The translations under genes were made by a program, and so were the position numbers. From Endomychus coccineus (taxonomy: Eukaryota > Arthropoda > Insecta > Coleoptera > Endomychidae), in assembly GCA_958510875.1 (NCBI GenBank), contig OY294067.1, positions 199,332,524 through 199,396,523 on the forward strand: a stretch of 64,000 nt of DNA, written 5' to 3'. The notes beneath the pieces are model-generated. The model had not been told where the DNA came from and did no database searches. It saw only the letters and a list, made by a program, of their open reading frames with translations. Each line of letters starts with the position of its first letter. The stretch's first letter is position 1. Below are positions 1-64,000 of this stretch, piece after piece.

Positions 1-329
1 AATTCCCCTAATAGTCTAAGCATTTTACATAACCAAACCAGAAGTCTTAAATTGAATACATTAGAATCAATAGAGATTCATAAAGGTGTCAAAACTCTAA
101 TAAAAATATCCTCAATGATCAGTTAGACCTATATCAAAGTGATCTTTTCATGTGTCTTTCAAACCGTTCTTAAAATAATTCTTAGAATATTAAATTATAA
201 TCACACTAATTCACAAATTGTTACTATGTTTACTATGTAATACTGTACTTTTCTAGGTTCTACCTGTTTTTGGAATTTCCGTTGATCCCTTAATCTCAAC
301 CCTACTTAACTCTATTCTATCTATACTTG
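1..329. other. AT-rich DNA, no gene seen
   Basis: No ORF, repeat or RNA gene is recognisable here. It adjoins the 3' end of the decayed transposase that reads leftward from about 1000. Confidence 0.5.
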
Positions 330-990
330 AACTTGAACTGTGTTTCTTCATAATTCTCTATTTGTTTGATAATGGCACTTCGGTGTTGAAACAATTATTC
401 ACTTCATCAGCCTTGCCATTATTCCTAATGTTAATTTTCCTAGTCTGTTTCTCTGCTGTAGTTTTTATTTCACCCCAGATCTGTTCAATGGGGTTAAAAA
501 TGTAATGGTAAGGCTACGTATAGTGGTTGTGTCTTATTCATGCTGAGCAAGATCAAAAACAGAAGTTTCAATTGGTTATCATATTGTAGTTTTATTATTC
601 CTGCGTATCTATACTTATACTCATTTCTTGAAGACGGTTGTTTCAACTTCATTTGATGCAATACGGTGATAACTAGCATTATCTGTAACTACCGTGTATG
701 GTTCTTCTAAATTTACTGAAATTTAATATTCAATCCGATTTAGGAAGTTGTGTCGATTCATTCAACCAACCGACGACAATTGTTTTTGATGAAAATAGCG
801 GTTCTGCAATAGGAATAAAACTTGCTATACAACCAGCAAGATTACAGTATACATTACTTTCTTCGTTTTCACAGTCTCAGGGCTAGAATCTTGACAGAAT
901 GGCCAGCAATGAAAATGACCGACCCTACCATCTTTAGAGATCCATGTTTCGTCCAGATAAACAAATAGACGTACTTACACCATCATTTCT
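330..990 (-). pseudogene. Degenerate DDE_3-type transposase relic (IS630/Tc1-like)
   Basis: No long ORF survives, but three catalytic blocks of a DDE_3-type transposase appear in the right order on the minus strand. The first is FVYLDETWISKDGRVGH near 910-970, with the first catalytic Asp. The second is VVTDNASYH near 661-693, with the second Asp. The third is FNPIEQIWGEIK near 465-500, with the catalytic Glu. The spacing suits this superfamily, and stops and frameshifts separate the blocks. This is a dead DNA-transposon coding region. No terminal inverted repeats were identified, so the boundaries are approximate. Confidence 0.7.
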
Positions 991-3769
991 CAGCTTAATA
1001 TACTGATGTACAAAAATTTACACGTTGCATAGCTTACACACATGATGTAAATGTACGCAGAATTAAATTCATGAGAAGAGTTGCTTCTGTATATTTGGAG
1101 ATCAATTCTATGGAAATTTTGATACACAGCAAATATAGGAACTGTCAATTGAATGGATCGATAGTTTATGTAGTTAACTCCTTAATGTGTAACTCCCGAA
1201 ACGGAATATACCTGCTATGACTATGAGAGTTTTGTCAATTGAATTGGTTGGAAAAATAACCAAATATGATCTAATTTCGTTAACCGTGTGAACGAGTTAT
1301 ACCAATATACATTAAAAACCAAGCCAAAACGAATTATTACTCTTACAATACACATTAAAGAATAAAATTTTATAGTTCCAAAGTACTTATGTTTCAAGTT
1401 AGAAGACAGATATTGGAAAATCAGTCTTTATTAGTTTAGGGGTGAGTAAAATTTCATTGTTCATTAACCTAGAAATTGATCGCAAATGAAAACTTCTTGG
1501 AGAAAAGTTATTTCCTTATAAAATTATCTACTGAATGTTACATGAGCTGACTTTGTATGTTGTTTTAAAAGCTAAAATCCTCATATCCACGGAAAATTTC
1601 CATTTTTAGCGATTATCTCTCTACGTCTGAGAATTTTACTTGTGCTTCAATCTATCGCGAAATATGTATGCAAGCACTCTGGACTAAAATGTTGTATTTC
1701 ATGCATTATCTTGCTTGTATTCACTCGAAAAGAGGAATAGGAGTTGATAATGTTGCTCTACAACAAATTAAACTAAAAACGGAGGAAAAATCGACAATAA
1801 TAATGACAAAATTTATTAGTATAAAGCTTATAATGTGTGGTTCAAGAAACCAATGAATGATATCTTATATTTATTTGTAATTCTCTGTGAAATAAACCAA
1901 AACTGCGCAAGCCTCTTTAAGTTCTATTTTCGGCGGATACTTGAAGGATATATAAGTCATTGGAACATGATCGCTATCGCAGCCATAGGAACAAGTACCT
2001 AACTTATACCAAGTACAATAACGGCTATTACAAACAAATAGCAGAATCAGGAACAGAAACCAACTTGTTCCCATTACCATTCACTGAAGATTCATGCATT
2101 CTTACAAACTTAAATTCAGGTCTGAGATGAATTTCGAAGAATTTCATGAATTATAGGTGGAAGTAAAACGCCCTCATACACATACATGTACCTAACGAGA
2201 TATATCCTAGAATTCGTGCAATTGTAAAGGCACTTGCGGTATGTCTCGCAGATGCCGAAAGGCCTGGTTGAATTTGACAGCAACTGAAGGAAATTACATT
2301 GGAATAACGGGTGGAAATCTTACACGATAGTCAAATATTATTGATGACGATGATTTCTATGGTGAGTATGAATCATTCTCTTTCGAAGATTCATAGGAGA
2401 TTAATGTCATTAAGTCAAAATACAAAAAACTGAACAAAAAAATGAAGAAAATGAACCAAGTTCATCTTAAAGAGGTTAACTGAATTCATAGATAACTCCA
2501 ACTACAAAACTCTACTTCATGGTTAGTTCAAGAAAATGTTGCTTTGAGCATGAAAATGTACGTACCTACATCAAATTCGAAATTAACAGGTTCAGAAAGA
2601 ATAATTACAATCATTCGTACAAAGAACTTCCCAGGACTAATTTGTCAATAATATATCCTAAATATTTGTCTACTGGCAATATTACTATTATTATAATTAT
2701 CATTCTCTTTGCTTGTTCATTTGTAAATAGAACAACATTATAATTTCAATATCATTCCGTTCAAGCGAATGTAAGCATACATTAATTGTAAATTTCCAAT
2801 TTGAATTATGGCGTACGCGCGTTCCTCTTTCGAGGTATTTGAAGCAAATGTAGAGAGATCAGTATCCAAAAATTTTGAAGATGACTATGAGCAGGCGAAT
2901 TTGTATTGGAGCAATACGCAATATGACTGAGCAGTAGCGACATTATTACGAAATTAGAGAAGTCAGTCACCCCCAATGTAACGCGAAGTCAACCTGTAAC
3001 TCGCTGTTTGGAGAGTTATTATACCACTACAGAATCGGGTCGGAATATATCATTCTATGCATAACTTCAGGAGGAACTGCCCAACCTATGAAAATTGCAA
3101 GATAGTTGCTACCCTTTAAATCCTGAAAATTGTTGGTCTTAAGTTCGAGAGATGAATATAATCAAACTTTGAAAGTTTCATTGACGGACGAACTATTGGA
3201 AGGTAATGCTGTATTTCATTAGATTACTTTCTGAGTAACATCAACCACGATGAACAGGCTTTGCCCATTATTTACTGAAGTCTATTCTATCAATTTTCTC
3301 ATTCTGTCTGACACCTAGCCTGAATGATTCGGTGAAAATTGTCATACGAGATTGATAACAGATATCAAGGACGAGTCATATGTGAACAAAACTGTCAATG
3401 CAGGGCTTACCAGTCAATTTCTTGGGAACCACAGGCAAAACAGCGTCCAAGGTGCCCACATTAAAGAATATGTGGATGAAGTTGATTGAATTAAAACGTA
3501 AAACAACTATTGAATGTAAACATTCCAACAACAAACTAATGATAATAGGATTGCTGTAGATAAGAACTAACATTAAAAGTAGGTATGGCATAAAAAGAAA
3601 ATTCATCGAAATATCATAACAGATGTTACCGAATAACAAACTCAATAAGGGTGATTTATCAGAAGCCAACTGGTCGTTAAATAGAGTCTGGGTAGTTTTG
3701 CGCTTATTTATTTCCAATGATTCTCAACGATTTAATTTCAAACGTTTACGCTCCGAATGCAACATTTCC
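991..3769. other. AT-rich DNA, no firm gene
   Basis: This is low-complexity AT-rich sequence with short chance ORFs. The only one worth noting is a possible secreted Cys-containing peptide at 1871-2080 (minus), listed separately. The end-proximal part (about 3.6-3.77 kb) may be a badly decayed endonuclease region of the adjacent non-LTR element. Confidence 0.4.
1871..2080 (-). CDS. Possible small secreted Cys peptide or first exon
   Basis: This 69-codon ORF begins with a signal-peptide-like segment (residues 5-17, TSWFLFLILLFVC). A Cys-containing stretch follows (Cys at about residues 17, 22, 29 and 33), then a polar tail. I do not recognise a family. The hydrophobic start could be chance in AT-rich DNA. 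It could equally be the first exon of a small secreted protein. There is no neighbouring gene to support it. Confidence 0.2.
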   Translation of the reverse strand: MVMGTSWFLFLILLFVCNSRYCTWYKLGTCSYGCDSDHVPMTYISFKYPPKIELKEACAVLVYFTENYK

Positions 3770-5556
3770 AAATCGGAATTAAGTGATTGGTTTTCTCTCA
3801 ATAAGTGATCACAACACCATCCTTCCTTATCTTGCGAAGTCATCATTTCTGTAGATCGCGCTGTGCATTTTCCAAACAATCCAGGCTTCAAAAATTTCGA
3901 TTTAAAAAAAGCAAATTTACCTGTTCTTTATAACGACATATTGGAGATTGACTGGGGGTTCTTAGATCAATATGATAATGTAGATAGTAGATTTAATAAG
4001 CTATATGATACTTTGTATTCAATTTTTGAAAGATTAGTTCCTTTCTATAAGATTCAAAATTCTAGTAGATACCCTGTTCGGTATACGAATAGCATCATTA
4101 GAGATCTTAAGAAAAGAAGCACCTCCATAAAAAGTACCACTTTACAAATGCCCAACTTTATATTAATGAGTTCAGGGAATTACGCAAACTATTGAAGTTA
4201 AAAATAAATGAAGCATATATTGCATATATAAAATCCACAGAAGAAAATATTAACTAGTATTCCAAGTGAGATGTTTTTGAATAATTCCAAACATAATAAT
4301 CCTCAAACTATAAGTAAATGCATTTGCAGAGTTCTTTGGTAGTGCTTATGATACTTCGAACCACAATCTTAAATTAAATTTCGAATATTTGGATACTAAT
4401 ACATGTAGATCATCTTCACCAATAAGTATTCCTAGTTTTACAGAAGAAGATGTTATTTTGAAAGCTAACAAGTTGAAGCCAAAACAATCATCTGGAGATG
4501 ACTGTATTCCATGCTACATAATTAAAGATTGCATCCGAGTTCTTGCACTGCCATTGAGTGAATTATTCAACTTATGCCTTAATAAAGGTCACTTTCCTTC
4601 ACGATGGAAGGTCTCCCAAAATAGTTCCAATCTTTAAAAGTGGGATTAAAAATGATATTAGCAATTATCGACCAGTGTCATTGTTATGTGCTTATTCTAA
4701 GTTATTCGAAATGCTTATTTATGACAGTTTGTTTTTCCAAGTATCTAAGTTAATTTCAGATCATCAACATGGCTTTATGAGAGGTCGGTCGACAGTTACT
4801 AACTTAGGATGTTTTTCTGAGCATGTATCAAACATTCTGAACGGAAGGGGACAAGTCGATGTGGTGTTTACCGACTTCTCTAAAGCATTTGATGAAATCA
4901 GCCACAGATTGTTACTTGAAAAACTGCTTAATATCGGTTTCGATAATAGGGCCATTGAACTAATATACTCGTACTTGGTAGAGCGTTAGCAATATGTACT
5001 TCATAATGACTCCAAATCTACTGTGCTTCTGGTCACATCTAGTGTGCCTCAAGGTCCTAACCTTGGTCCACTATTGATATAATATTCATAAATGACCTCG
5101 TCAGTATTATAGACATTGGAAAGGAAATTTATGCAGATGATTTAAAAAAATTTCGTTCTATAAATTCCAAAGCAGATTGCGACTTACTACAAGAGAATCT
5201 AACAAGAATGAACAACTGGTGTGTATTAAATAAACTACCTATAAATATCTTCAAATGTAAGATTATGTCGATTACCCGAAAGTCGATATCTACTATTTGA
5301 AATTATAATATAAAAAACATAGCACTGAAGAGAGTTGATTCAATGAAAGACTTAGGAGTAACATTGGATTCATTTCTCCTTCTCTATATACAAATTTGAA
5401 ATGAAAAAGTGTTAATTAGTTCTCTTTAACTACAGTTATGACATAAATTATTAATAAGTATTACTTGAATTGTAACATGATTATATCTGTGTATACTGCC
5501 CTTCAATCGGATAAATTCCTGTTGGGTTCGTAATTAAATAAATAAATAAAATAAAC
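3770..5556 (+). mobile_element. 5'-truncated non-LTR retrotransposon (Jockey/CR1-like LINE)
   Basis: The element begins in the end of the endonuclease domain (an ISDHNTIL motif near 3805-3830, out of frame with what precedes it). A linker of about 110 codons at 3863-4195 follows, then a reverse transcriptase spread over two frames (4389-4637 and 4558-4989). RT landmarks are KPKQSSGDDCIP, YRPVSLLCAYSKLFE, DHQHGFMRGRST, FTDFSKAFDEISH, SSVPQGPNLGP and YADDLKKF (near 5130). The 3' end is an untranslated tail with ataaataaataaa at about 5535-5556. Frameshifts near 4610 and 5080, a stop at 4987-4989 and a deletion after about 5370 make it dead. Confidence 0.85.
4558..4989 (+). pseudogene. Reverse transcriptase fragment of the LINE
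   Basis: This is the central RT fingers/palm part of the non-LTR element at 3770-5556. The ORF holds the FKSGIKNDISNYRPVSLLC and HGFMRGRST blocks and the first catalytic Asp in FTDFSKAFDE. It stops at a TAG at 4987-4989. The same frame then continues to the SVPQG block. The remaining catalytic block (YADD) is in another frame. The preceding RT segment (4389-4637) is in a different frame, so a frameshift lies near 4610. It is not functional. Confidence 0.8.
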
Positions 5557-6160
5557 AATAGTTTAAGTCTGTTTTTAATCACAAAAACCACGGTCATTTT
5601 CTTCAATTCTGATTTTGAAATTAAGTCCTCCCTATGTAAAATATACAGAAACCAAAAAAATTTTAGTTTGTGAAAACCATGTCCTTTCTATTTTTATCAA
5701 TTTTTGTTCCAAAATTCTCAACAAATTCTCCTCAGCCGTTATTGGTAAGTGACCATTTTTGTCGGCACTCTCACCTCTAATCTAGGGTGGGAAGCCAAGG
5801 GAGCCACTGGCGACCATCAGTACTCAATACAATATATCTTATACTGAAAATATATTAATTTTCCATCAAGTATCGGCTCCATCAATACAATTTATGAAGA
5901 AGATTGTTATGTTATAGCAATGATTCATGTGCTCGATGAAGGGGGCTGTTCGAAATTGGGCCCATATTCAGGTCATAAGATCAAAAGTATGAGATATTGC
6001 GCTCAGGGTACTAATGCATATAAGGAATTGAGTCTAATTGATTCTGCAACATTAAATAATTTTAGAAAGATATATTACTGCCAAACACATATTTTTCAAC
6101 ATTTTCCTTTTTCGGTAATAATCTAACAATTGTGTATGTGATATTATCTTCAACCGGCAG
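5557..6160. other. No gene recognised
   Basis: AT-rich sequence between the LINE tail and the tandem repeats. The 68-codon ORF at 5920-6126 has no recognisable features. Confidence 0.4.
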
Positions 6161-6595
6161 TTCTAGCCGAGTAGGCTGATTGTGAGCTTATTTTTGAATG
6201 CAAAAAATATCAACTGAACACATAAGTGAACATTTATATTATCTCAGAGCTGCTATTCCAGGATGGTAGGTTATTTGGTTGCTTATCTTCATATGCAGTA
6301 GCATCAACTTAACTGACAAGAGAACCCGGATATCATTCCCAAGCGAAAATTCTAGGTTAGTAGGTTATTTGTATGTTGACTTTTGGATGCATTAACTGAA
6401 CACATGAGAGATCAAATGTATTATCTGCAAGCAGCCATTATCAGTTAGTAGGTTAGTAGGTTATTTTCAAGTTAATTCTTGGATGCAACAACATCAATTA
6501 TACACATATGAGATCATATATTAACTGCAAGCGGCAATTAAAAATCAGTAGGTTATTTGGAAGTTCATTTTTGGATGCAATAAAATAAATGTAGG
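6160..6595 (+). repeat. Diverged tandem repeat, about 95-110 bp unit, 4-5 copies
   Basis: Successive units share agtaggttatttg...ttttggatgca, then an aactgaacacat-like block, then a gcaagcggca-like block, beginning near 6165, 6270, 6358, 6458 and 6551. The copies differ by many substitutions and indels, so this is an old minisatellite-like array. No coding potential is evident. Confidence 0.6.
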
Positions 6596-6689
6596 TAGAG
6601 AGTTTATTGAGGTGAAAGTATTACAGAAATTACCTACCTGTTTCGATGTCTGGGCTTAATTTGGCAATGAGCTTACCTATATGGTGTTT

Positions 6690-7110
6690 TTTTCGGCTCG
6701 GAGAGCATGATTTTCCAGTTAAAATTCAAAAATTCGAGATGGATGGCGAGTTTTCAGCTTATAGTCCGATTCTCTTCAAATATGGAGAATGAGAATTGTT
6801 GGGGTCGGAGATCCTGATTTCTCAGAAAAACTTCAATAACTGAAGATGTTGGACGAGCTTTGTGATGATTTTTCAGGCAAAACTCAAATATTCAAAATGA
6901 CGAACGTCCTAGGTTATTATGGTTCGATTTTCCTCAACATTGGTATATGAGGGCTTCTGTGATCTGAGATCACGATTGTTCAGTCGAAAATGCAAAAATT
7001 CAATATGGCGGATAAGATGACCGGAGATATTTGTGATTATGGTCCGACTCTATTCAACATTGATATAAGAGGTTTTGGGGTCGGAGATCTCAATTTTTCA
7101 TTCATGTTAA
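6690..7110 (+). repeat. Diverged tandem repeat, about 125 bp unit, 3-4 copies
   Basis: A pattern of ggtcggagatc, then gatttttcag, then aaaattcaaaaattc, then aatatggcgga, then ggtccgattctcttcaa recurs from about 6700, 6815, 6950 and 7080. The copies are diverged. The 72-codon ORF at 6990-7208 runs through the last units and is probably chance. Confidence 0.55.
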
Positions 7111-7839
7111 CTACACTTCAAAATAGGAGCCTATCTAAAAAAATGTATACTCCAATCATTTTCTGTTCATACAATCTAATACATTCGATTCTCAGGAGTG
7201 TCCGATAGCCAATTTTCTAACAAAAGTGGGAGAAGTCATGAAATCATTTGATCACCACAGTTCAATACAGTTGTAGAAATTCATGGGACTCAAATTTTTG
7301 TAAAGTTTCATTTAACTCACATTTTGCAGTACAACTAGACGCATCTGAGTAAATAGACCTTTAGGGTGATGTTCATGGGTGTACTGTAACAGCAAACCGT
7401 CGGAAGATATGAAAAACTACGCGCTAAGATGACGCTTTATATCCAGTAGCTACCATATCATTGTTACTGTTTTTCATCAAACTGACGAGGGAGTCTCCAT
7501 AACCTCAATTAATTCATCATAATCCAGTATAGCTTCACAATGGGGCTAATATATAGAGTGAAGTCATGTTTATAATCTCTGGTATAGATGAGAGACGAGA
7601 TGTCTTAACAAGGACTGATTCAGAAAATTGTGTTACAAACAAAATTGTGTTTTTCACTTGATACATAATGTCTTCCGTTTGTTTCGGATTTTTGTAAAGC
7701 AGTGGGTTATTTCACTTCCAGTTGATTCCCTCTCCAAACCTAAGATAATGGGATACTGGCTACTAAATAATAAGAAGAAGTAAATTTTGTTTCTGGAATG
7801 TTTGCAGCAAGTTGCACTTTGTATCCTCCTAGTATTGCT
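7111..7839. other. No gene recognised
   Basis: AT-rich sequence between the tandem repeats and the LINE relic, with no ORF or repeat I can support. Confidence 0.4.
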
Positions 7840-8444
7840 GCCATTATGCCTAATACCTGGAATTGTCCTTCGTTGCGCAAAATGATGTGCCTTTCCATCC
7901 TTCTCAATACCAGCAAGGCTTCTAGGCCAGACGGAATTTCATCTGTGCCTCTCTAGGACTGTGCGCCAGAATCAATAACAGTTTTCTGCAGGTTGTTCAC
8001 CCTTTCATATAAACTTCGTATGTTCCCTTCCAGCAGGAAGACGCTGGAGTTTGACCAATTGCTTAAAAAGAATTCCTACTAGTTATAAACCCATTGCACT
8101 ATCACTTGTGACATCTTAAGTGAAAAAGAAATCAATCAACATCTAGCTCATCCAGTACTAGAGAGCTCCAAAATTGTGAATGACCGGCAATATGGCTTTC
8201 GTCAGTAGAGTTCAACTGGAGACCTTCTCGCCTACGTAACACATATTTGGTAGAAATTTGTTGAAAAATATGAGGAATCTCCAGCTATAGCACTGGATAT
8301 CTCCAGAGCATTTGATCGAGTCTGGCACAAAGACCTTCTTGAGAAACTTTTTTGGTTTCCCGCCTCGACTTTTTCACTACTAGAAAGTTTTCTCTCAGTA
8401 GATCAGTTCATGTGATGGTTGACGGAGTACCCTTCAATACAATG
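7840..8444 (+). pseudogene. Non-LTR reverse transcriptase relic, 5' part, split by the Polinton
   Basis: Translated blocks in several frames show RT motifs: TSKASRPDGIS (near 7905), NDRQYGFRQ (near 8180), TGDLLAYVTH, then SPAIALDISRAFDRVWHKDL with the first catalytic Asp (near 8285-8335). The last block, VMVDGVPFNT, ends at 8438. Stops and frameshifts show it was dead or dying. The reading resumes beyond the Polinton at 20612 with MAINDAVTQGSLLAPSLFL, the next RT block. This proves the Polinton inserted inside it. Confidence 0.85.
8439..8444. repeat. 6-bp target-site duplication (left copy)
   Basis: acaatg lies immediately outside the left terminal AG of the Polinton. The same six bases lie outside the right terminal CT at 20612-20617. 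Six-bp duplications are characteristic of Polinton/Maverick integration. Confidence 0.93.
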
Positions 8445-8649
8445 AGTAGATGAACTCCGCTACCACGGCACCAGGATATCCGGTCTCCACATCCGGTCTA
8501 GCTGTCGATGTGCATCCTGTGCATGAGCTCGTCCTTATTAGTTTTGAAAGGATGTAGGTGATAAGGATTTTATTCTATTTGTAAAGAGTATACAGGCTGT
8601 GTTCAAAAAGTGTATCACATGTACAGAGTCACGTGACTAACACATGACA

Positions 8650-8935
8650 GCATGGCGGCCCTAAGGTCCAACTGTCATGGCGACCATAAGGTCCAGCTGT
8701 CATGGCGACCATAAGGACCAGCTGTCATGGCGACCATAAGGACCAGCTGTCATGGCGACCATAAGGACCAGCTGTCATGGCGTCCATAAGGACCAACTGT
8801 CATGGCGACCATAAGGATCAGCTGTCATGGCGTCCATAAGGACCAGCTGTCATGGCGGCCATAAGGACCAGCTGTCATGGCGACCATAAGGACCAGCTGT
8901 CATGGCGACCATAAGGACCAGCTGTCATGGCAATC
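8650..8935. repeat. 25-bp tandem array inside the left TIR
   Basis: About 11 units of ccagctgtcatggcgaccataagg(a/t) occur here. Each carries a CAGCTG E-box core. A mirrored array sits at about 20120-20400 in the right TIR. Confidence 0.9.
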
Positions 8936-9114
8936 ATGAGGTACAGGTTGCTTCGTGTAGGTGTCACCACCAAGTGACAGCTGTCATGGTGACCATAAGG
9001 TCCAGCTGTCATGGTGACCATAAGGTCCAGCTGTCATGGCGAGCATGAGGTACAGCTGTCATGGCTACCATAAGGTCCAGCTGTCATGGCGACCATAAGG
9101 TACAGCTGTCATGG

Positions 9115-9640
9115 CGAACCCAAGGTACAGACTGCTTCGTGGAGGGGGCTCCGCCACCTCTAGGAAGCAATCTGTACCTTTGGTCCAAAGGTACAGGCTG
9201 CTTCATGGAGATGTCACCACCACGTGACAGCTGTCATCGAAGGTACAGAATGCTTCGTGGAGATGTCGCCACCACGTGACAGCTGTCATGACGACCCTTG
9301 GGTACAGGCTGCTTCATGGAGATGTCGCCACCACATGACAGCTGTCATGGCGGACCAACGGTACAGGTTGCTTCGTGTAGGTGTCACCACCACGTGACAG
9401 CTGTCATGGTGAGCTAAAGGTACAGGCTGCTTCATGGAGATGTCGCCACCACATGACAGCTGTCATGGTGAACCAAAGGTACAGGTTGCTTCGTGTAGGT
9501 GTCACCAACACGTGACAGCTGTCATGGTGAGCTAAAGGTACAGGCTGCTTCGTGAAGGTGTCACGTGACAGATGTCATGGCGGACCGAAGGTACAGGCTG
9601 CTTCGTGTAGGTGTCACCACCACGTGACAAAGACTGCTTT
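9115..9640. repeat. Roughly 59-bp tandem array inside the left TIR
   Basis: Units combine aaggtacaggctgcttc, a gtgtcaccaccacgtgac block and agctgtcatgg, with about 9 imperfect copies. Each unit has CACGTG or CATGTG next to CAGCTG. Chance ORFs such as 9061-9279 run through it. The mirrored array lies at 19420-19945. Confidence 0.85.
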
Positions 9641-9731
9641 GTCATTGTTTCAATCCGGCGACCATAGTTTACGAACGATGATGACGTCACTGCTTCGAAC
9701 CGATGACAGTAACTGATTCAATACGGCGACC

Positions 9732-9775
9732 ATAGTTCACGAACGATGATGACGTCATCATCGTTCACGAACTAT
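9732..9775. repeat. 44-bp near-perfect palindrome at inner end of left TIR
   Basis: The sequence runs atagttcacgaacgatgatga, then cg, then its inverted half, centred on TGACGTCA. Two positions per arm (ca versus gt) do not match. The mirrored copy is at 19281-19324. Confidence 0.85.
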
Positions 9776-10034
9776 GATGGTCAGATGAGGAATGAAATGC
9801 GAGTAATAATAATGATACTCTATGTGTAAATGTGAATAGTTGGAGGTTATGATAAAGATATCCAGTAAGTTTGTAAATGTGTCATTATGCATATATCTTT
9901 TGAAGAATACAAACGTATACTTAGAAAATTTGTGGAGAAAGTTCATGAACTAAGAAGAGACTTGAATTTTTACGAAGATAAAATAAAAGTTATAAGACTG
10001 TTGAATACATTTACAAGTGCAAAAAGTGAAGATA

Positions 10035-10538
10035 ATGATGGGAGTGGGGATGTTAAAAACAAATTTCGTGATTCTAACCACAATTCTGAATGGTATTCTA
10101 TACGCGAACGTTCCCCAACACGTTGAGCGCATTTATATTTGTCTGAAGGATGTTGCAACCGATGGTGGTGGGGGGTGTAACCGTACCGAATGGATTCCGA
10201 TGAATTTTAGAAAAATCAACGATAATCAATTAGAGGTATTCGCATTCAACATTCCTCAAGATAATCGTACCACCATACATTATAAACTTAAACTTTTATT
10301 CTTTGATCGGAGTGAGGGAGATATGGCTGAATGGCAATTGCTCCAACAATCATCATGTTTACCACATGTCATACAAAAGACAATATCAACACCATCCACA
10401 CGTACATCATCCTCACTAGACGAAGAAATTTCTAAAATTTTCGCAATTTTGTATGCAATTTTATCTTCTTTATCAGTACTAATGTTGAAAATGTTTGTTA
10501 AATATGTAAAGAAGGCTATTTACCATGTAAATAAATGA
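10035..10538 (+). CDS. Putative Polinton membrane glycoprotein
   Basis: This gene of about 167 codons is the only one in the Polinton reading rightward. The first ATG pair is at 10035/10038; the open frame extends back to a GTG at 10017, which I did not use. It has a signal-peptide-like stretch (TNFVILTTILNGILYAN), then an ectodomain of about 110 residues with Cys residues and two N-glycosylation sequons (CNRT, DNRT). A Ser/Thr-rich stalk follows, then a transmembrane segment near the C terminus (IFAILYAILSSLSVLMLKMFV) and a short basic tail. This is the layout of a type I membrane protein. A polyadenylation signal lies at 10562-10567. I do not recognise a family. A surface or host-interaction role is inference. 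It is too small to look like a class I-III fusion protein. Confidence 0.6.
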   Translation: MMGVGMLKTNFVILTTILNGILYANVPQHVERIYICLKDVATDGGGGCNRTEWIPMNFRKINDNQLEVFAFNIPQDNRTTIHYKLKLLFFDRSEGDMAEWQLLQQSSCLPHVIQKTISTPSTRTSSSLDEEISKIFAILYAILSSLSVLMLKMFVKYVKKAIYHVNK

Positions 10539-10583
10539 TTGTATGAAGATATAAGTGTTTTAATAAAACAAAAGGAATGATAA

Positions 10584-11581
10584 TTATAATAATATATTGA
10601 CATTATCATTTGCTAGTTCATAAGCTTTATTTTTGTGATTGATAACACATTCTATCAATGACTCGATGTTGATATCACTAATCAATTGTTCACCCCCCTC
10701 TTCTTCTGCGGCATGAATAATATTTCCTCTTGCATACCATTTCAAATCGTGGCGGAAATTCTGTTTCACTTCGTTACCAATATCGATAGCATGAGATATG
10801 TTAGACCATTTACGTATTAATCGCATTACCCGATTTTGTAATTTTCTGTCGGCATCACGCCAACCATCCTCCTGTCGACGCATTAGGTACCATTCTGGTC
10901 TCATATCATTCGATGTTCGATGTAATCCTAAATAATATATATTATATAAATTTTATTATAAAAAACAAAGTAATTACCTAAATTTCGTCTCTTTCCAAAA
11001 TTTATAGGAGGTGGAACAATATTTGGTGCAATGTTATTCCGTAAGGTGATAACATTCATTTGAATTTGTTGAGATAAGCGTTGAGATCGTTCTTTCGCAA
11101 GACATTCACGTTCCTCAGCTCTTTGACGTTCTTGTTGTTCATAGAATTTCTCGTACTCACAATATTTCATCATAACAAATTTCATTAACGAAAACAGTTC
11201 ACGTAACTCGATGACTTTAGGAGTTCGCATTTGCATCAATAATGATTCGAAATCAATAGCATCTAGAACATAATATTTCTTTCGTGCATCAGTCTTATCA
11301 CAAATTTCTAAATGGTGTATATGCGGGTTTTTCCTCAACAATCTTGTTATAACACTCTTTTTAGCATGATATTTTTAGCCGCGATAACCTAACCAATCCA
11401 ATAGATCTTCATTCATCAGAACGCGTTGGTTTAGTTGAATGATCCAAAATAAATAGTTTCTTTTATCGTTTCTTATATCGATCCCAAATTTTAGACACAC
11501 TTCATTAACTGTTAACTTAATAAAATTGTTGGTGGACCATGTAGCCACATTTGAATCACGAACGCACGCTGCTAAGTTCAT
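10584..11581 (-). pseudogene. MSV199-domain protein gene, one intron, one in-frame stop
   Basis: An ATG at 11581 opens a segment with VLMNEDLLDWLGYRG. A TAA at 11375-11377 interrupts it, but the same frame continues to 10978 with YYVLDAIDFESLLMQM and ELFSLMKFVMMKYCEYEKFY. The residues resemble MSV199 domains of large DNA viruses, which often pair with BRO/KilA-N-type modules. Minus-strand bases 10977-10928 form a 50-nt GT...AG intron (gtaattac...tatttag) in phase 1. The second exon (10927-10584) holds RPEWYLMRRQEDGWRDADRK and ends at 10584. Without the TAA the product would be about 315 residues. Function in this family is poorly known; nucleic-acid binding is inferred. Its 3' end converges on the glycoprotein gene. 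The stop could be a lesion or readthrough; a lesion is more likely. Confidence 0.65.
10928..10977 (-). other. 50-nt GT-AG intron in the MSV199-type gene
   Basis: On the minus strand the donor is ttag|gtaatta and the acceptor is atttag|gatta. Removing it joins two open frames in phase 1, whereas the unspliced frame runs into low-complexity FYNKIYIIYII. It is AT-rich, as small insect introns are. Confidence 0.7.
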
Positions 11582-11719
11582 TTTTATAACTGAACATTTT
11601 CTGAAATGATTCTCTCTTACATACGTGAGAACGTGAACGTAGGGGGGTAACTCTCCGTTTCGATATCATTGCAAACGTTGATAACTGACTGATAACGTCA
11701 CTAGTTGTTTCAATTTGTT

Positions 11720-11770
11720 TCATTTCCAGCAACCGACTACCATAGTTTACAAACAATGATCGTCGGATGT
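11720..11770. promoter_or_regulatory. Internal copy of the TIR-inner motif
   Basis: ccgactaccatagtttacaaacaatgatcgtcgg at 11732-11765 is a diverged copy of the TIR-inner sequence ccggcgaccatagtttacgaacgatgatgacgtc. It lies about 150-180 bp upstream of the MSV199-type gene start and downstream of the major capsid gene. A promoter or replication role is inferred. Confidence 0.45.
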
Positions 11771-11828
11771 TTACATCACCACCTACCGTTTGAGAAATAA
11801 AATATCAAATATAATAATAATAATAACA

Positions 11829-11834
11829 TTTATT
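11829..11834 (-). terminator. Polyadenylation signal after major capsid gene
   Basis: AATAAA on the minus strand, about 75 nt beyond the major capsid stop codon. Confidence 0.6.
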
Positions 11835-11905
11835 GGGAAAGATACATTTTGATAGTACATCATTTAGAACATAAATTATAACATTATGATTCATCACCTG
11901 GTTCT

Positions 11906-13108
11906 TCACACCAAATTCCGAACTGATCCTGTAATCGGAGAATACTCCATTATACGATCGTTAATGATGATGCAATAAGCCCTGGTGTTTTTGGGGAAAT
12001 TCAGGAAACTTTCCATCTCTAGTTTGACGTCAACTGTTGATGACTTTATAGCATCGTTTTGTTTTGAACAGTCAATCACAAAAATTGCTCTATCCTCGAA
12101 TGCTATATAATCTAACATAGGCTCACTTATTATTTTATTTGAAAATGATTTCTGGAAATCATAGTACATCTGGTATGCTTCCACGTATTGCTGGTCGGTG
12201 AATTTCAATTTCATTGCTTCATATGGATAACACTCTGAATTCAAGTATAATTTAACATTTAGCAAGTTTATATTATCGAAATATGCACTGTGCTTAACAG
12301 GATTATTTTTTCGATCAGTTTGGAAAGCTAGAATCACATATCTGGGTCGTTCCAAATTCATTGAAGTTTTAACAGCCCAAATGTCGCGAGTGCTCTCCTT
12401 CATCAACGGATTTTCATGCAGATCCCAACTACGGAATCGAATCAAAATAGGCTTCTCAGCACTCAAATTCCCCAACATTTGAAATTTAACTTGATCACTT
12501 GGAAACACATGTCGCACTTTTAATGCTATCGTCTTCACATTTATTTTAGCCGTTTTCGTGCCTGTGCTATTAGTATAGCAATCGTTATCGGTTCGAGACC
12601 TTATCAAGCGCAGCTTATGTTTCCCACTCAAAACTTTGTTATAGTCAATGAATAGGCCTAGTAGAAAATTCAACGGTATCCATAAATTGATTTTATTATT
12701 GTAGACTGAACTCAATACATCCTTAAATGACCATCCAGAAATAGCTAGAGGTATAGATTCATGTTTGGCATATGTTAGATAAGCTCTGATGGTGCTGACA
12801 ATACCAGGATCACGTACTTTGTCTATCTCTTTCCCATTCAATTCATAACTGATATATTCGAAGAGAAACGCTCCGAAATTATTCGTTAGTTTACATTCAC
12901 CATCACCACTTGCTTCTGGCTGGAATTCTGCCTCGATGAATAAAGCAGACGAGGCCAAATCTACCAACACATCTTGTTGATTGATTAATATCTCAATTTC
13001 ATCGCTGTTGCCAAAAGATGTTGTGTGGGGATAGTAGGTATGAGTTTCTCCTCGGATGATGTCTTCATTGAAGTTTGGCTCGTTGAATATTTGAAGTTTT
13101 TCCGACAT
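11906..13108 (-). CDS. MCP: Polinton major capsid protein (double jelly-roll type)
   Basis: This 400-residue protein starts at the ATG at 13108 (MSEKLQIF); the longer open frame to 13117 begins with TTG. The N-terminal pattern (TYYPHTTSFGNSDEIEILI, then DLASSALFIEAEF) and the FLFEYISYELNGKEIDK block fit the first jelly roll of Polinton capsid proteins. In C. elegans and arthropod elements such proteins are annotated F54H12.2-like. The product would form trimeric capsomers of an icosahedral virion. The position beside the minor capsid, PLA2, protease and ATPase genes supports this. The frame is intact. The length matches shorter members of the family. Assignment is by motif and context, not alignment. 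Confidence 0.8.
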   Translation of the reverse strand: MSEKLQIFNEPNFNEDIIRGETHTYYPHTTSFGNSDEIEILINQQDVLVDLASSALFIEAEFQPEASGDGECKLTNNFGAFLFEYISYELNGKEIDKVRDPGIVSTIRAYLTYAKHESIPLAISGWSFKDVLSSVYNNKINLWIPLNFLLGLFIDYNKVLSGKHKLRLIRSRTDNDCYTNSTGTKTAKINVKTIALKVRHVFPSDQVKFQMLGNLSAEKPILIRFRSWDLHENPLMKESTRDIWAVKTSMNLERPRYVILAFQTDRKNNPVKHSAYFDNINLLNVKLYLNSECYPYEAMKLKFTDQQYVEAYQMYYDFQKSFSNKIISEPMLDYIAFEDRAIFVIDCSKQNDAIKSSTVDVKLEMESFLNFPKNTRAYCIIINDRIMEYSPITGSVRNLV

Positions 13109-13244
13109 TGTAACCAAGGGACTTCAAGAAATTGATATTTTCCAATGATAGTGATGCAGAAGCAACCTTCTCCCTCGAGCTCGTTGTAGATAATGACTGA
13201 TGACCACTATGGAGATGTCTTTTATTGCTGAAATCCAAACCCAT
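13065..13244 (-). CDS. Small ORF with N-myristoylation motif, overlaps MCP start
   Basis: This 59-residue ORF begins MGLDFSNKRH, which fits the MGxxxS/T N-myristoylation rule with downstream basic residues. It is Ser-rich in the middle and ends with a hydrophobic block, SLENINFLKSLGYNV, and a basic tail. The ATG (aacATGg) is in a good context, and a TATA-like TATATGAAA lies about 45 nt upstream (near 13290). Its last 44 nt overlap the major capsid start in another frame. Many dsDNA viruses encode small myristoylated virion proteins. A virion-core or membrane role is inference. It fills an otherwise empty 200-nt gap, so chance is possible but less likely. Confidence 0.5.
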   Translation of the reverse strand: MGLDFSNKRHLHSGHQSLSTTSSREKVASASLSLENINFLKSLGYNVGKTSNIQRAKLQ

Positions 13245-13324
13245 GTTCTCAAGTGATGGCTACTGCAACCTTCTCAGTTGAATTCCTTTCATATAATGAG
13301 TGGTGGTGAGTATTAGATTATTAT

Positions 13325-14062
13325 TTATTGTTGTGAGGTATAATCCCTAACGATCTTTTTCAATTCCAATCGTATAATAATTTCTTCTCCACGAAAATTT
13401 ACCGGTTTCCAATTCTGATCTAAAATATTCAGCGTGATGTTATCGAAGGACGTCTTGCTGAAGACCGGTAGATAAATAAGATTCTTCGGCTCTATATCAA
13501 TGGAAAACCAAGGTGGTACAAGAGGTGAGAACTCATATATCGTATGAGCTATCTTATTGTTATAATATGCTCCTGCGGTTAAGTTACACTCAACACGTAT
13601 TATTTGAACTTTGATTATGTTTATAGGTCGATCTGATACGTGTAGTTCGCGAGATGTCAATTTCTTTTTGCCCAACAGTTCGCTTATACTATCTTTAGGA
13701 ATAAAATTCACTTCAAAATCACTCTTCAGCTCTGTGTGTAGAGTGTTGTTGTTAGATTTTATTGATAATTTCCGGTCACGTTCTTCTTGCTTCACTCCTA
13801 TCCCACAAACTGCACTTTGTATGAAATCCTCGATGTCTGTCAACTCGTAGGACCCCGTAGGTATAGTTACTACTTCTTCCTCACCCTTCACATTTTTATA
13901 ATAAAATTTATTAAAACCTTCTTCAATGTTCGGAATGCTATTGTACGTATGCAAGCCAATAAGTGCGATAGAATAATATGAATGAGGATCTAGTTCTATA
14001 GGTGGGTGGAAATCTACAGATGAGCGGGAGCTCTTACACGTGATAGTGAACGTCTGAGACAT
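13325..14062 (-). CDS. Polinton minor capsid (penton-like) protein
   Basis: Translation probably starts at the ATG at 14062 (MSQTFTITCKSS), giving 245 residues. An upstream ATG at 14086 sits within a few bases of a TATAAATA box (14090-14097), so it would lie at or before the transcription start. The protein is beta-rich, with SVDFHPPIELDPHSYYSIALIGLHTYNSIPN at its start and conserved-looking aromatic/Pro blocks (PLVPPWFSIDIEPKN) near the C terminus. This matches the penton-like single jelly-roll proteins of arthropod Polintons, which fill the fivefold vertices. It sits between the major capsid and protease genes, as expected. The stop codon overlaps a CAATAAAT polyadenylation signal. Confidence 0.7.
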   Translation of the reverse strand: MSQTFTITCKSSRSSVDFHPPIELDPHSYYSIALIGLHTYNSIPNIEEGFNKFYYKNVKGEEEVVTIPTGSYELTDIEDFIQSAVCGIGVKQEERDRKLSIKSNNNTLHTELKSDFEVNFIPKDSISELLGKKKLTSRELHVSDRPINIIKVQIIRVECNLTAGAYYNNKIAHTIYEFSPLVPPWFSIDIEPKNLIYLPVFSKTSFDNITLNILDQNWKPVNFRGEEIIIRLELKKIVRDYTSQQ

Positions 14063-14089
14063 GATTAATGCAAACTTTACCAACAATCT

Positions 14090-14097
14090 ATTTATAT
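14090..14097 (-). promoter_or_regulatory. TATA box upstream of minor capsid gene
   Basis: TATAAATA on the minus strand lies 28 nt upstream of the ATG at 14062. Comparable boxes precede the ATPase gene (near 18812-18819), the DUF8207-like gene (near 18053-18066) and the PLA2-protein gene (TTAAATAA near 15297-15304). This suggests separate promoters for each gene. Confidence 0.5.
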
Positions 14098-14113
14098 ACT
14101 AATAAATGCAGGG

Positions 14114-14494
14114 TTAGTCGAGCACAACTGAAGAGTTAGAGAGGAAATCTAAACATAACTGACCACAATTGTAAGTGTTATATTGTTGAAAATTATCCTG
14201 ATTGAATAATATCTTACACTTTTTGAAATAATCCACTAGTTCTCGAGGGGGGCGTAAATTGCCAAAACTAACATAATATAAAACTGTATCACCGACTTCA
14301 TTAAACCCAACCCAGTGAGTGCCTCCATTGTCCGAGCTATCTAAATTAACTATTCCACGCTCGTTTTTCCATGGTCCGTTGGATGGCAGTTCATCACGCA
14401 TAAATACTCCTCTAAAATGGGGAATTTTCAGAGCTTTTGCTAGTTTTCGTAGATCGAGATCGGTCAGAGGTCTTCTGGGTAGGTTTACTGACAG
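14114..14494 (-). CDS. PRO: Adenain-like cysteine protease, probably a -1 frameshift product; catalytic Asp changed
   Basis: Adenovirus-type (C5) maturation proteases process virion proteins. This open frame holds PHFRGVFMRDELP, GIVNLDSSDNGGTHWVGF with the catalytic His, and NTYNCGQLCLDFL with the nucleophile Cys. The first ATG (14401) falls inside the conserved VFMRDEL block. The open, family-like sequence extends about 31 codons upstream without any ATG, as far as 14494. That is exactly where a slippery heptamer ends in the preceding PLA2 gene, so entry is likely by -1 frameshifting (126 residues after the shift). The acidic residue expected after the His (a Y-F/Y-D-S-F-G pattern) is Val here (YYVSFG, codon GTT). 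One base change would have removed the catalytic Asp, so this copy is probably inactive. Confidence 0.75.
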   Translation of the reverse strand: MSVNLPRRPLTDLDLRKLAKALKIPHFRGVFMRDELPSNGPWKNERGIVNLDSSDNGGTHWVGFNEVGDTVLYYVSFGNLRPPRELVDYFKKCKILFNQDNFQQYNTYNCGQLCLDFLSNSSVVLD

Positions 14495-15267
14495 TTTTTT
14501 GGATGTTTATTTAAATATAGACCAAGACCTTTGCGATACTTTTTCAAATATAGACCAGATCCTTGTTTCCCCAAAGCTATAGCTTCCATTGTTTTATTAT
14601 GTCTTTCCGTTTCCTCCAAGGTTTTCCAAGCTGCTTTGCTGTCGTTGACGGCCTTAGCGATGCCTGCACCACCCCCCGCCAATGCTCCAGCAGCTGATAA
14701 GCCGGCAAACAGAGGTATTAAAAATGGTAGAAATCCTCCAGTCTTTGGAATAGGAATTACTCTTGGTAACCGAACATTTTTCCGACCACCCGCTTTTTTG
14801 AATTGTTTTCGTGCAACTTTCAACGCTGTTTGGGATGTTTTCTTCAGATTGGATGAGTCAAACTTATTCTTCATAACTTTTCTCACCTCATCGACAATTG
14901 CACTTCCGAACCCAACCTTCTTTCTTATACCCATTCCCAATTTCCTCTTTGCCTTCATAATTTTATTTACACCGAAAGCGGCAATCCTTTCTCCAAATTT
15001 TGTGTCTTTAGATTTGACACGTTGCCAAGCAGCGTTCTCTAATATTTTATCCGCCTTGTGACGTCCTTCCAAACTAGCGTTCCGCAGATATGAAATATCG
15101 TGTTGGCGGCAAGCTTTATCGAGTGGATTGATACCTGAATCTCCTCTTCTCAACCGTTCTTCTAATTTTGTACCGGGACCACAGAATTGATAACCAGGAA
15201 TATGAAGTTCAAACGGGAGCTTGTTTATAAGCGTATTGAGAACACCTTCTCCTACGTACGCTTCCAT
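14485..15267 (-). CDS. PLA2-domain minor virion protein
   Basis: This 260-residue protein has an N-terminal phospholipase A2 fold of parvovirus-VP1 type. The calcium loop is YQFCGPGT (residues 26-33), and the active-site helix is NPLDKACRQHDISY with the His-Asp pair. Both are intact. The middle is Lys/Arg-rich and would suit DNA binding. A hydrophobic, Gly/Ala-rich segment follows (GGFLPFLIPLFAGLSAAGALAGG, about residues 172-195). The C terminus has repeated GLYLKKY/GLGLYL motifs. PLA2 activity in a virion protein serves membrane breach during entry. The hydrophobic region recalls membrane-lytic minor proteins. Its last codons contain A_AAA_AAC, leading into the protease frame. A TATA-like TTAAATAA precedes the start. 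Confidence 0.8.
   Translation of the reverse strand: MEAYVGEGVLNTLINKLPFELHIPGYQFCGPGTKLEERLRRGDSGINPLDKACRQHDISYLRNASLEGRHKADKILENAAWQRVKSKDTKFGERIAAFGVNKIMKAKRKLGMGIRKKVGFGSAIVDEVRKVMKNKFDSSNLKKTSQTALKVARKQFKKAGGRKNVRLPRVIPIPKTGGFLPFLIPLFAGLSAAGALAGGGAGIAKAVNDSKAAWKTLEETERHNKTMEAIALGKQGSGLYLKKYRKGLGLYLNKHPKNCQ
14494..14500 (-). promoter_or_regulatory. Candidate -1 ribosomal frameshift site A_AAA_AAC
   Basis: On the minus strand the PLA2-gene codons read ccA AAA AAC tgt cag taa. This is the canonical X_XXY_YYZ heptamer in the correct zero frame, six nucleotides before the stop. Slipping back one base enters the protease frame at once. Downstream, GUCAG (2 nt after the heptamer) can pair with CUGAC about 20 nt later, and other small hairpins are possible. 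No strong pseudoknot is obvious by eye. Confidence 0.65.
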
Positions 15268-15346
15268 ACAGACTGATGAAAATTCAAGATTGCACCGTTA
15301 TTTAACGAGGGGAGGGAGAAAGACCAAAGATCTCAAAATAATATTT

Positions 15347-15352
15347 TTTATT
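15347..15352 (-). terminator. Polyadenylation signal downstream of integrase region
   Basis: AATAAA on the minus strand, about 200 nt after the stop of the displaced chromodomain frame and before the PLA2 gene. The remaining 15268-15547 shows no gene. Confidence 0.5.
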
Positions 15353-15547
15353 GATTTCAAAATTTTCTCAATACAAAAGACTTAAGTATAATCTTAACAA
15401 TATATGTTTCAAATATTATAATCTTCACTCTTGATTCACCCTCATATTCACGGAATTTTTGTTCTATTATAATAACCATACCCTCGAGTCAATAATATTC
15501 CAGCTATTTGTTTGTTCCTAATAATCTAAAAATGGTCAATGATGGAT

Positions 15548-15634
15548 TCATTGAACGAGATCCGAATTATTGATCCAACTGTTGTGATTATTATCTAGAC
15601 CCAACCATTTCACATACTGTTGACCGTACTCCAA
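15548..15634 (-). pseudogene. Displaced chromodomain end of the integrase
   Basis: A different frame from the integrase reads LEYGQQYVKWLGLDN, then NHNSWINNSDLVQ and a stop. This is a clear chromodomain end: the YxVKWxG core and the NSWI block. Polinton integrases carry such a domain at the C terminus. The integrase ORF ends at 15610 just after the SH3-like block, so a frame-changing deletion has joined the two. Confidence 0.7.
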
Positions 15635-16308
15635 TTGGGCGTAAATCCCTTCTCAAAAATATGTTTAGCCTTACTTATTCGTACCACATCTCCAACGTTG
15701 TATTTGTGAGGCAGAGCTAACTTGATGTGTGAGTAGGATCGCTTCAATATCTCGCTCTCAATCTGTTTCGTCACTTTTATTGGAGCCATATTTATAGTAC
15801 TATGTTTACGTTTATTATATTTTTCTGTGGTTTCTTCAAGTATATCAAGCCATTTGTATTTCCCGCTGAGACTGAAATGTTTGTAGAGCGATTCCCTTAA
15901 CGTTCGAATGACACGTTCAGCAATGGCTGCTTTTTTCACACTATACGTATTATAATGATTGATATTATGTTTCTTCATTAGATCGTTAAAGTGTTTATTG
16001 AAGAATTCTTTTCCCTGATCGCTTTGCAGATTTCTAGGCTTACGATGTCCTTCTAGCAATATAGAACTGACCGCTTTCCGAACTTCTTCGGCTGATTTCG
16101 TTTTCAGCGGGCGTGTCCATGGAAATTTCGAGAAACAATCGATCATAATCAAAATGTATTTGAATCCTCTATTTTCACGAGCGTAATTACCCATTTCTGC
16201 CAGATCCATTTGCCACAAATCATCCAAACCTTTTATGATCGTTCTGCGTCGTTTGAAATTCTTCCTACTCGGCTTATGAAGCTCATGCACAACTTGTTCT
16301 CTACTCAT
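15610..16308 (-). CDS. INT: Retroviral-type (rve) Polinton integrase, C terminus damaged
   Basis: This integrase inserts the element DNA and makes 6-bp duplications. The 232-codon frame has the catalytic core: DLWQMDLAEM (first Asp), YILIMIDCFSKFPW, NLQSDQGKEFFN (second Asp) and KKAAIAERVIRTLRES (Glu, about 34 residues later). It then has the beta-rich GDVVRISKAKHIFEKGFTPNWS block. The N-terminal zinc-binding part is largely absent: the ATG lies just before the VHELHKPSRKNF linker. The C terminus breaks off after FTPNWS. A chromodomain end survives in another frame at 15634-15548, so a deletion of perhaps 60 codons plus a frameshift is inferred. Arthropod and nematode homologues are annotated F54H12.3-like. 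Probably inactive in this copy. Confidence 0.82.
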   Translation of the reverse strand: MSREQVVHELHKPSRKNFKRRRTIIKGLDDLWQMDLAEMGNYARENRGFKYILIMIDCFSKFPWTRPLKTKSAEEVRKAVSSILLEGHRKPRNLQSDQGKEFFNKHFNDLMKKHNINHYNTYSVKKAAIAERVIRTLRESLYKHFSLSGKYKWLDILEETTEKYNKRKHSTINMAPIKVTKQIESEILKRSYSHIKLALPHKYNVGDVVRISKAKHIFEKGFTPNWSTVNSM

Positions 16309-16325
16309 CTTATCAATGTGGAAAT

Positions 16326-16979
16326 CTAGTGTAGGATTAATTTTTTGGGTATATTCACAGGATTTGGAGATATACGTTTCACAGAGCCCTGCTTTGTTGT
16401 TGTGGATGATGAGGGTCTCTTCTTAGAAGGTTCCACAGATGTCATCCGTCGTTCTAACGCCTCCACTTTACTAGTAATGTCATTTAGACGCATGTTCACA
16501 CTGTTAAATGTGTTATTGATCTCTTTCAATTCATTTCTGTTTTCCCTCACACTATCACTGAATGTTTTATACTCTGATTTTATATAGATCCCCATTCCAT
16601 TATATTTATTCTGAATGTCCATCAGATGTTCATCAATGTTGAGAATAACCTTGTCATTCGTTAAGTTATGTTCATCCAGATCCTTGTTGATATCTTTGAT
16701 CAAATTATCAACCCTAACATTGAAGGTATCTTTAAGACTGGTTTCCGTTTTCAGATTCAGTTTGTGTGTTAATTTATCAACATATACTTTATTTGCAACA
16801 TCTCCATCATCATTCGGTGATTTTACGTTGCACAATCTACGATTTTCCATATCATAACTTCCATCGCTCGTTAGGAATAATCCTTGTCCGTGAACTTGTT
16901 TGAAATTATTATTAAATACATTTGTATCATATATCCACATGGAAGAGGAGGCTCTGCCAAACTTATCCATTGAAACCAT
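16326..16979 (-). CDS. Fibre-like trimeric coiled-coil protein
   Basis: This 217-residue protein opens with a globular start (MVSMDKFGRASSSMWIYD). It then has GLFLTSDGSYDMENRRLCNV, followed by KSPNDDGDVANKVYVD. The NRRLCNV...GDVANKVYVD pattern resembles the R-I-x-N-V...D-A-x-x-K-x-Y-V-D motif of phage and viral tail-fibre shafts. About 100 residues of heptad-like helix follow (NTFNSVNMRLNDITSKVEAL), then a basic Ser/Thr/Lys-rich C terminus. A trimeric attachment fibre or a scaffold is the best guess, inferred from motif alone. Its start overlaps the previous gene by 17 nt, with a second ATG forming ATGGATAA with that gene's stop. No catalytic motif is present. Confidence 0.5.
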   Translation of the reverse strand: MVSMDKFGRASSSMWIYDTNVFNNNFKQVHGQGLFLTSDGSYDMENRRLCNVKSPNDDGDVANKVYVDKLTHKLNLKTETSLKDTFNVRVDNLIKDINKDLDEHNLTNDKVILNIDEHLMDIQNKYNGMGIYIKSEYKTFSDSVRENRNELKEINNTFNSVNMRLNDITSKVEALERRMTSVEPSKKRPSSSTTTKQGSVKRISPNPVNIPKKLILH

Positions 16980-18027
16980 CTTTATAACTGTGATGAATTT
17001 GTCTTACACCTGGTTTTTGTTCAATTACCCCTGCCTCTATCAATTCTTCTATTATAGAGATTATCTCATTCTGATGATTATGGTTACCTGCATGCGAGGA
17101 TGCAACAAGAAGTCTCAGTCTATCCACAATTTCGTTAACGTCATCCCAATAAACATATTCGATAGGTTTCTCGTTATATTCAAGCATATCATTTTTGATA
17201 TATGCACTTCCAGTGTATGTTTTGGCTCTGGGTCTTCTCATGGAATTAATCAAAGGTTTCAGTACATTTTTGTATTTTACAATGTTTCTTATTCGATCAG
17301 CTGGATCGTTATTACGTCTATGGGCACTAGTCATTTCCATCATTTGACTGTAATTTTTCCCATCTTCCACAGTGTAAGTATCAGGTAGAACATCTCTGTA
17401 AAATATCAAATTATACAGTCCTGTGGTACCCTTGAACGAAGTACCCTTGATAATTATATTACTCTCACTATCAATTTCTATAGGTTGATTACCCATGAAC
17501 CATTTGTCTGAAGTTGAATTATATTGCAATCCCATTCTATCATCGTATTTCTTGACATCATCATCCAATAGGAATCCTTCCAAATAATAACGTGCTAATG
17601 TGGGGTATTGTTGCAGAAACTCCTCTGTAGCCTCTGCATTATCTTTCTTATGTTTTCTGAATTCTTCACGGATCTGATCGATAGTAGGTTCGAGGGTAAA
17701 CACATCCTCCTCAGTATTTTGGGGGTTATATACGAACTCTTCCCCTTCAGTTACAATATTTGGGATTGGTATGTTCTCCATTTGTGTTGCTGTAGAAACA
17801 ATACTTTTAGGTTTAACCAACGAATTTTGTTTGATTATTTCAGCATTTTTCGCAATTTCCTCCAGAGGTTTAGATACATTCCTGAACATATTATCTAGAA
17901 TCTCATCATTTTCAGCTTTACCCAATTTCACAGCCATATATTTTTTCCTCACAACGTTTGCTAACTCCCAAATTTTTTTCTTCAATTGTTGTTCTTCTTT
18001 AAGCGTGTTACTCACACCCACGTCCAT
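16963..18027 (-). CDS. Conserved Polinton protein (DUF8207-like)
   Basis: This 354-residue protein has a helical N terminus (EEQQLKKKIWELANVVRKKY) and an acidic middle. A C-terminal domain carries IIIKGTSFKGTTGLYNLIFYRDVLPDTY and YSQMMEMTSAHRRNNDPADR, then GSAYIKNDMLEYNEKPIEYVYWDDVNEIVDRLRLLVASSHAGN. The KGTxGLYxLIF...AHR pattern is one I remember from insect proteins labelled DUF8207 that accompany Polinton genes; this is from memory and unverified. Function is unknown. It lies between the ATPase and fibre-like genes and has its own TATA-like box (near 18053-18066). Its 3' end overlaps the next gene by 17 nt. Confidence 0.6.
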   Translation of the reverse strand: MDVGVSNTLKEEQQLKKKIWELANVVRKKYMAVKLGKAENDEILDNMFRNVSKPLEEIAKNAEIIKQNSLVKPKSIVSTATQMENIPIPNIVTEGEEFVYNPQNTEEDVFTLEPTIDQIREEFRKHKKDNAEATEEFLQQYPTLARYYLEGFLLDDDVKKYDDRMGLQYNSTSDKWFMGNQPIEIDSESNIIIKGTSFKGTTGLYNLIFYRDVLPDTYTVEDGKNYSQMMEMTSAHRRNNDPADRIRNIVKYKNVLKPLINSMRRPRAKTYTGSAYIKNDMLEYNEKPIEYVYWDDVNEIVDRLRLLVASSHAGNHNHQNEIISIIEELIEAGVIEQKPGVRQIHHSYKDGFNG

Positions 18028-18069
18028 GCTGAGCGGGTTGTCTATTTCAAATGAAAGTATATATACATG

Positions 18070-18795
18070 TTAGATGTATATATAACTATCAAAACCTTTG
18101 CGATAACGTCCTTTGTTCATATCACAGTCTTTGTTTATCATAAGGGATCCATATTTATCTTTCCAACATACGCTACATATCTCTTTGAATTTTTCGAGTG
18201 ACATGTCGGTACTTACATGATCGGTGAATATATGTTCCAAATTGAGCTCATCCTGTTTGAAAATAATCAAGCAATTGGCATTGTCGCGCAATCCATGTTT
18301 TGGACATTTAGCAAAAGACTGGCAAAGATAGAAACTATCAATTGAGTTGTGTCTCCCTCTTGAAAAATAAGCACGAATTTTCTCCTGTTTCTCAAACATC
18401 ACGTCATCGAATATTATGATTGAATTAGGCCTCGCTTCTGTGAGGTCTATGACCTCATCACTTTCGGTACAAGGAAAATATCCAAGCCCCTCAATTTTCT
18501 TCAATGTCTCCTTTAGTAACTGGTATTTTGGTTGGTGTAAAGACTTTGAATATATGTACACGTTTTCAAATTTCAGACCGTTTGCATCTAACAATAGAGA
18601 TAACATCACATTTGTTTTCCCACAATTACTTGGACCACAGATTATTGTTCGTAGAGTATTAGGCAGCAAAGAGCTGTGACGTTGTGGTTGTTCAACATTC
18701 TCATTGCTTGACCCTAAGTTCATAATACTCAACGAGTCTTTTTGCTTAACAATCTTCATCATGCCTGAAGGCGAATCGAAATCATACTGGAACAT
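18070..18795 (-). CDS. ATPase: Genome-packaging ATPase (FtsK/HerA, A32-like)
   Basis: This 241-residue NTPase would pump the element's DNA into capsids. The Walker A is GPSNCGKT (about residues 54-61), followed by NVMLSLL. The Walker B is SIIIFDDV (about residues 123-130), with MFEKQEKIRAYFSRGRHNSID after it. A conserved-looking sensor segment is YLCQSFAKCPKHGLRDNAN, and the LNLEHIFTDHVSTDMSLEKF end is typical of Polinton and virophage-type packaging ATPases. The frame is intact. A TATATAAA box on the minus strand lies about 20-25 nt upstream of the ATG at 18795. An E-box-rich tandem array lies beyond it, toward the right TIR. Confidence 0.85.
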   Translation of the reverse strand: MFQYDFDSPSGMMKIVKQKDSLSIMNLGSSNENVEQPQRHSSLLPNTLRTIICGPSNCGKTNVMLSLLLDANGLKFENVYIYSKSLHQPKYQLLKETLKKIEGLGYFPCTESDEVIDLTEARPNSIIIFDDVMFEKQEKIRAYFSRGRHNSIDSFYLCQSFAKCPKHGLRDNANCLIIFKQDELNLEHIFTDHVSTDMSLEKFKEICSVCWKDKYGSLMINKDCDMNKGRYRKGFDSYIYI

Positions 18796-18909
18796 ATGTT
18801 AATAAGCATTTGTTTATATACTAGATGATGATGTTATATTGTGTATGTCTGATCACGCGGTTAGGTGCTTCTACGGTTCTGTCAAAATCAGGTATCAAAT
18901 ACATGTTAA

Positions 18910-19200
18910 ATAGGTACGAATGCTGGAACACGTGTCTGAATGTTGAAACAAGTGTCTGAATGTTGAAACACGTGTCTGAAACACGTGTCTGAATGCTGAA
19001 ACACGTGTCTGAATGTTGAAACACGTGTCTGAAACACGTGTCTGAATGTTGAAACACGTGTCTGAATGTTGAAACACGTGTCTGAATGTTGAAACACGTG
19101 TCTGAATGTTGAAACACGTGTCTGAATGTTGAAACACGTGTCTGAATGTTGAAACACGTGTCTGAATGTTGAAACACTTGTCTGAATGTTAAAGCATGTG
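18910..19200. repeat. 20-bp tandem array with CACGTG, upstream of ATPase gene
   Basis: About 14 units of gttgaaacacgtgtctgaat are present, some shortened to 13 bp (gaaacacgtgtct). Each carries the palindrome ACACGTGT. The array lies between the ATPase promoter and the right TIR. ORFs of 80-139 codons through it are products of the repeat period and are not genes. Confidence 0.9.
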
Positions 19201-19275
19201 TTGAATCATGCGAAAAAACATGTGTATGAATGTAATACAATCATTATGATTATTAACATTTTATTCCTCATTAGC

Positions 19276-20611
19276 CCATCATAGTTCGTGAACGATGATG
19301 ACGTCATCATCGTTCGTGAACTATGGTCGCCGGATTGAATCAGTTACTGTCATCGGTTCGAAGCAGTGACGTCATCATCGTTCGTAAACTATGGTCGCCG
19401 GATTGAAACAATGACAAAGCAGTCTTTGTCACGTGGTGGTGACACCTACACGAAGCAGCCTGTACCTTCGGTCCGCCATGACATCTGTCACGTGACACCT
19501 ACACGAAGCAGCCTGTACCTTTAGCTCACCATGACAGCTGTCACGTGTTGGTGACACCTACACGAAGCAACCTGTACCTTTGGTTCACCATGACAGCTGT
19601 CATGTGGTAGCGACATCTCCATGAAGCAGCCTGTACCTTTAGCTCACCATGACAGCTGTCACGTGGTGGTGACACCTACACGAAGCAACCTGTACCGTTG
19701 GTCCGCCATGACAGCTGTCATGTGGTGGCGACATCTCCATGAAGCAGCCTGTACCCAAGGGTCGCCATGACAGCTGTCACGTGGTGGCGACATCTCCACG
19801 AAGCATTCTGTACCTTCGATGACAGCTGTCACGTGGTGGTGACATCTCCATGAAGCAGCCTGTACCTTTGAACCAAAGGTACAGATTGCTTCCTAGAGGT
19901 GGCGGAGCCCCCTCCACGAAGCAGTCTGTACCTTGGGTTCGCCATGACAGCTGTACCTTATGGTCGCCATGACAGCTGGACCTTATGGTAGCCATGACAG
20001 CTGTACCTCATGCTCGCCATGACAGCTGGACCTTATGGTCACCATGACAGCTGGACCTTATGGTCACCATGACAGCTGTCACTTGGTGGTGACACCTACA
20101 CGAAGCAACCTGTACCTTATGATTGCCATGACAGCTGGTCCTTATGGTCGCCATGACAGCTGGTCCTTATGGTCGCCATGACAGCTGGTCCTTATGGCCG
20201 CCATGACAGCTGGTCCTTATGGACGCCATGACAGCTGGTCCTTATGGTCGACATGACAGCTGGTCCTTATGGACGCCATGACAGCTGGTCCTTATGGTCG
20301 CCATGACAGCTGGTCCTTATGGTCGCCATGACAGCTGGTCCTTATGGTCGTCATGACAGCTGTACCTTATGGTCGCCATGACAGTTGGACCTTAGGGCCG
20401 CCATGCTGTCATGTGTTAGTCACGTGACTCTGTACATGTGACACACTTTTTGAACACACCCTGTATACTCTTTACAAATAAAATAAAATCCTTATCACCT
20501 ACATCCTTTCAAAACTGATAAGGACGGGCTCATGCACAGGATGCACATCGACAGCTAGACCGGATGTGGAGACCGGATATCCTGGTGCCGTGGTAGCGGA
20601 GTTCATCTACT
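19276..20611. repeat. Polinton right terminal inverted repeat
   Basis: This is the inverted partner of 8445-9780, ending ...GGTAGCGGAGTTCATCTACT. It contains the mirrored 59-bp (19420-19945) and 25-bp (20120-20400) arrays and the 44-bp near-palindrome at 19281-19324. Confidence 0.92.
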
Positions 20612-20710
20612 ACAATGGCTATTAATGATGCTGTTACGCAGGGCTCTCTCTTGGCACCAAGTTTGTTTCTGCACGATATCAAAGATCTGTTGCTGTTCAG
20701 AAATGCTTAT
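20612..20710 (+). pseudogene. Non-LTR RT relic, 3' part beyond the Polinton
   Basis: The first six bases (acaatg) are the right copy of the Polinton target duplication. MAINDAVTQGSLLAPSLFLHDIKDLL then continues the RT interrupted at 8438. The QGSLLAPSLF block is the conserved one that follows a VDG block in non-LTR RTs. Recognisable RT sequence fades soon after, although the ORF runs to 20848. Confidence 0.8.
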
Positions 20711-22134
20711 TACGAATATATCCGCGAAATCTCGAAAAACATTCTTTACTCGATTGTAGTTCTTCCTTCAAACCATATACGAATTATAGTGAGGGAAGTA
20801 ATAATGAACTCGAATAGATTCGATAAGTGCACGCATATTCATGAGTGAGTGGGAAGAAGTTCATGATTTTTGTTTGACCTACAAATTTGTCAGTTCTCAC
20901 CTGACGGCTATAAGATAAACTTGATTAACAGAAACATTATGTAGGTAATCCCAAAATATTCGTCATGAAATTCTGAACCAAGGATTGAGTCAGAATTGAT
21001 TTTATCATCGTTGAGTTCATGACAGAAATTTATATAATTGCTCCATATGGTATCAATTCCCCATCGACCACTTTGAGAATGTATTCAAAATAACATAATA
21101 AAGTGATTATCAACAAACTGATTCCAATTGAGAGTTGGGTTGAAATGATCAAATCATACGAATATTGTTGAAGATTAGGCTAACATTTCTAATTAATGCA
21201 ACATTTAATAAGATGATGGAAACAAACCGGAAAATTTATTAGTAATACCTGATTCGATACCGACAAAAAATTTAACGAACCCTACATGATCAGTTAATCC
21301 ATGACATTATAACCGTGCAGAACCTGTTTGTGCAGTCAACAATGAGCTTGTGAAGAAAGCAAATTGAAGTTTGCGAAACCGAACGCACTACGAATTATTG
21401 ACTTCCTATGGAATTATCGGAGAGAGTAGCGTCCGGTCAAAGAGCTATTAATTATCTATCTTGGTAATATAGGCGGAGGGTCATTGCGTTCCATAAGTAA
21501 CTAAAACGCTGGAACTGAAACAAAACTATGTAGAGATTAGAATGGTAAATTAGTAGTGATAATGCCACTCGAGCAAAGTTTACCTATCATTTTGATTTGG
21601 CGTCACTAATTGCCACTTACTATGAGCGTGTTTTTAAGTGAACATTAATATTCTTCACCTGTGAATAAGCAGATAAGTCAGGAAATTCACAAGAATGAGA
21701 TATTCACCTATTTCATTGTGCACTGCAAATGTTAGTTTTCTACTTTAGTTCTCTCTAGTAATTTGATAATAATATGTTGAGTTTGTGCATGCAAAAGCTT
21801 GATTTCAAAATTTCTGTTTTCGCTTGATTATTGTAATATCATAAATTCACTCATTCTGGCATTGTGCTAAGAGAGTGCATAGAAACTTGAGTCCGTTGCA
21901 AAGAATAATACCTTCTAAATTATATTATTCTTATTATTGGACAACTGCTTACTCAAATAACTGTTTCAAATATGACGGTCTATTTCGGTCTAATGAAAGA
22001 CCGAAATAGACATTCCAAAGTGGCTTTTTTCTTAAGCTGTTCATACTATTACAGCCTAATCACATTCAGTAATCGAATTATATTGCAGTAGGTATCTATA
22101 ATCTTATATAATTGTGAAAGTAGGTAATATTTTC
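20711..22134. other. AT-rich DNA, no gene recognised
   Basis: No coding region, repeat family or RNA gene could be supported in this stretch. Confidence 0.4.
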
Positions 22135-22377
22135 CTAACCTTTGTAGACCTGTAAGAAGCCCACGTAGAAAATAATCAGTTTCCGGCGCAAACCGATCCA
22201 CATATTATAAAGCAGAGAGAACGTTCCGTCTCGAAGATCATTACTACGAATTTTAGTGGAATACCTGCCATTGTATACGGAATACAGGTAACCAAAATCC
22301 GCCTCCGGACCACGAGAAGAGGATGCATGCATCGTGCGAATGGGAAATTTTTGATAAAGACTCATATAAAACGACAT
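22135..22377 (-). CDS. Unrecognised ORF, possible first exon
   Basis: This 80-codon frame starts MSFYMSLYQKFPIRTM and holds SRGPEADFGYLYSVYNGRY and NMWIGLRRKLIIFYVGFLQ. Local composition is less AT-rich than the flanks. Possible splice donors (ttacag|gtctac, acaaag|gttagg) lie at its end, so it might be a first coding exon of a host gene. I recognise no family, and no downstream exon was found. Confidence 0.25.
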   Translation of the reverse strand: MSFYMSLYQKFPIRTMHASSSRGPEADFGYLYSVYNGRYSTKIRSNDLRDGTFSLLYNMWIGLRRKLIIFYVGFLQVYKG

Positions 22378-23229
22378 TTCTGCTCAAATGGAGCTGCGAA
22401 TAATCTGGACCACCGATTCTGGGGTAGTGGAAACATGAGTATTATTCACGACCTACCACTGAATGAACCAAAGGTATTGTGTGACGGAATTATGCTATGA
22501 ACAGGATGGTGTCATAGCGCACGATGAGATAATGTTTATTTTGAGGAGGATGTTACTTGGCCGAATCATGTCTGAAAACGGCGATATAGCTTATCCGCCA
22601 AGGTCCCTCTATTCAACATTCCACCTCTCCTTTTTATGAAGCTATCCTGAAGGTCGGGGTTTTGTTGATGAACCTAAAAAGAAGAATACCACTCAGAATA
22701 GAAAAAGTCTGCTCTGAGACGAGTTTGTCATGCAACAGTTCTAGGGGTGCTCATTTCGATATTATTTCTAGTATAATGTAACATTACAATTTCCCAAGGT
22801 TGATTATAGATATTTGATATTGACAATGTTTTTGAACAAATCTAAATTTTATGGAAATCAGGAATTCAATTTTGAGCCACCTTGCTTGAATTGACTACAC
22901 ATTCAAATGTTATGACATCATCAGGAAAAAATATAACATACTGTTGAAAATACGATTTGTAGTATAAATTGATATCATCGTTCAATTTCAGTTTTAATTG
23001 CAAATATGAATTATATATTAGTGAAATTTAAAAACATCTTTCGGGTGATTTCCATGAAATTGACCAACTATCACTGTCCTGTGTAATATTACTGTAGAAC
23101 TCCACAAGACTTCATTGAAATTAGTTTGCAATAGCTGGAGGAAGTTTAATGAAGATCAATTATAATGTTATATCATGTACATAATTTTGGTAATAAATTA
23201 TGTATTTTTACTATGTTTATAACACTTAT
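22378..23229. other. AT-rich DNA, no gene recognised
   Basis: Nothing beyond chance ORFs was seen here. Confidence 0.4.
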
Positions 23230-24190
23230 ATCATAGAACACTATTGTGATTATAGTTTCGACAACTAACGTGTCATCGTCAGAACGATGCAAAAAGTATG
23301 AATGAACATGGGATGTTATGTTTATGTACCTGTAGTCAAAATAAGATCAAATCGACAAATGCGAGTGCAGTTAGAGTAAGGGAAAATACAAGAACGGAAT
23401 TAAATACGTGCATTCAGTTATTGGTAAGAAACTATAATCAATTCCCATCTAGCTGAAAACACATTCAATTCTGGTTCAGTCGAATAATGAGGTTTTAGTT
23501 AAATCCTCCTTCAAGGGTACATCCAGAAAACTATATCATCCCAACATTAATTTATTTTTTCAATCATAGAAAGATGGCAAATTAAACTTTTAAGACCTCA
23601 ACTTGCTGTTTCTCCAAAAAATGTTGAAGGAGAATTTGAATATAATTAAGGTTGAGCCATCAACAATCGACTTCAACCTGATATTGTATCCAAATTGATC
23701 AATGGAAAAATCCCTTTACAAAAAATTATAGTTCATCATTAAAACTTGTTCCCCTACTTATTTCTATTCTATTAGTTGGAAAACTGGCGGAAATTTTGAT
23801 AAAACATATTCTAAATTTTGGAATCAAACCTCAATACAAATTATTCCATAGTTTGATTTATGCTAAAGATAAAACAAATAAGTTCAATAAGCCTGGCGTT
23901 TATGAATTGAAATGTTCAGAATGTTATAATCATCAGATAGAGAGATCGAGTCTTGATATATGAATAGGATACAAGTACCAGTCACATCTTTTAACTTTAA
24001 TGAAACATGTTCTGCTTTCTCTAGCCATATTTCCCAAAAATCCCGAAATTCGGAGCTAATGTACAGCATTTTCGTAGAGAAAGGTTCACAATAAAATACA
24101 CTAGAGGGAATAGAAATATATAAAGGTATTGAAAATGATGGGAATAATATTTTAAATGATCAATTAGATTTGTGTTCCGTCTGCATTTCG
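23230..24190 (+). pseudogene. Penelope-like element relic (GIY-YIG end)
   Basis: Broken frames read LLEILIKHILNFGIKPQYKLFHSLIYAKDKTNKFNK-like sequence, then KPGVYELKCSECYN at about 23893-23935. That is the start of a GIY-YIG domain in Penelope elements. Further on are a RHISQKSRNSELMYSIFVEKG-like block and GIEIYKGIEND, which fit the domain end. Stops and frameshifts are frequent. A hammerhead-like core lies on the opposite strand at about 23240-23295. The boundaries are approximate. Confidence 0.55.
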
Positions 24191-24412
24191 ATGACTTGAG
24201 AACGTGATATTTTCTGGCTTACCTGCAACAATTTGTCATATCCCCGCATAATGATTCTCTCAATTACCAATTCCAAGTATTCAATTTCGATCTTGTATTC
24301 CCTCGTTAGTGTTCCAAGCCATAGCCTCTAAGTAGAAGTGTTTTCCTACAACCTACAAACGTATCAATTCGTGCATGGAACTAGCGCAGAAAATTACATA
24401 TTTTCCATTATA

Positions 24413-24467
<55 letters not shown>

Positions 24468-24723
24468 ATGTTTTCTTGGTATATTGGTTCGTATATATAC
24501 TGATAATGGAATAAAAATTCTGTTTTGACGTTTCGACAACGTTTATTGCCTTTATCAAAATATATATATATATATATATATATTTGTATGTTTTCTTGGT
24601 ATATTGGTTCGTATATATACTGATAATGAAATAAAAATTTTTATTTCATTATCAGTATATATACGAACCAATATACCAAGAAAACATACAAATATTACAA
24701 ATGGTTCAAGAATATCAACAAAA

Positions 24724-24780
<57 letters not shown>
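24413..24780. repeat. (TA)n microsatellites with inverted PLE-2 end fragments
   Basis: (TA)n runs at about 24417-24463, 24562-24584 and 24727-24780 separate fragments that match the outer ends of the PLE-2 palindrome at 48.8 and 52.5 kb. These include cttggtatattggttcgtat, ctgataatgaaataaaaat and gacgtttcgacaacg. Two of the fragments face each other at about 24645. Confidence 0.8.
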
Positions 24781-24786
<6 letters not shown>

Positions 24787-25735
24787 AAATTTTTGGAAAC
24801 AACTAAAAGATGTTTTCCTTGAGGTTGCAGTCAATGGGAACGGCCAATATAAAGAGAAACTCTTTGTTAAATTGTCGAGCTTTCGAAATAATTTATTTTC
24901 ATTTTCAAGACATCTGAAAAACAAGGTCTAATTGTAAAACAAACGTCACTTGTAAATAGTGAAAACGACTTACTAACTTGAGGTTGCTGGCATAAAACTA
25001 ACAGCGCACAAAATCATCAATATCTTATAAAACAACATACAAACATATTAAAAGTGATTTAAAAATTCCAGTAACATTAAAGATAAACATTCCTGTCTGC
25101 CAATGGAAACAATGAAAACTGACAGAAGGAAAGTCATAAATCAATTGACAAGTCTATTCAGCCAATTGGAGAAGACCACTTGTTAGATACCAAGGTCTCA
25201 CACTTGATTTACGGCGGTAGATTTGAAACTAGAACAGGGTCGCCTTCGCCCTTTTTGTCGAAATTAAGTAAATAATTGTATATCACACTTAAATTTGCAA
25301 TATCAGAACGTTTGTTCATACAATTCGGTTGATTCTTAATAAAAACCATTTCGAGGAAATTTCTTTTAGAACAATTATTTTCCTTAGCCAAAATAGTTGG
25401 ATTATTGAAATTGCCAAAATGTTTGAAATCTATAGTGTGCTCTGCAAGTGCACAACTATTTTTTATTAACTACAATCACTTTTATGTGAAGTAATGCGTC
25501 CTGATAAATTTCTCCCGGTTTGTCCTATGTAGACCTTTTCGCAATTCAAACAAGGAATACTGTAAATTACATTAGAACACTCTAGTGTTGTTAGAGGAAC
25601 CTTAGTTTTTGTGAAGAGGCTTGACACTGTTTTTAAATTTTTTTTAGCAATCCGAAGATTTTCTAATTTGAAAATGTTGGTAAGCTTTGGTGTGAGATCT
25701 TCAATGTAAGGTAGAGTCCTGTACAAAAAAGTAAT
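24781..25735 (-). repeat. Inverted copy of the PLE-1 3' end
   Basis: This is the reverse complement of PLE-1 from the TFLYRTLPYIEDL codons (near 28970) to about 29900. It contains a GIY-YIG endonuclease fragment in two short frames on the minus strand (25209-25391 and 25466-25756). It abuts the direct copy at about 25740. Confidence 0.85.
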
Positions 25736-25740
25736 TGTGA

Positions 25741-26903
25741 GTGATTCATTTATCACATCCTACATACCGGTTGGAATGTATGAAGGAATTAAGAGCCATT
25801 TTGAAAGAAAATTCATATCCATTAAAATTAATTAATAAATTTTTGTTCAATTCTGATCAAAAACAAAATTTAAACAATAATCAAGTCCCAACTAATATTA
25901 CTCCAAATGTAAACAATAATGTTACAAACAATACTAACGAAGAATTGCCACCTCAACAAATTACTTTTTTGTACAGGACTCTACCTTACATTGAAGATCT
26001 CCCACCAAAGCTTACCAACATTTTCAAATTAGAAAATCTTCGGATTGCTAAAAAAAATTCAAAAACAGTGTCAAGCCTCTTCACAAAAACTAAGGTTCCT
26101 CTAACAACACTAGAGTGTTCTAATGTAATTTACAGTATTCCTTGTTTGAATTGCGAAAAGGTCTACATAGGACAAACCGGGAGAAATTTATCAGGACGCA
26201 TTACTTCACATAAAAGTGATTGTAAGTTAAAAAAAAATAGTTGTGCACTTGCAGAGCACACTATAGATTTCAAACATTTTGGCAATTTCAATAATCCAAC
26301 TATTTTGGCTAGGGAAAATAACTGTTCTAAAAGAAATTTCCTCGAAATGGTTTTTATTAAGAATCAACTGAATTGTATGAACAAAAGTTCTGATATTGCA
26401 AATTTAAGTGTGATATACAATTATTTACTTAATTTCGACAAAAAGGGCGAAGGCGACCCTGTTCTAGTTTCAAATCTACCGCCGTAAATCAAGTGTGAGA
26501 CCTTGGTATCTAACAAGTGGTCTTCTCCAATTGGCTGAATAGACTTGTCAATTGATTTATGACTTTCCTTCTGTCAGTTTTCATTGTTTCCAATGGCAGA
26601 CAGGAATGTTTATCTTTAATGTTACTGGAATTTTTAAATCACTTTTAATATGTTTGTATGTTGTTTTATAAGATATTGATGATTTTGTGCGCTGTTAGTT
26701 TTATGCCAGCAACCTCAAGTTAGTAAGTCGTTTTCACTATTTACAAGTGACGTTTGTTTTACAATTAGACCTTGTTTTTCAGATGTCTTGAAAATGAAAA
26801 TAAATTATTTCGAAAGCTCGACAATTTAACAAAGAGTTTCTCTTTATATTGGCCGTTCCCATTGACTGCAACCTCAAGGAGAACATCTTTTAGTTGTTTC
26901 CAA
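25741..26903 (+). repeat. Direct copy of the PLE-1 3' end (pLTR-like)
   Basis: It is nearly identical to about 28741-29905 and includes a 248-codon frame (25741-26487) with the GIY-YIG domain (CEKVYIGQTGRNLSGRI) and the whole 3' untranslated part. Penelope elements often carry such head-to-tail partial copies ahead of the full copy. Confidence 0.85.
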
Positions 26904-29900
26904 AAATTTTCAGTTTTTATTTTGTTCAGTCAAGAGACTACTTTCCTCAAATATTATAGATATGGGGTTTTTCTACAACATTCATCGTCAGTACGGACTT
27001 ACCAGTGTCTTGTTGCTAAAACGATGGGCCAAAATTAACAACAAATTAGCAGCTGCACGGAATAGGAAGATTTTCCTCATAAGATGCAGGAACATGGACA
27101 TTTTTCCAAATCATATTACAAATGGGATTTGCAATATTAATTCTATTCTCCACCACCAAGGAGGTACAACTGGGAAGAAAATTAAAGGTTTCAACAATAG
27201 GTTGAGAAAAACTATTTTAAATTCAGAAATTAAAGTAACATTCAGTGATTTAAGAAAACTAGAAATTGAATTGACTAATGTCAAAACGAGTGTACGTACA
27301 ATGATACCCTTAAACACTTTTAATGAATATAACAGAAGGCAAGTCATTCACTATAATGAAGTTTATTATGAAATTCAACATAGACAGAAAATGAAACTCA
27401 AGAGTTTGAAAATTGATGCATTTGCTAGCATTCAAGTTCAAGATAAATGGATAAAAAATTTAACAGAAATTGACATTCCTTCTGAAGTCAAACGTTTCTT
27501 AGCTTTAGGTCCTAAATTCAGTATTTACCCAACAAACAAAGATTTCAAAGTTTCCTCCTTACTTGCTGATATTGAATCTATCATTTCACTTTTTCCAAAG
27601 TCAGATAGACACTCTTACAGAGCTCAAAGCACTAATGTTATCACAAATTATTTACACAAGTTTTCATCCAAGAAAGATTTTTAGCAAAATATTTTTATTA
27701 AATGTAAAAAATTCCTTAAAGATAACCCTGATTTATATGTTGTTAGGAGTGACAAAGGGAATGTGACTGTTGTAATGTACAAGCAGGATTATTACACTAA
27801 AAGTAAAGATTTACTTAAAGATGATAAATACTATGTTAGATTACCACGTAATCCTGTGAGTACCCTGCAGCAGGCAGCAAACAAGTTGGTTTCAAAATTA
27901 CTCAAGGATAAATTAATTGATGCAATGACAGCTAAAAGTTTGAATATTTATAATGCGATCGCTTCACGTTTCTATGCTCTTCCTAAAATTCACAAATCCA
28001 CTCTGGCTTTGAGACCTATTGTGTCTTCGATAAATGCCCCGAACAGTAAACTAGCACAATTTCTGACTGAAATTTTGACTAATTCGTATGATACAGACAA
28101 TGATTACTATATCAAGGATTCATTCTCTTTCAGTAACTTCATGAACAATTACGAACTACCTGAAAATTACATTGTTGTGAGTTTTGATGTGGTGTCTTTA
28201 TTTTCCAATTTACCTTTTGAAGTAGTCAGACAGAGTTTATCCAATAAATGGAACATAATTTCAAATCATTGTAATTTAACTTGGAGTGCTTTTGTTGACA
28301 TTTTGGAGTTTATTTTCGAATCCAATTTTCTTATTTTTGACAATGCTTATTACAAACAGATTTTTGGTACCCCCATGGGATCAACCATTTCACCCATACT
28401 AGTTAATTTTGTACTTGATGATTTGGTGAAAGATGTGGTATCATTCATTCCTTTTAATATTCCTTTCGTAAAGCGGTATGTTGATGACTTAATTCTTGCT
28501 GTACCAGCAGGCAGAGTTAATGAGGCTCTATATTATTTTAATAGTTACAATATACACCTACAGTTCACCTCAGAAGAGGAAGATAATCAAAGTATCCCTT
28601 TTTTAGATATGAGAGTTTGTAGAGGTAATGACAACATTCTCCGTACAAAGTGGTACAGAAAACCTATATGTAGTAACAGATTCATCAGTTACCATTCATA
28701 CCATCCTCTCAATGTGAAAATAAATCTGATCATCGCTTTAAAGAGCAGAGTGATTCATTTATCACAGCCTACATACCGGTTGGAATGTATGAAGGAATTA
28801 AGAGCCATTTTGAAAGAAAATTCATATCCATTAAAATTAATTAATAAATTTTTGTTCAATTCTGATCAAAAACAAAATTTAAACAATAATCAAGTCCTAA
28901 CTAATATTACTCCAAATGTAAACAATAATGTTACAAACAATACTAACGAAGAATTGCCACCTCAACAAATTACTTTTTTGTACAGGACTCTACCTTACAT
29001 TGAAGATCTCACACCAAAGCTTACCAACATTTTCAAATTAGAAAATCTTCGGATTGCTAAAAAAAATTTAAAAACAGTGTCAAGCCTCTTCACAAAAACT
29101 AAGGTTCCTCTAACAACACTAGAGTGTTCTAATGTAATTTACAGTATTCCTTGTTTGAATTGCGAAAAGGTCTACATAGGACAAACCGGGAGAAATTTAT
29201 CAGGACGCATTACTTCACATAAAAGTGATTGTAAGTTAAAAAAAAATAGTTGTGCACTTGCAGAGCACACTATAGATTTCAAACATTTTGGCAATTTCAA
29301 TAATCCAACTATTTTGGCTAGGGAAAATAATAGTTCTAAAAGAAATTTCCTCGAAATGGTTTTTATTAAGAATCAACCGAATTGTATGAACAAACGTTCT
29401 GATATTGCAAATTTAAGTGTGATATACAATTATTTACTTAATTTCGACAAAAAGGGCGAAGGCGACCCTGTTCTAGTTTCAAATCTACCGCCGTAAATCA
29501 AGTGTGAGACCTTGGTATCTAACAAGTGGTCTTCTCCAATTGGTTGAATAGACTTGTCAATTGATTTATGACTTTCCTTCTGTCAGTTTTCATTGTTTCC
29601 AATGGCAGACAGGAATGTTTATCTTTAATGTTACTGGAATTTTTAAATCACTTTTAATATGTTTGTATGTTGTTTTATAAGATATTGATGATTTTGTGCG
29701 CTGTTAGTTTTATGCCAGCAACCTCAAGTTAGTAAGTCGTTTTCACTATTTACAAGTGACGTTTGTTTTACAATTAGACCTTGTTTTTCAGATGTCTTGA
29801 GAATGAAAATAAATTATTTCGAAAGCTCGACAATTTAACAAAGAGTTTCTCTTTATATTGGCCGTTCCCATTGACTGCAACCTCAAGAAAAACATCTTTT

Positions 29901-29990
29901 AGTCGTTCTGTGTTTCTTCAGTCAATTGAGTTGATATTATGGGCGAGTAGTAGGAAACACACTTGATTCTAAAATAGGTTTTCTTGTAAA
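26904..29990 (+). mobile_element. Penelope-like element PLE-1, nearly complete
   Basis: The unit contains an 844-codon reverse transcriptase/GIY-YIG frame and a 3' region that recurs in direct (25741-26903) and inverted (24781-25735) copies upstream. The 5' and 3' ends are approximate. Similarity of the repeat copies implies recent activity. Confidence 0.85.
26962..29496 (+). CDS. Penelope RT with GIY-YIG endonuclease, one in-frame TAG
   Basis: PLE proteins reverse transcribe their RNA at a nick and cut DNA with a GIY-YIG nuclease. A single frame runs from the ATG at 26962 to 29496, broken only by TAG at 27682-27684. RT blocks include YALPKIHKSTLALRPIVSSI, YIVVSFDVVSLFSNLPFE, GTPMGSTISPILVNFVLDDL and FVKRYVDDLILA with the catalytic Asp pair (near 28490). 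The C-terminal GIY-YIG domain has IYSIPCLNCEKVYIGQTGR. It lacks an obvious nuclear or zinc extension. The TAG lies in a connecting region before the RT core, so an ATG at 27763 could still give a 577-residue protein with RT core and nuclease. The stop is probably a lesion. Confidence 0.88.
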
Positions 29991-30007
29991 AATTACTTTA
30001 AGGTAAG

Positions 30008-30475
30008 TACCGATATATCAAAAATTATCTAGGTCAAGGGTGGTTGTGGAATGTGAAACGTGTGTCTTACTTCAAATTTTTGAATATGTTTTGTTGTGTG
30101 AGAATCTGTTAAGTCAAATTAATTAATTTGAAGTTTCTAAAAGTGCGAAATTTCGCAATTTTATACGAATGTTATAACACTCAGAAGTCTCTAGCGCTTC
30201 AGACTCCGGGATTTTCACTTGGCCTATCGAAATTAGAAGGTTCGAATTGTATAAAAATACAATTGCATGAACGCCAAATGTCCTATGTAATTAGCTACAA
30301 ACGTAATCATTTTGACATATGCCTCGAGGAGCTCGCTGCGCGTCAGTAGGTATGAAATTTCTAGGTTATTGATGATGTCAGTCTGACAATGACATAATTA
30401 TATCAAACGTAAATAAGACACACGTCTTAGATTCCACAACCACTCTTGACCAAGATAATTTTTGATATCCCGGTA
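30008..30475. mobile_element. MITE-like foldback element, about 468 bp
   Basis: The termini taccgatatatcaaaaatta (30008) and taattttt...cccggta (to 30475) form an inverted repeat of about 65 bp that includes ggtcaagggtggttgtggaa and its complement. The interior shows no transposase. The 73-codon ORF at 30128-30349 is not recognisable. Confidence 0.75.
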
Positions 30476-31929
30476 TAATAGCGTCATGCAATATTCTATT
30501 CAATTGTGAATGACATATTCTGTTTTTCATCTAGGTATTCGGAAAAGTATAGTGTACAACTCGTACGGAAACTGGATATTCCATACTCATTGCACAATAT
30601 ACTATGTATTGTATCAATTGGATAAATTGCGAAGTGAATGGATATTTCCAATTATTGAGATGTGGCGAAGTTCAGCGCCTTCTACTTGACACCGACATTT
30701 GTGTTATGCATCAATAAGCTGCTTCGTTCTCTCGATTTCATCTTGGTGAGTACTCTGGCCTATCTAGAGAAACCCGAGGTAGGATTTCATAATTATTAGT
30801 ATGCTATCGTAATGACTAGTTGAATATACGAGTTTTTCTCTTCAATAAGTTTGGAATACACACGAATGTATTCAAACCGTTGACAGTTCATGCATTTCCG
30901 TAAACAACCAAGATAATTCATTTCTAACATTGAAGACAATGTTCAATACTTATGGAAGACTGTTGTCATTTCATACCATTTAACACATTTTATCACCAAA
31001 AGGACAAGTATTTCTCAGGGCTATTTACTCTTATATGAAAATGTTAAATGGTAAATGTCTCAAGTCACGCATACGTTCATAAAACGAACTGACATTTCTT
31101 CTCTCTGCGTCATTAAGTATGTTTTCTAATAAGTGGCGCTGTAATTGTACGACCGAATTAAAGGTCATTTTGTCCGTAATGACATCTTTCCAAAGATATT
31201 CAGACGATCATAAGAGAGCGAAACTGTCACGTTATACTGATTTACGATGCCCGTTACATTTTTTCCATGTACCATTGATTACGAAGTATTATATTCATAT
31301 GAATCTCTTCCACTATATATCGAGTAAGTGTCGCATTCTATTTCTTCTTTGATCCATACGACTCAATTGAATTATTGCTTCTGGCATTATTAACTCTCAA
31401 TAATTGTTGTTAAACTAGAAATAGTAACATCTTTCAATTTTCTGTAGGAACTGTGCTGATTATCATCAACATTGATATGCATGACTTTAACAGGAACAAA
31501 TGGAGCAACAAGTGATTCCAACCTAGAGGTAAGAATAAGATGAATATTTCATGTATTAGTTTGAGGTCATCTCGTCATTGGATGATAAATTGAATGTGTG
31601 ATCTCATGAAGAAATTAATAAAAGTTTGATTTTCATTAATTTAACGAATAAATGGAACTAGTATCGCTAACCTCGCAGTTTCTTCAAACATATATTACAA
31701 AGTACTGTACCCAAGTTACATTCATCAGTCAAATTAGTGAAAATCACAATCATAACAGCTGTTTCATTCAAGTTTATATTGGGTTTTATCACGCATCGGC
31801 TGATTACATTCAATTTTAAATGAGAGTGTAATATGACATGACTCGGTCATTTCCATATAAAACACTTACTTCTATAATACTGTTAATACACGGAAACAGT
31901 TCACAATTGTGGACACACTATAACACTAA
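30476..31929. other. No gene recognised
   Basis: AT-rich sequence with short ORFs only. Nothing links the 77-codon ORF at 31119-31352 to a known family. Confidence 0.4.
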
Positions 31930-33300
31930 TAAGTATAAAATAATAACCTTATCTAGTAGAAATTATATTGGAGCAGAATAACATTTCAGCTACCAATTAG
32001 CCATCATCAGAGTAAACTAAATTAGAAAACAAAATTTAACTCTTTAAATATTATTTGGGGTGAATAAAGCTAACATGAGGTTACCCTGAGCTGTAGAAGA
32101 ATCTGAATGTAATAAATTGCTTTTTCGCTTACACATTTCCATCCCATCTGAACTAAACAGATATTTATCTGTTGTGTTCGAAAGTTATGGAAGTCTATGA
32201 GAAATGGTGTGATGTATATTTAAGATATGTTCGATAATGCTGATTTTTAACTATAATTCTTCATTATATCGTCCGAAAGTTCTTTATAACGAGTTAGAAT
32301 AGTTATTCTAGAGTTACCAAAATATCATTTTGAACACAACTCACGATCATCATATGCAAATCCCAGATAAAAGGGTTATATTGCTTGTTTAGAAAGCAAT
32401 TTATTGAATTTATTGATAACTATGAAGGATGGTAAGTGGATAATTTCATGAGACCAATAATTTCGAATATTAAGTGTACCCACGAATAACATAGCAGAAT
32501 GGTTAGTGAAGGGATTTAGCAGTTTCCAACATCAACCAAGTTTGCCTATAAAATATTCTTACGAACTAGTTGCAAAAGTGAAAGATCCCAAATTTGAATC
32601 TAGTGATTGCCTAATTTAATTTGATGTTGCTTCACTATTCACAAACACCCTAATCCCTGAGTCGATAAATCTTCTAGAGTAATGGCTTTCAACTATTATT
32701 ATGCATGATTCAAACTGTTCAGAATATTTCATCCTTACATCCTAATGTATGGAGTTTCCATTTAACAAAATATCTATGAACAAACAAGCTCACATATATG
32801 TCGATGATAATTTCCTCAATTATAAGTCAAGACTTTGATCTACTTGACTTTTCGTTTACGCTTCATAAGCAATTTGATTCAATTAAATTCCAATGTAGAA
32901 TTGGAAAGTGAAAACCAGCTTCCTTCTCTAGACATAAATATTATCGATCAAAGAATCATTCGGAATTCGATATATACAGAAGACCTACTCAAACGCGTAA
33001 ATATATCCCAGTGGACTTATGTACACCAATTAATTATAAGATATTTCATAATTATTCTATAGTTTTGCTCATAGATAGAATAGAGGTTCCTTTGAGTCAG
33101 AAAAATTAAAACAACGAAGTTGGGAAATGCCAGCAAATACCGACAGATAATGGTAACGACAAATCTTTGATAAAAAGGTGAATTTCTAACAAAAAACGGA
33201 ACATGGAACTCGATGAACTAACCTAACTAGAGCCACTTCTTCCAAATAATCCAATAAAATACGAACGTTCCACTTATTATCCTTAAGAAATCAATAAATT
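31930..33300 (+). pseudogene. Penelope-like RT relic
   Basis: Broken frames show PLE reverse-transcriptase blocks in order. MRPIISNIKC is near 32450. FDVASLFTNTLIPESINLLE is near 32620-32680. AHIYVDDNFLN, with the catalytic YVDD, is near 32790-32820. SLDINIIDQR and a DIYRRPTQTRKYI block are near 32930-33010. Numerous stops and shifts are present. A hammerhead-like core on the opposite strand at about 31965-32015 may mark its terminal region. Confidence 0.7.
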
Positions 33301-33408
33301 CTATAATTTGATTTCCAAATTTGCAATAAAATCAATATACAGGGTGACATAGAAAAGAGTACCGTGCATAGATGACACTAAAATAAGAAAAAAATTCATA
33401 TTAACATA

Positions 33409-35488
33409 CAGTAGAACTCCAATTATCCGAACTCCGACTATCCGAATCGCCGATTATCCGAATCACAAATTGTTGTGCCTACACTGACTTCCCCCCGCGT
33501 GTGTAGGCACAACGGCAAGTTAAGACAAGTTCCGGCGCATTGCAGTCACGGCGCACCTGTCATTGTTTGTTTTGATTAGCCAGTGTGCGTGTACAATACT
33601 GTATTGTTTTTATACCATGGCTTCGAAAAGAAAACGTGTTGTGCTATCGTTAGCGGACAAACTGAAAATTATAGAGCAACTCGATAAAGGTGTAACGGGT
33701 AAGAAGTTGTCTGAGATTTATGGTGTTGGAAAAGCAACAATTTCTGACATTAAAAACAGTAAGTCAACACTTTTAAACTTTGTTTCGGTGCTTGAAAATG
33801 AAGATGGAAGTTCCTCCAGGAAAACAATGAAGACAGCAACCAACAAAAATTTGGAAGATGCCGTGTTTAAATGGTTTTTGCAGCAACGTTCTATGGGAAA
33901 TCCGATTTCAGGTCCAATCCTTTGTGAAAAAGCCAAAATCTTAGCAGAAAAGCTTGGTTATTCATCTTTTAAGGCTAGTAACGGCTGGCTAAGGAATTTT
34001 AAATTCAGGCATGGTGTACGCGAGTTAGATTTGGCTGGTGAGAAGCTTTCAGCAGACTCTGCAGCTGCTGAAAATTTTATTGAAAAATTTAAAACTGCAT
34101 CAGAATCCTATGATCCGGAGTTTGTTTATAATGCCGATGAAACTGGCCTTGTTTGGAAAGCATTACCAAAAACCACTTTGGCTTCTAAAAGGGAATCTAG
34201 TGCCCCTGGACATAAGGTCAGTAAAGAACGTGTTACAGTGCTTAACTGTGCCAACTCCACTGGAAATCATAAACTGCCACTTCTTTTGATAGGAAAATCA
34301 AGAAATCCAAGAGCATTTAAAAACGTAAAAAAACTTCCACTCTTCTACAAAAGTCAACCCAAGGCCTGGATGACTGCAGCTTTGTTTACCGAATGGTATG
34401 ATGAAGTGTTTATTCCTGAAGTGAAAAAGCACCAAAAATCGGTGGGAAAAGAAGGCAGTAAGGTGCTTTTAATTGTTGATAACGCACCCACTCATCCTAC
34501 AGCAGAACTGTTGGAAAGAGAGAATGGGCAGTTTAAAACGACGTTTTTGCCTCCCAATGTTACAAGTTTGCTGCAACCCATGGACCAGTCTGTTATTGAA
34601 ACAATGAAGCGCCATTACAGAAGGCAACTGCTGAGAAAACTGCTGATCGAAGGTGCTGAAGATGAAGAATTGGTTTTGGAAAATCATAGCAAAATAAATT
34701 TAAAGGACTGCTGTTACATGGTAGCGGAAGCTTGGAGTTTGGTTACGGCAGTGACGCTAAGACGTGCGTGGAATAAACTGAAAGGCCTACCGTCTGAGAA
34801 GAACAAAAAAAAAGAATCTGAAGAAAATGAGAAACAAGAATATGGAGAGGATGATGATGATGAAGATGCGTTGTCACTAGAGGAAATAAGAAAAATGATT
34901 GTAAAAATTCCTGGTTGTACAGAAGTAAGTGCTGAAGATGTAGGAGAGTGGATGGCTTGTGACACGTCTGACCCTGGTTTTCAAATTCTCAATGACGATG
35001 AAATTGTTGTAAGTGTGAGAGAAGATGTTGAAGTGGAAGTGGAAGAAGAACTTTCTGCTGATGTTGAAGTAGACGCTGGACCATCAGCTAGTGAAGCATT
35101 TGCCGGCCTCGAGACTGCTTTGAAGTGGATGGAGCGTCAGCCCGAGTGTGACCACTTGCAACTGCTCACCGTCAAGCGAATGCGTGACCTGGCTGCCCGA
35201 AAACGGTTGAAGACCGCAAAACAGCTTACATTGACGGAGATGTTTAAAAAACAATGATTTTTATTTCTAAACTTGTACATAAGTACATTTTATGTATTTA
35301 TGTATATTTAAAACATGTGAAAATTTCATGTTTCTTTCATTTAATTCAATAAAAAAATAGTGCAATATCAAAACGTAGCTTTTATTCTCTCCAATGGCAA
35401 TTTTTTTAAAAAAAATCCGATTATCCGAATATTTGATTATCCGAATGGGTCCCGGTCCCCATTAATTCGGATAATTGGAGTTCTACTG
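33409..35488 (+). mobile_element. Intact pogo/Tigger DNA transposon, 2,080 bp
   Basis: Perfect terminal repeats of 23 bp begin CAGTAGAACTCCAATTATCC. They are flanked by TA duplications at 33407-33408 and 35489-35490. Subterminal gattatccgaat repeats occur at both ends (about 33430-33470 and 35415-35450) and may bind the transposase. It carries one uninterrupted transposase gene. Confidence 0.95.
33617..35257 (+). CDS. Tigger/pogo transposase (CENP-B/jerky-like)
   Basis: This 546-residue transposase cuts and pastes the surrounding element at TA sites. I chose the ATG at 33617 (ccATGG context, MASKRKR); the open frame extends 18 codons upstream. The N terminus is a psq/CENP-B helix-turn-helix (LSLADKLKIIEQLDKG, IYGVGKATISDIKN). 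A second, Tc5-type HTH follows (GYSSFKASNGWLRNFKFRHG). The DDE_1 core has FVYNADETGLVWK (Asp), KVLLIVDNAPTHP (Asp) and VTSLLQPMDQSVIETMK (Asp). The C terminus is acidic (EDDDDEDA) and ends with a Lys/Arg-rich helix. All catalytic residues are present and the frame is unbroken, so it may be active. Domesticated jerky-like genes look similar, but the flanking TIRs show a live transposon copy. Confidence 0.95.
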   Translation: MASKRKRVVLSLADKLKIIEQLDKGVTGKKLSEIYGVGKATISDIKNSKSTLLNFVSVLENEDGSSSRKTMKTATNKNLEDAVFKWFLQQRSMGNPISGPILCEKAKILAEKLGYSSFKASNGWLRNFKFRHGVRELDLAGEKLSADSAAAENFIEKFKTASESYDPEFVYNADETGLVWKALPKTTLASKRESSAPGHKVSKERVTVLNCANSTGNHKLPLLLIGKSRNPRAFKNVKKLPLFYKSQPKAWMTAALFTEWYDEVFIPEVKKHQKSVGKEGSKVLLIVDNAPTHPTAELLERENGQFKTTFLPPNVTSLLQPMDQSVIETMKRHYRRQLLRKLLIEGAEDEELVLENHSKINLKDCCYMVAEAWSLVTAVTLRRAWNKLKGLPSEKNKKKESEENEKQEYGEDDDDEDALSLEEIRKMIVKIPGCTEVSAEDVGEWMACDTSDPGFQILNDDEIVVSVREDVEVEVEEELSADVEVDAGPSASEAFAGLETALKWMERQPECDHLQLLTVKRMRDLAARKRLKTAKQLTLTEMFKKQ

Positions 35489-36296
35489 TATATGCTCAGA
35501 CGCTTAGTTTTTGAGATACAGGAGGTTGTTGAAGTTGAAACAAATATTTCGTTTTTTGCATTTTTGCAAATATCTCCGGAACCGTTTATCGTACAGAAAA
35601 CAGCTTTTGCGAGCATTTTTTACTCATAGTAAGCTATGTTCCGTGCGATAAAAATTTCCTTTTTTAGTCATGATTGGTGAAGATTTTGAAGGGGTAGTGG
35701 GTGTTTTTCTCCCCAACTTCTACGCCACTGAAAAAAGAACGGTTTTTAGACAACTATCCGAACCGCCAATGTTTTCTACACAGAAAAAGTACTGGTCATA
35801 AGCGCTAAAACTGACCGTTTTCGAGAAAAATCAACTTTTATGTTGAAAAACATGGTAAATTCCATGTTTTTCAACATGAAAATTGATTTTTCTCGAAAAT
35901 CGTCAACTTAAGAGCTTATAACCACAAGTACCTTTTTTGTGTAGAAAACATTGGCAGTTCAAGTGATTGTATCAAAACCGTATTTCTTCCAGTGGCGTAG
36001 AAGTTGGAGAGAAAAACATGCACTACCCCTTCAAAATCTTCACCAATTATGACTAACAAAAAAATTTTTATCGCCCAGAACATAGCTTGCTATGAGTAGA
36101 AAATGTTGGCTAGATATGTTTTCTGTACGATAAACGGTTCCGGAGATATTTGCAAAAAACGAAATTTTCGTTTCAACTTCAAGTATCTCAAAAACTAAGC
36201 ATCTGAGCATATATGTTAATGAGAACTTTTTTTCTTATTTAAGTGTCATCTATTGCCTGACATTATGCATGGTACTTTTTCTATGTCGCCCGTATA

Positions 36297-39200
36297 GCTG
36301 TAAGAGCTAAGAATCCTAAAAACAGAAATAACTGATTGTGAGTCGTCTTCGAAATGGTATGTGAGTCAAACTAGAACCCCCAGTTTAATTTTGTTCTTTT
36401 TTTCATTTGCACAATATTATCATATATGTAAATGAAATAGTGTAGACAACGAGGTTGGCCTCGTTAATGAGATTTAAGGATTTTAACAAAATATTAAAAC
36501 GGTAATTACTCGAAATTAACTTCAACTGGCTTATTACCATCCTTCACAATAACAAACTAGTGAGTTGAGCACCATCAAACACTTTGATGAGTTTTTGTAG
36601 TTTTGTCAAAGACTTTTGCCTTAGCTAAACGAAGTAGAAGTAGTGCGAGACCGAGGACAGTGACGGAAAAGATTGATGAGGAACCTCCAAGACAAATGGC
36701 GTAGGTACACGCAGGTTTGGTTTCGGGAGAAAATGAGCTTAATCAATTTTTTGTTGATGTGAACCGGCCTGGTAAACCAACAACAACAACTGATATGAAC
36801 TTACATTCCATTTTGGGCGAATTCAGAGCCGAAATCGATGCTTTATGAAGTAAATTAGTATGTATACAACCTAGTACTTATTCACCAATAAAACATGACT
36901 TTGGTCCTTCCAATTCTATGCAAGATGTTGACGGCTGATCAAGAAAAATTGATGTGGGCAGTTTGTCATTGAGACGATACATCGAAATTATATAGCTTTG
37001 GGTAAATTATAAGGCACTGCTCGTTTGTGATACGATGGGTTGAAAACGATGCAGTTTACTGCAGCACAATGTGAGTCAATGCTACAGGAAATAAATATGA
37101 CATATTATTTCACTAAGGTGCAACTTTTCGAGCTACTGTACGACAGGATTTGAATGATAATTTCTGAAAACTGTCCCAGGCTAATTGACTAGAATCGAAT
37201 TCATCACAGGATCGAATAATAGTAGATTTTGTAATTAAAGGAATAAAAATTATGTTCAGACAAAATTAAAGTAAGAATGGCTCGCTCGATGCTATAATTT
37301 TCTGTGCATGACAAAATATGTCACAAGCTTTCCTACTACAAGTACAAGTACTTGCGAGTGCGAATTACACTGTAAAGATGATGGTTAAACGAGATAGAAC
37401 AAAAGTAGAATGGGTAAACAATGATGTAAGAAAGAATCATCTCAAACAAAGGTATTGCGGACTAGGCAGTCTGATTTCTTAATATTTATAGATATGAAAA
37501 ATGCCGAAATGAATTAATTGGAAACGTTGAAGTAAATTAATTAGAAATTTATAACTTCAATTTAATATAATAATATTCAATTACGATTTACTAGTTCTAT
37601 TATTCAATTAACAATAACAAACTACTACAGTAGGTACTCAGTTTTTCATTAATCTATATCTATTATAATTCATCTTCTACCTGTGAAAGTGCAGGAATGG
37701 TCTTCGTTCTACACACACAGAAATTAATTATTACGATTACATTCTTCACAAGGGCTACAATGAATGAAGGTAAACATAATCATGTACTAATAGTCAGTAT
37801 CTGGAATAAATGTGGATGACTTGTTCGGTCACACAACAGTAATCTCAGGAATACTGCTGTTTCTATTTTTTACTCGCTTAACGAATACATGGAACTTGAA
37901 ACATGAAACCAGGGAAGCTTTAGATGTTACAAAAACTGTTGATACAAAGAGCGGAGTTAAAAATAACACAGTCATTCCTGACAAGTCGTCTGCTATTAGT
38001 ACATAGTAGCAATGTGAGGATCCAGGAGCTATTAAACCGAAGGTAGGCTGTCCAGTAGGCTCATCGAATGAGCTTACCTGACAGCGAAACTTTCTTAGAT
38101 GCTGTAGGATAATGAAGACCATTTTTATGTATTAAATTAACACATTCGCAATATTCTCTGAGGATAGTTATCTGCAATAATCGACTCAGGAAGTATGTCA
38201 TACTGATTTCTGTTTATTCAACAGCACCTTCAAATGAAAAAATATAGAATCATAGGGATGTGTTTATATCTTGTGATGTATGATAAATTCAAGACTACCA
38301 AAATACTGTTTATAAGTAGTTTAAGCGATATTATTTTATGACACTTATGATTCCAGTCATTGCTGAACATGAAACTTCATTGCGCCATCAGGATCCTAGT
38401 TTCCAATATCCAAACGTAACACAACTGAACTTTCAAATTGAAAAACATATTGTGGAAGGCGTTCGTTCTCAAATATCTGATAAATTCCAAACTACTGGAA
38501 ACACTAATTTACATAACAACTTTTAATAGATATGAACAAAATAACGGAACGTCAAAAAGAAAGAAAATATATTATTTTTAGTAGCATTAAAGAACAAAAA
38601 TACGAAGAAAACTTGATACTTGAAACATTGAACCCTAGGCGGGATTCCAACCACAATTCCTGACTGTCTAGTCCAGGGTGTTTACCAATTACACCACCTT
38701 GGTTTCGTCATATTCATGTTTTTGTAAATATAAACTTCTGATGAACACAACTCAATTCAATGCTTCGCTATAGATCAACTTTTCACGCACATTCATCTAC
38801 AGTTCAATTGTTTCGTAGTGAGAAATGTGGGTTGGAATCCCGCCTATGGTTCAATATTTCACGTTCATTCATTTTTATAATCCTATGTTGAATCATCTAA
38901 GTTATCTCCATAATCAAAAATCATTTTTCAGAGTATATAGATGTCCAATGTATTTTCTATTGCAATTTTAGTTTCCTCAACATGTCATTTATTTCATGAT
39001 GATTGAGGCAATTTCTACCAGAAGATGTTCTTCTGAAGATGAATCGTTCTTAAGCTACATTCAATGACATTATTGGACAATTATTTCCTAACCATCTTCA
39101 AAATAGTTCAATAGATTCGAAACAAATTTGTTGAGTTGGGGAATGGTAGTGTTTCCCTGGCATTTTAAGAAATAAAATAAGTATGTTATGATTCCCTTTC

Positions 39201-40012
39201 AACATTAAATTCAGGTTGATCTGAATGGTGTTCGTAAAATATCCATAAGCGAAGTTTTGTAACTACTTGCCGCAAAAATATGGATATGATCCTGAAGTAA
39301 CTGTGAAAACAAAGCAGTTGAAATATAGCGAAAATAAGATGAAAACTGAAAGAATAGTAGCAAATAGGAAGACAAGTAAACTATTTCATTCGATATATCG
39401 AATAAGAGCGAAATTGCATTTATGAAGCATGTAATAAAGTACTATTTTAGAAATGAAAAATATTTTTGATGAACTTAATGATTTTCACAATGTTCGGCAA
39501 TTTTATTCAGAATGTTTGTAATTTTCGTTTCTCTCCAAATTTCGAAAAAAATTATGATATTGTTAAGTTAATATTACTTTTATTTCCAAATAAATATTAT
39601 TAATTCAAATGTTCATATTTCTTTTCTGCTAGTGGTACTGTTCCTTAAAAAGTTTCTGTATTGTAATTTCTTCCAAATACAGATATGGTTTTGCTACCTT
39701 TTTTGAGTATGTTGACTTTTTCAAACCCTACGGCTAAAAACTAAACTCAAGACATTTCTTTCGTCTCAAATAATTCATAACCATAAACTGAACTTTGATT
39801 TAAAAATCACATCATTATACGTTATTACATAAATGTCGTGTAAATATGATATGAACAATACAATTTATTGAAAAGTAATGCAGACAAGTAACTAGAGAAA
39901 ATCTAGCTACTTAGGCGTTATTATTTCATAGAATTCAATGTGACCTATCATATATGCTTACAGTTATATAATAATGATAATGGTTACAATCAAGATATAT
40001 CTTTTACAAACG
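36297..40012. other. AT-rich DNA, mostly uninformative
   Basis: Only chance-length ORFs occur, including 37812-38006 with one hydrophobic segment. The notable item is a pair of inverted tRNA-like segments at 38600-38880, listed separately. Nothing else could be supported. Confidence 0.4.
38600..38880. repeat. Inverted pair of tRNA-like segments
   Basis: On the minus strand, 38636-38705 reads ccaaggtggtgtaattggta, then an arm-like block, then ggttggaatcccgcctagggt. This resembles tRNA A and B boxes without a good acceptor stem. A partial inverted copy (gtgggttggaatcccgccta) lies at about 38827-38850 on the plus strand. It is likely a tRNA-derived SINE or foldback relic and not a functional tRNA. 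Confidence 0.4.
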
Positions 40013-41145
40013 TATACAGGATATTCCACGAGAGCCGTTCGTTAGCAGTTTTCGTGGTTAGAAAAAAATTAGAATTCTGAAATTTTGGGTTCCAGGGTTA
40101 TCCAAGATTTTCTTTCTTTCCAAAATATTTTCAAGATCATACTACTTCCGGTTACACCGGAAGTCGCCATTAACTTCCTTATTTTAAATAGAACACCCGG
40201 TATATTATTTCATTTTTAGATTCCTGAGAAAATTTATAGTGCATTCCATCAGGTTTTCCTATACCTATTTCCAATTTTTTCTTGGATATCTTGATTTTTT
40301 TGAAAATGTTGATAGATGTAGCGCTGTTTTGAGCATTTCGCCCTTCAACCAATTTCGATTGGTGGAAAGCGCTTCTGGGGTAGACGGAAGCACAGCTATG
40401 ATTCTTCCGAATGCCATATTGACAACTCATCTATCGAATACAGGGTATCCAAAATTTAATGACCAATTACATCATTTTGAAAATTGAAAAAGTTCGTTTT
40501 TTCAAATGGGACACCCTGTATTTTATTGGATGGATATTTGATTCTGCATCGATTTGCTCCAACATTTTCCATACCTATTTCCAGTGGTTTTCTTGTTAAT
40601 CCATATTTTTATCAAAAGGTGATCAAACTCCGAAAGTTCTACCAATATTTGAATGCGGCAAGATATCTGGAGATACTGAGAGGGTTTGTTAGTGATTTTC
40701 TAAATGCCCCACCTCCACGTGATAGAGCAAACAGTTGGTATCGGCTTGATGGTGCTCCAGCACATTCCATTATAGCTGTACACCGGCAATTGTCACTGAT
40801 GTTCGAGAAGCGCTTTCCACCAATTGAAATTGGTTAAAGGGCGCAATGCTCAAAACAACGCTACATCTGTCAAATTTTCAAAAAAATCAAGATATCTAAG
40901 AAAAAATTGAAAATAGGTATAGGGAAACCTGATGGAATCCACTATGAAATATTCTCAGGAATCTAAAAATGAAATAATATACCGGGTGTTCTATTTAAAA
41001 TAAGGAAGTTAATGGCGACGATATTGAAAATATTTTGAAAAGAAAGAAAATCTTGGATAACCCTGGAACCCAAAATTTCAGAATTCTAACTTTTTTCTAA
41101 CCACGAAAACTTCTAACGAACGGCTCTCGTGGAATACCCTGTATA
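40013..41145. mobile_element. Foldback element with a transposase fragment inside
   Basis: Arms of about 365 bp begin tatacaggatattccacgag (40013) and end ctcgtggaataccctgtata (41145). The middle (about 40381-40803) contains a smaller acagggta...taccctgt-like block. It also contains a coding remnant, RGFVSDFLNAPPPRDRANSW, then YRLDGAPAHSIIAVHRQL (within the ORF 40484-40837). The DGAPAH block resembles the second catalytic region of mariner/DDE_3-like transposases. Confidence 0.75.
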
Positions 41146-41984
41146 AGGTGTCCCTTATATGGGAGAAAAATTTTTTTTCTTAGATATCGAAATGCATACC
41201 TCCTATTTCTTTCTAAATTACCCAGACTTACTCAAATACAAAATTTCATCTTCATACTTCAACGTTAACCCGCGCCGACAGAACTCTGAAGATTTTGAAA
41301 ATTGCTGTTCTTAACGCTTTCCGTTATATATCCAAATCAATTGAAATATTAAAACTTTTATGAAATACTTATTGAAAGAAGATGTATTTATACATCAGGC
41401 AGGATATTTTCTTTTGAGGGTCTCTTTTTTACAGTCTGGATAAAGATTTCTATGGTCCTGAACACAGCGTAGCAAAACATGCTTTTGCTCTTCCTTTGTA
41501 GTGATCAAACCATGAAAATCTTGCATAAGTTTTACAGCTCTTTCAGCCGTATCATTGACTGCCCTTAAGGAAACCTTTTTCCTTTTCACCTCTGAATAGG
41601 CAACATCTTCATCTCATGTAGAAACGAGTCTCTGGAGGAAATTCTTATCATTTTTTGATCGAGACAATAAATATGTGCTCTTGACAGACACAAAATCACT
41701 CAACGATTTTCCTGCAACAATAAATGAGGCAGTATTATTAACAATTTATTGGAAACAGTATAAAAAAGTACTATTTATTCTATACCTACTTACTATACAA
41801 ATAATCAGACATACCTATCTTCTTCAGATGGAATGTATCTCTTCCCAGAATCATACAAACTCTCTCTTTGGAAATTCACTACAATGTTTGTTTTGGTTTG
41901 TTCATTAACTTCATTATCAAATAGTGATAAAACGGCAATTTCTTCTGACAAGTATCAAAGATGTTGACTAAACTTGCTCAGGGC
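41146..41984. other. AT-rich DNA with one TE-like ORF fragment
   Basis: The minus-strand ORF at 41395-41589 reads AVNDTAERAVKLMQDFHGLITTKEEQ, a helical fragment of a kind I associate with repeated arthropod sequences but cannot name. Nothing else is recognisable. Confidence 0.3.
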
Positions 41985-42345
41985 TGCTTAGGAGATCAAT
42001 TTGTCAACAGTTTCATATTCCTTAAGCCTCTTTAAAAAGCACAAATCTTGATTTGGTGCCTTCACCGCCAGACTACATTCGTAAATGTTTGCTTTACTAG
42101 AGGTGTTATGAAATTTCTGGATTTTGTCTCTACCTATAGAATTGACTAAATTAATGGGATAACCATTCTTCATTTTATAAAAATTTCTTTTGTTTATTCA
42201 ATAGTTCTCTTGAACTAAGAACTATATCTATTGCAAATACAAAGGGAATTTCAAAGAAGAATATTTATCCCATTAATTCAGTCGATTCTTCAACTAAAGG
42301 CAAAATTTTGGAACTTTTTGACTCTAGTAAAACCATTACTAGTAA
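41985..42345. pseudogene. Head-to-head PLE-2-like relic
   Basis: The minus strand (42173-41988) reads KNGYPINLVNSIGRDKIQKFHN. The plus strand (about 42205-42330) reads SLELRTISIANTKGISKKNIYPINSVDS. Both match the PLE-2 segment ELRTISITKTKETLIRNGYP, then DLVNSITKDKIHKFYN. They diverge from a common centre near 42190, a small version of the 48.8-52.6 kb palindrome. Confidence 0.65.
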
Positions 42346-44059
42346 GTTTCGTTCACGAAAATGTATATAACTGTGAACAAATATAATATGTGCGGATTCT
42401 CATCAAACGATGATGAATTTGAAGAGAATGTGGAAGTGAAGATCGTTAATAGGATTTTGAATGTGATTTATTTAATTTATAAATAGAAAAGTCTGTAACT
42501 ACCATCCTAACATCCCCTATATTAGTTTTTCGGGAAATCAATCTAGACTAATTTATTCTAATTATGAATATATAACCAACATTCTTCCAAAATGAGAAAT
42601 AAATAGAAGTGAGTAAGATGAAAATAATTACATTGTGATGTTACTATATTTCAATTATAAATAAAATATTAAATGAATAGAATCAGACAATAGACGGCAT
42701 TTGTGAGAATAACTCTATAATGTATATGTCGCTGGCGTTTAGGGTAAGTAGTGTTTAAGGCAAGTGCGGGCAAATTGACAAATTTTCCAAGATTTTACTG
42801 AGCCGTTCACCTGAAAGACACTGTTTATTGGGAAGACATAAAGAGAGTCGGTAGTTTTCTATAAGCCTACCACAAATTAGTGATTTGAAAATACAACGGA
42901 TTAACGAAAACTAACTTTCCTCAGGAAAGATTGATGGAAGAGGTCGTACCTTTACATTCTTTACCTGCTTTGTCACACCTTCGAAAATTGTGGAAATGCT
43001 CTGATCATCAGTTTGTGAATTACCAGGGATTAAAAACAAGTGCGCTATCTGCACACGTATATATTTCATACGTAAATCGACTTTTTGTTCAGTATTCTCA
43101 CATAAAAGTTCAAAGCGTTATACAATTGGAGAAATATCTAATATAGGAGTCAACTGAACGTTACCAAGTTGAAAAAATCGAATGAAAGTGTTTCAAGGGA
43201 AGATTTTGATGTGTCACTCTCTTATCATAGTGATAATAATCGGTTATTATGGAATTGACCAGACTGCAAAGTTGTTAAAGTGTAGAACGGTGCCATTAGG
43301 ATGTAAAGATATGCTGGGAAAATGGACGGATGATAACGTTTACACCTCGTGGTCAATCTTTTTTTTGTACAGTGGCAGAAAAGTTCATCCTATAGTCGCA
43401 TCATCAACAGGCCACCGTATCGGGCTTTTTGACTCAAATCCAAAGATAGGCGCTTAAGATCGTGTAACATTTCCACCGACATTATATTAACTATATATAA
43501 ATAATGAAGTTGATATGCAATGCATTTTGCGCGCTACAGAAAAGACTCACATACTTGACAACCTGACGGCGGAACTGGGTACTTCTTCTACTGACTGTGA
43601 AGTGAAATTAATGAAAGCACTAAAGGTATTGTGTAACGTGACAGTGTTTAATACTCACTATGATTTCGATGTTCCTTCAAGTCTACCAGAAACTTGGCTG
43701 GTTTTCAAAAGATGAAGCAGAAATTGCTAAATAAAATGGGATCCCCCGATAATAACTTTATTTCTCAAGATTAACAATTATAATTTGAATATTCGAATAA
43801 AACAATTATCACGCGACCCATGAAGGAAGCAGTGCAAGCAGACTAGCTAATTATCATAACGATGAAGCAAACACTCATGCAGTAATAATTCAAGTGGTTC
43901 TAATGTGAGAAAAAATTTAGAATATTCTACGATACATAATAGTATATTCGGGCAGGGCAATTGAAAGCACAATCGAGGTCCTGGATCAGTCCTTGCGTTT
44001 ACGCAAGATCAGTAATTAGTCCATGCAATAAGCACGGAAAAACACCATAATAAAAATAA
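42346..44059. other. No gene recognised
   Basis: Several 60-90 codon ORFs occur (42931-43146, 43182-43457, 43515-43715). None has a motif I can identify. Confidence 0.4.
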
Positions 44060-45590
44060 AAAATATAGTAAGCTAGAATTTCAAATTTTTTGTAGCATTT
44101 TGTTCCTAACACCTCATAGATCATTCATGACTATCAAGAACACGAGGTCAACCTCCCTACACCCTCAAAACGGGGGTTTCAATCCCTCAGAGGAGCATTC
44201 TTATAAAAACCGTCCAAAATATATTACTTATAATTTTGTTGCAAAAATTACCTCTAGTAGGTTTTTTGGGTCGCTGATCACGATTCCGCTGTAATTTTTC
44301 CCAAAAAAATCTCTCCAGATCGAAAATTCGGGAAATTTGAGATTTTCCTGAGACGGTTATGAATAATAATTTTGTTACAAAAATGACCCCTAGTATGTTT
44401 TTAGGTAGCTGATTACGATTTCGCTGTTAGTTTTCTCGGAAAACTCCCTCCAGATGAGAAATTTGAGATTTTCCATCTGGAGAGAGTTTTTTGGGAAAAA
44501 TAACAGCGGAATCGTGATCAACGACCCAAAAACCCACGAGGGGTCATCTTTGTATTAAATTTATACTTCATTATCTATAACCGTCTCAGGAAAATCTCAT
44601 ATTTCCCGAATTTTCCCTCTGGAAATAGTTTTTTGGCAAAAATAACTGCGAAATCGTAGTCATCGACCCAAAATACCTACTAGACGTTATTTTTGCAACA
44701 AAATTATACTTTATTATTCATAACCGTCTCAGGAATATCTCATATTTCCCGAATTTTACTTCTGGAAAGAATTTTTTGGGGAAAATAACAGCGGCATCGT
44801 GATCAACGACCCAAAATACCTACTGGATGTCATTTTTGCAACAAAATTATATTTTATTATCTATAACCGTCTCAGGAAAATCTCATATTTCCATAATTTT
44901 CTATCTGGAAAGAGTTTTTTGAGAAAACTAACAGCGGAATCGTGATCAGCGGCCTAAAATACCTACTAGATGTCATTTTTGCAACAAAATTATACTTTAT
45001 TATTCATAACCGTCTCAGAAAAATCTCATATTTCCCAAATTTTTCATCTGGAAAGAGTTTTATGGGAAAAATAATAGCGGAATCGTGATCAGCGACTCAA
45101 AATACACACCACATGTCATTTTTGCAACAAAATGATACTTCATTATTCATAACCGTCTCAGGAAAATCTCATATTTCCCGAATTTTCCATCTGGAAAGAA
45201 TTTTTTGGGAAAAATAACAGCGGATTCGTGATCAACGACCCAAAAAACTTACCAGAGGTAATTTTTGCAACAAAATTATGAAATATTATATTATATATAT
45301 ATTTTCCAAATTTCCCATCTGGAGGGAGTTTTCCGAGAAAACTAACCGCGGAATCGTCATCAGCGACCCAAAAAACATACTGGGGGTCATTTTCGGCTCT
45401 TAGTTCTCATTAATTTTCTAAACTTTTGGATTGTTTTTATAAGAATGCTTCTCTGAGGGGTTGAAACCCCGTTTTGGGGAGGTAGAAAGCTCGACCCCCG
45501 CGGTCTTGATAGTGATGAATGATCTATGGGGTATTAGAAACAAAATGCGACAAAAATTTTGAAATTCTAGCTTACCTTATATATTTTTTT
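44060..45590. mobile_element. 1.5-kb foldback with about 150-bp internal tandem repeats
   Basis: The outer arms (about 44066-44225 and 45420-45580) are inverted copies sharing agctagaatttcaaa, atagatcattcatga and a ggggtttcaa block. Between them lie two units in one orientation, a switch near 44475, then six direct units. A unit reads ccatctggaaagagtttttt, gggaaaaataacagcggaat, cgtgatcaacgacccaaaa, ttttgcaacaaaattatact and cataaccgtctcaggaaaat. No coding capacity is evident. Confidence 0.8.
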
Positions 45591-47459
45591 TATTTTCTGG
45601 TTCGTTGCCTGGACTGAATCATAGGGTACCTTTCACTTAAAATTTGATGAAGGTAATTCGCTTATCCTGCCGTATTAGAATTAGTAAGCGCAGTTTCCCT
45701 CTTTCGGCAGTTTTACCGGTAATTATAAAACACTGAATAGTTTTTCATATATTTCCCAAGTTCAGATATCAGACAATCAGAGTTCCTACTTCCAGAATGT
45801 GCACAGGATGTAGAAAATTCTGATTACATCATTCGCAATTTCTCTCTGTTTCCGGGGTGTCAATGAAGGTAACAAATAGACACTACGATACCCAAAAATC
45901 GACTCCTTCTCTGGGAATGGACACAGTGTGAACAAGCTGTAAGTAGTTCCTCGTCTATACCATACTTCCACTTCCGGAATGAGAACAGTGTGTGCAAATA
46001 TTCTTAAGAATCCACTTTCATTTCAAAAAATAGACACTCCGGACACCGTACAATTACTTAATCTATTCAAACCTATTTATGTATACACGACGCACTTCCT
46101 ATCAGTACGCTTTGAGAATAATGTCGGGATGAAGTTAACATACCCAATTGCAACAACTACGTACTATCAGTTAATACCTGATATTGCACAACTGCAACTA
46201 CAAGCAAACAATGAAACCAAAAGTATCGCAATGTACCTTACCAATTTGCAAAATATTATTTGCCTAATGTACCTATGCATTATATACAATTCTGTCTTAA
46301 ATAGTCTGGTCGGCAACTTAGAGTGGTCAAACTCATACTCGGATTGAACTCAACTAGCTTACTGAAGAAAAATTATTCGAATTCCTTTTTTGAGTCTGCG
46401 GTCCGTCTTTTATATTCATGTGGCTGGTAGTCAAATCACTTCACTAATTCCTGCGAAACCATTTTTTTCAAAGTTTCTTGCGAATGATGCCCTATATATT
46501 CCAAAATTCTGGGCAAAAGTTTTTATGAGTAATGTTTTATTCACGTATTGAATTGAAGCAAACATACACTATTTGGAATTATGACGGATGCACATTTGCC
46601 CCTATAACACAATGCTGTTTATTCCTGGTATTCTCCATATTCCTTCACGACTATACGCCTATCCGGAATTTCTTAGATATGATACTGTATATGCATTTCA
46701 ATTGAAACAATACAAACTATGTATACGACATTTTCAGCTCCGTTACAATTTTTGTGACTTATGTCAGCAAGAGAAGTGCACAAAACAGCTGCCGAAAGAA
46801 TGTTGGAAACTTACAAGGAAATTCAAATAAGAATGTGTACTAGTAGTGGCAAAAGTTTTTCGAGAACCACTAGATCACAAAAATGGAATGGTAAGAGTAT
46901 TGCCATTAAAAAGGGATGCTACAAAATAGGCCCAGCTCATATTATACAGAAAAATTTGTCGTTCCGTAATGCCATTGAAATTTATTCGAAATAGAATTCT
47001 CTCCTAAAATTCCGAAAGATAATATTAGTCCAGACCCTCTGTAATTTTATTTGACGTTTTGGATTCAAATATTTACGTTCCTTCAGTTTGGTTAATCCCC
47101 ATGTTTCCGTGTACGCTGATCACGAATATGCATATTAAAAATGTGTGATCCCTATGCTACTTGAATTATTGAACATTTTTAGGGTCTAAATTGCCCCGAC
47201 TTTGGTGTTTTTTTTATGTTTTAGAAAAACGCTGAGTTTCACTCGCTCATTTTATGACAGAAAAAGTTGTAAGAAATCAAGTAGAGTGAATTGACGCCAA
47301 CTAGAAGTGAATAGAATGTAAGGTGCTTAATATAGGGCCCAAAAAGTAAAATTTTTGAGCAAAATCAAACGTTTGTTCAATTGTCAATTATGAAATGTTT
47401 GTCGTATCAACTAATGCTTAACATTCGTTGATAGTATTTTGTGTGTACTTTGATGTGAG
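45591..47459. other. No gene recognised
   Basis: Short ORFs at 45979-46347 and 46588-46994 have no recognisable domains. Confidence 0.4.
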
Positions 47460-48565
47460 GTTTTCATTTGTTTGATATTTGCGAAGAAAGCATTGAAATC
47501 GCTTTTTTTTGTAAAAAACATAATTTTGCGGTTGCGGGCCAAAACATCAACCTTTTGACTGAAAACGAAGTTCAAACGAAAGATATTGATAGCTCCCACC
47601 TATGAACCAAAATCCAATCAATATAGTTCATATGACCGATTTGAGACTATTTTGAAAAGAAGGAACCGCGAATAATGAGAAAAAATTCAGGTTTTCAGAA
47701 AGTTCGAATCAGAAAAATAAATTCATAATTGGATAGCTGGAACACTTACGCAAATTGTGATACCAAGCACGATCATCTAGCTTACTTCAATCTCGAGAAA
47801 ACTCATGCTAAGTATTTTGGGCTCTACCGGGCTCAATATTGGATCTTTCGTTATAAGCCTTGGTTCAGACTATAGATGCCTCTTGTGACTATCTCAATAT
47901 AACATTTTCCACGCTTCAGCGTTTGACAGTAGCACACAAAAAAATCAGCTGGAAATTCACAGTTACAGTTCACAAAATCATTATGAATTTGTATCATAAT
48001 TATCAAAAATGAAAACAAGGGAAGAAGAATCTCCTGGGTGGAATCGAACCTGGGTTGACGTTAGCGTACATCATCTTTGATAATTAACGATTCGAATTTT
48101 TAGTTGTTTTTTCTTTTGTGTGACTCTGTCAAATGCTGAAGCGTGTAAATTTTATACTGAGATAGCCACAAGAGGCATCTATAGTCTGAACCAAGGTTTA
48201 TAACGAAAGACCCAAAAAGGCTTGGCATGAGTCTTCTCGAGATTGACGCAATCTAGAAGATGCTTAATACCAAAATTTGCATTCCAGCTATTTAACTGTG
48301 AATTTATTTTCCTGAGCTGAACTTGACAACCCAAAAATTCTTCTCATATTTCGCGGTTCCTTTCTTTCAAAGCGGTCTCAAATCAGCCCATATGTACCAA
48401 AGGAAGGATTTTGTTTCATAGGTGAAAGCCATCAATATCTTCCGTTTAAATTTTGTTTTGAATCAAAATGTTAATTTTTTGGCCCACAATCGCAGAATTA
48501 CGTTTTATCACAAAGAGGACGATTGCAGCGCCCAATTTGAAAATATCAAACGAATGAAAAACAAA
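47460..48565. mobile_element. Foldback element, arms of about 500 bp
   Basis: Long diverged inverted arms meet near 48010. Matched pairs include tatagatgcctcttgtgac with its complement near 48165, gaaccaaggcttataacgaa near 48195, and a cggttcc block near 48355. The centre contains ggtggaatcgaacctgggtt, a tRNA B-box-like string. No transposase was seen. Confidence 0.7.
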
Positions 48566-49306
48566 TATGGAAGTATAGTATAGGAATCTTCCATCCCTAT
48601 TCGAGATTACCTAAAATCTCTATATCATAGAATACAACCTCATTTCTATTATTAAATGTATTAGTTCATATGTTTATAATTCACATAACTGACCCACAAA
48701 CAATAAGTTTACTGTTACATATTGTTCAGCATAAGTTACCTTGACATAGAGAACAGGGTATCTCGAGGTAGTTATTGATGATATATATATATATTTGTAT
48801 GTTTTCTTGGTATATTGGTTCGTATATATACTGATAATGAAATAAAAATTCTGTTTTGACGTTTCGACAACGTTTATTGCCTTTATCAAAATTGTTAATT
48901 GAAATTAGTGTTTCCATGTAATTTAGAAAAGAATAGATGATTTCGATTAATGAAATGCGTCTGCAGCCGACTTGTGTTTTAAGATCCAATTAAAACTGCA
49001 GAAAACATTGGATCGGTTGTGTGTGAAAGAGTAATGTATGGCTAACTACAATTTGAAATAGATTGAATTTGATTAAATACAAGACATTCCAATATTGTAC
49101 AATTATAAATATCTATGAATTATTGTATGAATTAGTTACTCTATGATGAGTATTTCTATCATAACTATTCAAGTTTAAGATAATTCTATGGAATTTAACC
49201 TCAAAATTGTTATTCTATAGTGTCATAGTTAAATAATACTTCATCTTTTTTAGATTGAATTTTAAATAGACAATGGAAAGTGGCACTTCAAATTAATAAA
49301 ATTTTG

Positions 49307-50680
49307 TTAAGTTTGAATTAGATTATTGTACAGTTTCGAAAGATTGGAATCTATTTTGTCATTTACACAATTGTTCTTTTTAATTTGAATAGATTCTAAT
49401 ATCAAACGTTTGTTGTCGTTTGTTTCAATATTTAAAATTTTTGTATTGTTGTAGTCGAAAGTATGGTTAGTGTCTTTCACATGTTTATTGAGCGCAGTTG
49501 ATGAATTTTTGGTATATTTGTGGCCATTTAATCTTTTTTCGAGGTATTGTGAAGATTGGCCAATATATACCTTTTCGCAATCTTTGCAAGGGATGGAATA
49601 AACAGTATGGGTTATTTTTTTGAAAGGTACGCTGCTTTTTAATTTTGTAAAGAGACTTTTCTGATTTAAATAACTCTTATGACATATATGTAGGTCATAA
49701 GGTTTCACTATATTACAAATTTTCTCTGAAAGTCCACCGATATATGGTAGTGATATGTAATGCCTATCATTAGTTTTCTCATTATTGGTATTGATTCCAC
49801 CAAATGAGTTATAAAATTTATGAATTTTGTCTTTAGTTATCGAATTTACTAAATCAATGGGATAACCATTTCTTATTAAAGTTTCTTTTGTTTTTGTAAT
49901 AGATATAGTTCTCAGTTCAGGAGAACTTAGTCGAATAGCTCTATCTATTAGATTTATAATAACATTTTTCTTATATTTTTTAGGTATATTAGAATTGAAA
50001 TTAGTATACCTTCCTGACCAAGTAGGTTTGGTATACCATTTTGTTAGAATTTTGTTATCATTTGATTTTCTTACTAAAGTTAAATCTAAAAAATTTATTT
50101 CGTTATGATTTTCTAATTCAATCGTAAATTGTAACTTATGGTGAAAGGAATTGAAAGAATTCAAAAATTCATTACATTTGTTTTCAGGGATTGCAGCAAT
50201 ACAATCATCAACATATCTTTTGAAGAAGGCTATATTATAATTTAGTTGAGATACTACTTTTTCTTCAAGGAATTCCATTACTATTTGGGCTATGATACTT
50301 GATACTGGAGAGCCCATTGCACAACCATCTAATTGTTTATAACAATCATCTTTATATTGTAAAAAATTAGCGGTGAATGTATATTCTATAGCTGTTAAGA
50401 ACTCATTCATAGGTAAATTTGTATATAGTTTTATTTCATCCCATTTATTTTGAATTATTTGTTTAGCTAATTCTAAAGGGATATTTGTATATAAAGATGT
50501 GACATCTAGTGATACTAAGATATAGTTTTTAGGTATTGTAATTTTGTTAATGAATTCCTTGAAATCCCAAGAATCTTTGATGTAAAATTCATTTTTGTAA
50601 GCTATGTTTTTTAGTATGTTGGATAAGTATTTAGCCATTTCATAAAAAGGTGATTGAATGCTGCATACTACAGGTCGCAT
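49307..50680 (-). CDS. PLE-2 RT/GIY-YIG protein, left arm, 5'-truncated
   Basis: This 457-codon frame starts within the RT (MRPVVCSIQSPFYE); the real N terminus and the first RT blocks are missing. It retains YILVSLDVTSLYTNIPLE, DGCAMGSPVSSIIAQIVMEF and FFKRYVDDCIAAIP with the catalytic Asp pair. It also has LDLTLVRKSNDNKILTKWYTKPTW and a GIY-YIG nuclease (VYSIPCKDCEKVYIGQSSQYLEKRL). There are no internal stops. Truncation makes it non-functional despite good preservation. Confidence 0.9.
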   Translation of the reverse strand: MRPVVCSIQSPFYEMAKYLSNILKNIAYKNEFYIKDSWDFKEFINKITIPKNYILVSLDVTSLYTNIPLELAKQIIQNKWDEIKLYTNLPMNEFLTAIEYTFTANFLQYKDDCYKQLDGCAMGSPVSSIIAQIVMEFLEEKVVSQLNYNIAFFKRYVDDCIAAIPENKCNEFLNSFNSFHHKLQFTIELENHNEINFLDLTLVRKSNDNKILTKWYTKPTWSGRYTNFNSNIPKKYKKNVIINLIDRAIRLSSPELRTISITKTKETLIRNGYPIDLVNSITKDKIHKFYNSFGGINTNNEKTNDRHYISLPYIGGLSEKICNIVKPYDLHICHKSYLNQKSLFTKLKSSVPFKKITHTVYSIPCKDCEKVYIGQSSQYLEKRLNGHKYTKNSSTALNKHVKDTNHTFDYNNTKILNIETNDNKRLILESIQIKKNNCVNDKIDSNLSKLYNNLIQT

Positions 50681-50700
50681 CGGTATATTAGGCTTATGAA

Positions 50701-52032
50701 ATGGCTAAATACTTATCCAACATACTAAAAAACATAGCTTACAGAAATGAATTTTACATCAAAGATTCTTGGGATTTCAAAGAATTCATTAACAAAATTA
50801 CAATACCTAAAAACTATATCTTAGTATCACTAGATGTCACATCTTTATATACAAATATCCCTTTAGAATTAGCTAAACAAATAATTCAAAATAAATGGGA
50901 TGAAATAAAACTATATACAAATTTACCTATGAATGAGTTCTTAACAGCTATAGAATATACATTCACCGCTAATTTTTTACAATATAAAGATGATTGTTAT
51001 AAACAATTAGATGGTTGTGCAATGGGCTCTCCAATATCAAGTATCATAGCCCAAATAGTAATGGAATTCCTTGAAGAAAAAGTAGTATCTCAACTAAATT
51101 ACAATATAGCCTTCTTCAAAAGATATGTTGATGATTGTATTGCTGCAATCCCTGAAAACAAATGTAATGAATTTTTGAATTCTTTCAATTCCTTTCACCA
51201 TAAGTTACAATTTACGATTGAATTAGAAAATCATAACGAAATAAATTTTTTAGATTTAACTTTAGTAAAAAAATCAAATGATAACAAAATTCTAACAAAA
51301 TGGTATACCAAACCTACTTGGTCAGGAAGGTATACTAATTTCAATTCTAATATACCTAAAAAATATAAGAAAAATGTTATTATAAATCTAATAGATAGAG
51401 CTATTCGACTAAGTTCTCCTGAACTGAGAACTATATCTATTACAAAAACAAAAGAAACTTTAATAAGAAATGGTTATCCCATTGATTTAGTAAATTCGAT
51501 AACTAAAGACAAAATTCATAAATTTTATAACTCATTTGGTGGAATCAATACCAATAATGAGAAAACTAATGATAGGCATTACATATCACTACCATATATC
51601 GGTGGACTTTCAGAGAAAATTTGTAATATAGTGAAACCTTATGACCTACATATATGTCATAAGAGTTATTTAAATCAGAAAAGTCTCTTTACAAAATTAA
51701 AAAGCAGCGTACCTTTCAAAAAAATAACCCATACTGTTTATTCCATCCCTTGCAAAGATTGCGAAAAGGTATATATTGGCCAATCTTCACAATACCTCGA
51801 AAAAAGATTAAATGGCCACAAATATACCAAAAATTCATCAACTGCGCTCAATAAACATGTGAAAGACACTAACCATACTTTCGACTACAACAATACAAAA
51901 ATTTTAAATATTGAAACAAACGACAACAAACGTTTGATATTAGAATCTATTCAAATTAAAAAGAACAATTGTGTAAATGACAAAATAGATTCCAATCTTT
52001 CGAAACTGTACAATAATCTAATTCAAACTTAA
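50701..52032 (+). CDS. PLE-2 RT/GIY-YIG protein, right arm, 5'-truncated
   Basis: This 443-codon frame is the mirror copy of the left-arm frame. It begins at MAKYLSNILKNIAYRNEF and differs at only a few residues (K/R in AYRNEF, V/I in GSPIS, R/K in LVKKSND). RT (YVDD) and GIY-YIG (KVYIGQSSQ) motifs are intact. The near identity of the arms implies recent formation of the inverted pair or gene conversion between arms. Confidence 0.9.
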   Translation: MAKYLSNILKNIAYRNEFYIKDSWDFKEFINKITIPKNYILVSLDVTSLYTNIPLELAKQIIQNKWDEIKLYTNLPMNEFLTAIEYTFTANFLQYKDDCYKQLDGCAMGSPISSIIAQIVMEFLEEKVVSQLNYNIAFFKRYVDDCIAAIPENKCNEFLNSFNSFHHKLQFTIELENHNEINFLDLTLVKKSNDNKILTKWYTKPTWSGRYTNFNSNIPKKYKKNVIINLIDRAIRLSSPELRTISITKTKETLIRNGYPIDLVNSITKDKIHKFYNSFGGINTNNEKTNDRHYISLPYIGGLSEKICNIVKPYDLHICHKSYLNQKSLFTKLKSSVPFKKITHTVYSIPCKDCEKVYIGQSSQYLEKRLNGHKYTKNSSTALNKHVKDTNHTFDYNNTKILNIETNDNKRLILESIQIKKNNCVNDKIDSNLSKLYNNLIQT

Positions 52033-52576
52033 CAAAATTTTATTAATTTGAAGTGCCACTTTCCATTGTCTATTTAAAATTCAACCTAAAAAAGATGAAG
52101 TATTATTTAACTATGACACTATAGAATAACAATTTTGAGGTTAAATTCCATAGAATTATCTTAAACTTGAATAGTTATGATAGAAATACTCATCATAGAG
52201 TAACTAATTCATACAATAATTCATAGATATTTATAATTGTACAATATTGGAATGTCTTGTATTTAATCAAATTCAATCTATTTCAAATTGTAGTTAGCCA
52301 TACATTACTCTTTCACACACAACCGATCCAATGTTTTCTGCAGTTTTAATTGGATCTTAAAACACAAGTCGGCTGCAGACGCATTTCATTAATCGAAATC
52401 ATCTATTCTTTTCTAAATTACATGGAAACACTAATTTCAATTAACAATTTTGATAAAGGCAATAAACGTTGTCGAAACGTCAAAACATAATTTTTATTTC
52501 ATTATCAGTATATATACGAACCAATATACCAAGAAAACATACAAATATTACAAATGGTTCAAGAATATCAACAAAA

Positions 52577-52649
<73 letters not shown>

Positions 52650-52654
52650 AAGCG

Positions 52655-53705
52655 ACGACTTCTGGGTCATTTTTTACCCTATACATTTTTTTACAGAAAT
52701 GGGTATACATTTGGTTTTCATTCACTATTAGCGCATATTTACCTTTATGTATACGTTTTTTAAAACTTTGCAATGTACAGTGATGTATTGATGTGTTCCG
52801 GGACATTAATACAAAATTTAAGATAATAACTTAAAGCTCGTGTACATACTTATTTCAAATTGCTAGGATCTTACATATATTGTTTTCTGAACATAAACAG
52901 TGATTATCTCAAATATGTATAGTACAATAAACTAGAATTTCAAAGAAGTATCTTTTTTTTGGTTGTTCCTCTAATGACGACTTCCGGGACAACTAAACAT
53001 ATGGGATCATGCTTTTACAAATAAAAGACCTATTTTGACTCAATATCTTTCGATAAAATATAGACCACACTTCTAAGATAATCAGTTTTTTAGATTAGAA
53101 CATAATGGACATAATAGTATTATATACGTTGGAGGGGCGAATATGAAAATAAATATTTAAATATTCAAATTGTCATCATTTGTTCTGGGTCATTTTGTGC
53201 CCTACAAATTTTCTTACAGAAATGGGTATACATTCGGTTTTCCTTCACAATTAGTTCATATTCACCGTTATGTATTCTTTTTTGTAAATTGTTCAACGTA
53301 CAGTGTCGTATTGACGTGATCCGGGACATTAATATAAAATTCAGGATAATTCCTTAAAGCCCCTATACATACTTATTTCAAATGGCTAGGATCTCGCATA
53401 TATTGTCTACTGAACATAAACAGTAGTTTTCTTGTATATGCATAGTCCAATGAATTAGAATTAAAAAAAATATCTTTTTGGTGGTTATTTCTCTAATGGC
53501 GACTTCCGGGACAACTGAATATATGGGTTCATGCTTTTATAAATCAAATACCTATATTGACTCAATATCTTTCGATAAAATAAAGACCCCTTTTTGAAAG
53601 AAATTAGTTTTTTATATTGGAACATAGTGGACGTAATAGTATTTTTTGCATTATATACGTTGTGGGCGAGAACAAGAAAATATATATTTAAGTAATTCAG
53701 TTGTT
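52655..53705 (+). repeat. Tandem duplication, unit about 525 bp, two copies
   Basis: ctgggtcattttttacccta at 52662 recurs as ctgggtcattttgtgcccta at 53187. The following 500 bp match with moderate divergence (acagaaatgggtatacat, gacttccgggacaact, tcaatatctttcgataaaat). No coding potential was seen. Confidence 0.75.
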
Positions 53706-53924
53706 ATTGTTTGTTATTGATCAACAACAACAAATACTATTAGCATGCAGCTGAATAAAAATTAATTTTTAGTATTAGATAATCGGGCAAACTGTAAAAA
53801 CACAAAGCTTACATATTTCCAGAAATACTCATTCACGAACAAAATTCTGCAATAGTTTACGACTAATTTAATTTATTGAAGTTGTACAAACATTTTCAGA
53901 TGTATCTTAATCAGCATGTTCAAA

Positions 53925-54590
53925 AACATTTTTCCTACTACCGCCCAAGAAGTACTAACTTCACTCTCGCCGTACAGTACTTGAAGATTAATTTTACGCA
54001 CTATGGCATAAAAAAAATCCTTTTTGCAACAGTGCGTAAAGCGACGTCAATAAGTGTAAAATACTACTAGTGTTTCATGATTCATGATTCAAAAAAGTTA
54101 CTTTACAAACAAGTTGCAAACAAATTTTTTTCAACTACCGTAAAATGTATCTTTCAAAATAAGAATTTTTTTGAAATGATGCATCTTGTATAGACCGAGA
54201 GAGACGGCCAAAATATATTACCACAATTGCCATGGCAACCACCGGCCGCTATTGTCGAGGGCTAGGATGACATCGAAATTTGCCAAAAACACACGTTACG
54301 CAGATAGAAAATACAAATCAATATGGCTTTTCCCAAATTGGTTTGAGGTGGGAATTGGAAGTTAAAAGTTTTCTGGCCAGTACTATTCTCCAAGCTAACA
54401 GAATTCGACGAAAATAGGTATATTTTTGCATGTCCACACCCATCATTTGTTTAGCCTTATTGACGTTACTCTACGCACTAGTGCGTGAGGAATATATTTT
54501 ACGAACTAGTGCTTAAAATTTAACTTTAAACACTGCACGGCGAGCGTTATTCCTTTGCGGGCTGTAGTAGGAAAAAAGTAAGTTTTGGGC
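53925..54590. mobile_element. MITE-like foldback, about 0.67 kb
   Basis: Diverged inverted arms occur at about 53935-54060 and 54455-54580. They share ctcgccgt(a/g)cagt, a gcgtaaa block and gacgtcaataag with its complement. The interior (54180-54440) has no ORF of note. Confidence 0.55.
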
Positions 54591-54868
54591 AGGACCTGTC
54601 AAAATATACCCGCTTTCGTCGAAATCTTCTACATTGGAAAATACGACTGGCCGGAGAATATGTACCGAATCAGAATCTAAGTACTTTCAACTTTCAATTG
54701 CCAGCTCAGAGTTAGATCAGTATGCGCCCACTCAACGGAAAACCCTCAGAACAACAGAAACAACTACTCCGAGGACACATGTCCATACCACTTCCGTCAT
54801 TGGACTACACTTTTTATCTCTCAATTGTTCGTTGTGAGAAAATATGAAAATGTATGTTTTCACTATCA
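54591..54868. other. No gene recognised
   Basis: Short flanking sequence. The 67-codon ORF at 54634-54837 is unrecognised. Confidence 0.35.
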
Positions 54869-54873
54869 CCAAC

Positions 54874-55421
54874 TGTTAAGATGCGACAGCAGTGATCGCA
54901 CCTTAAAGTGATTGGATGCGAAATGTTTAGATGCGACAGCATTGATCGCACCTTGAAATGATTGAATATTCTTCCCAACACTTGTAATAAAACACGACTT
55001 GATTATATTTGCTTGTATTTAGTAATAGTAATGGTGAAATATAAAAGCGAGTGACAAATTCAATAGTTGGAAATATACTACTAATTACAGCCTGATAGAA
55101 ATTCTAAACTAAACAGTTATCCCTACTACACTCCTCATGGGGTTGTTTGTCATTCGGTATAATATTTAGAGGTAGAAGTTCATTCTATGTCTTATTGGAA
55201 AATTCCGCTTAATCGTTTATTGCTATGCAACCTTTCTGCGAATTCTTACTTTGTGTTTACGACAGGAAAGTCCAGTATCACTTTGTTCCAAAATACCTAT
55301 TATAAACGGATTAAGCTCATTTCGGTTCACTTAAATAATTACGATACCTAATATAATACAGGAATATTTACAATTGAGTTTTATGGATCTTTCAAAGGAT
55401 GTCTTTGGTTTGGAACAAACA
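54874..55421 (-). repeat. 3' LTR of the BEL/Pao element
   Basis: 548 bp with TG...CA termini (TGTTTGTTCC...TCTTAACA on the minus strand). It contains a 50-bp internal duplication (agatgcgacagcagtgatcg at 54879 and 54929). Confidence 0.95.
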
Positions 55422-55651
55422 TACTCCCCCCCTTGAAAGATCTGTGGGTTTACTACCCATGAGCTGGTAGTGCAATGGAGTTCCACGAAGGTCAATAGGT
55501 CATGGATATACATTCATATGGACATTATATCATAATACAAATATATACATTTACATAGAATAATATGTTACAAATACAATATATACAGATCAATAATACG
55601 AGTATGTTCCAGATACATTGTAGATCATTTGTTGCAGTCGACCGGGTTCAC

Positions 55652-57847
55652 TTAAACATTATCATCGATGGGTAATAAACACACACGGGACACTGCACGT
55701 TTAATAATGCCGTTGGATGTTTTTATTGAAATCACTCTAGTGTTGTTGTCCTTTCCTGGATGTAATTCCGTTACTCTACCCGTCAGCCATCGTAATGGTG
55801 GTAGATGATCTTCTTTAAGTATGACCATGTTTCCCACTTGAAGTTCCATGGCCTTTTCCGGTTGAGTCTTCCATTTACTTCGTTGCTGCAAGGAAGAAAT
55901 ATATTCCTTGCTCCACCGCTTCCAAAAGTGTTGACGCAGTTGCTCAATGTACTGCCATCGGGATAACCTATTTTGCTGTATGTGGGTGATGTCAGGATGT
56001 GGGGAAGATAATAGCGAGTCACCAATTAAAAAATATCCAGGAGTGAGATAAAGGAGGTCATGTGGGTCATTAGACAAGGGTGTGATGGGTCGAGAATTTA
56101 ATATAGCTTCAATTTGTGTTAATATCGTAGTAAATGCTTCAAACGTTAAATTGGCGTTTCCTATTATTCGTTTTAAATGATGTTTTATGGATTTTACTGA
56201 TGCTTCCCAGAGTCCTCCAAAGTGAGGTGCTCTAGGTGGTATGAAATGCCACTTTATGCTGTCTTCGGTCAAGATGTTGATTATGTGGGTACCATTGATC
56301 TCGTTATCAAATAATTCTTTCAACGATTTCAATTCATTATTTGCGCCTACGAAATTTGTCCCATTGTCTGAAAATATATCGGTGACCTTGCCGCGGCGGG
56401 CCATAAAACGATATAACGCAGCGAGAAATGCGTCGGTTGTCAGATCACTGACTAATTCTATGTGAAGTGCTTTAGTAGCCATACATACAAACACTGCAAT
56501 GTAGGCCTTGACTAAACGCTTACGTGATTTTGAACCTTCTTTTATTAGAAAAGGACCTGCATAGTCTATTCCCGTTTTGATGAAGGGGCGGCATGATTCT
56601 AAACGATATGATGGTAAATCTCCCATGACGGGATTAATGATTCTTGGCTTAACTCGAAAACAAGGAATACATTTTCTTAAAACATTTCGAACACTGCTTT
56701 TACCTGCAATCAGCCAATATTTGCACCTTAACGATGCTAACGTAGCGCCACACCCGGCGTGCATTAAACGCTTGTGTTCATTGCTGATTAACAAATTTGT
56801 AAAATGGTCACTGCTAGGTAAAACAATGGGGTGTTTCTGTTGAAACTCCAGATTAGATTGACTTAATCTGCCACCTACCCGAATTACTTCATTTTCATCT
56901 AAAAATGGTTTCAATGATAACAATTTGCTATGATTATTTACTCGCATATTTTTTTTGAGGGCTTGAATTTCGCCATTGAAATGAATGTTTTGAATAATTT
57001 TTATAATGGCGGTCTCTGCGCCTTTTAACTCGTCAATCGAAAGTAACCCAGTACGTGTGCCGACGCTGTTAATCTTAGCCTTGATGTTATTACTGAACCG
57101 TAACACATATGCGGTAATTCTTTTCAGCTTTTTATAACAGGAAAATTTAGTTATTAAATTGAAATTATTATGATTCGTTTGTGCTATAAGACATGTCTCG
57201 TCTGATAGTTTCTGTTCTGGAATGATGTCTTTGGTAGCTGGTGTCACTGGCCAGTACTTCTCAATCCTTTGTAGAAAATCTGGACCTTCCCACCACAATT
57301 TGGACTCTTTTAGTTGCCCCGGAGTAAGACCCCGTGATATTATGTCCGCGGGATTATCAGCACTGGGTACATGCCGCCAGTATGAGTTATGAGACTGTGT
57401 AAGTTCTTGTATTTCCGAAACTCGGTTGGCTACAAATTGTTTAAAACGATTGGGTGCTCCTGCTATCCAAGACAATGTTATAGTGGAATCGCACCAATAA
57501 TATTCGCGGATGGCGGTAATAGTTAATGAGTTTTTTACCTTTTTTGCTAATTGAGCAAGTAATAGGGCTCCACTCAATTCTAAACGTGGTAAAGAAATAA
57601 TTTTTAGTGGAGCGACCCGTGATTTCGCGCAGATCAATTTAACCGATATATTTTCGAATTGATTTGTTGTTTTTAAGTATAAACATGCACCGTATGCGCG
57701 CTCAGATGCATCACAAAATCCATGGAGTTCTATGGTGTGTGGTTTTTTGCAACTAATGTGTCGCGGTATGAGAATATCGTTTAGAACTGGTAATGTTTGT
57801 TTAAATTGACACCATTGAGTGTTTAGAGCTAAAGGAATAGGTTCGTC
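55652..57847 (-). CDS. pol: BEL/Pao RNase H and integrase
   Basis: This is the same frame after the third TGA. RNase H follows the RT: IELHGFCDASERAYGACLYL, then LPRLELSGALLLAQL and YYWCDSTITLSWI. The integrase has an H2C2 zinc site (HAGCGATLASLRCKYW, then CIPC) and a DDE core: GIDYAGPF (Asp), DIFSDNGTNFVGANNELKSL (Asp), HFGGLWEASVKSIKHHLKR (Glu). A C-terminal DUF5641-like tail follows (LQVGNMVILKEDHLPPLRW, then GRVTELHPGKD), ending at 55652. All catalytic residues are present. An ATG at 57637 opens the longest uninterrupted part (661 codons). Confidence 0.93.
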   Translation of the reverse strand, partial: DEPIPLALNTQWCQFKQTLPVLNDILIPRHISCKKPHTIELHGFCDASERAYGACLYLKTTNQFENISVKLICAKSRVAPLKIISLPRLELSGALLLAQLAKKVKNSLTITAIREYYWCDSTITLSWIAGAPNRFKQFVANRVSEIQELTQSHNSYWRHVPSADNPADIISRGLTPGQLKESKLWWEGPDFLQRIEKYWPVTPATKDIIPEQKLSDETCLIAQTNHNNFNLITKFSCYKKLKRITAYVLRFSNNIKAKINSVGTRTGLLSIDELKGAETAIIKIIQNIHFNGEIQALKKNMRVNNHSKLLSLKPFLDENEVIRVGGRLSQSNLEFQQKHPIVLPSSDHFTNLLISNEHKRLMHAGCGATLASLRCKYWLIAGKSSVRNVLRKCIPCFRVKPRIINPVMGDLPSYRLESCRPFIKTGIDYAGPFLIKEGSKSRKRLVKAYIAVFVCMATKALHIELVSDLTTDAFLAALYRFMARRGKVTDIFSDNGTNFVGANNELKSLKELFDNEINGTHIINILTEDSIKWHFIPPRAPHFGGLWEASVKSIKHHLKRIIGNANLTFEAFTTILTQIEAILNSRPITPLSNDPHDLLYLTPGYFLIGDSLLSSPHPDITHIQQNRLSRWQYIEQLRQHFWKRWSKEYISSLQQRSKWKTQPEKAMELQVGNMVILKEDHLPPLRWLTGRVTELHPGKDNNTRVISIKTSNGIIKRAVSRVCLLPIDDNV

Positions 57848-60028
57848 TCATCCGAGCTCTAGTTGCCATAGGGTTTGTAATATCATCTTTGCTAGTATAG
57901 TAGTTGGACCTATTAAACCTAGGGGATCGAAGAGTTGAGAAATTTCGGATAATATCGAACGTTTTGTGATGCGATTTGTTTTTTCCAATTGTACTTTATA
58001 TTGCAGTGAGTCAGACAAATTATTCCAAAGAACGCCTAATGTTTTTGATTCTGTTATGTTTTCCGTAAGTAATGATTGCACAATGTGAACTGGTTGTGCT
58101 TCGATCGGCTCGTAATTTGTATTTGATACCCATTTTCTTAAGTCAAATCCAGCCGTTGCTAGTAAATCAGTCACATTAGTTTTGATTTGAGTAAGCTCTT
58201 CTACTGTTTCAGCCCCAGTTAAAAGATCGTCAACATAAAAATCATTAGTGATAATATTATTCGTAATCTTTGAATTAGTGTGATGATTTTCTGCAGCTAG
58301 GTGCTTTAAAGATTTTATAGCTAGATATGGTGCACTTCCGGTGCCATATGTCACTGTATTGAGACTGTAAACTTTTACAGGTTGAGTAGCGTCCGAGCGC
58401 CAAAATATTTTCTGGTACTCGCGTTGATCGGGCTCAATTAATATCTGCCTATACATTTTTGCGATGTCCGCTTTAATCACGAATGAATGCTGTCTAAATC
58501 GTACTAAAATGCTGAATAAATCATTTTGAAGCGCGGGTCCTATCATTTGAACATCGTTTAATGATAGACCGGATGTTGTTTTGGCGGAACCGTCAAAAAC
58601 CACCCTTAACTTGGTAGTTGAACTGTCCTGTTTAAAAACTGCATGATGAGGCAGGTAAAATCCGCGATCATGACTGTCTTGGTCAGTTACATTCGTCATG
58701 TGGCCTAATGCTTCATATTCGGACATGAAATCACCATATTGTTGTTTTAATGCCAAATTTTTATCGAGCTTCCGTTCCAGAGCATAAAACCGTTTCAATG
58801 CATTTGTATATGAGTTTCCTAAGGCTTGCACATTTGATTTGAAGGGAATGCTTACAATAAACTGACCATTATTGTGACGCCTTGTGGTTTGTGAAAAATG
58901 ATTTTCGCACATTTTCTCTTCACGTGATAAGTTCGATCTGCCTTCTTGATAATTTTCAAGTTCCCAAAATTTGGATATTTGATTGTGAATTTTGTCATTT
59001 ATACTCAAATTGCATTGAATATGATATCTAGGAAACACATGACTACCTGAGACTATCCAGCCCAATTTTGTTTTATGTAATATTAAATTTGAATCAGAAA
59101 TCTTAATTTGACCTATGCATAACAAATCCCAAAATAGATTTGCACCTATCAATAAATCTATATTAGCGGGCTTATGAAATGTCGGATCTGCTAGCTGTAT
59201 GTTTGTGGGAATATGTATATGTGAAATATCAATTGGTTCACTTGGTAGATGTGCTGTAATTTTAGGCAAGACCAGACATTGCAATTCAACTTGAAAATCG
59301 TTTGTATTTGATTTCAAGTTTATAGAAGTGCTAGAAGTAATATTTGATTTAGATTGGTTAATTCCTATCACCGGAATAAAAGTTTTGTTTTGTTCTAACT
59401 TTAAGCGACTACATGTTTCAGCAGATATAAAGTTTGATTGCGAGCCTGAATCAAGTAGAACCCGACATTGATGTTTCTGACCTGTGATATCAAAAATTGT
59501 GACCATTGCGGTTGATAACAATGTTTGTGCTTGCATTGCATGTGCACAATGGGTCACGGTAGGGGAGCTACCTTGCTGTGACGTCGATGGTTGATTGATT
59601 TGTATTGGTGTGATTAAGTTTCCATTGTGCAACAATGTATGATGTTTTTTATGACATATCTTGCATGAATACCTTGATTTGCAACTTTGCACATCATGAC
59701 CCAGGTATAAACAATTCTGACATAACTTACGAATTTTTGATTGTGTTATCCGCGACTCTAAGGTCAACGATAGAAATTTTTGGCATGTAAAAATGGAATG
59801 CGGTTTTTCTGCATCTTTGCAGAATGAACAAACCTTTTGTTGTGCAACGAGATAATTGAAATTGGGTTTCGAATTACCGGGCAACTTGGTCTTGTCACGA
59901 CCAGTATTTGATAGGTTATGATTTAGAGACTTATTATTGAACAATTTATCTAATAGTTTTGCTCTATTTGCTAAAAATGTTGTAAGACATTCAATGGTGG
60001 GAGCTTTTTGTTCAACGATGTGGCGTTC
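57848..60028 (-). CDS. pol: BEL/Pao zinc knuckles, protease and reverse transcriptase
   Basis: The frame continues from gag. Three Cys/His knuckle-like clusters (CSFCKDAEKPH, CQNCLYLGHDVQSC, CKICHKKHH) are followed by an aspartic protease with CRVLLDSGSQSNFIS (DSG active site). The RT begins with FKQDSSTTKLRVVFDGSAKT. It continues with FVIKADIAKMYRQILIEPDQ (first catalytic Asp) and NDFYVDDLLTGAETVEEL (catalytic Asp pair) at about 58215. The segment ends at TGA 57848-57850, within a QLELG-DEPIP context where Trp is usual. Otherwise there are no stops or frameshifts over some 720 codons. A first internal ATG is at 59944. Confidence 0.92.
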   Translation of the reverse strand, partial: ERHIVEQKAPTIECLTTFLANRAKLLDKLFNNKSLNHNLSNTGRDKTKLPGNSKPNFNYLVAQQKVCSFCKDAEKPHSIFTCQKFLSLTLESRITQSKIRKLCQNCLYLGHDVQSCKSRYSCKICHKKHHTLLHNGNLITPIQINQPSTSQQGSSPTVTHCAHAMQAQTLLSTAMVTIFDITGQKHQCRVLLDSGSQSNFISAETCSRLKLEQNKTFIPVIGINQSKSNITSSTSINLKSNTNDFQVELQCLVLPKITAHLPSEPIDISHIHIPTNIQLADPTFHKPANIDLLIGANLFWDLLCIGQIKISDSNLILHKTKLGWIVSGSHVFPRYHIQCNLSINDKIHNQISKFWELENYQEGRSNLSREEKMCENHFSQTTRRHNNGQFIVSIPFKSNVQALGNSYTNALKRFYALERKLDKNLALKQQYGDFMSEYEALGHMTNVTDQDSHDRGFYLPHHAVFKQDSSTTKLRVVFDGSAKTTSGLSLNDVQMIGPALQNDLFSILVRFRQHSFVIKADIAKMYRQILIEPDQREYQKIFWRSDATQPVKVYSLNTVTYGTGSAPYLAIKSLKHLAAENHHTNSKITNNIITNDFYVDDLLTGAETVEELTQIKTNVTDLLATAGFDLRKWVSNTNYEPIEAQPVHIVQSLLTENITESKTLGVLWNNLSDSLQYKVQLEKTNRITKRSILSEISQLFDPLGLIGPTTILAKMILQTLWQLELG

Positions 60029-60817
60029 TCATTCGCGCTTTGTGCTATAGTCTAGCTTTTGACAAACTAAATGAATTAGCAGCCTGTTTGCTAAATTGTT
60101 TGGGTCATCTATAGTTTTAATCGCCTCTAATTGATTTGAAATATCGTCCGATAGTTGACGTAACAACGCTGATGATTCTTTGGCTACAGGTGGTAATTCA
60201 AATAGGCATTGTATATGTTTTATGATAATGCTTTCCCTGTCTTCAAATCTTTCTATTAATTTATTTCAAGCAATTGAATAATTAGAATCTGAGATAGATA
60301 TTGCTTGAATAACTCGAGCAGCATCTCCACTCAAAGCTGCTTTCAGGTATTGAAATTTATCGATATTAGAAATATTAGTATTTGAATGTATTAACGAAAA
60401 GAATGAATCATGAAAATTTAACCATTCATTAAAACGTCCATCAAAGCCGGGAATTTTAATTTCAGGTAACTTCACACGTTGTTGATATGGTGGAGATCCA
60501 GGAACAATATTGCTTTGAATGTTTGTAAGTAAACGCTTTCCGATACCAAGATTCTGATAATAATGAGTTTCAAAAGCTTCGCGTTGACTTAATGCCTCAT
60601 CTTCGTCATCGTTTAATTCTTCAATATCATTTTGAATTTCATTGAATTGACTATAAATTATTTCGATATCATTGTAGCGTATTTGTAACTCCTCAGACAT
60701 GTGATCGGGTTCAAACTTATTTAGAAAATTTCTGAAAGAAGTTAATTTTGCTTTCAAAGTACCCCGTTTCTTTATTAATGATTTTAATCTGTTAGCATTT
60801 TCATTTGAATCAGGCAT
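60029..60817 (-). CDS. gag: BEL/Pao gag (DUF1759-type), two in-frame TGA codons
   Basis: Gag forms the virus-like particle. The start is the ATG at 60817 (MPDSNENANRL); the open frame upstream to 60895 lies in the leader. The capsid-like region has VKLPEIKIPGFDGRFNEW and FQYLKAALSGDAARVIQAI, typical of Pao gag. TGA codons at 60266-60268 (after SNYSIA) and 60029-60031 (between KRE and ERHIVE) break the frame. At both places a Trp would fit the family pattern. The same frame continues into the zinc knuckles and pol. Confidence 0.88.
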
Positions 60818-61136
60818 GTTGATATTGACTTTATTAACACAAACGAAACAATACCAAATGGGAATATTAGGGATACTTATACAGGAAGGACTCACCCACG
60901 CTATTTCTTCCTTTGATGATGTGTATGTGATGCTAAGTCCCGTCTTCGTACTAGCGGCTTATCTGGGATTGTTGAAGTACCTATATATGCATTATAGGCA
61001 AATGATGTGATGTTGTTCCATTGGCACTTACACTGAACTAGGTTGATGCTTCCGACAGTTTAAGTGAATGGATGTGTTGAATTGTAAAAAACCGAAAGGC
61101 ACTGGAATTTTTACAATCCGGCTCGAAGGACCAAAA

Positions 61137-61684
61137 TGTTAAGATGCGACAGCAGTGATCGCACCTTAAAGTGATTGGATGCGAAATGTTTAGATGCGAC
61201 AGCATTGATCGCACCTTGAAATGATTGAATATTCTTCCCAACACTTGTAATAAAACACGACTTGATTATATTTGCTTGTATTTAGTAATAGTAATGGTGA
61301 AATATAAAAGCGAGTGACAAATTCAATAGTTGGAAATATACTACTAATTACAGCCTGATAGAAATTCTAAACTAAACAGTTATCCCTACTACACTCCTCA
61401 TGGGGTTGTTTGTCATTCGGTATAATATTTAGAGGTAGAAGTTCATTCTATGTCTTATTGGAAAATTCCGCTTAATCGTTTATTGCTATGCAACCTTTCT
61501 GCGAATTCTTACTTTGTGTTTACGACAGGAAAGTCCAGTATCACTTTGTTCCAAAATACCTATTATAAACGGATTAAGCTCATTTCGGTTCACTTAAATA
61601 ATTACGATACCTAATATAATACAGGAATATTTACAATTGAGTTTTATGGATCTTTCAAAGGATGTCTTTGGTTTGGAACAAACA
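61137..61684 (-). repeat. 5' LTR of the BEL/Pao element
   Basis: It matches 54874-55421 with no difference found by eye. It drives the leftward transcript. The tRNA-Tyr primer-binding site is immediately inside it. Confidence 0.95.
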
Positions 61685-61689
61685 CCAAC

Positions 61690-64000
61690 CATATTGCAAC
61701 CCCTGTGAAGATATTCGTAATCTAAACTAATCACCTAAAGACCCCCAACATGTCGAAACCTGTAGTGAACTAACTTCGGATCCCTATGCCTCCAGCCACG
61801 TCATGACAGGGATCTATACAGGGGTTATATTATTCCTGTAGCACGTTGGTGATCTTTACAAGTAATACATTTGTTGTCCTTTTAACAAAGCAAATTCAGA
61901 ATAATTTCTCGTTTCCATCAAAATTGTCTCATAGTTCAATAAACTATTGCAGAAATGTTTTCTTTCGGTGAAACCCCCATTTATTCTGAATTCTGTCTGT
62001 GGTAAAGCCCTGTTTAGCAGCGATCTAGATGATAAATTCTTAGTCACTGATAATAATATAGGCTTTCAAATAAATTTATTGTTCTCAAACCTAAAACGAG
62101 TTACATTAAATAGCGCTTTCGAACGAATTTTATTATACAGTTATTTCTCGAATGTTAATTACCATGTTATTATTTCATCAAGCAAAACATAAGAGAGAAA
62201 GTTTTTTGGGGGAAGTGTAGGTTACGTTGGCTAAGGTACTGCCTATAATATGAGAGGTCGCAAATTGGGAATGTTGATGAAGCAAGGAACCTAGTGATTT
62301 TTCAAATTTCCAATTTTAGCAAAGTTTCTGGTGAAACCACCAAGGATATTCGATGAATCCTAACTATTGGATTAAGAAAAGATGTAGGTAGTACGTAACA
62401 TTCAATAAAAAATAAAGATAGAGAATATTTCTTTTTTATAACATACATGACAATGTGTAGAGATGTTAGGACTAGTAAAAACTATTGGGACAAACAAAAT
62501 GTCCTCTGGCCATTTAAATTATGCATTTGCATTATTTTAAACGGAATGCCGTATATATTTTTATGACTTTGAAAAATATTGAGGGTATTCTATCATTAAA
62601 AAAAGCAAGTTTGTTCTCTGTATCTCAAAAACGGGATGTTTAATTGTTTTTCTGAGAGTTGCATTAATCCAACAGAAAAATTGAATAAAATTTTTTTTAT
62701 GTAACATCTTTTCCAGCATGGAAATTGAAAAAGTGAGGTGGGAATTGCTGGTAGAACAGTAACGGAATAAAAATTGAAAAAATGTTCAATAAGGGTCTAA
62801 CACTATACAAAATTCTTCAAACAATTCTCTCGATTTTATTAAATTGCTCAACGCGTAGTGTCATACGGCTATTTGAATCAAACTTTTGCAATATATGTTT
62901 GTTACATTTTAACGGCATTAATATTTGCCGTTTTTCAACTAGGACCCTTTGGTATATAGTTTTTTCGGAAATGAGGCACATGAATTCAATTTCAACGGAA
63001 AACACGGTTCTCATAAAATTACATGGTATCATAACAATTCGGATGCTAAAAGTATTTTACATTAAATTGAATTTGAAGGAATACAATTTAGCCATGTAAA
63101 AATTAGGAAGTCAATTTAAATTTGAAGGCGTATGGAACTAAAATGCTTTCAAATGATTTCAAATGCAGACTTATACCATAATGGAATTGTAACTTGAATA
63201 AACAATATTTTTTGTTTTGAAATATTTTACTTGTTCCACTTGCAAAATTAATTGTAGTTCCTAGAAAATAAGGTAATAGGACATATTACACATCAGATTG
63301 GTTATCGAAGAATGCATTAATTTATTTCGGAATCCCATATTATAATAGCAGTCTATAAAATAATTTTTTCGTGTATTATGAATTGAAAAGTTTTTATTCC
63401 AATGCAACAGAAGTACCTAGATGAACTTCACGATTTTTCTGTAGAGCTTAGAAATAATTTGAGTCGAAGAGATAATTCATTATCAGAAGTTTTACATTAA
63501 AATACAATACAACTCAATATCTATTAGAATTGCACTAAAGTTAAATTTGTATAAGACCTGGCCTTTGTAATAAGAATCTGTTTCCATATAAATACAAGGT
63601 TATTATTATTTAAGCAGAACAATCTTATAGATCGAGTTTCAATTATATTCAATTCAATTGTTTTCAATTCCTTACACACTATATTTTACACCGAACAAGA
63701 AGAGGACATTATTATATTCACAAAGAAAAATTGTTAAATAGTGCAATGCAAAGCCGATGGTCCGTTTATGAGCGAAGGGTACCTGGGTCGCCTCTTTATT
63801 AGAGATTATGATTTATGGGTCTCTGTCACATTATAAATTCAACAAACAAACTATGTTATAAAGATTTGTGTGGGAAAACAGAACTGATGTCCGTCGAACT
63901 ATGAACAACCAACAATCTGCTTTAATAAGATGATAGAATCGCCTCCCTCGAACTCTATAATTTCAAATTCAACAAACTACGTAATACAGATATGTTTGGG
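61690..64000. other. AT-rich DNA, no gene recognised
   Basis: Short ORFs (61856-62047 minus, 61947-62192, 62782-63099) show no known domains. Two similar strings, tataaattcaacaaacaaac (63832) and aaattcaacaaactacg (63964), hint at a weak direct repeat of about 130 bp at the end. Confidence 0.4.

What the first reader, a model, noticed from the sequence alone, without database searches (positions are those of the whole stretch)
14494..14500. Canonical A_AAA_AAC slippery site fuses the PLA2 virion protein to the adenain-like protease
Seen: the heptamer is in the correct zero frame, 6 nt before the PLA2-gene stop. Slipping -1 enters the protease frame immediately. That frame has no ATG for 31 codons, although it encodes family-like sequence (PHFRGVF and upstream). 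Known: X_XXY_YYZ sites drive -1 frameshifting. Inference: the protease is made as a C-terminal extension (about 384-residue product) of a minor virion protein, giving a built-in ratio and packaging of the protease.
Basis: partly seen in the sequence, partly recalled or inferred. Interest (0 to 1): 0.9.

Follow-up and report, generated by a model that had tools for sequence, protein, structure and literature searches.

The report
Slippery site joins phospholipase to protease
In a virus-like mobile element (a Polinton) in what is likely an insect genome, the phospholipase gene ends in the seven-base sequence A_AAA_AAC, which is predicted to make some ribosomes slip back one base and so attach a protease to the phospholipase; the same sequence sits at the same place in several diverged relatives, so it is likely used, much as retroviruses do to make their protease.

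Summary
Confirmed exactly: A_AAA_AAC, zero frame, 6 nt before the PLA2 stop; the -1 frame enters an adenain-like protease with no ATG for 31 codons; predicted product 384 aa. The heptamer recurs, with the protease in -1, in three further families of the same genome (one with synonymous sites near saturation) and in a distant IMG/VR contig. Of 120 listed PLA2 homologs, 112 end in K-N 0-5 residues before the stop, and the residue before K can always have an A-ending codon (0 of 112 exceptions; 9-50 of 112 at positions -2 to -14). Conserved, structured protease sequence lies before its first ATG. Eighteen relatives (7 named, all ants) carry PLA2 and protease in one protein record. Against: no stimulatory structure found; one family has A_ACA_AAC; 91 of 120 protease homologs have a called start at or above the domain, so reinitiation is not excluded there; no expression data. 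Most likely a gag-pro-like -1 frameshift giving a minor PLA2-protease fusion; dosage and packaging are inference. Nearest published mention: predicted adintovirus Penton and Hexon-Adenain slippery sites (PMC11071296).

The parts
14494..14500 (-). A_AAA_AAC slippery heptamer in the zero (PLA2) frame
   Evidence: conserved
14485..15267 (-). PLA2 gene, 260 aa, ends ...HPKNCQ*; stop TAA 14487-14485
   Evidence: PF08398 Phospholip_A2_4 E 1.1e-10
14114..14506 (-). adenain-like protease, open -1 frame (130 codons, no upstream ATG); coding after the slip starts with CTG at 14494
   Evidence: AF2 pLDDT 91.6, Foldseek best match adenovirus protease 1nln E 7.8e-8; profile match 1avp E 4e-5
14399..14401 (-). 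first ATG of the protease frame, inside the FRGVFM motif, after a conserved helix and at the end of a strand
14468..14482 (-). 15-nt stretch CTACCCAGAAGACCT, starting 11 nt 3' of the heptamer, identical in family B; weak candidate for a stimulator
   Evidence: second longest identical run; 31-nt window from the heptamer 27/31 identical, rank 28 of 1,123
8445..20611 (.). the Polinton element, 12,167 bp, ACAATG target-site duplication at 8439-8444 and 20612-20617
8445..9816 (.). left terminal inverted repeat, 1,372 nt, 98% complementary to the right one
19240..20611 (.). right terminal inverted repeat
11906..13108 (-). double jelly-roll major capsid protein, 400 aa
   Evidence: PF21738 E 8.3e-89
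13325..14062 (-). 245-aa ORF after the protease, no Pfam match; minor capsid or penton by position (inference)
15610..16308 (-). integrase (rve), 232 aa
   Evidence: PF00665 E 5.4e-15
18070..18795 (-). A32-like packaging ATPase, 241 aa
   Evidence: PF04665 E 2.1e-6

Best explanation
The PLA2 gene of this Polinton ends in A_AAA_AAC, and this is predicted to be a programmed -1 ribosomal frameshift site at which a minority of ribosomes would slip from the PLA2 frame into the overlapping adenain-like protease frame, yielding a likely 384-aa PLA2-protease fusion. Shown by sequence: heptamer, frame relation, missing start codon, conservation in four of five sampled families of this genome and in one distant viral contig, and single-protein fusions in records of other relatives. 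Inferred: both tRNAs (on AAA and AAC) re-pair one base back; most ribosomes do not slip and stop two codons on, giving PLA2 alone; the fusion brings the maturation protease into the virion with the membrane-active PLA2 protein at a low fixed ratio, as retroviral Gag-Pro does; the fusion may later be cleaved.
For: Heptamer in frame. 39 of 40 own-genome copies read, window included. Family B, 66%/65% aa identity with synonymous sites near saturation (protease dS 1.76; PLA2 dS not computable): CAA AAA AAC TAC CAT TAA, protease in -1, no ATG before FM; 26 of 30 copies keep the heptamer letters. Family C 2 of 2 and family E 3 of 3 sampled copies (grouped by eye). IMG/VR contig L022, 38% identity: AAA AAA AAC CCA GAG TTT TAA, protease in -1, no ATG before FRGVFM. 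112 of 120 PLA2 homologs end K-N 0-5 aa from the stop; residue before K never one without an A-ending codon, 0 of 112 against 9-50 of 112 at positions -2 to -14; what follows fits a T in 108 of 112 (my tally of the tails printed). Protease residues 16-36 form a confident helix and strand before or up to the first Met, and the adenain profile match begins before it. Eighteen records hold PLA2 and protease in one protein. A_AAA_AAC is among the shiftiest heptamers on mammalian ribosomes (passage of PMC5009743) and is the gag-pro site of MMTV, IAP, BLV and HTLV (table passage of PMC3835772).
Against: No hairpin beyond shuffles downstream in the window, B or L022 (the lowest is B over 120 nt, z -1.48, 15 of 200 shuffles as good); a simple H-type pseudoknot scan found none in the window and one in L022 that 22 of 60 shuffles match (B not scanned). 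Family D has A_ACA_AAC in 4 of 4 copies read although the -1 offset is kept and no ATG lies between that site and the domain. 8 of 120 PLA2 homologs lack the terminal K-N. 91 of 120 protease homologs have some called start at or upstream of the domain. Own-genome copies drift neutrally in PLA2 (63 N, 29 S, 2 stops against 66, 24, 4 expected), so their sameness is mostly recency; 28 of 43 older A-type copies keep the heptamer, about what decay would leave. No RNA, ribosome or protein data.
Confidence: 0.82

Rival explanations
1. Termination-reinitiation: ribosomes finish PLA2 and restart on a protease-frame start codon that overlaps or adjoins the PLA2 stop, making a free protease.
For: 91 of 120 protease homologs have a called start at or upstream of the domain; at least 11 begin M-K-L-P (list), which fits an ATGA or TGATG overlap with endings such as KNYQ* or KN* (inference from residues).
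Against: No ATG in the protease frame between slip site and FM in the window, family B, the sampled D and E copies or L022; in family C one of two copies has an ATG, in the RPMYD stretch after L-P, where the other has ATA. 24 of 120 homologs are called only from inside the domain. It does not explain the A before K-N nor the one-protein fusions.
Confidence: 0.08
2. Transcriptional (polymerase) slippage on the A run: an extra A in some mRNAs puts the protease in frame; same fusion, different machine.
For: A run of 6 in the window, 7 in family B, 11 in L022; two decayed A-type copies and one B copy carry one more A.
Against: Runs of 6-7 are short for this (recalled); the C that ends the heptamer and the A|AAA|AAC phase are kept across families A, B, C and E, which ribosomal slippage needs and polymerase slippage does not.
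Confidence: 0.05
3. Decay or assembly artefact: one continuous gene split by an indel in a homopolymer.
For: One-protein fusions exist in relatives; indels in the A run occur in old copies.
Against: The junction is free of indels in 40 of 40 young copies read, and the same -1 offset with a stop 3-9 nt after the slip site is found in families A, B, C, D, most E copies and L022 (in the E copy L137 the stop is farther).
Confidence: 0.03
4. A spliced mRNA joins the two frames.
For: The element is nuclear DNA, so introns are possible; not tested.
Against: Splicing would not conserve K-N and its preceding A within 0-5 codons of the PLA2 stop in 112 of 120 homologs.
Confidence: 0.02

Closest known systems
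Retroviral gag-pro -1 frameshift at A_AAA_AAC (MMTV, IAP, BLV, HTLV; table passage of PMC3835772)
   Same: Same heptamer, same direction, maturation protease joined C-terminally to a structural protein near its stop
   Different: Double-stranded DNA element; papain-like adenain-type protease instead of an aspartic one (recalled); PLA2 protein instead of Gag; no pseudoknot found
Predicted slippery sites in adintovirus Penton and Hexon-Adenain ('Hexain') genes (PMC11071296, section 16 read whole)
   Same: Related dsDNA elements; a predicted -1 shift that can add adenain to a virion protein
   Different: That section gives a few sentences, other partner proteins, and does not name PLA2-adenain or show conservation; supplements not read
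Spodoptera Maverick CAP (PLA2) and PRO genes (PMC5803895, passages)
   Same: Same gene pair in insect Mavericks, PLA2 domain in a capsid-like protein
   Different: Passages seen treat CAP and PRO as separate ORFs; the two frameshift passages concern errantiviruses
Adenovirus protease with its 11-aa peptide cofactor (PDB 1nln, title)
   Same: Fold and, by recall, a link between the protease and a membrane-active virion protein (pVI)
   Different: There the link is a cofactor peptide, here a predicted translational fusion

Membership tests
Programmed -1 frameshift signal | X_XXY_YYZ in the zero frame | tested here: met
   A_AAA_AAC
Programmed -1 frameshift signal | Downstream gene in the -1 frame, overlapping, without its own start | tested here: met
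   22-nt overlap, first ATG at codon 36 inside the fold
Programmed -1 frameshift signal | Site conserved across diverged relatives | tested here: met
   families A, B, C, E, L022 and 112 of 120 homologs by residue; not met in family D
Programmed -1 frameshift signal | Stimulatory structure shortly downstream (usual, not universal) | tested here: not met
   fold z -0.97 and -0.16; no H-type pseudoknot in the window by a simple scan; z 1.17 to -1.48 across A, B, L022
Programmed -1 frameshift signal | Measured -1 product | not testable with these tools
   no expression data
Polinton/Maverick | Long TIRs and 6-bp target duplication | tested here: met
   1,372-nt TIRs, ACAATG
Polinton/Maverick | rve integrase, A32 ATPase, double jelly-roll capsid | tested here: met
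Polinton/Maverick | Protein-primed PolB | tested here: not met
   no Pfam PolB match in the 11 ORFs of this copy that I scanned (frames listed): a PolB-less Polinton derivative; presence elsewhere in the genome not tested
Adenain (peptidase C5) | Fold and His/Gln/Cys residues | tested here: met
   1nln top match, prob 1.00; H64, Q107, C114 invariant in A2; PF00770 below its cut-off for the window protein, matched by 21 of 30 members at E<=1
Adenain (peptidase C5) | Third, acidic active-site residue | tested here: inconclusive
   nearly invariant Asp79 in the family; Val in the window copy and L003; assignment as catalytic is recalled

The most novel reading that the evidence does not exclude
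Insect Polintons, and some of their virus relatives, ancestrally use the retroviral gag-pro solution: a conserved A_AAA_AAC -1 frameshift appends the maturation protease to the membrane-piercing phospholipase virion protein, setting protease dose and packaging, while ant lineages switched to a constitutive one-frame fusion in which the same A_AAA_AAC would let a minority of ribosomes drop out as free PLA2.
Probability: 0.5. Interest if true: 0.85.

Novelty: new variant of a known kind. Interest (0 to 1): 0.74.

Why it matters
Polintons carry capsid, ATPase and protease genes, but how they time virion maturation is unknown (recalled). A conserved frameshift that ties the protease to a membrane-active virion protein would be the DNA-element counterpart of retroviral Gag-Pro, would show selection for virion assembly in elements often treated as transposons, would correct annotations in which the protease starts too late, and can be tested with a small reporter.

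Tried and rejected
Single-sequence scans of viral contigs found nothing. Alignment scans gave L021 (PLA2 only, 25% identity), L022 and L023 (the same contig as L022); both genome-contig scans were empty. Downstream structure: none. The 15-nt run shared by A and B after the heptamer is suggestive only. Artefact and single-copy decay were rejected and the other families. The N:S ratio of the protease across copies (5:19) was not used, since those copies were ranked by protease similarity. L022's upstream protein is only weakly like the PLA2 proteins' Gly/Ala-rich part (hhalign probability 26, 40 columns), so homology of the partner is open. The genome-wide count of the exact junction did not complete. 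The pairing of PLA2 and protease proteins on one contig was made by me from equal contig lengths, a lead only.

Full report
What is there. On the minus strand the PLA2 gene (15267-14485, 260 aa, PF08398 E 1.1e-10) ends CAT CCA AAA AAC TGT CAG TAA. The heptamer A_AAA_AAC (14500-14494) is in the zero frame, 6 nt before the stop. The frame one base back is open from 14506 to 14114, overlaps PLA2 by 22 nt and encodes a protease whose first ATG is codon 36. Random codons of the element give any canonical heptamer in a 7-codon stretch in 2.9% of draws and A_AAA_AAC in 0.27%.

What the downstream frame is. A profile of 30 sequences (the window protease and 29 relatives) finds adenovirus protease in the PDB (1avp, E 4e-5); the AlphaFold model (pLDDT 91.6, pTM 0.86) matches adenovirus protease best (1nln, E 7.8e-8, probability 1.00). 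The model's first helix (16-25) and first strand (31-36) lie before or end at the first Met (M36), with block pLDDT of 94-97, so translation from that ATG would lack a conserved part of the fold.

The carrier. The element spans 8445-20611 (12,167 bp) with 1,372-nt TIRs and an ACAATG target duplication; it has capsid, integrase and ATPase genes and no Pfam PolB match in the 11 ORFs scanned. The genome (906 Mb, unnamed) holds at least 150 copies of this protease at 98% identity or more, all 150 with the frame open (150 of 3,185 first-look candidates were scored). Of 40 copies that I read (the 20 best-ranked, which include the window's own, and 20 that I picked from the list), 39 keep A_AAA_AAC, one has G_AAA_AAC (L004), and 40 keep the TAA. 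PLA2 variants in 39 of them follow neutral proportions (63 N, 29 S, 2 stop against 66, 24, 4 expected), so sameness within this family mostly reflects recency.

Other families in the genome. A PLA2 pattern that excludes the young family found 88 places: 58 are older relatives of the window family, and 30 belong to family B. Family B is 66% (PLA2) and 65% (protease) identical in protein, with synonymous sites near saturation (protease dS 1.76; fourfold third bases differ at 61% of 57 and 50% of 16 sites). It has CAA AAA AAC TAC CAT TAA, the protease in -1 and no ATG before FM. The heptamer letters are kept in 26 of 30 B copies and 28 of 43 older A copies; in 15 of 58 the junction did not align. 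A protease pattern found 67 places, of which I could read 10 short stretches. Grouped by eye, family C keeps A_AAA_AAC in 2 of 2, family E in 3 of 3 (one of these, L137, has a stop upstream in the PLA2 frame), family D has A_ACA_AAC in 4 of 4 (22 places share its 24-base motif), and one old A-type copy (L143) has lost the heptamer; the -1 offset is kept in C, D and E.

Outside the genome. IMG/VR contig L022 (38% identity) has an upstream 213-aa frame without a PLA2 match, ending ACT AAA AAA AAA AAC CCA GAG TTT TAA, with the protease in -1 and no ATG before FRGVFM. Of the 120 listed of 2,202 PLA2 homologs (53-65% identity, 249-303 aa, none holding a protease motif), 112 end K-N followed by 0-5 residues. 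At the residue before K, 0 of 112 are of the kind that has no A-ending codon, against 9-50 of 112 at positions -2 to -14; 58 representatives remain at under 70% identity over the 60 residues before K-N. What follows fits a T in 108 of 112 (my tally of the tails). A protein motif would not forbid just the residues that lack an A-ending codon; a nucleotide motif A_AAA_AA[C/T] would.

Fusions in one protein. A search with one such protein (P0174) found 518 relatives, 120 listed. Of 92 proteins that I examined, 18 hold full PLA2 and protease together and 9 more hold the PLA2 C-terminal half with the protease. Seven of the 18 carry a host name and all seven are ants (Temnothorax, Trachymyrmex); the other 11 are unnamed. 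How each was predicted is not shown, and models from annotated eukaryotic genomes may be spliced. 15 of the 27 keep K..KN near the junction by a simple pattern.

Results against. No stimulatory structure was found. Of 120 protease homologs, 91 have a called start at or upstream of the domain, 24 only inside it and 5 are long or fused; at least 11 of the 91 begin M-K-L-P, which fits a start codon at the PLA2 stop, so reinitiation remains possible in those species. Family D has lost the canonical heptamer yet spread. Nothing here measures expression.

Mechanism and comparison. The best reading is a -1 frameshift as at retroviral gag-pro, where MMTV, IAP, BLV and HTLV use AAAAAAC (table passage of PMC3835772); A_AAA_AAC is listed among the shiftiest heptamers on mammalian ribosomes (passage of PMC5009743). 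Fixed protease dose and packaging with the PLA2 protein are inference. In print, PMC11071296 (section 16) says some adintovirus Penton ORFs may hold a slippery sequence and that a similar relation was seen for potential Hexon-Adenain fusions. In the listings of my ten paper searches and the passages that I read I saw no PLA2-protease frameshift; the Starrett adintovirus paper is not held and no supplements were read.

Noticed in passing
window 8445-20611; L044, L045, L046: A 12.2-kb Polinton derivative with capsid genes but no PolB match; its protease gene exists in at least 150 near-identical copies, and the parts of three other copies that I read are collinear with the window.
   Followed up: partly
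window 14114-14506: A nearly invariant Asp of the protease family (residue 79 of the open frame) is Val in the window copy and in L003, so this copy's protease may be inactive; copies without this change exist.
   Followed up: partly
window 15610-16308; L046:1521-2444: The integrase ORF is 232 aa here but the ORF at the same place in another copy is 307 aa, so the window copy's integrase looks truncated.
   Followed up: no
G000:C3:181296089, 181314646, 181333203: Three copies at an exact spacing of 18,557 bp, with at least 2.6 kb of non-element DNA after the first: looks like a tandem triplication that includes a Polinton.
   Followed up: no
L136, L139, L140, L141: Family D has A_ACA_AAC at the slip site in 4 of 4 copies read yet keeps the -1 offset, and 22 places share its motif; perhaps served in trans by other families.
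   Followed up: partly
proteins P0241-P0256, P0174: In many one-protein fusions the junction reads K-K-N-[V/F]-[D/E/K]; with GTT or TTT codons a -1 slip at A_AAA_AAC would meet a stop at once, a possible reversed arrangement (DNA not available).
   Followed up: no
proteins P0154 and P0323: Equal contig length (2,842 bp) suggests one contig where PLA2 ends ARKKKRR* and, judged from residues, the protease lies in the +1 frame, differing from one-frame copies by the A-run length.
   Followed up: no
L022:2409-2419: The slip site lies in a run of 11 A in this IMG/VR contig, long enough for polymerase slippage as well.
   Followed up: no
proteins P0020, P0036: PLA2 homologs labelled as Rickettsia endosymbiont proteins, likely insect Polinton DNA in bacterial assemblies.
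   Followed up: no
window 16963-16979: The 354-aa and 217-aa ORFs of the element overlap by 17 nt; no in-frame slippery heptamer there.
   Followed up: partly
window 10584-11804: Several stop-separated reading-frame pieces on the minus strand after the capsid gene; the two that I scanned have no clear Pfam match; possibly one decayed gene.
   Followed up: no
window 25780-29496 and 49307-52032: Reverse-transcriptase ORFs ending in a GIY-YIG-like stretch, in inverted arrangement: look like Penelope-like elements (by eye, recalled).
   Followed up: no
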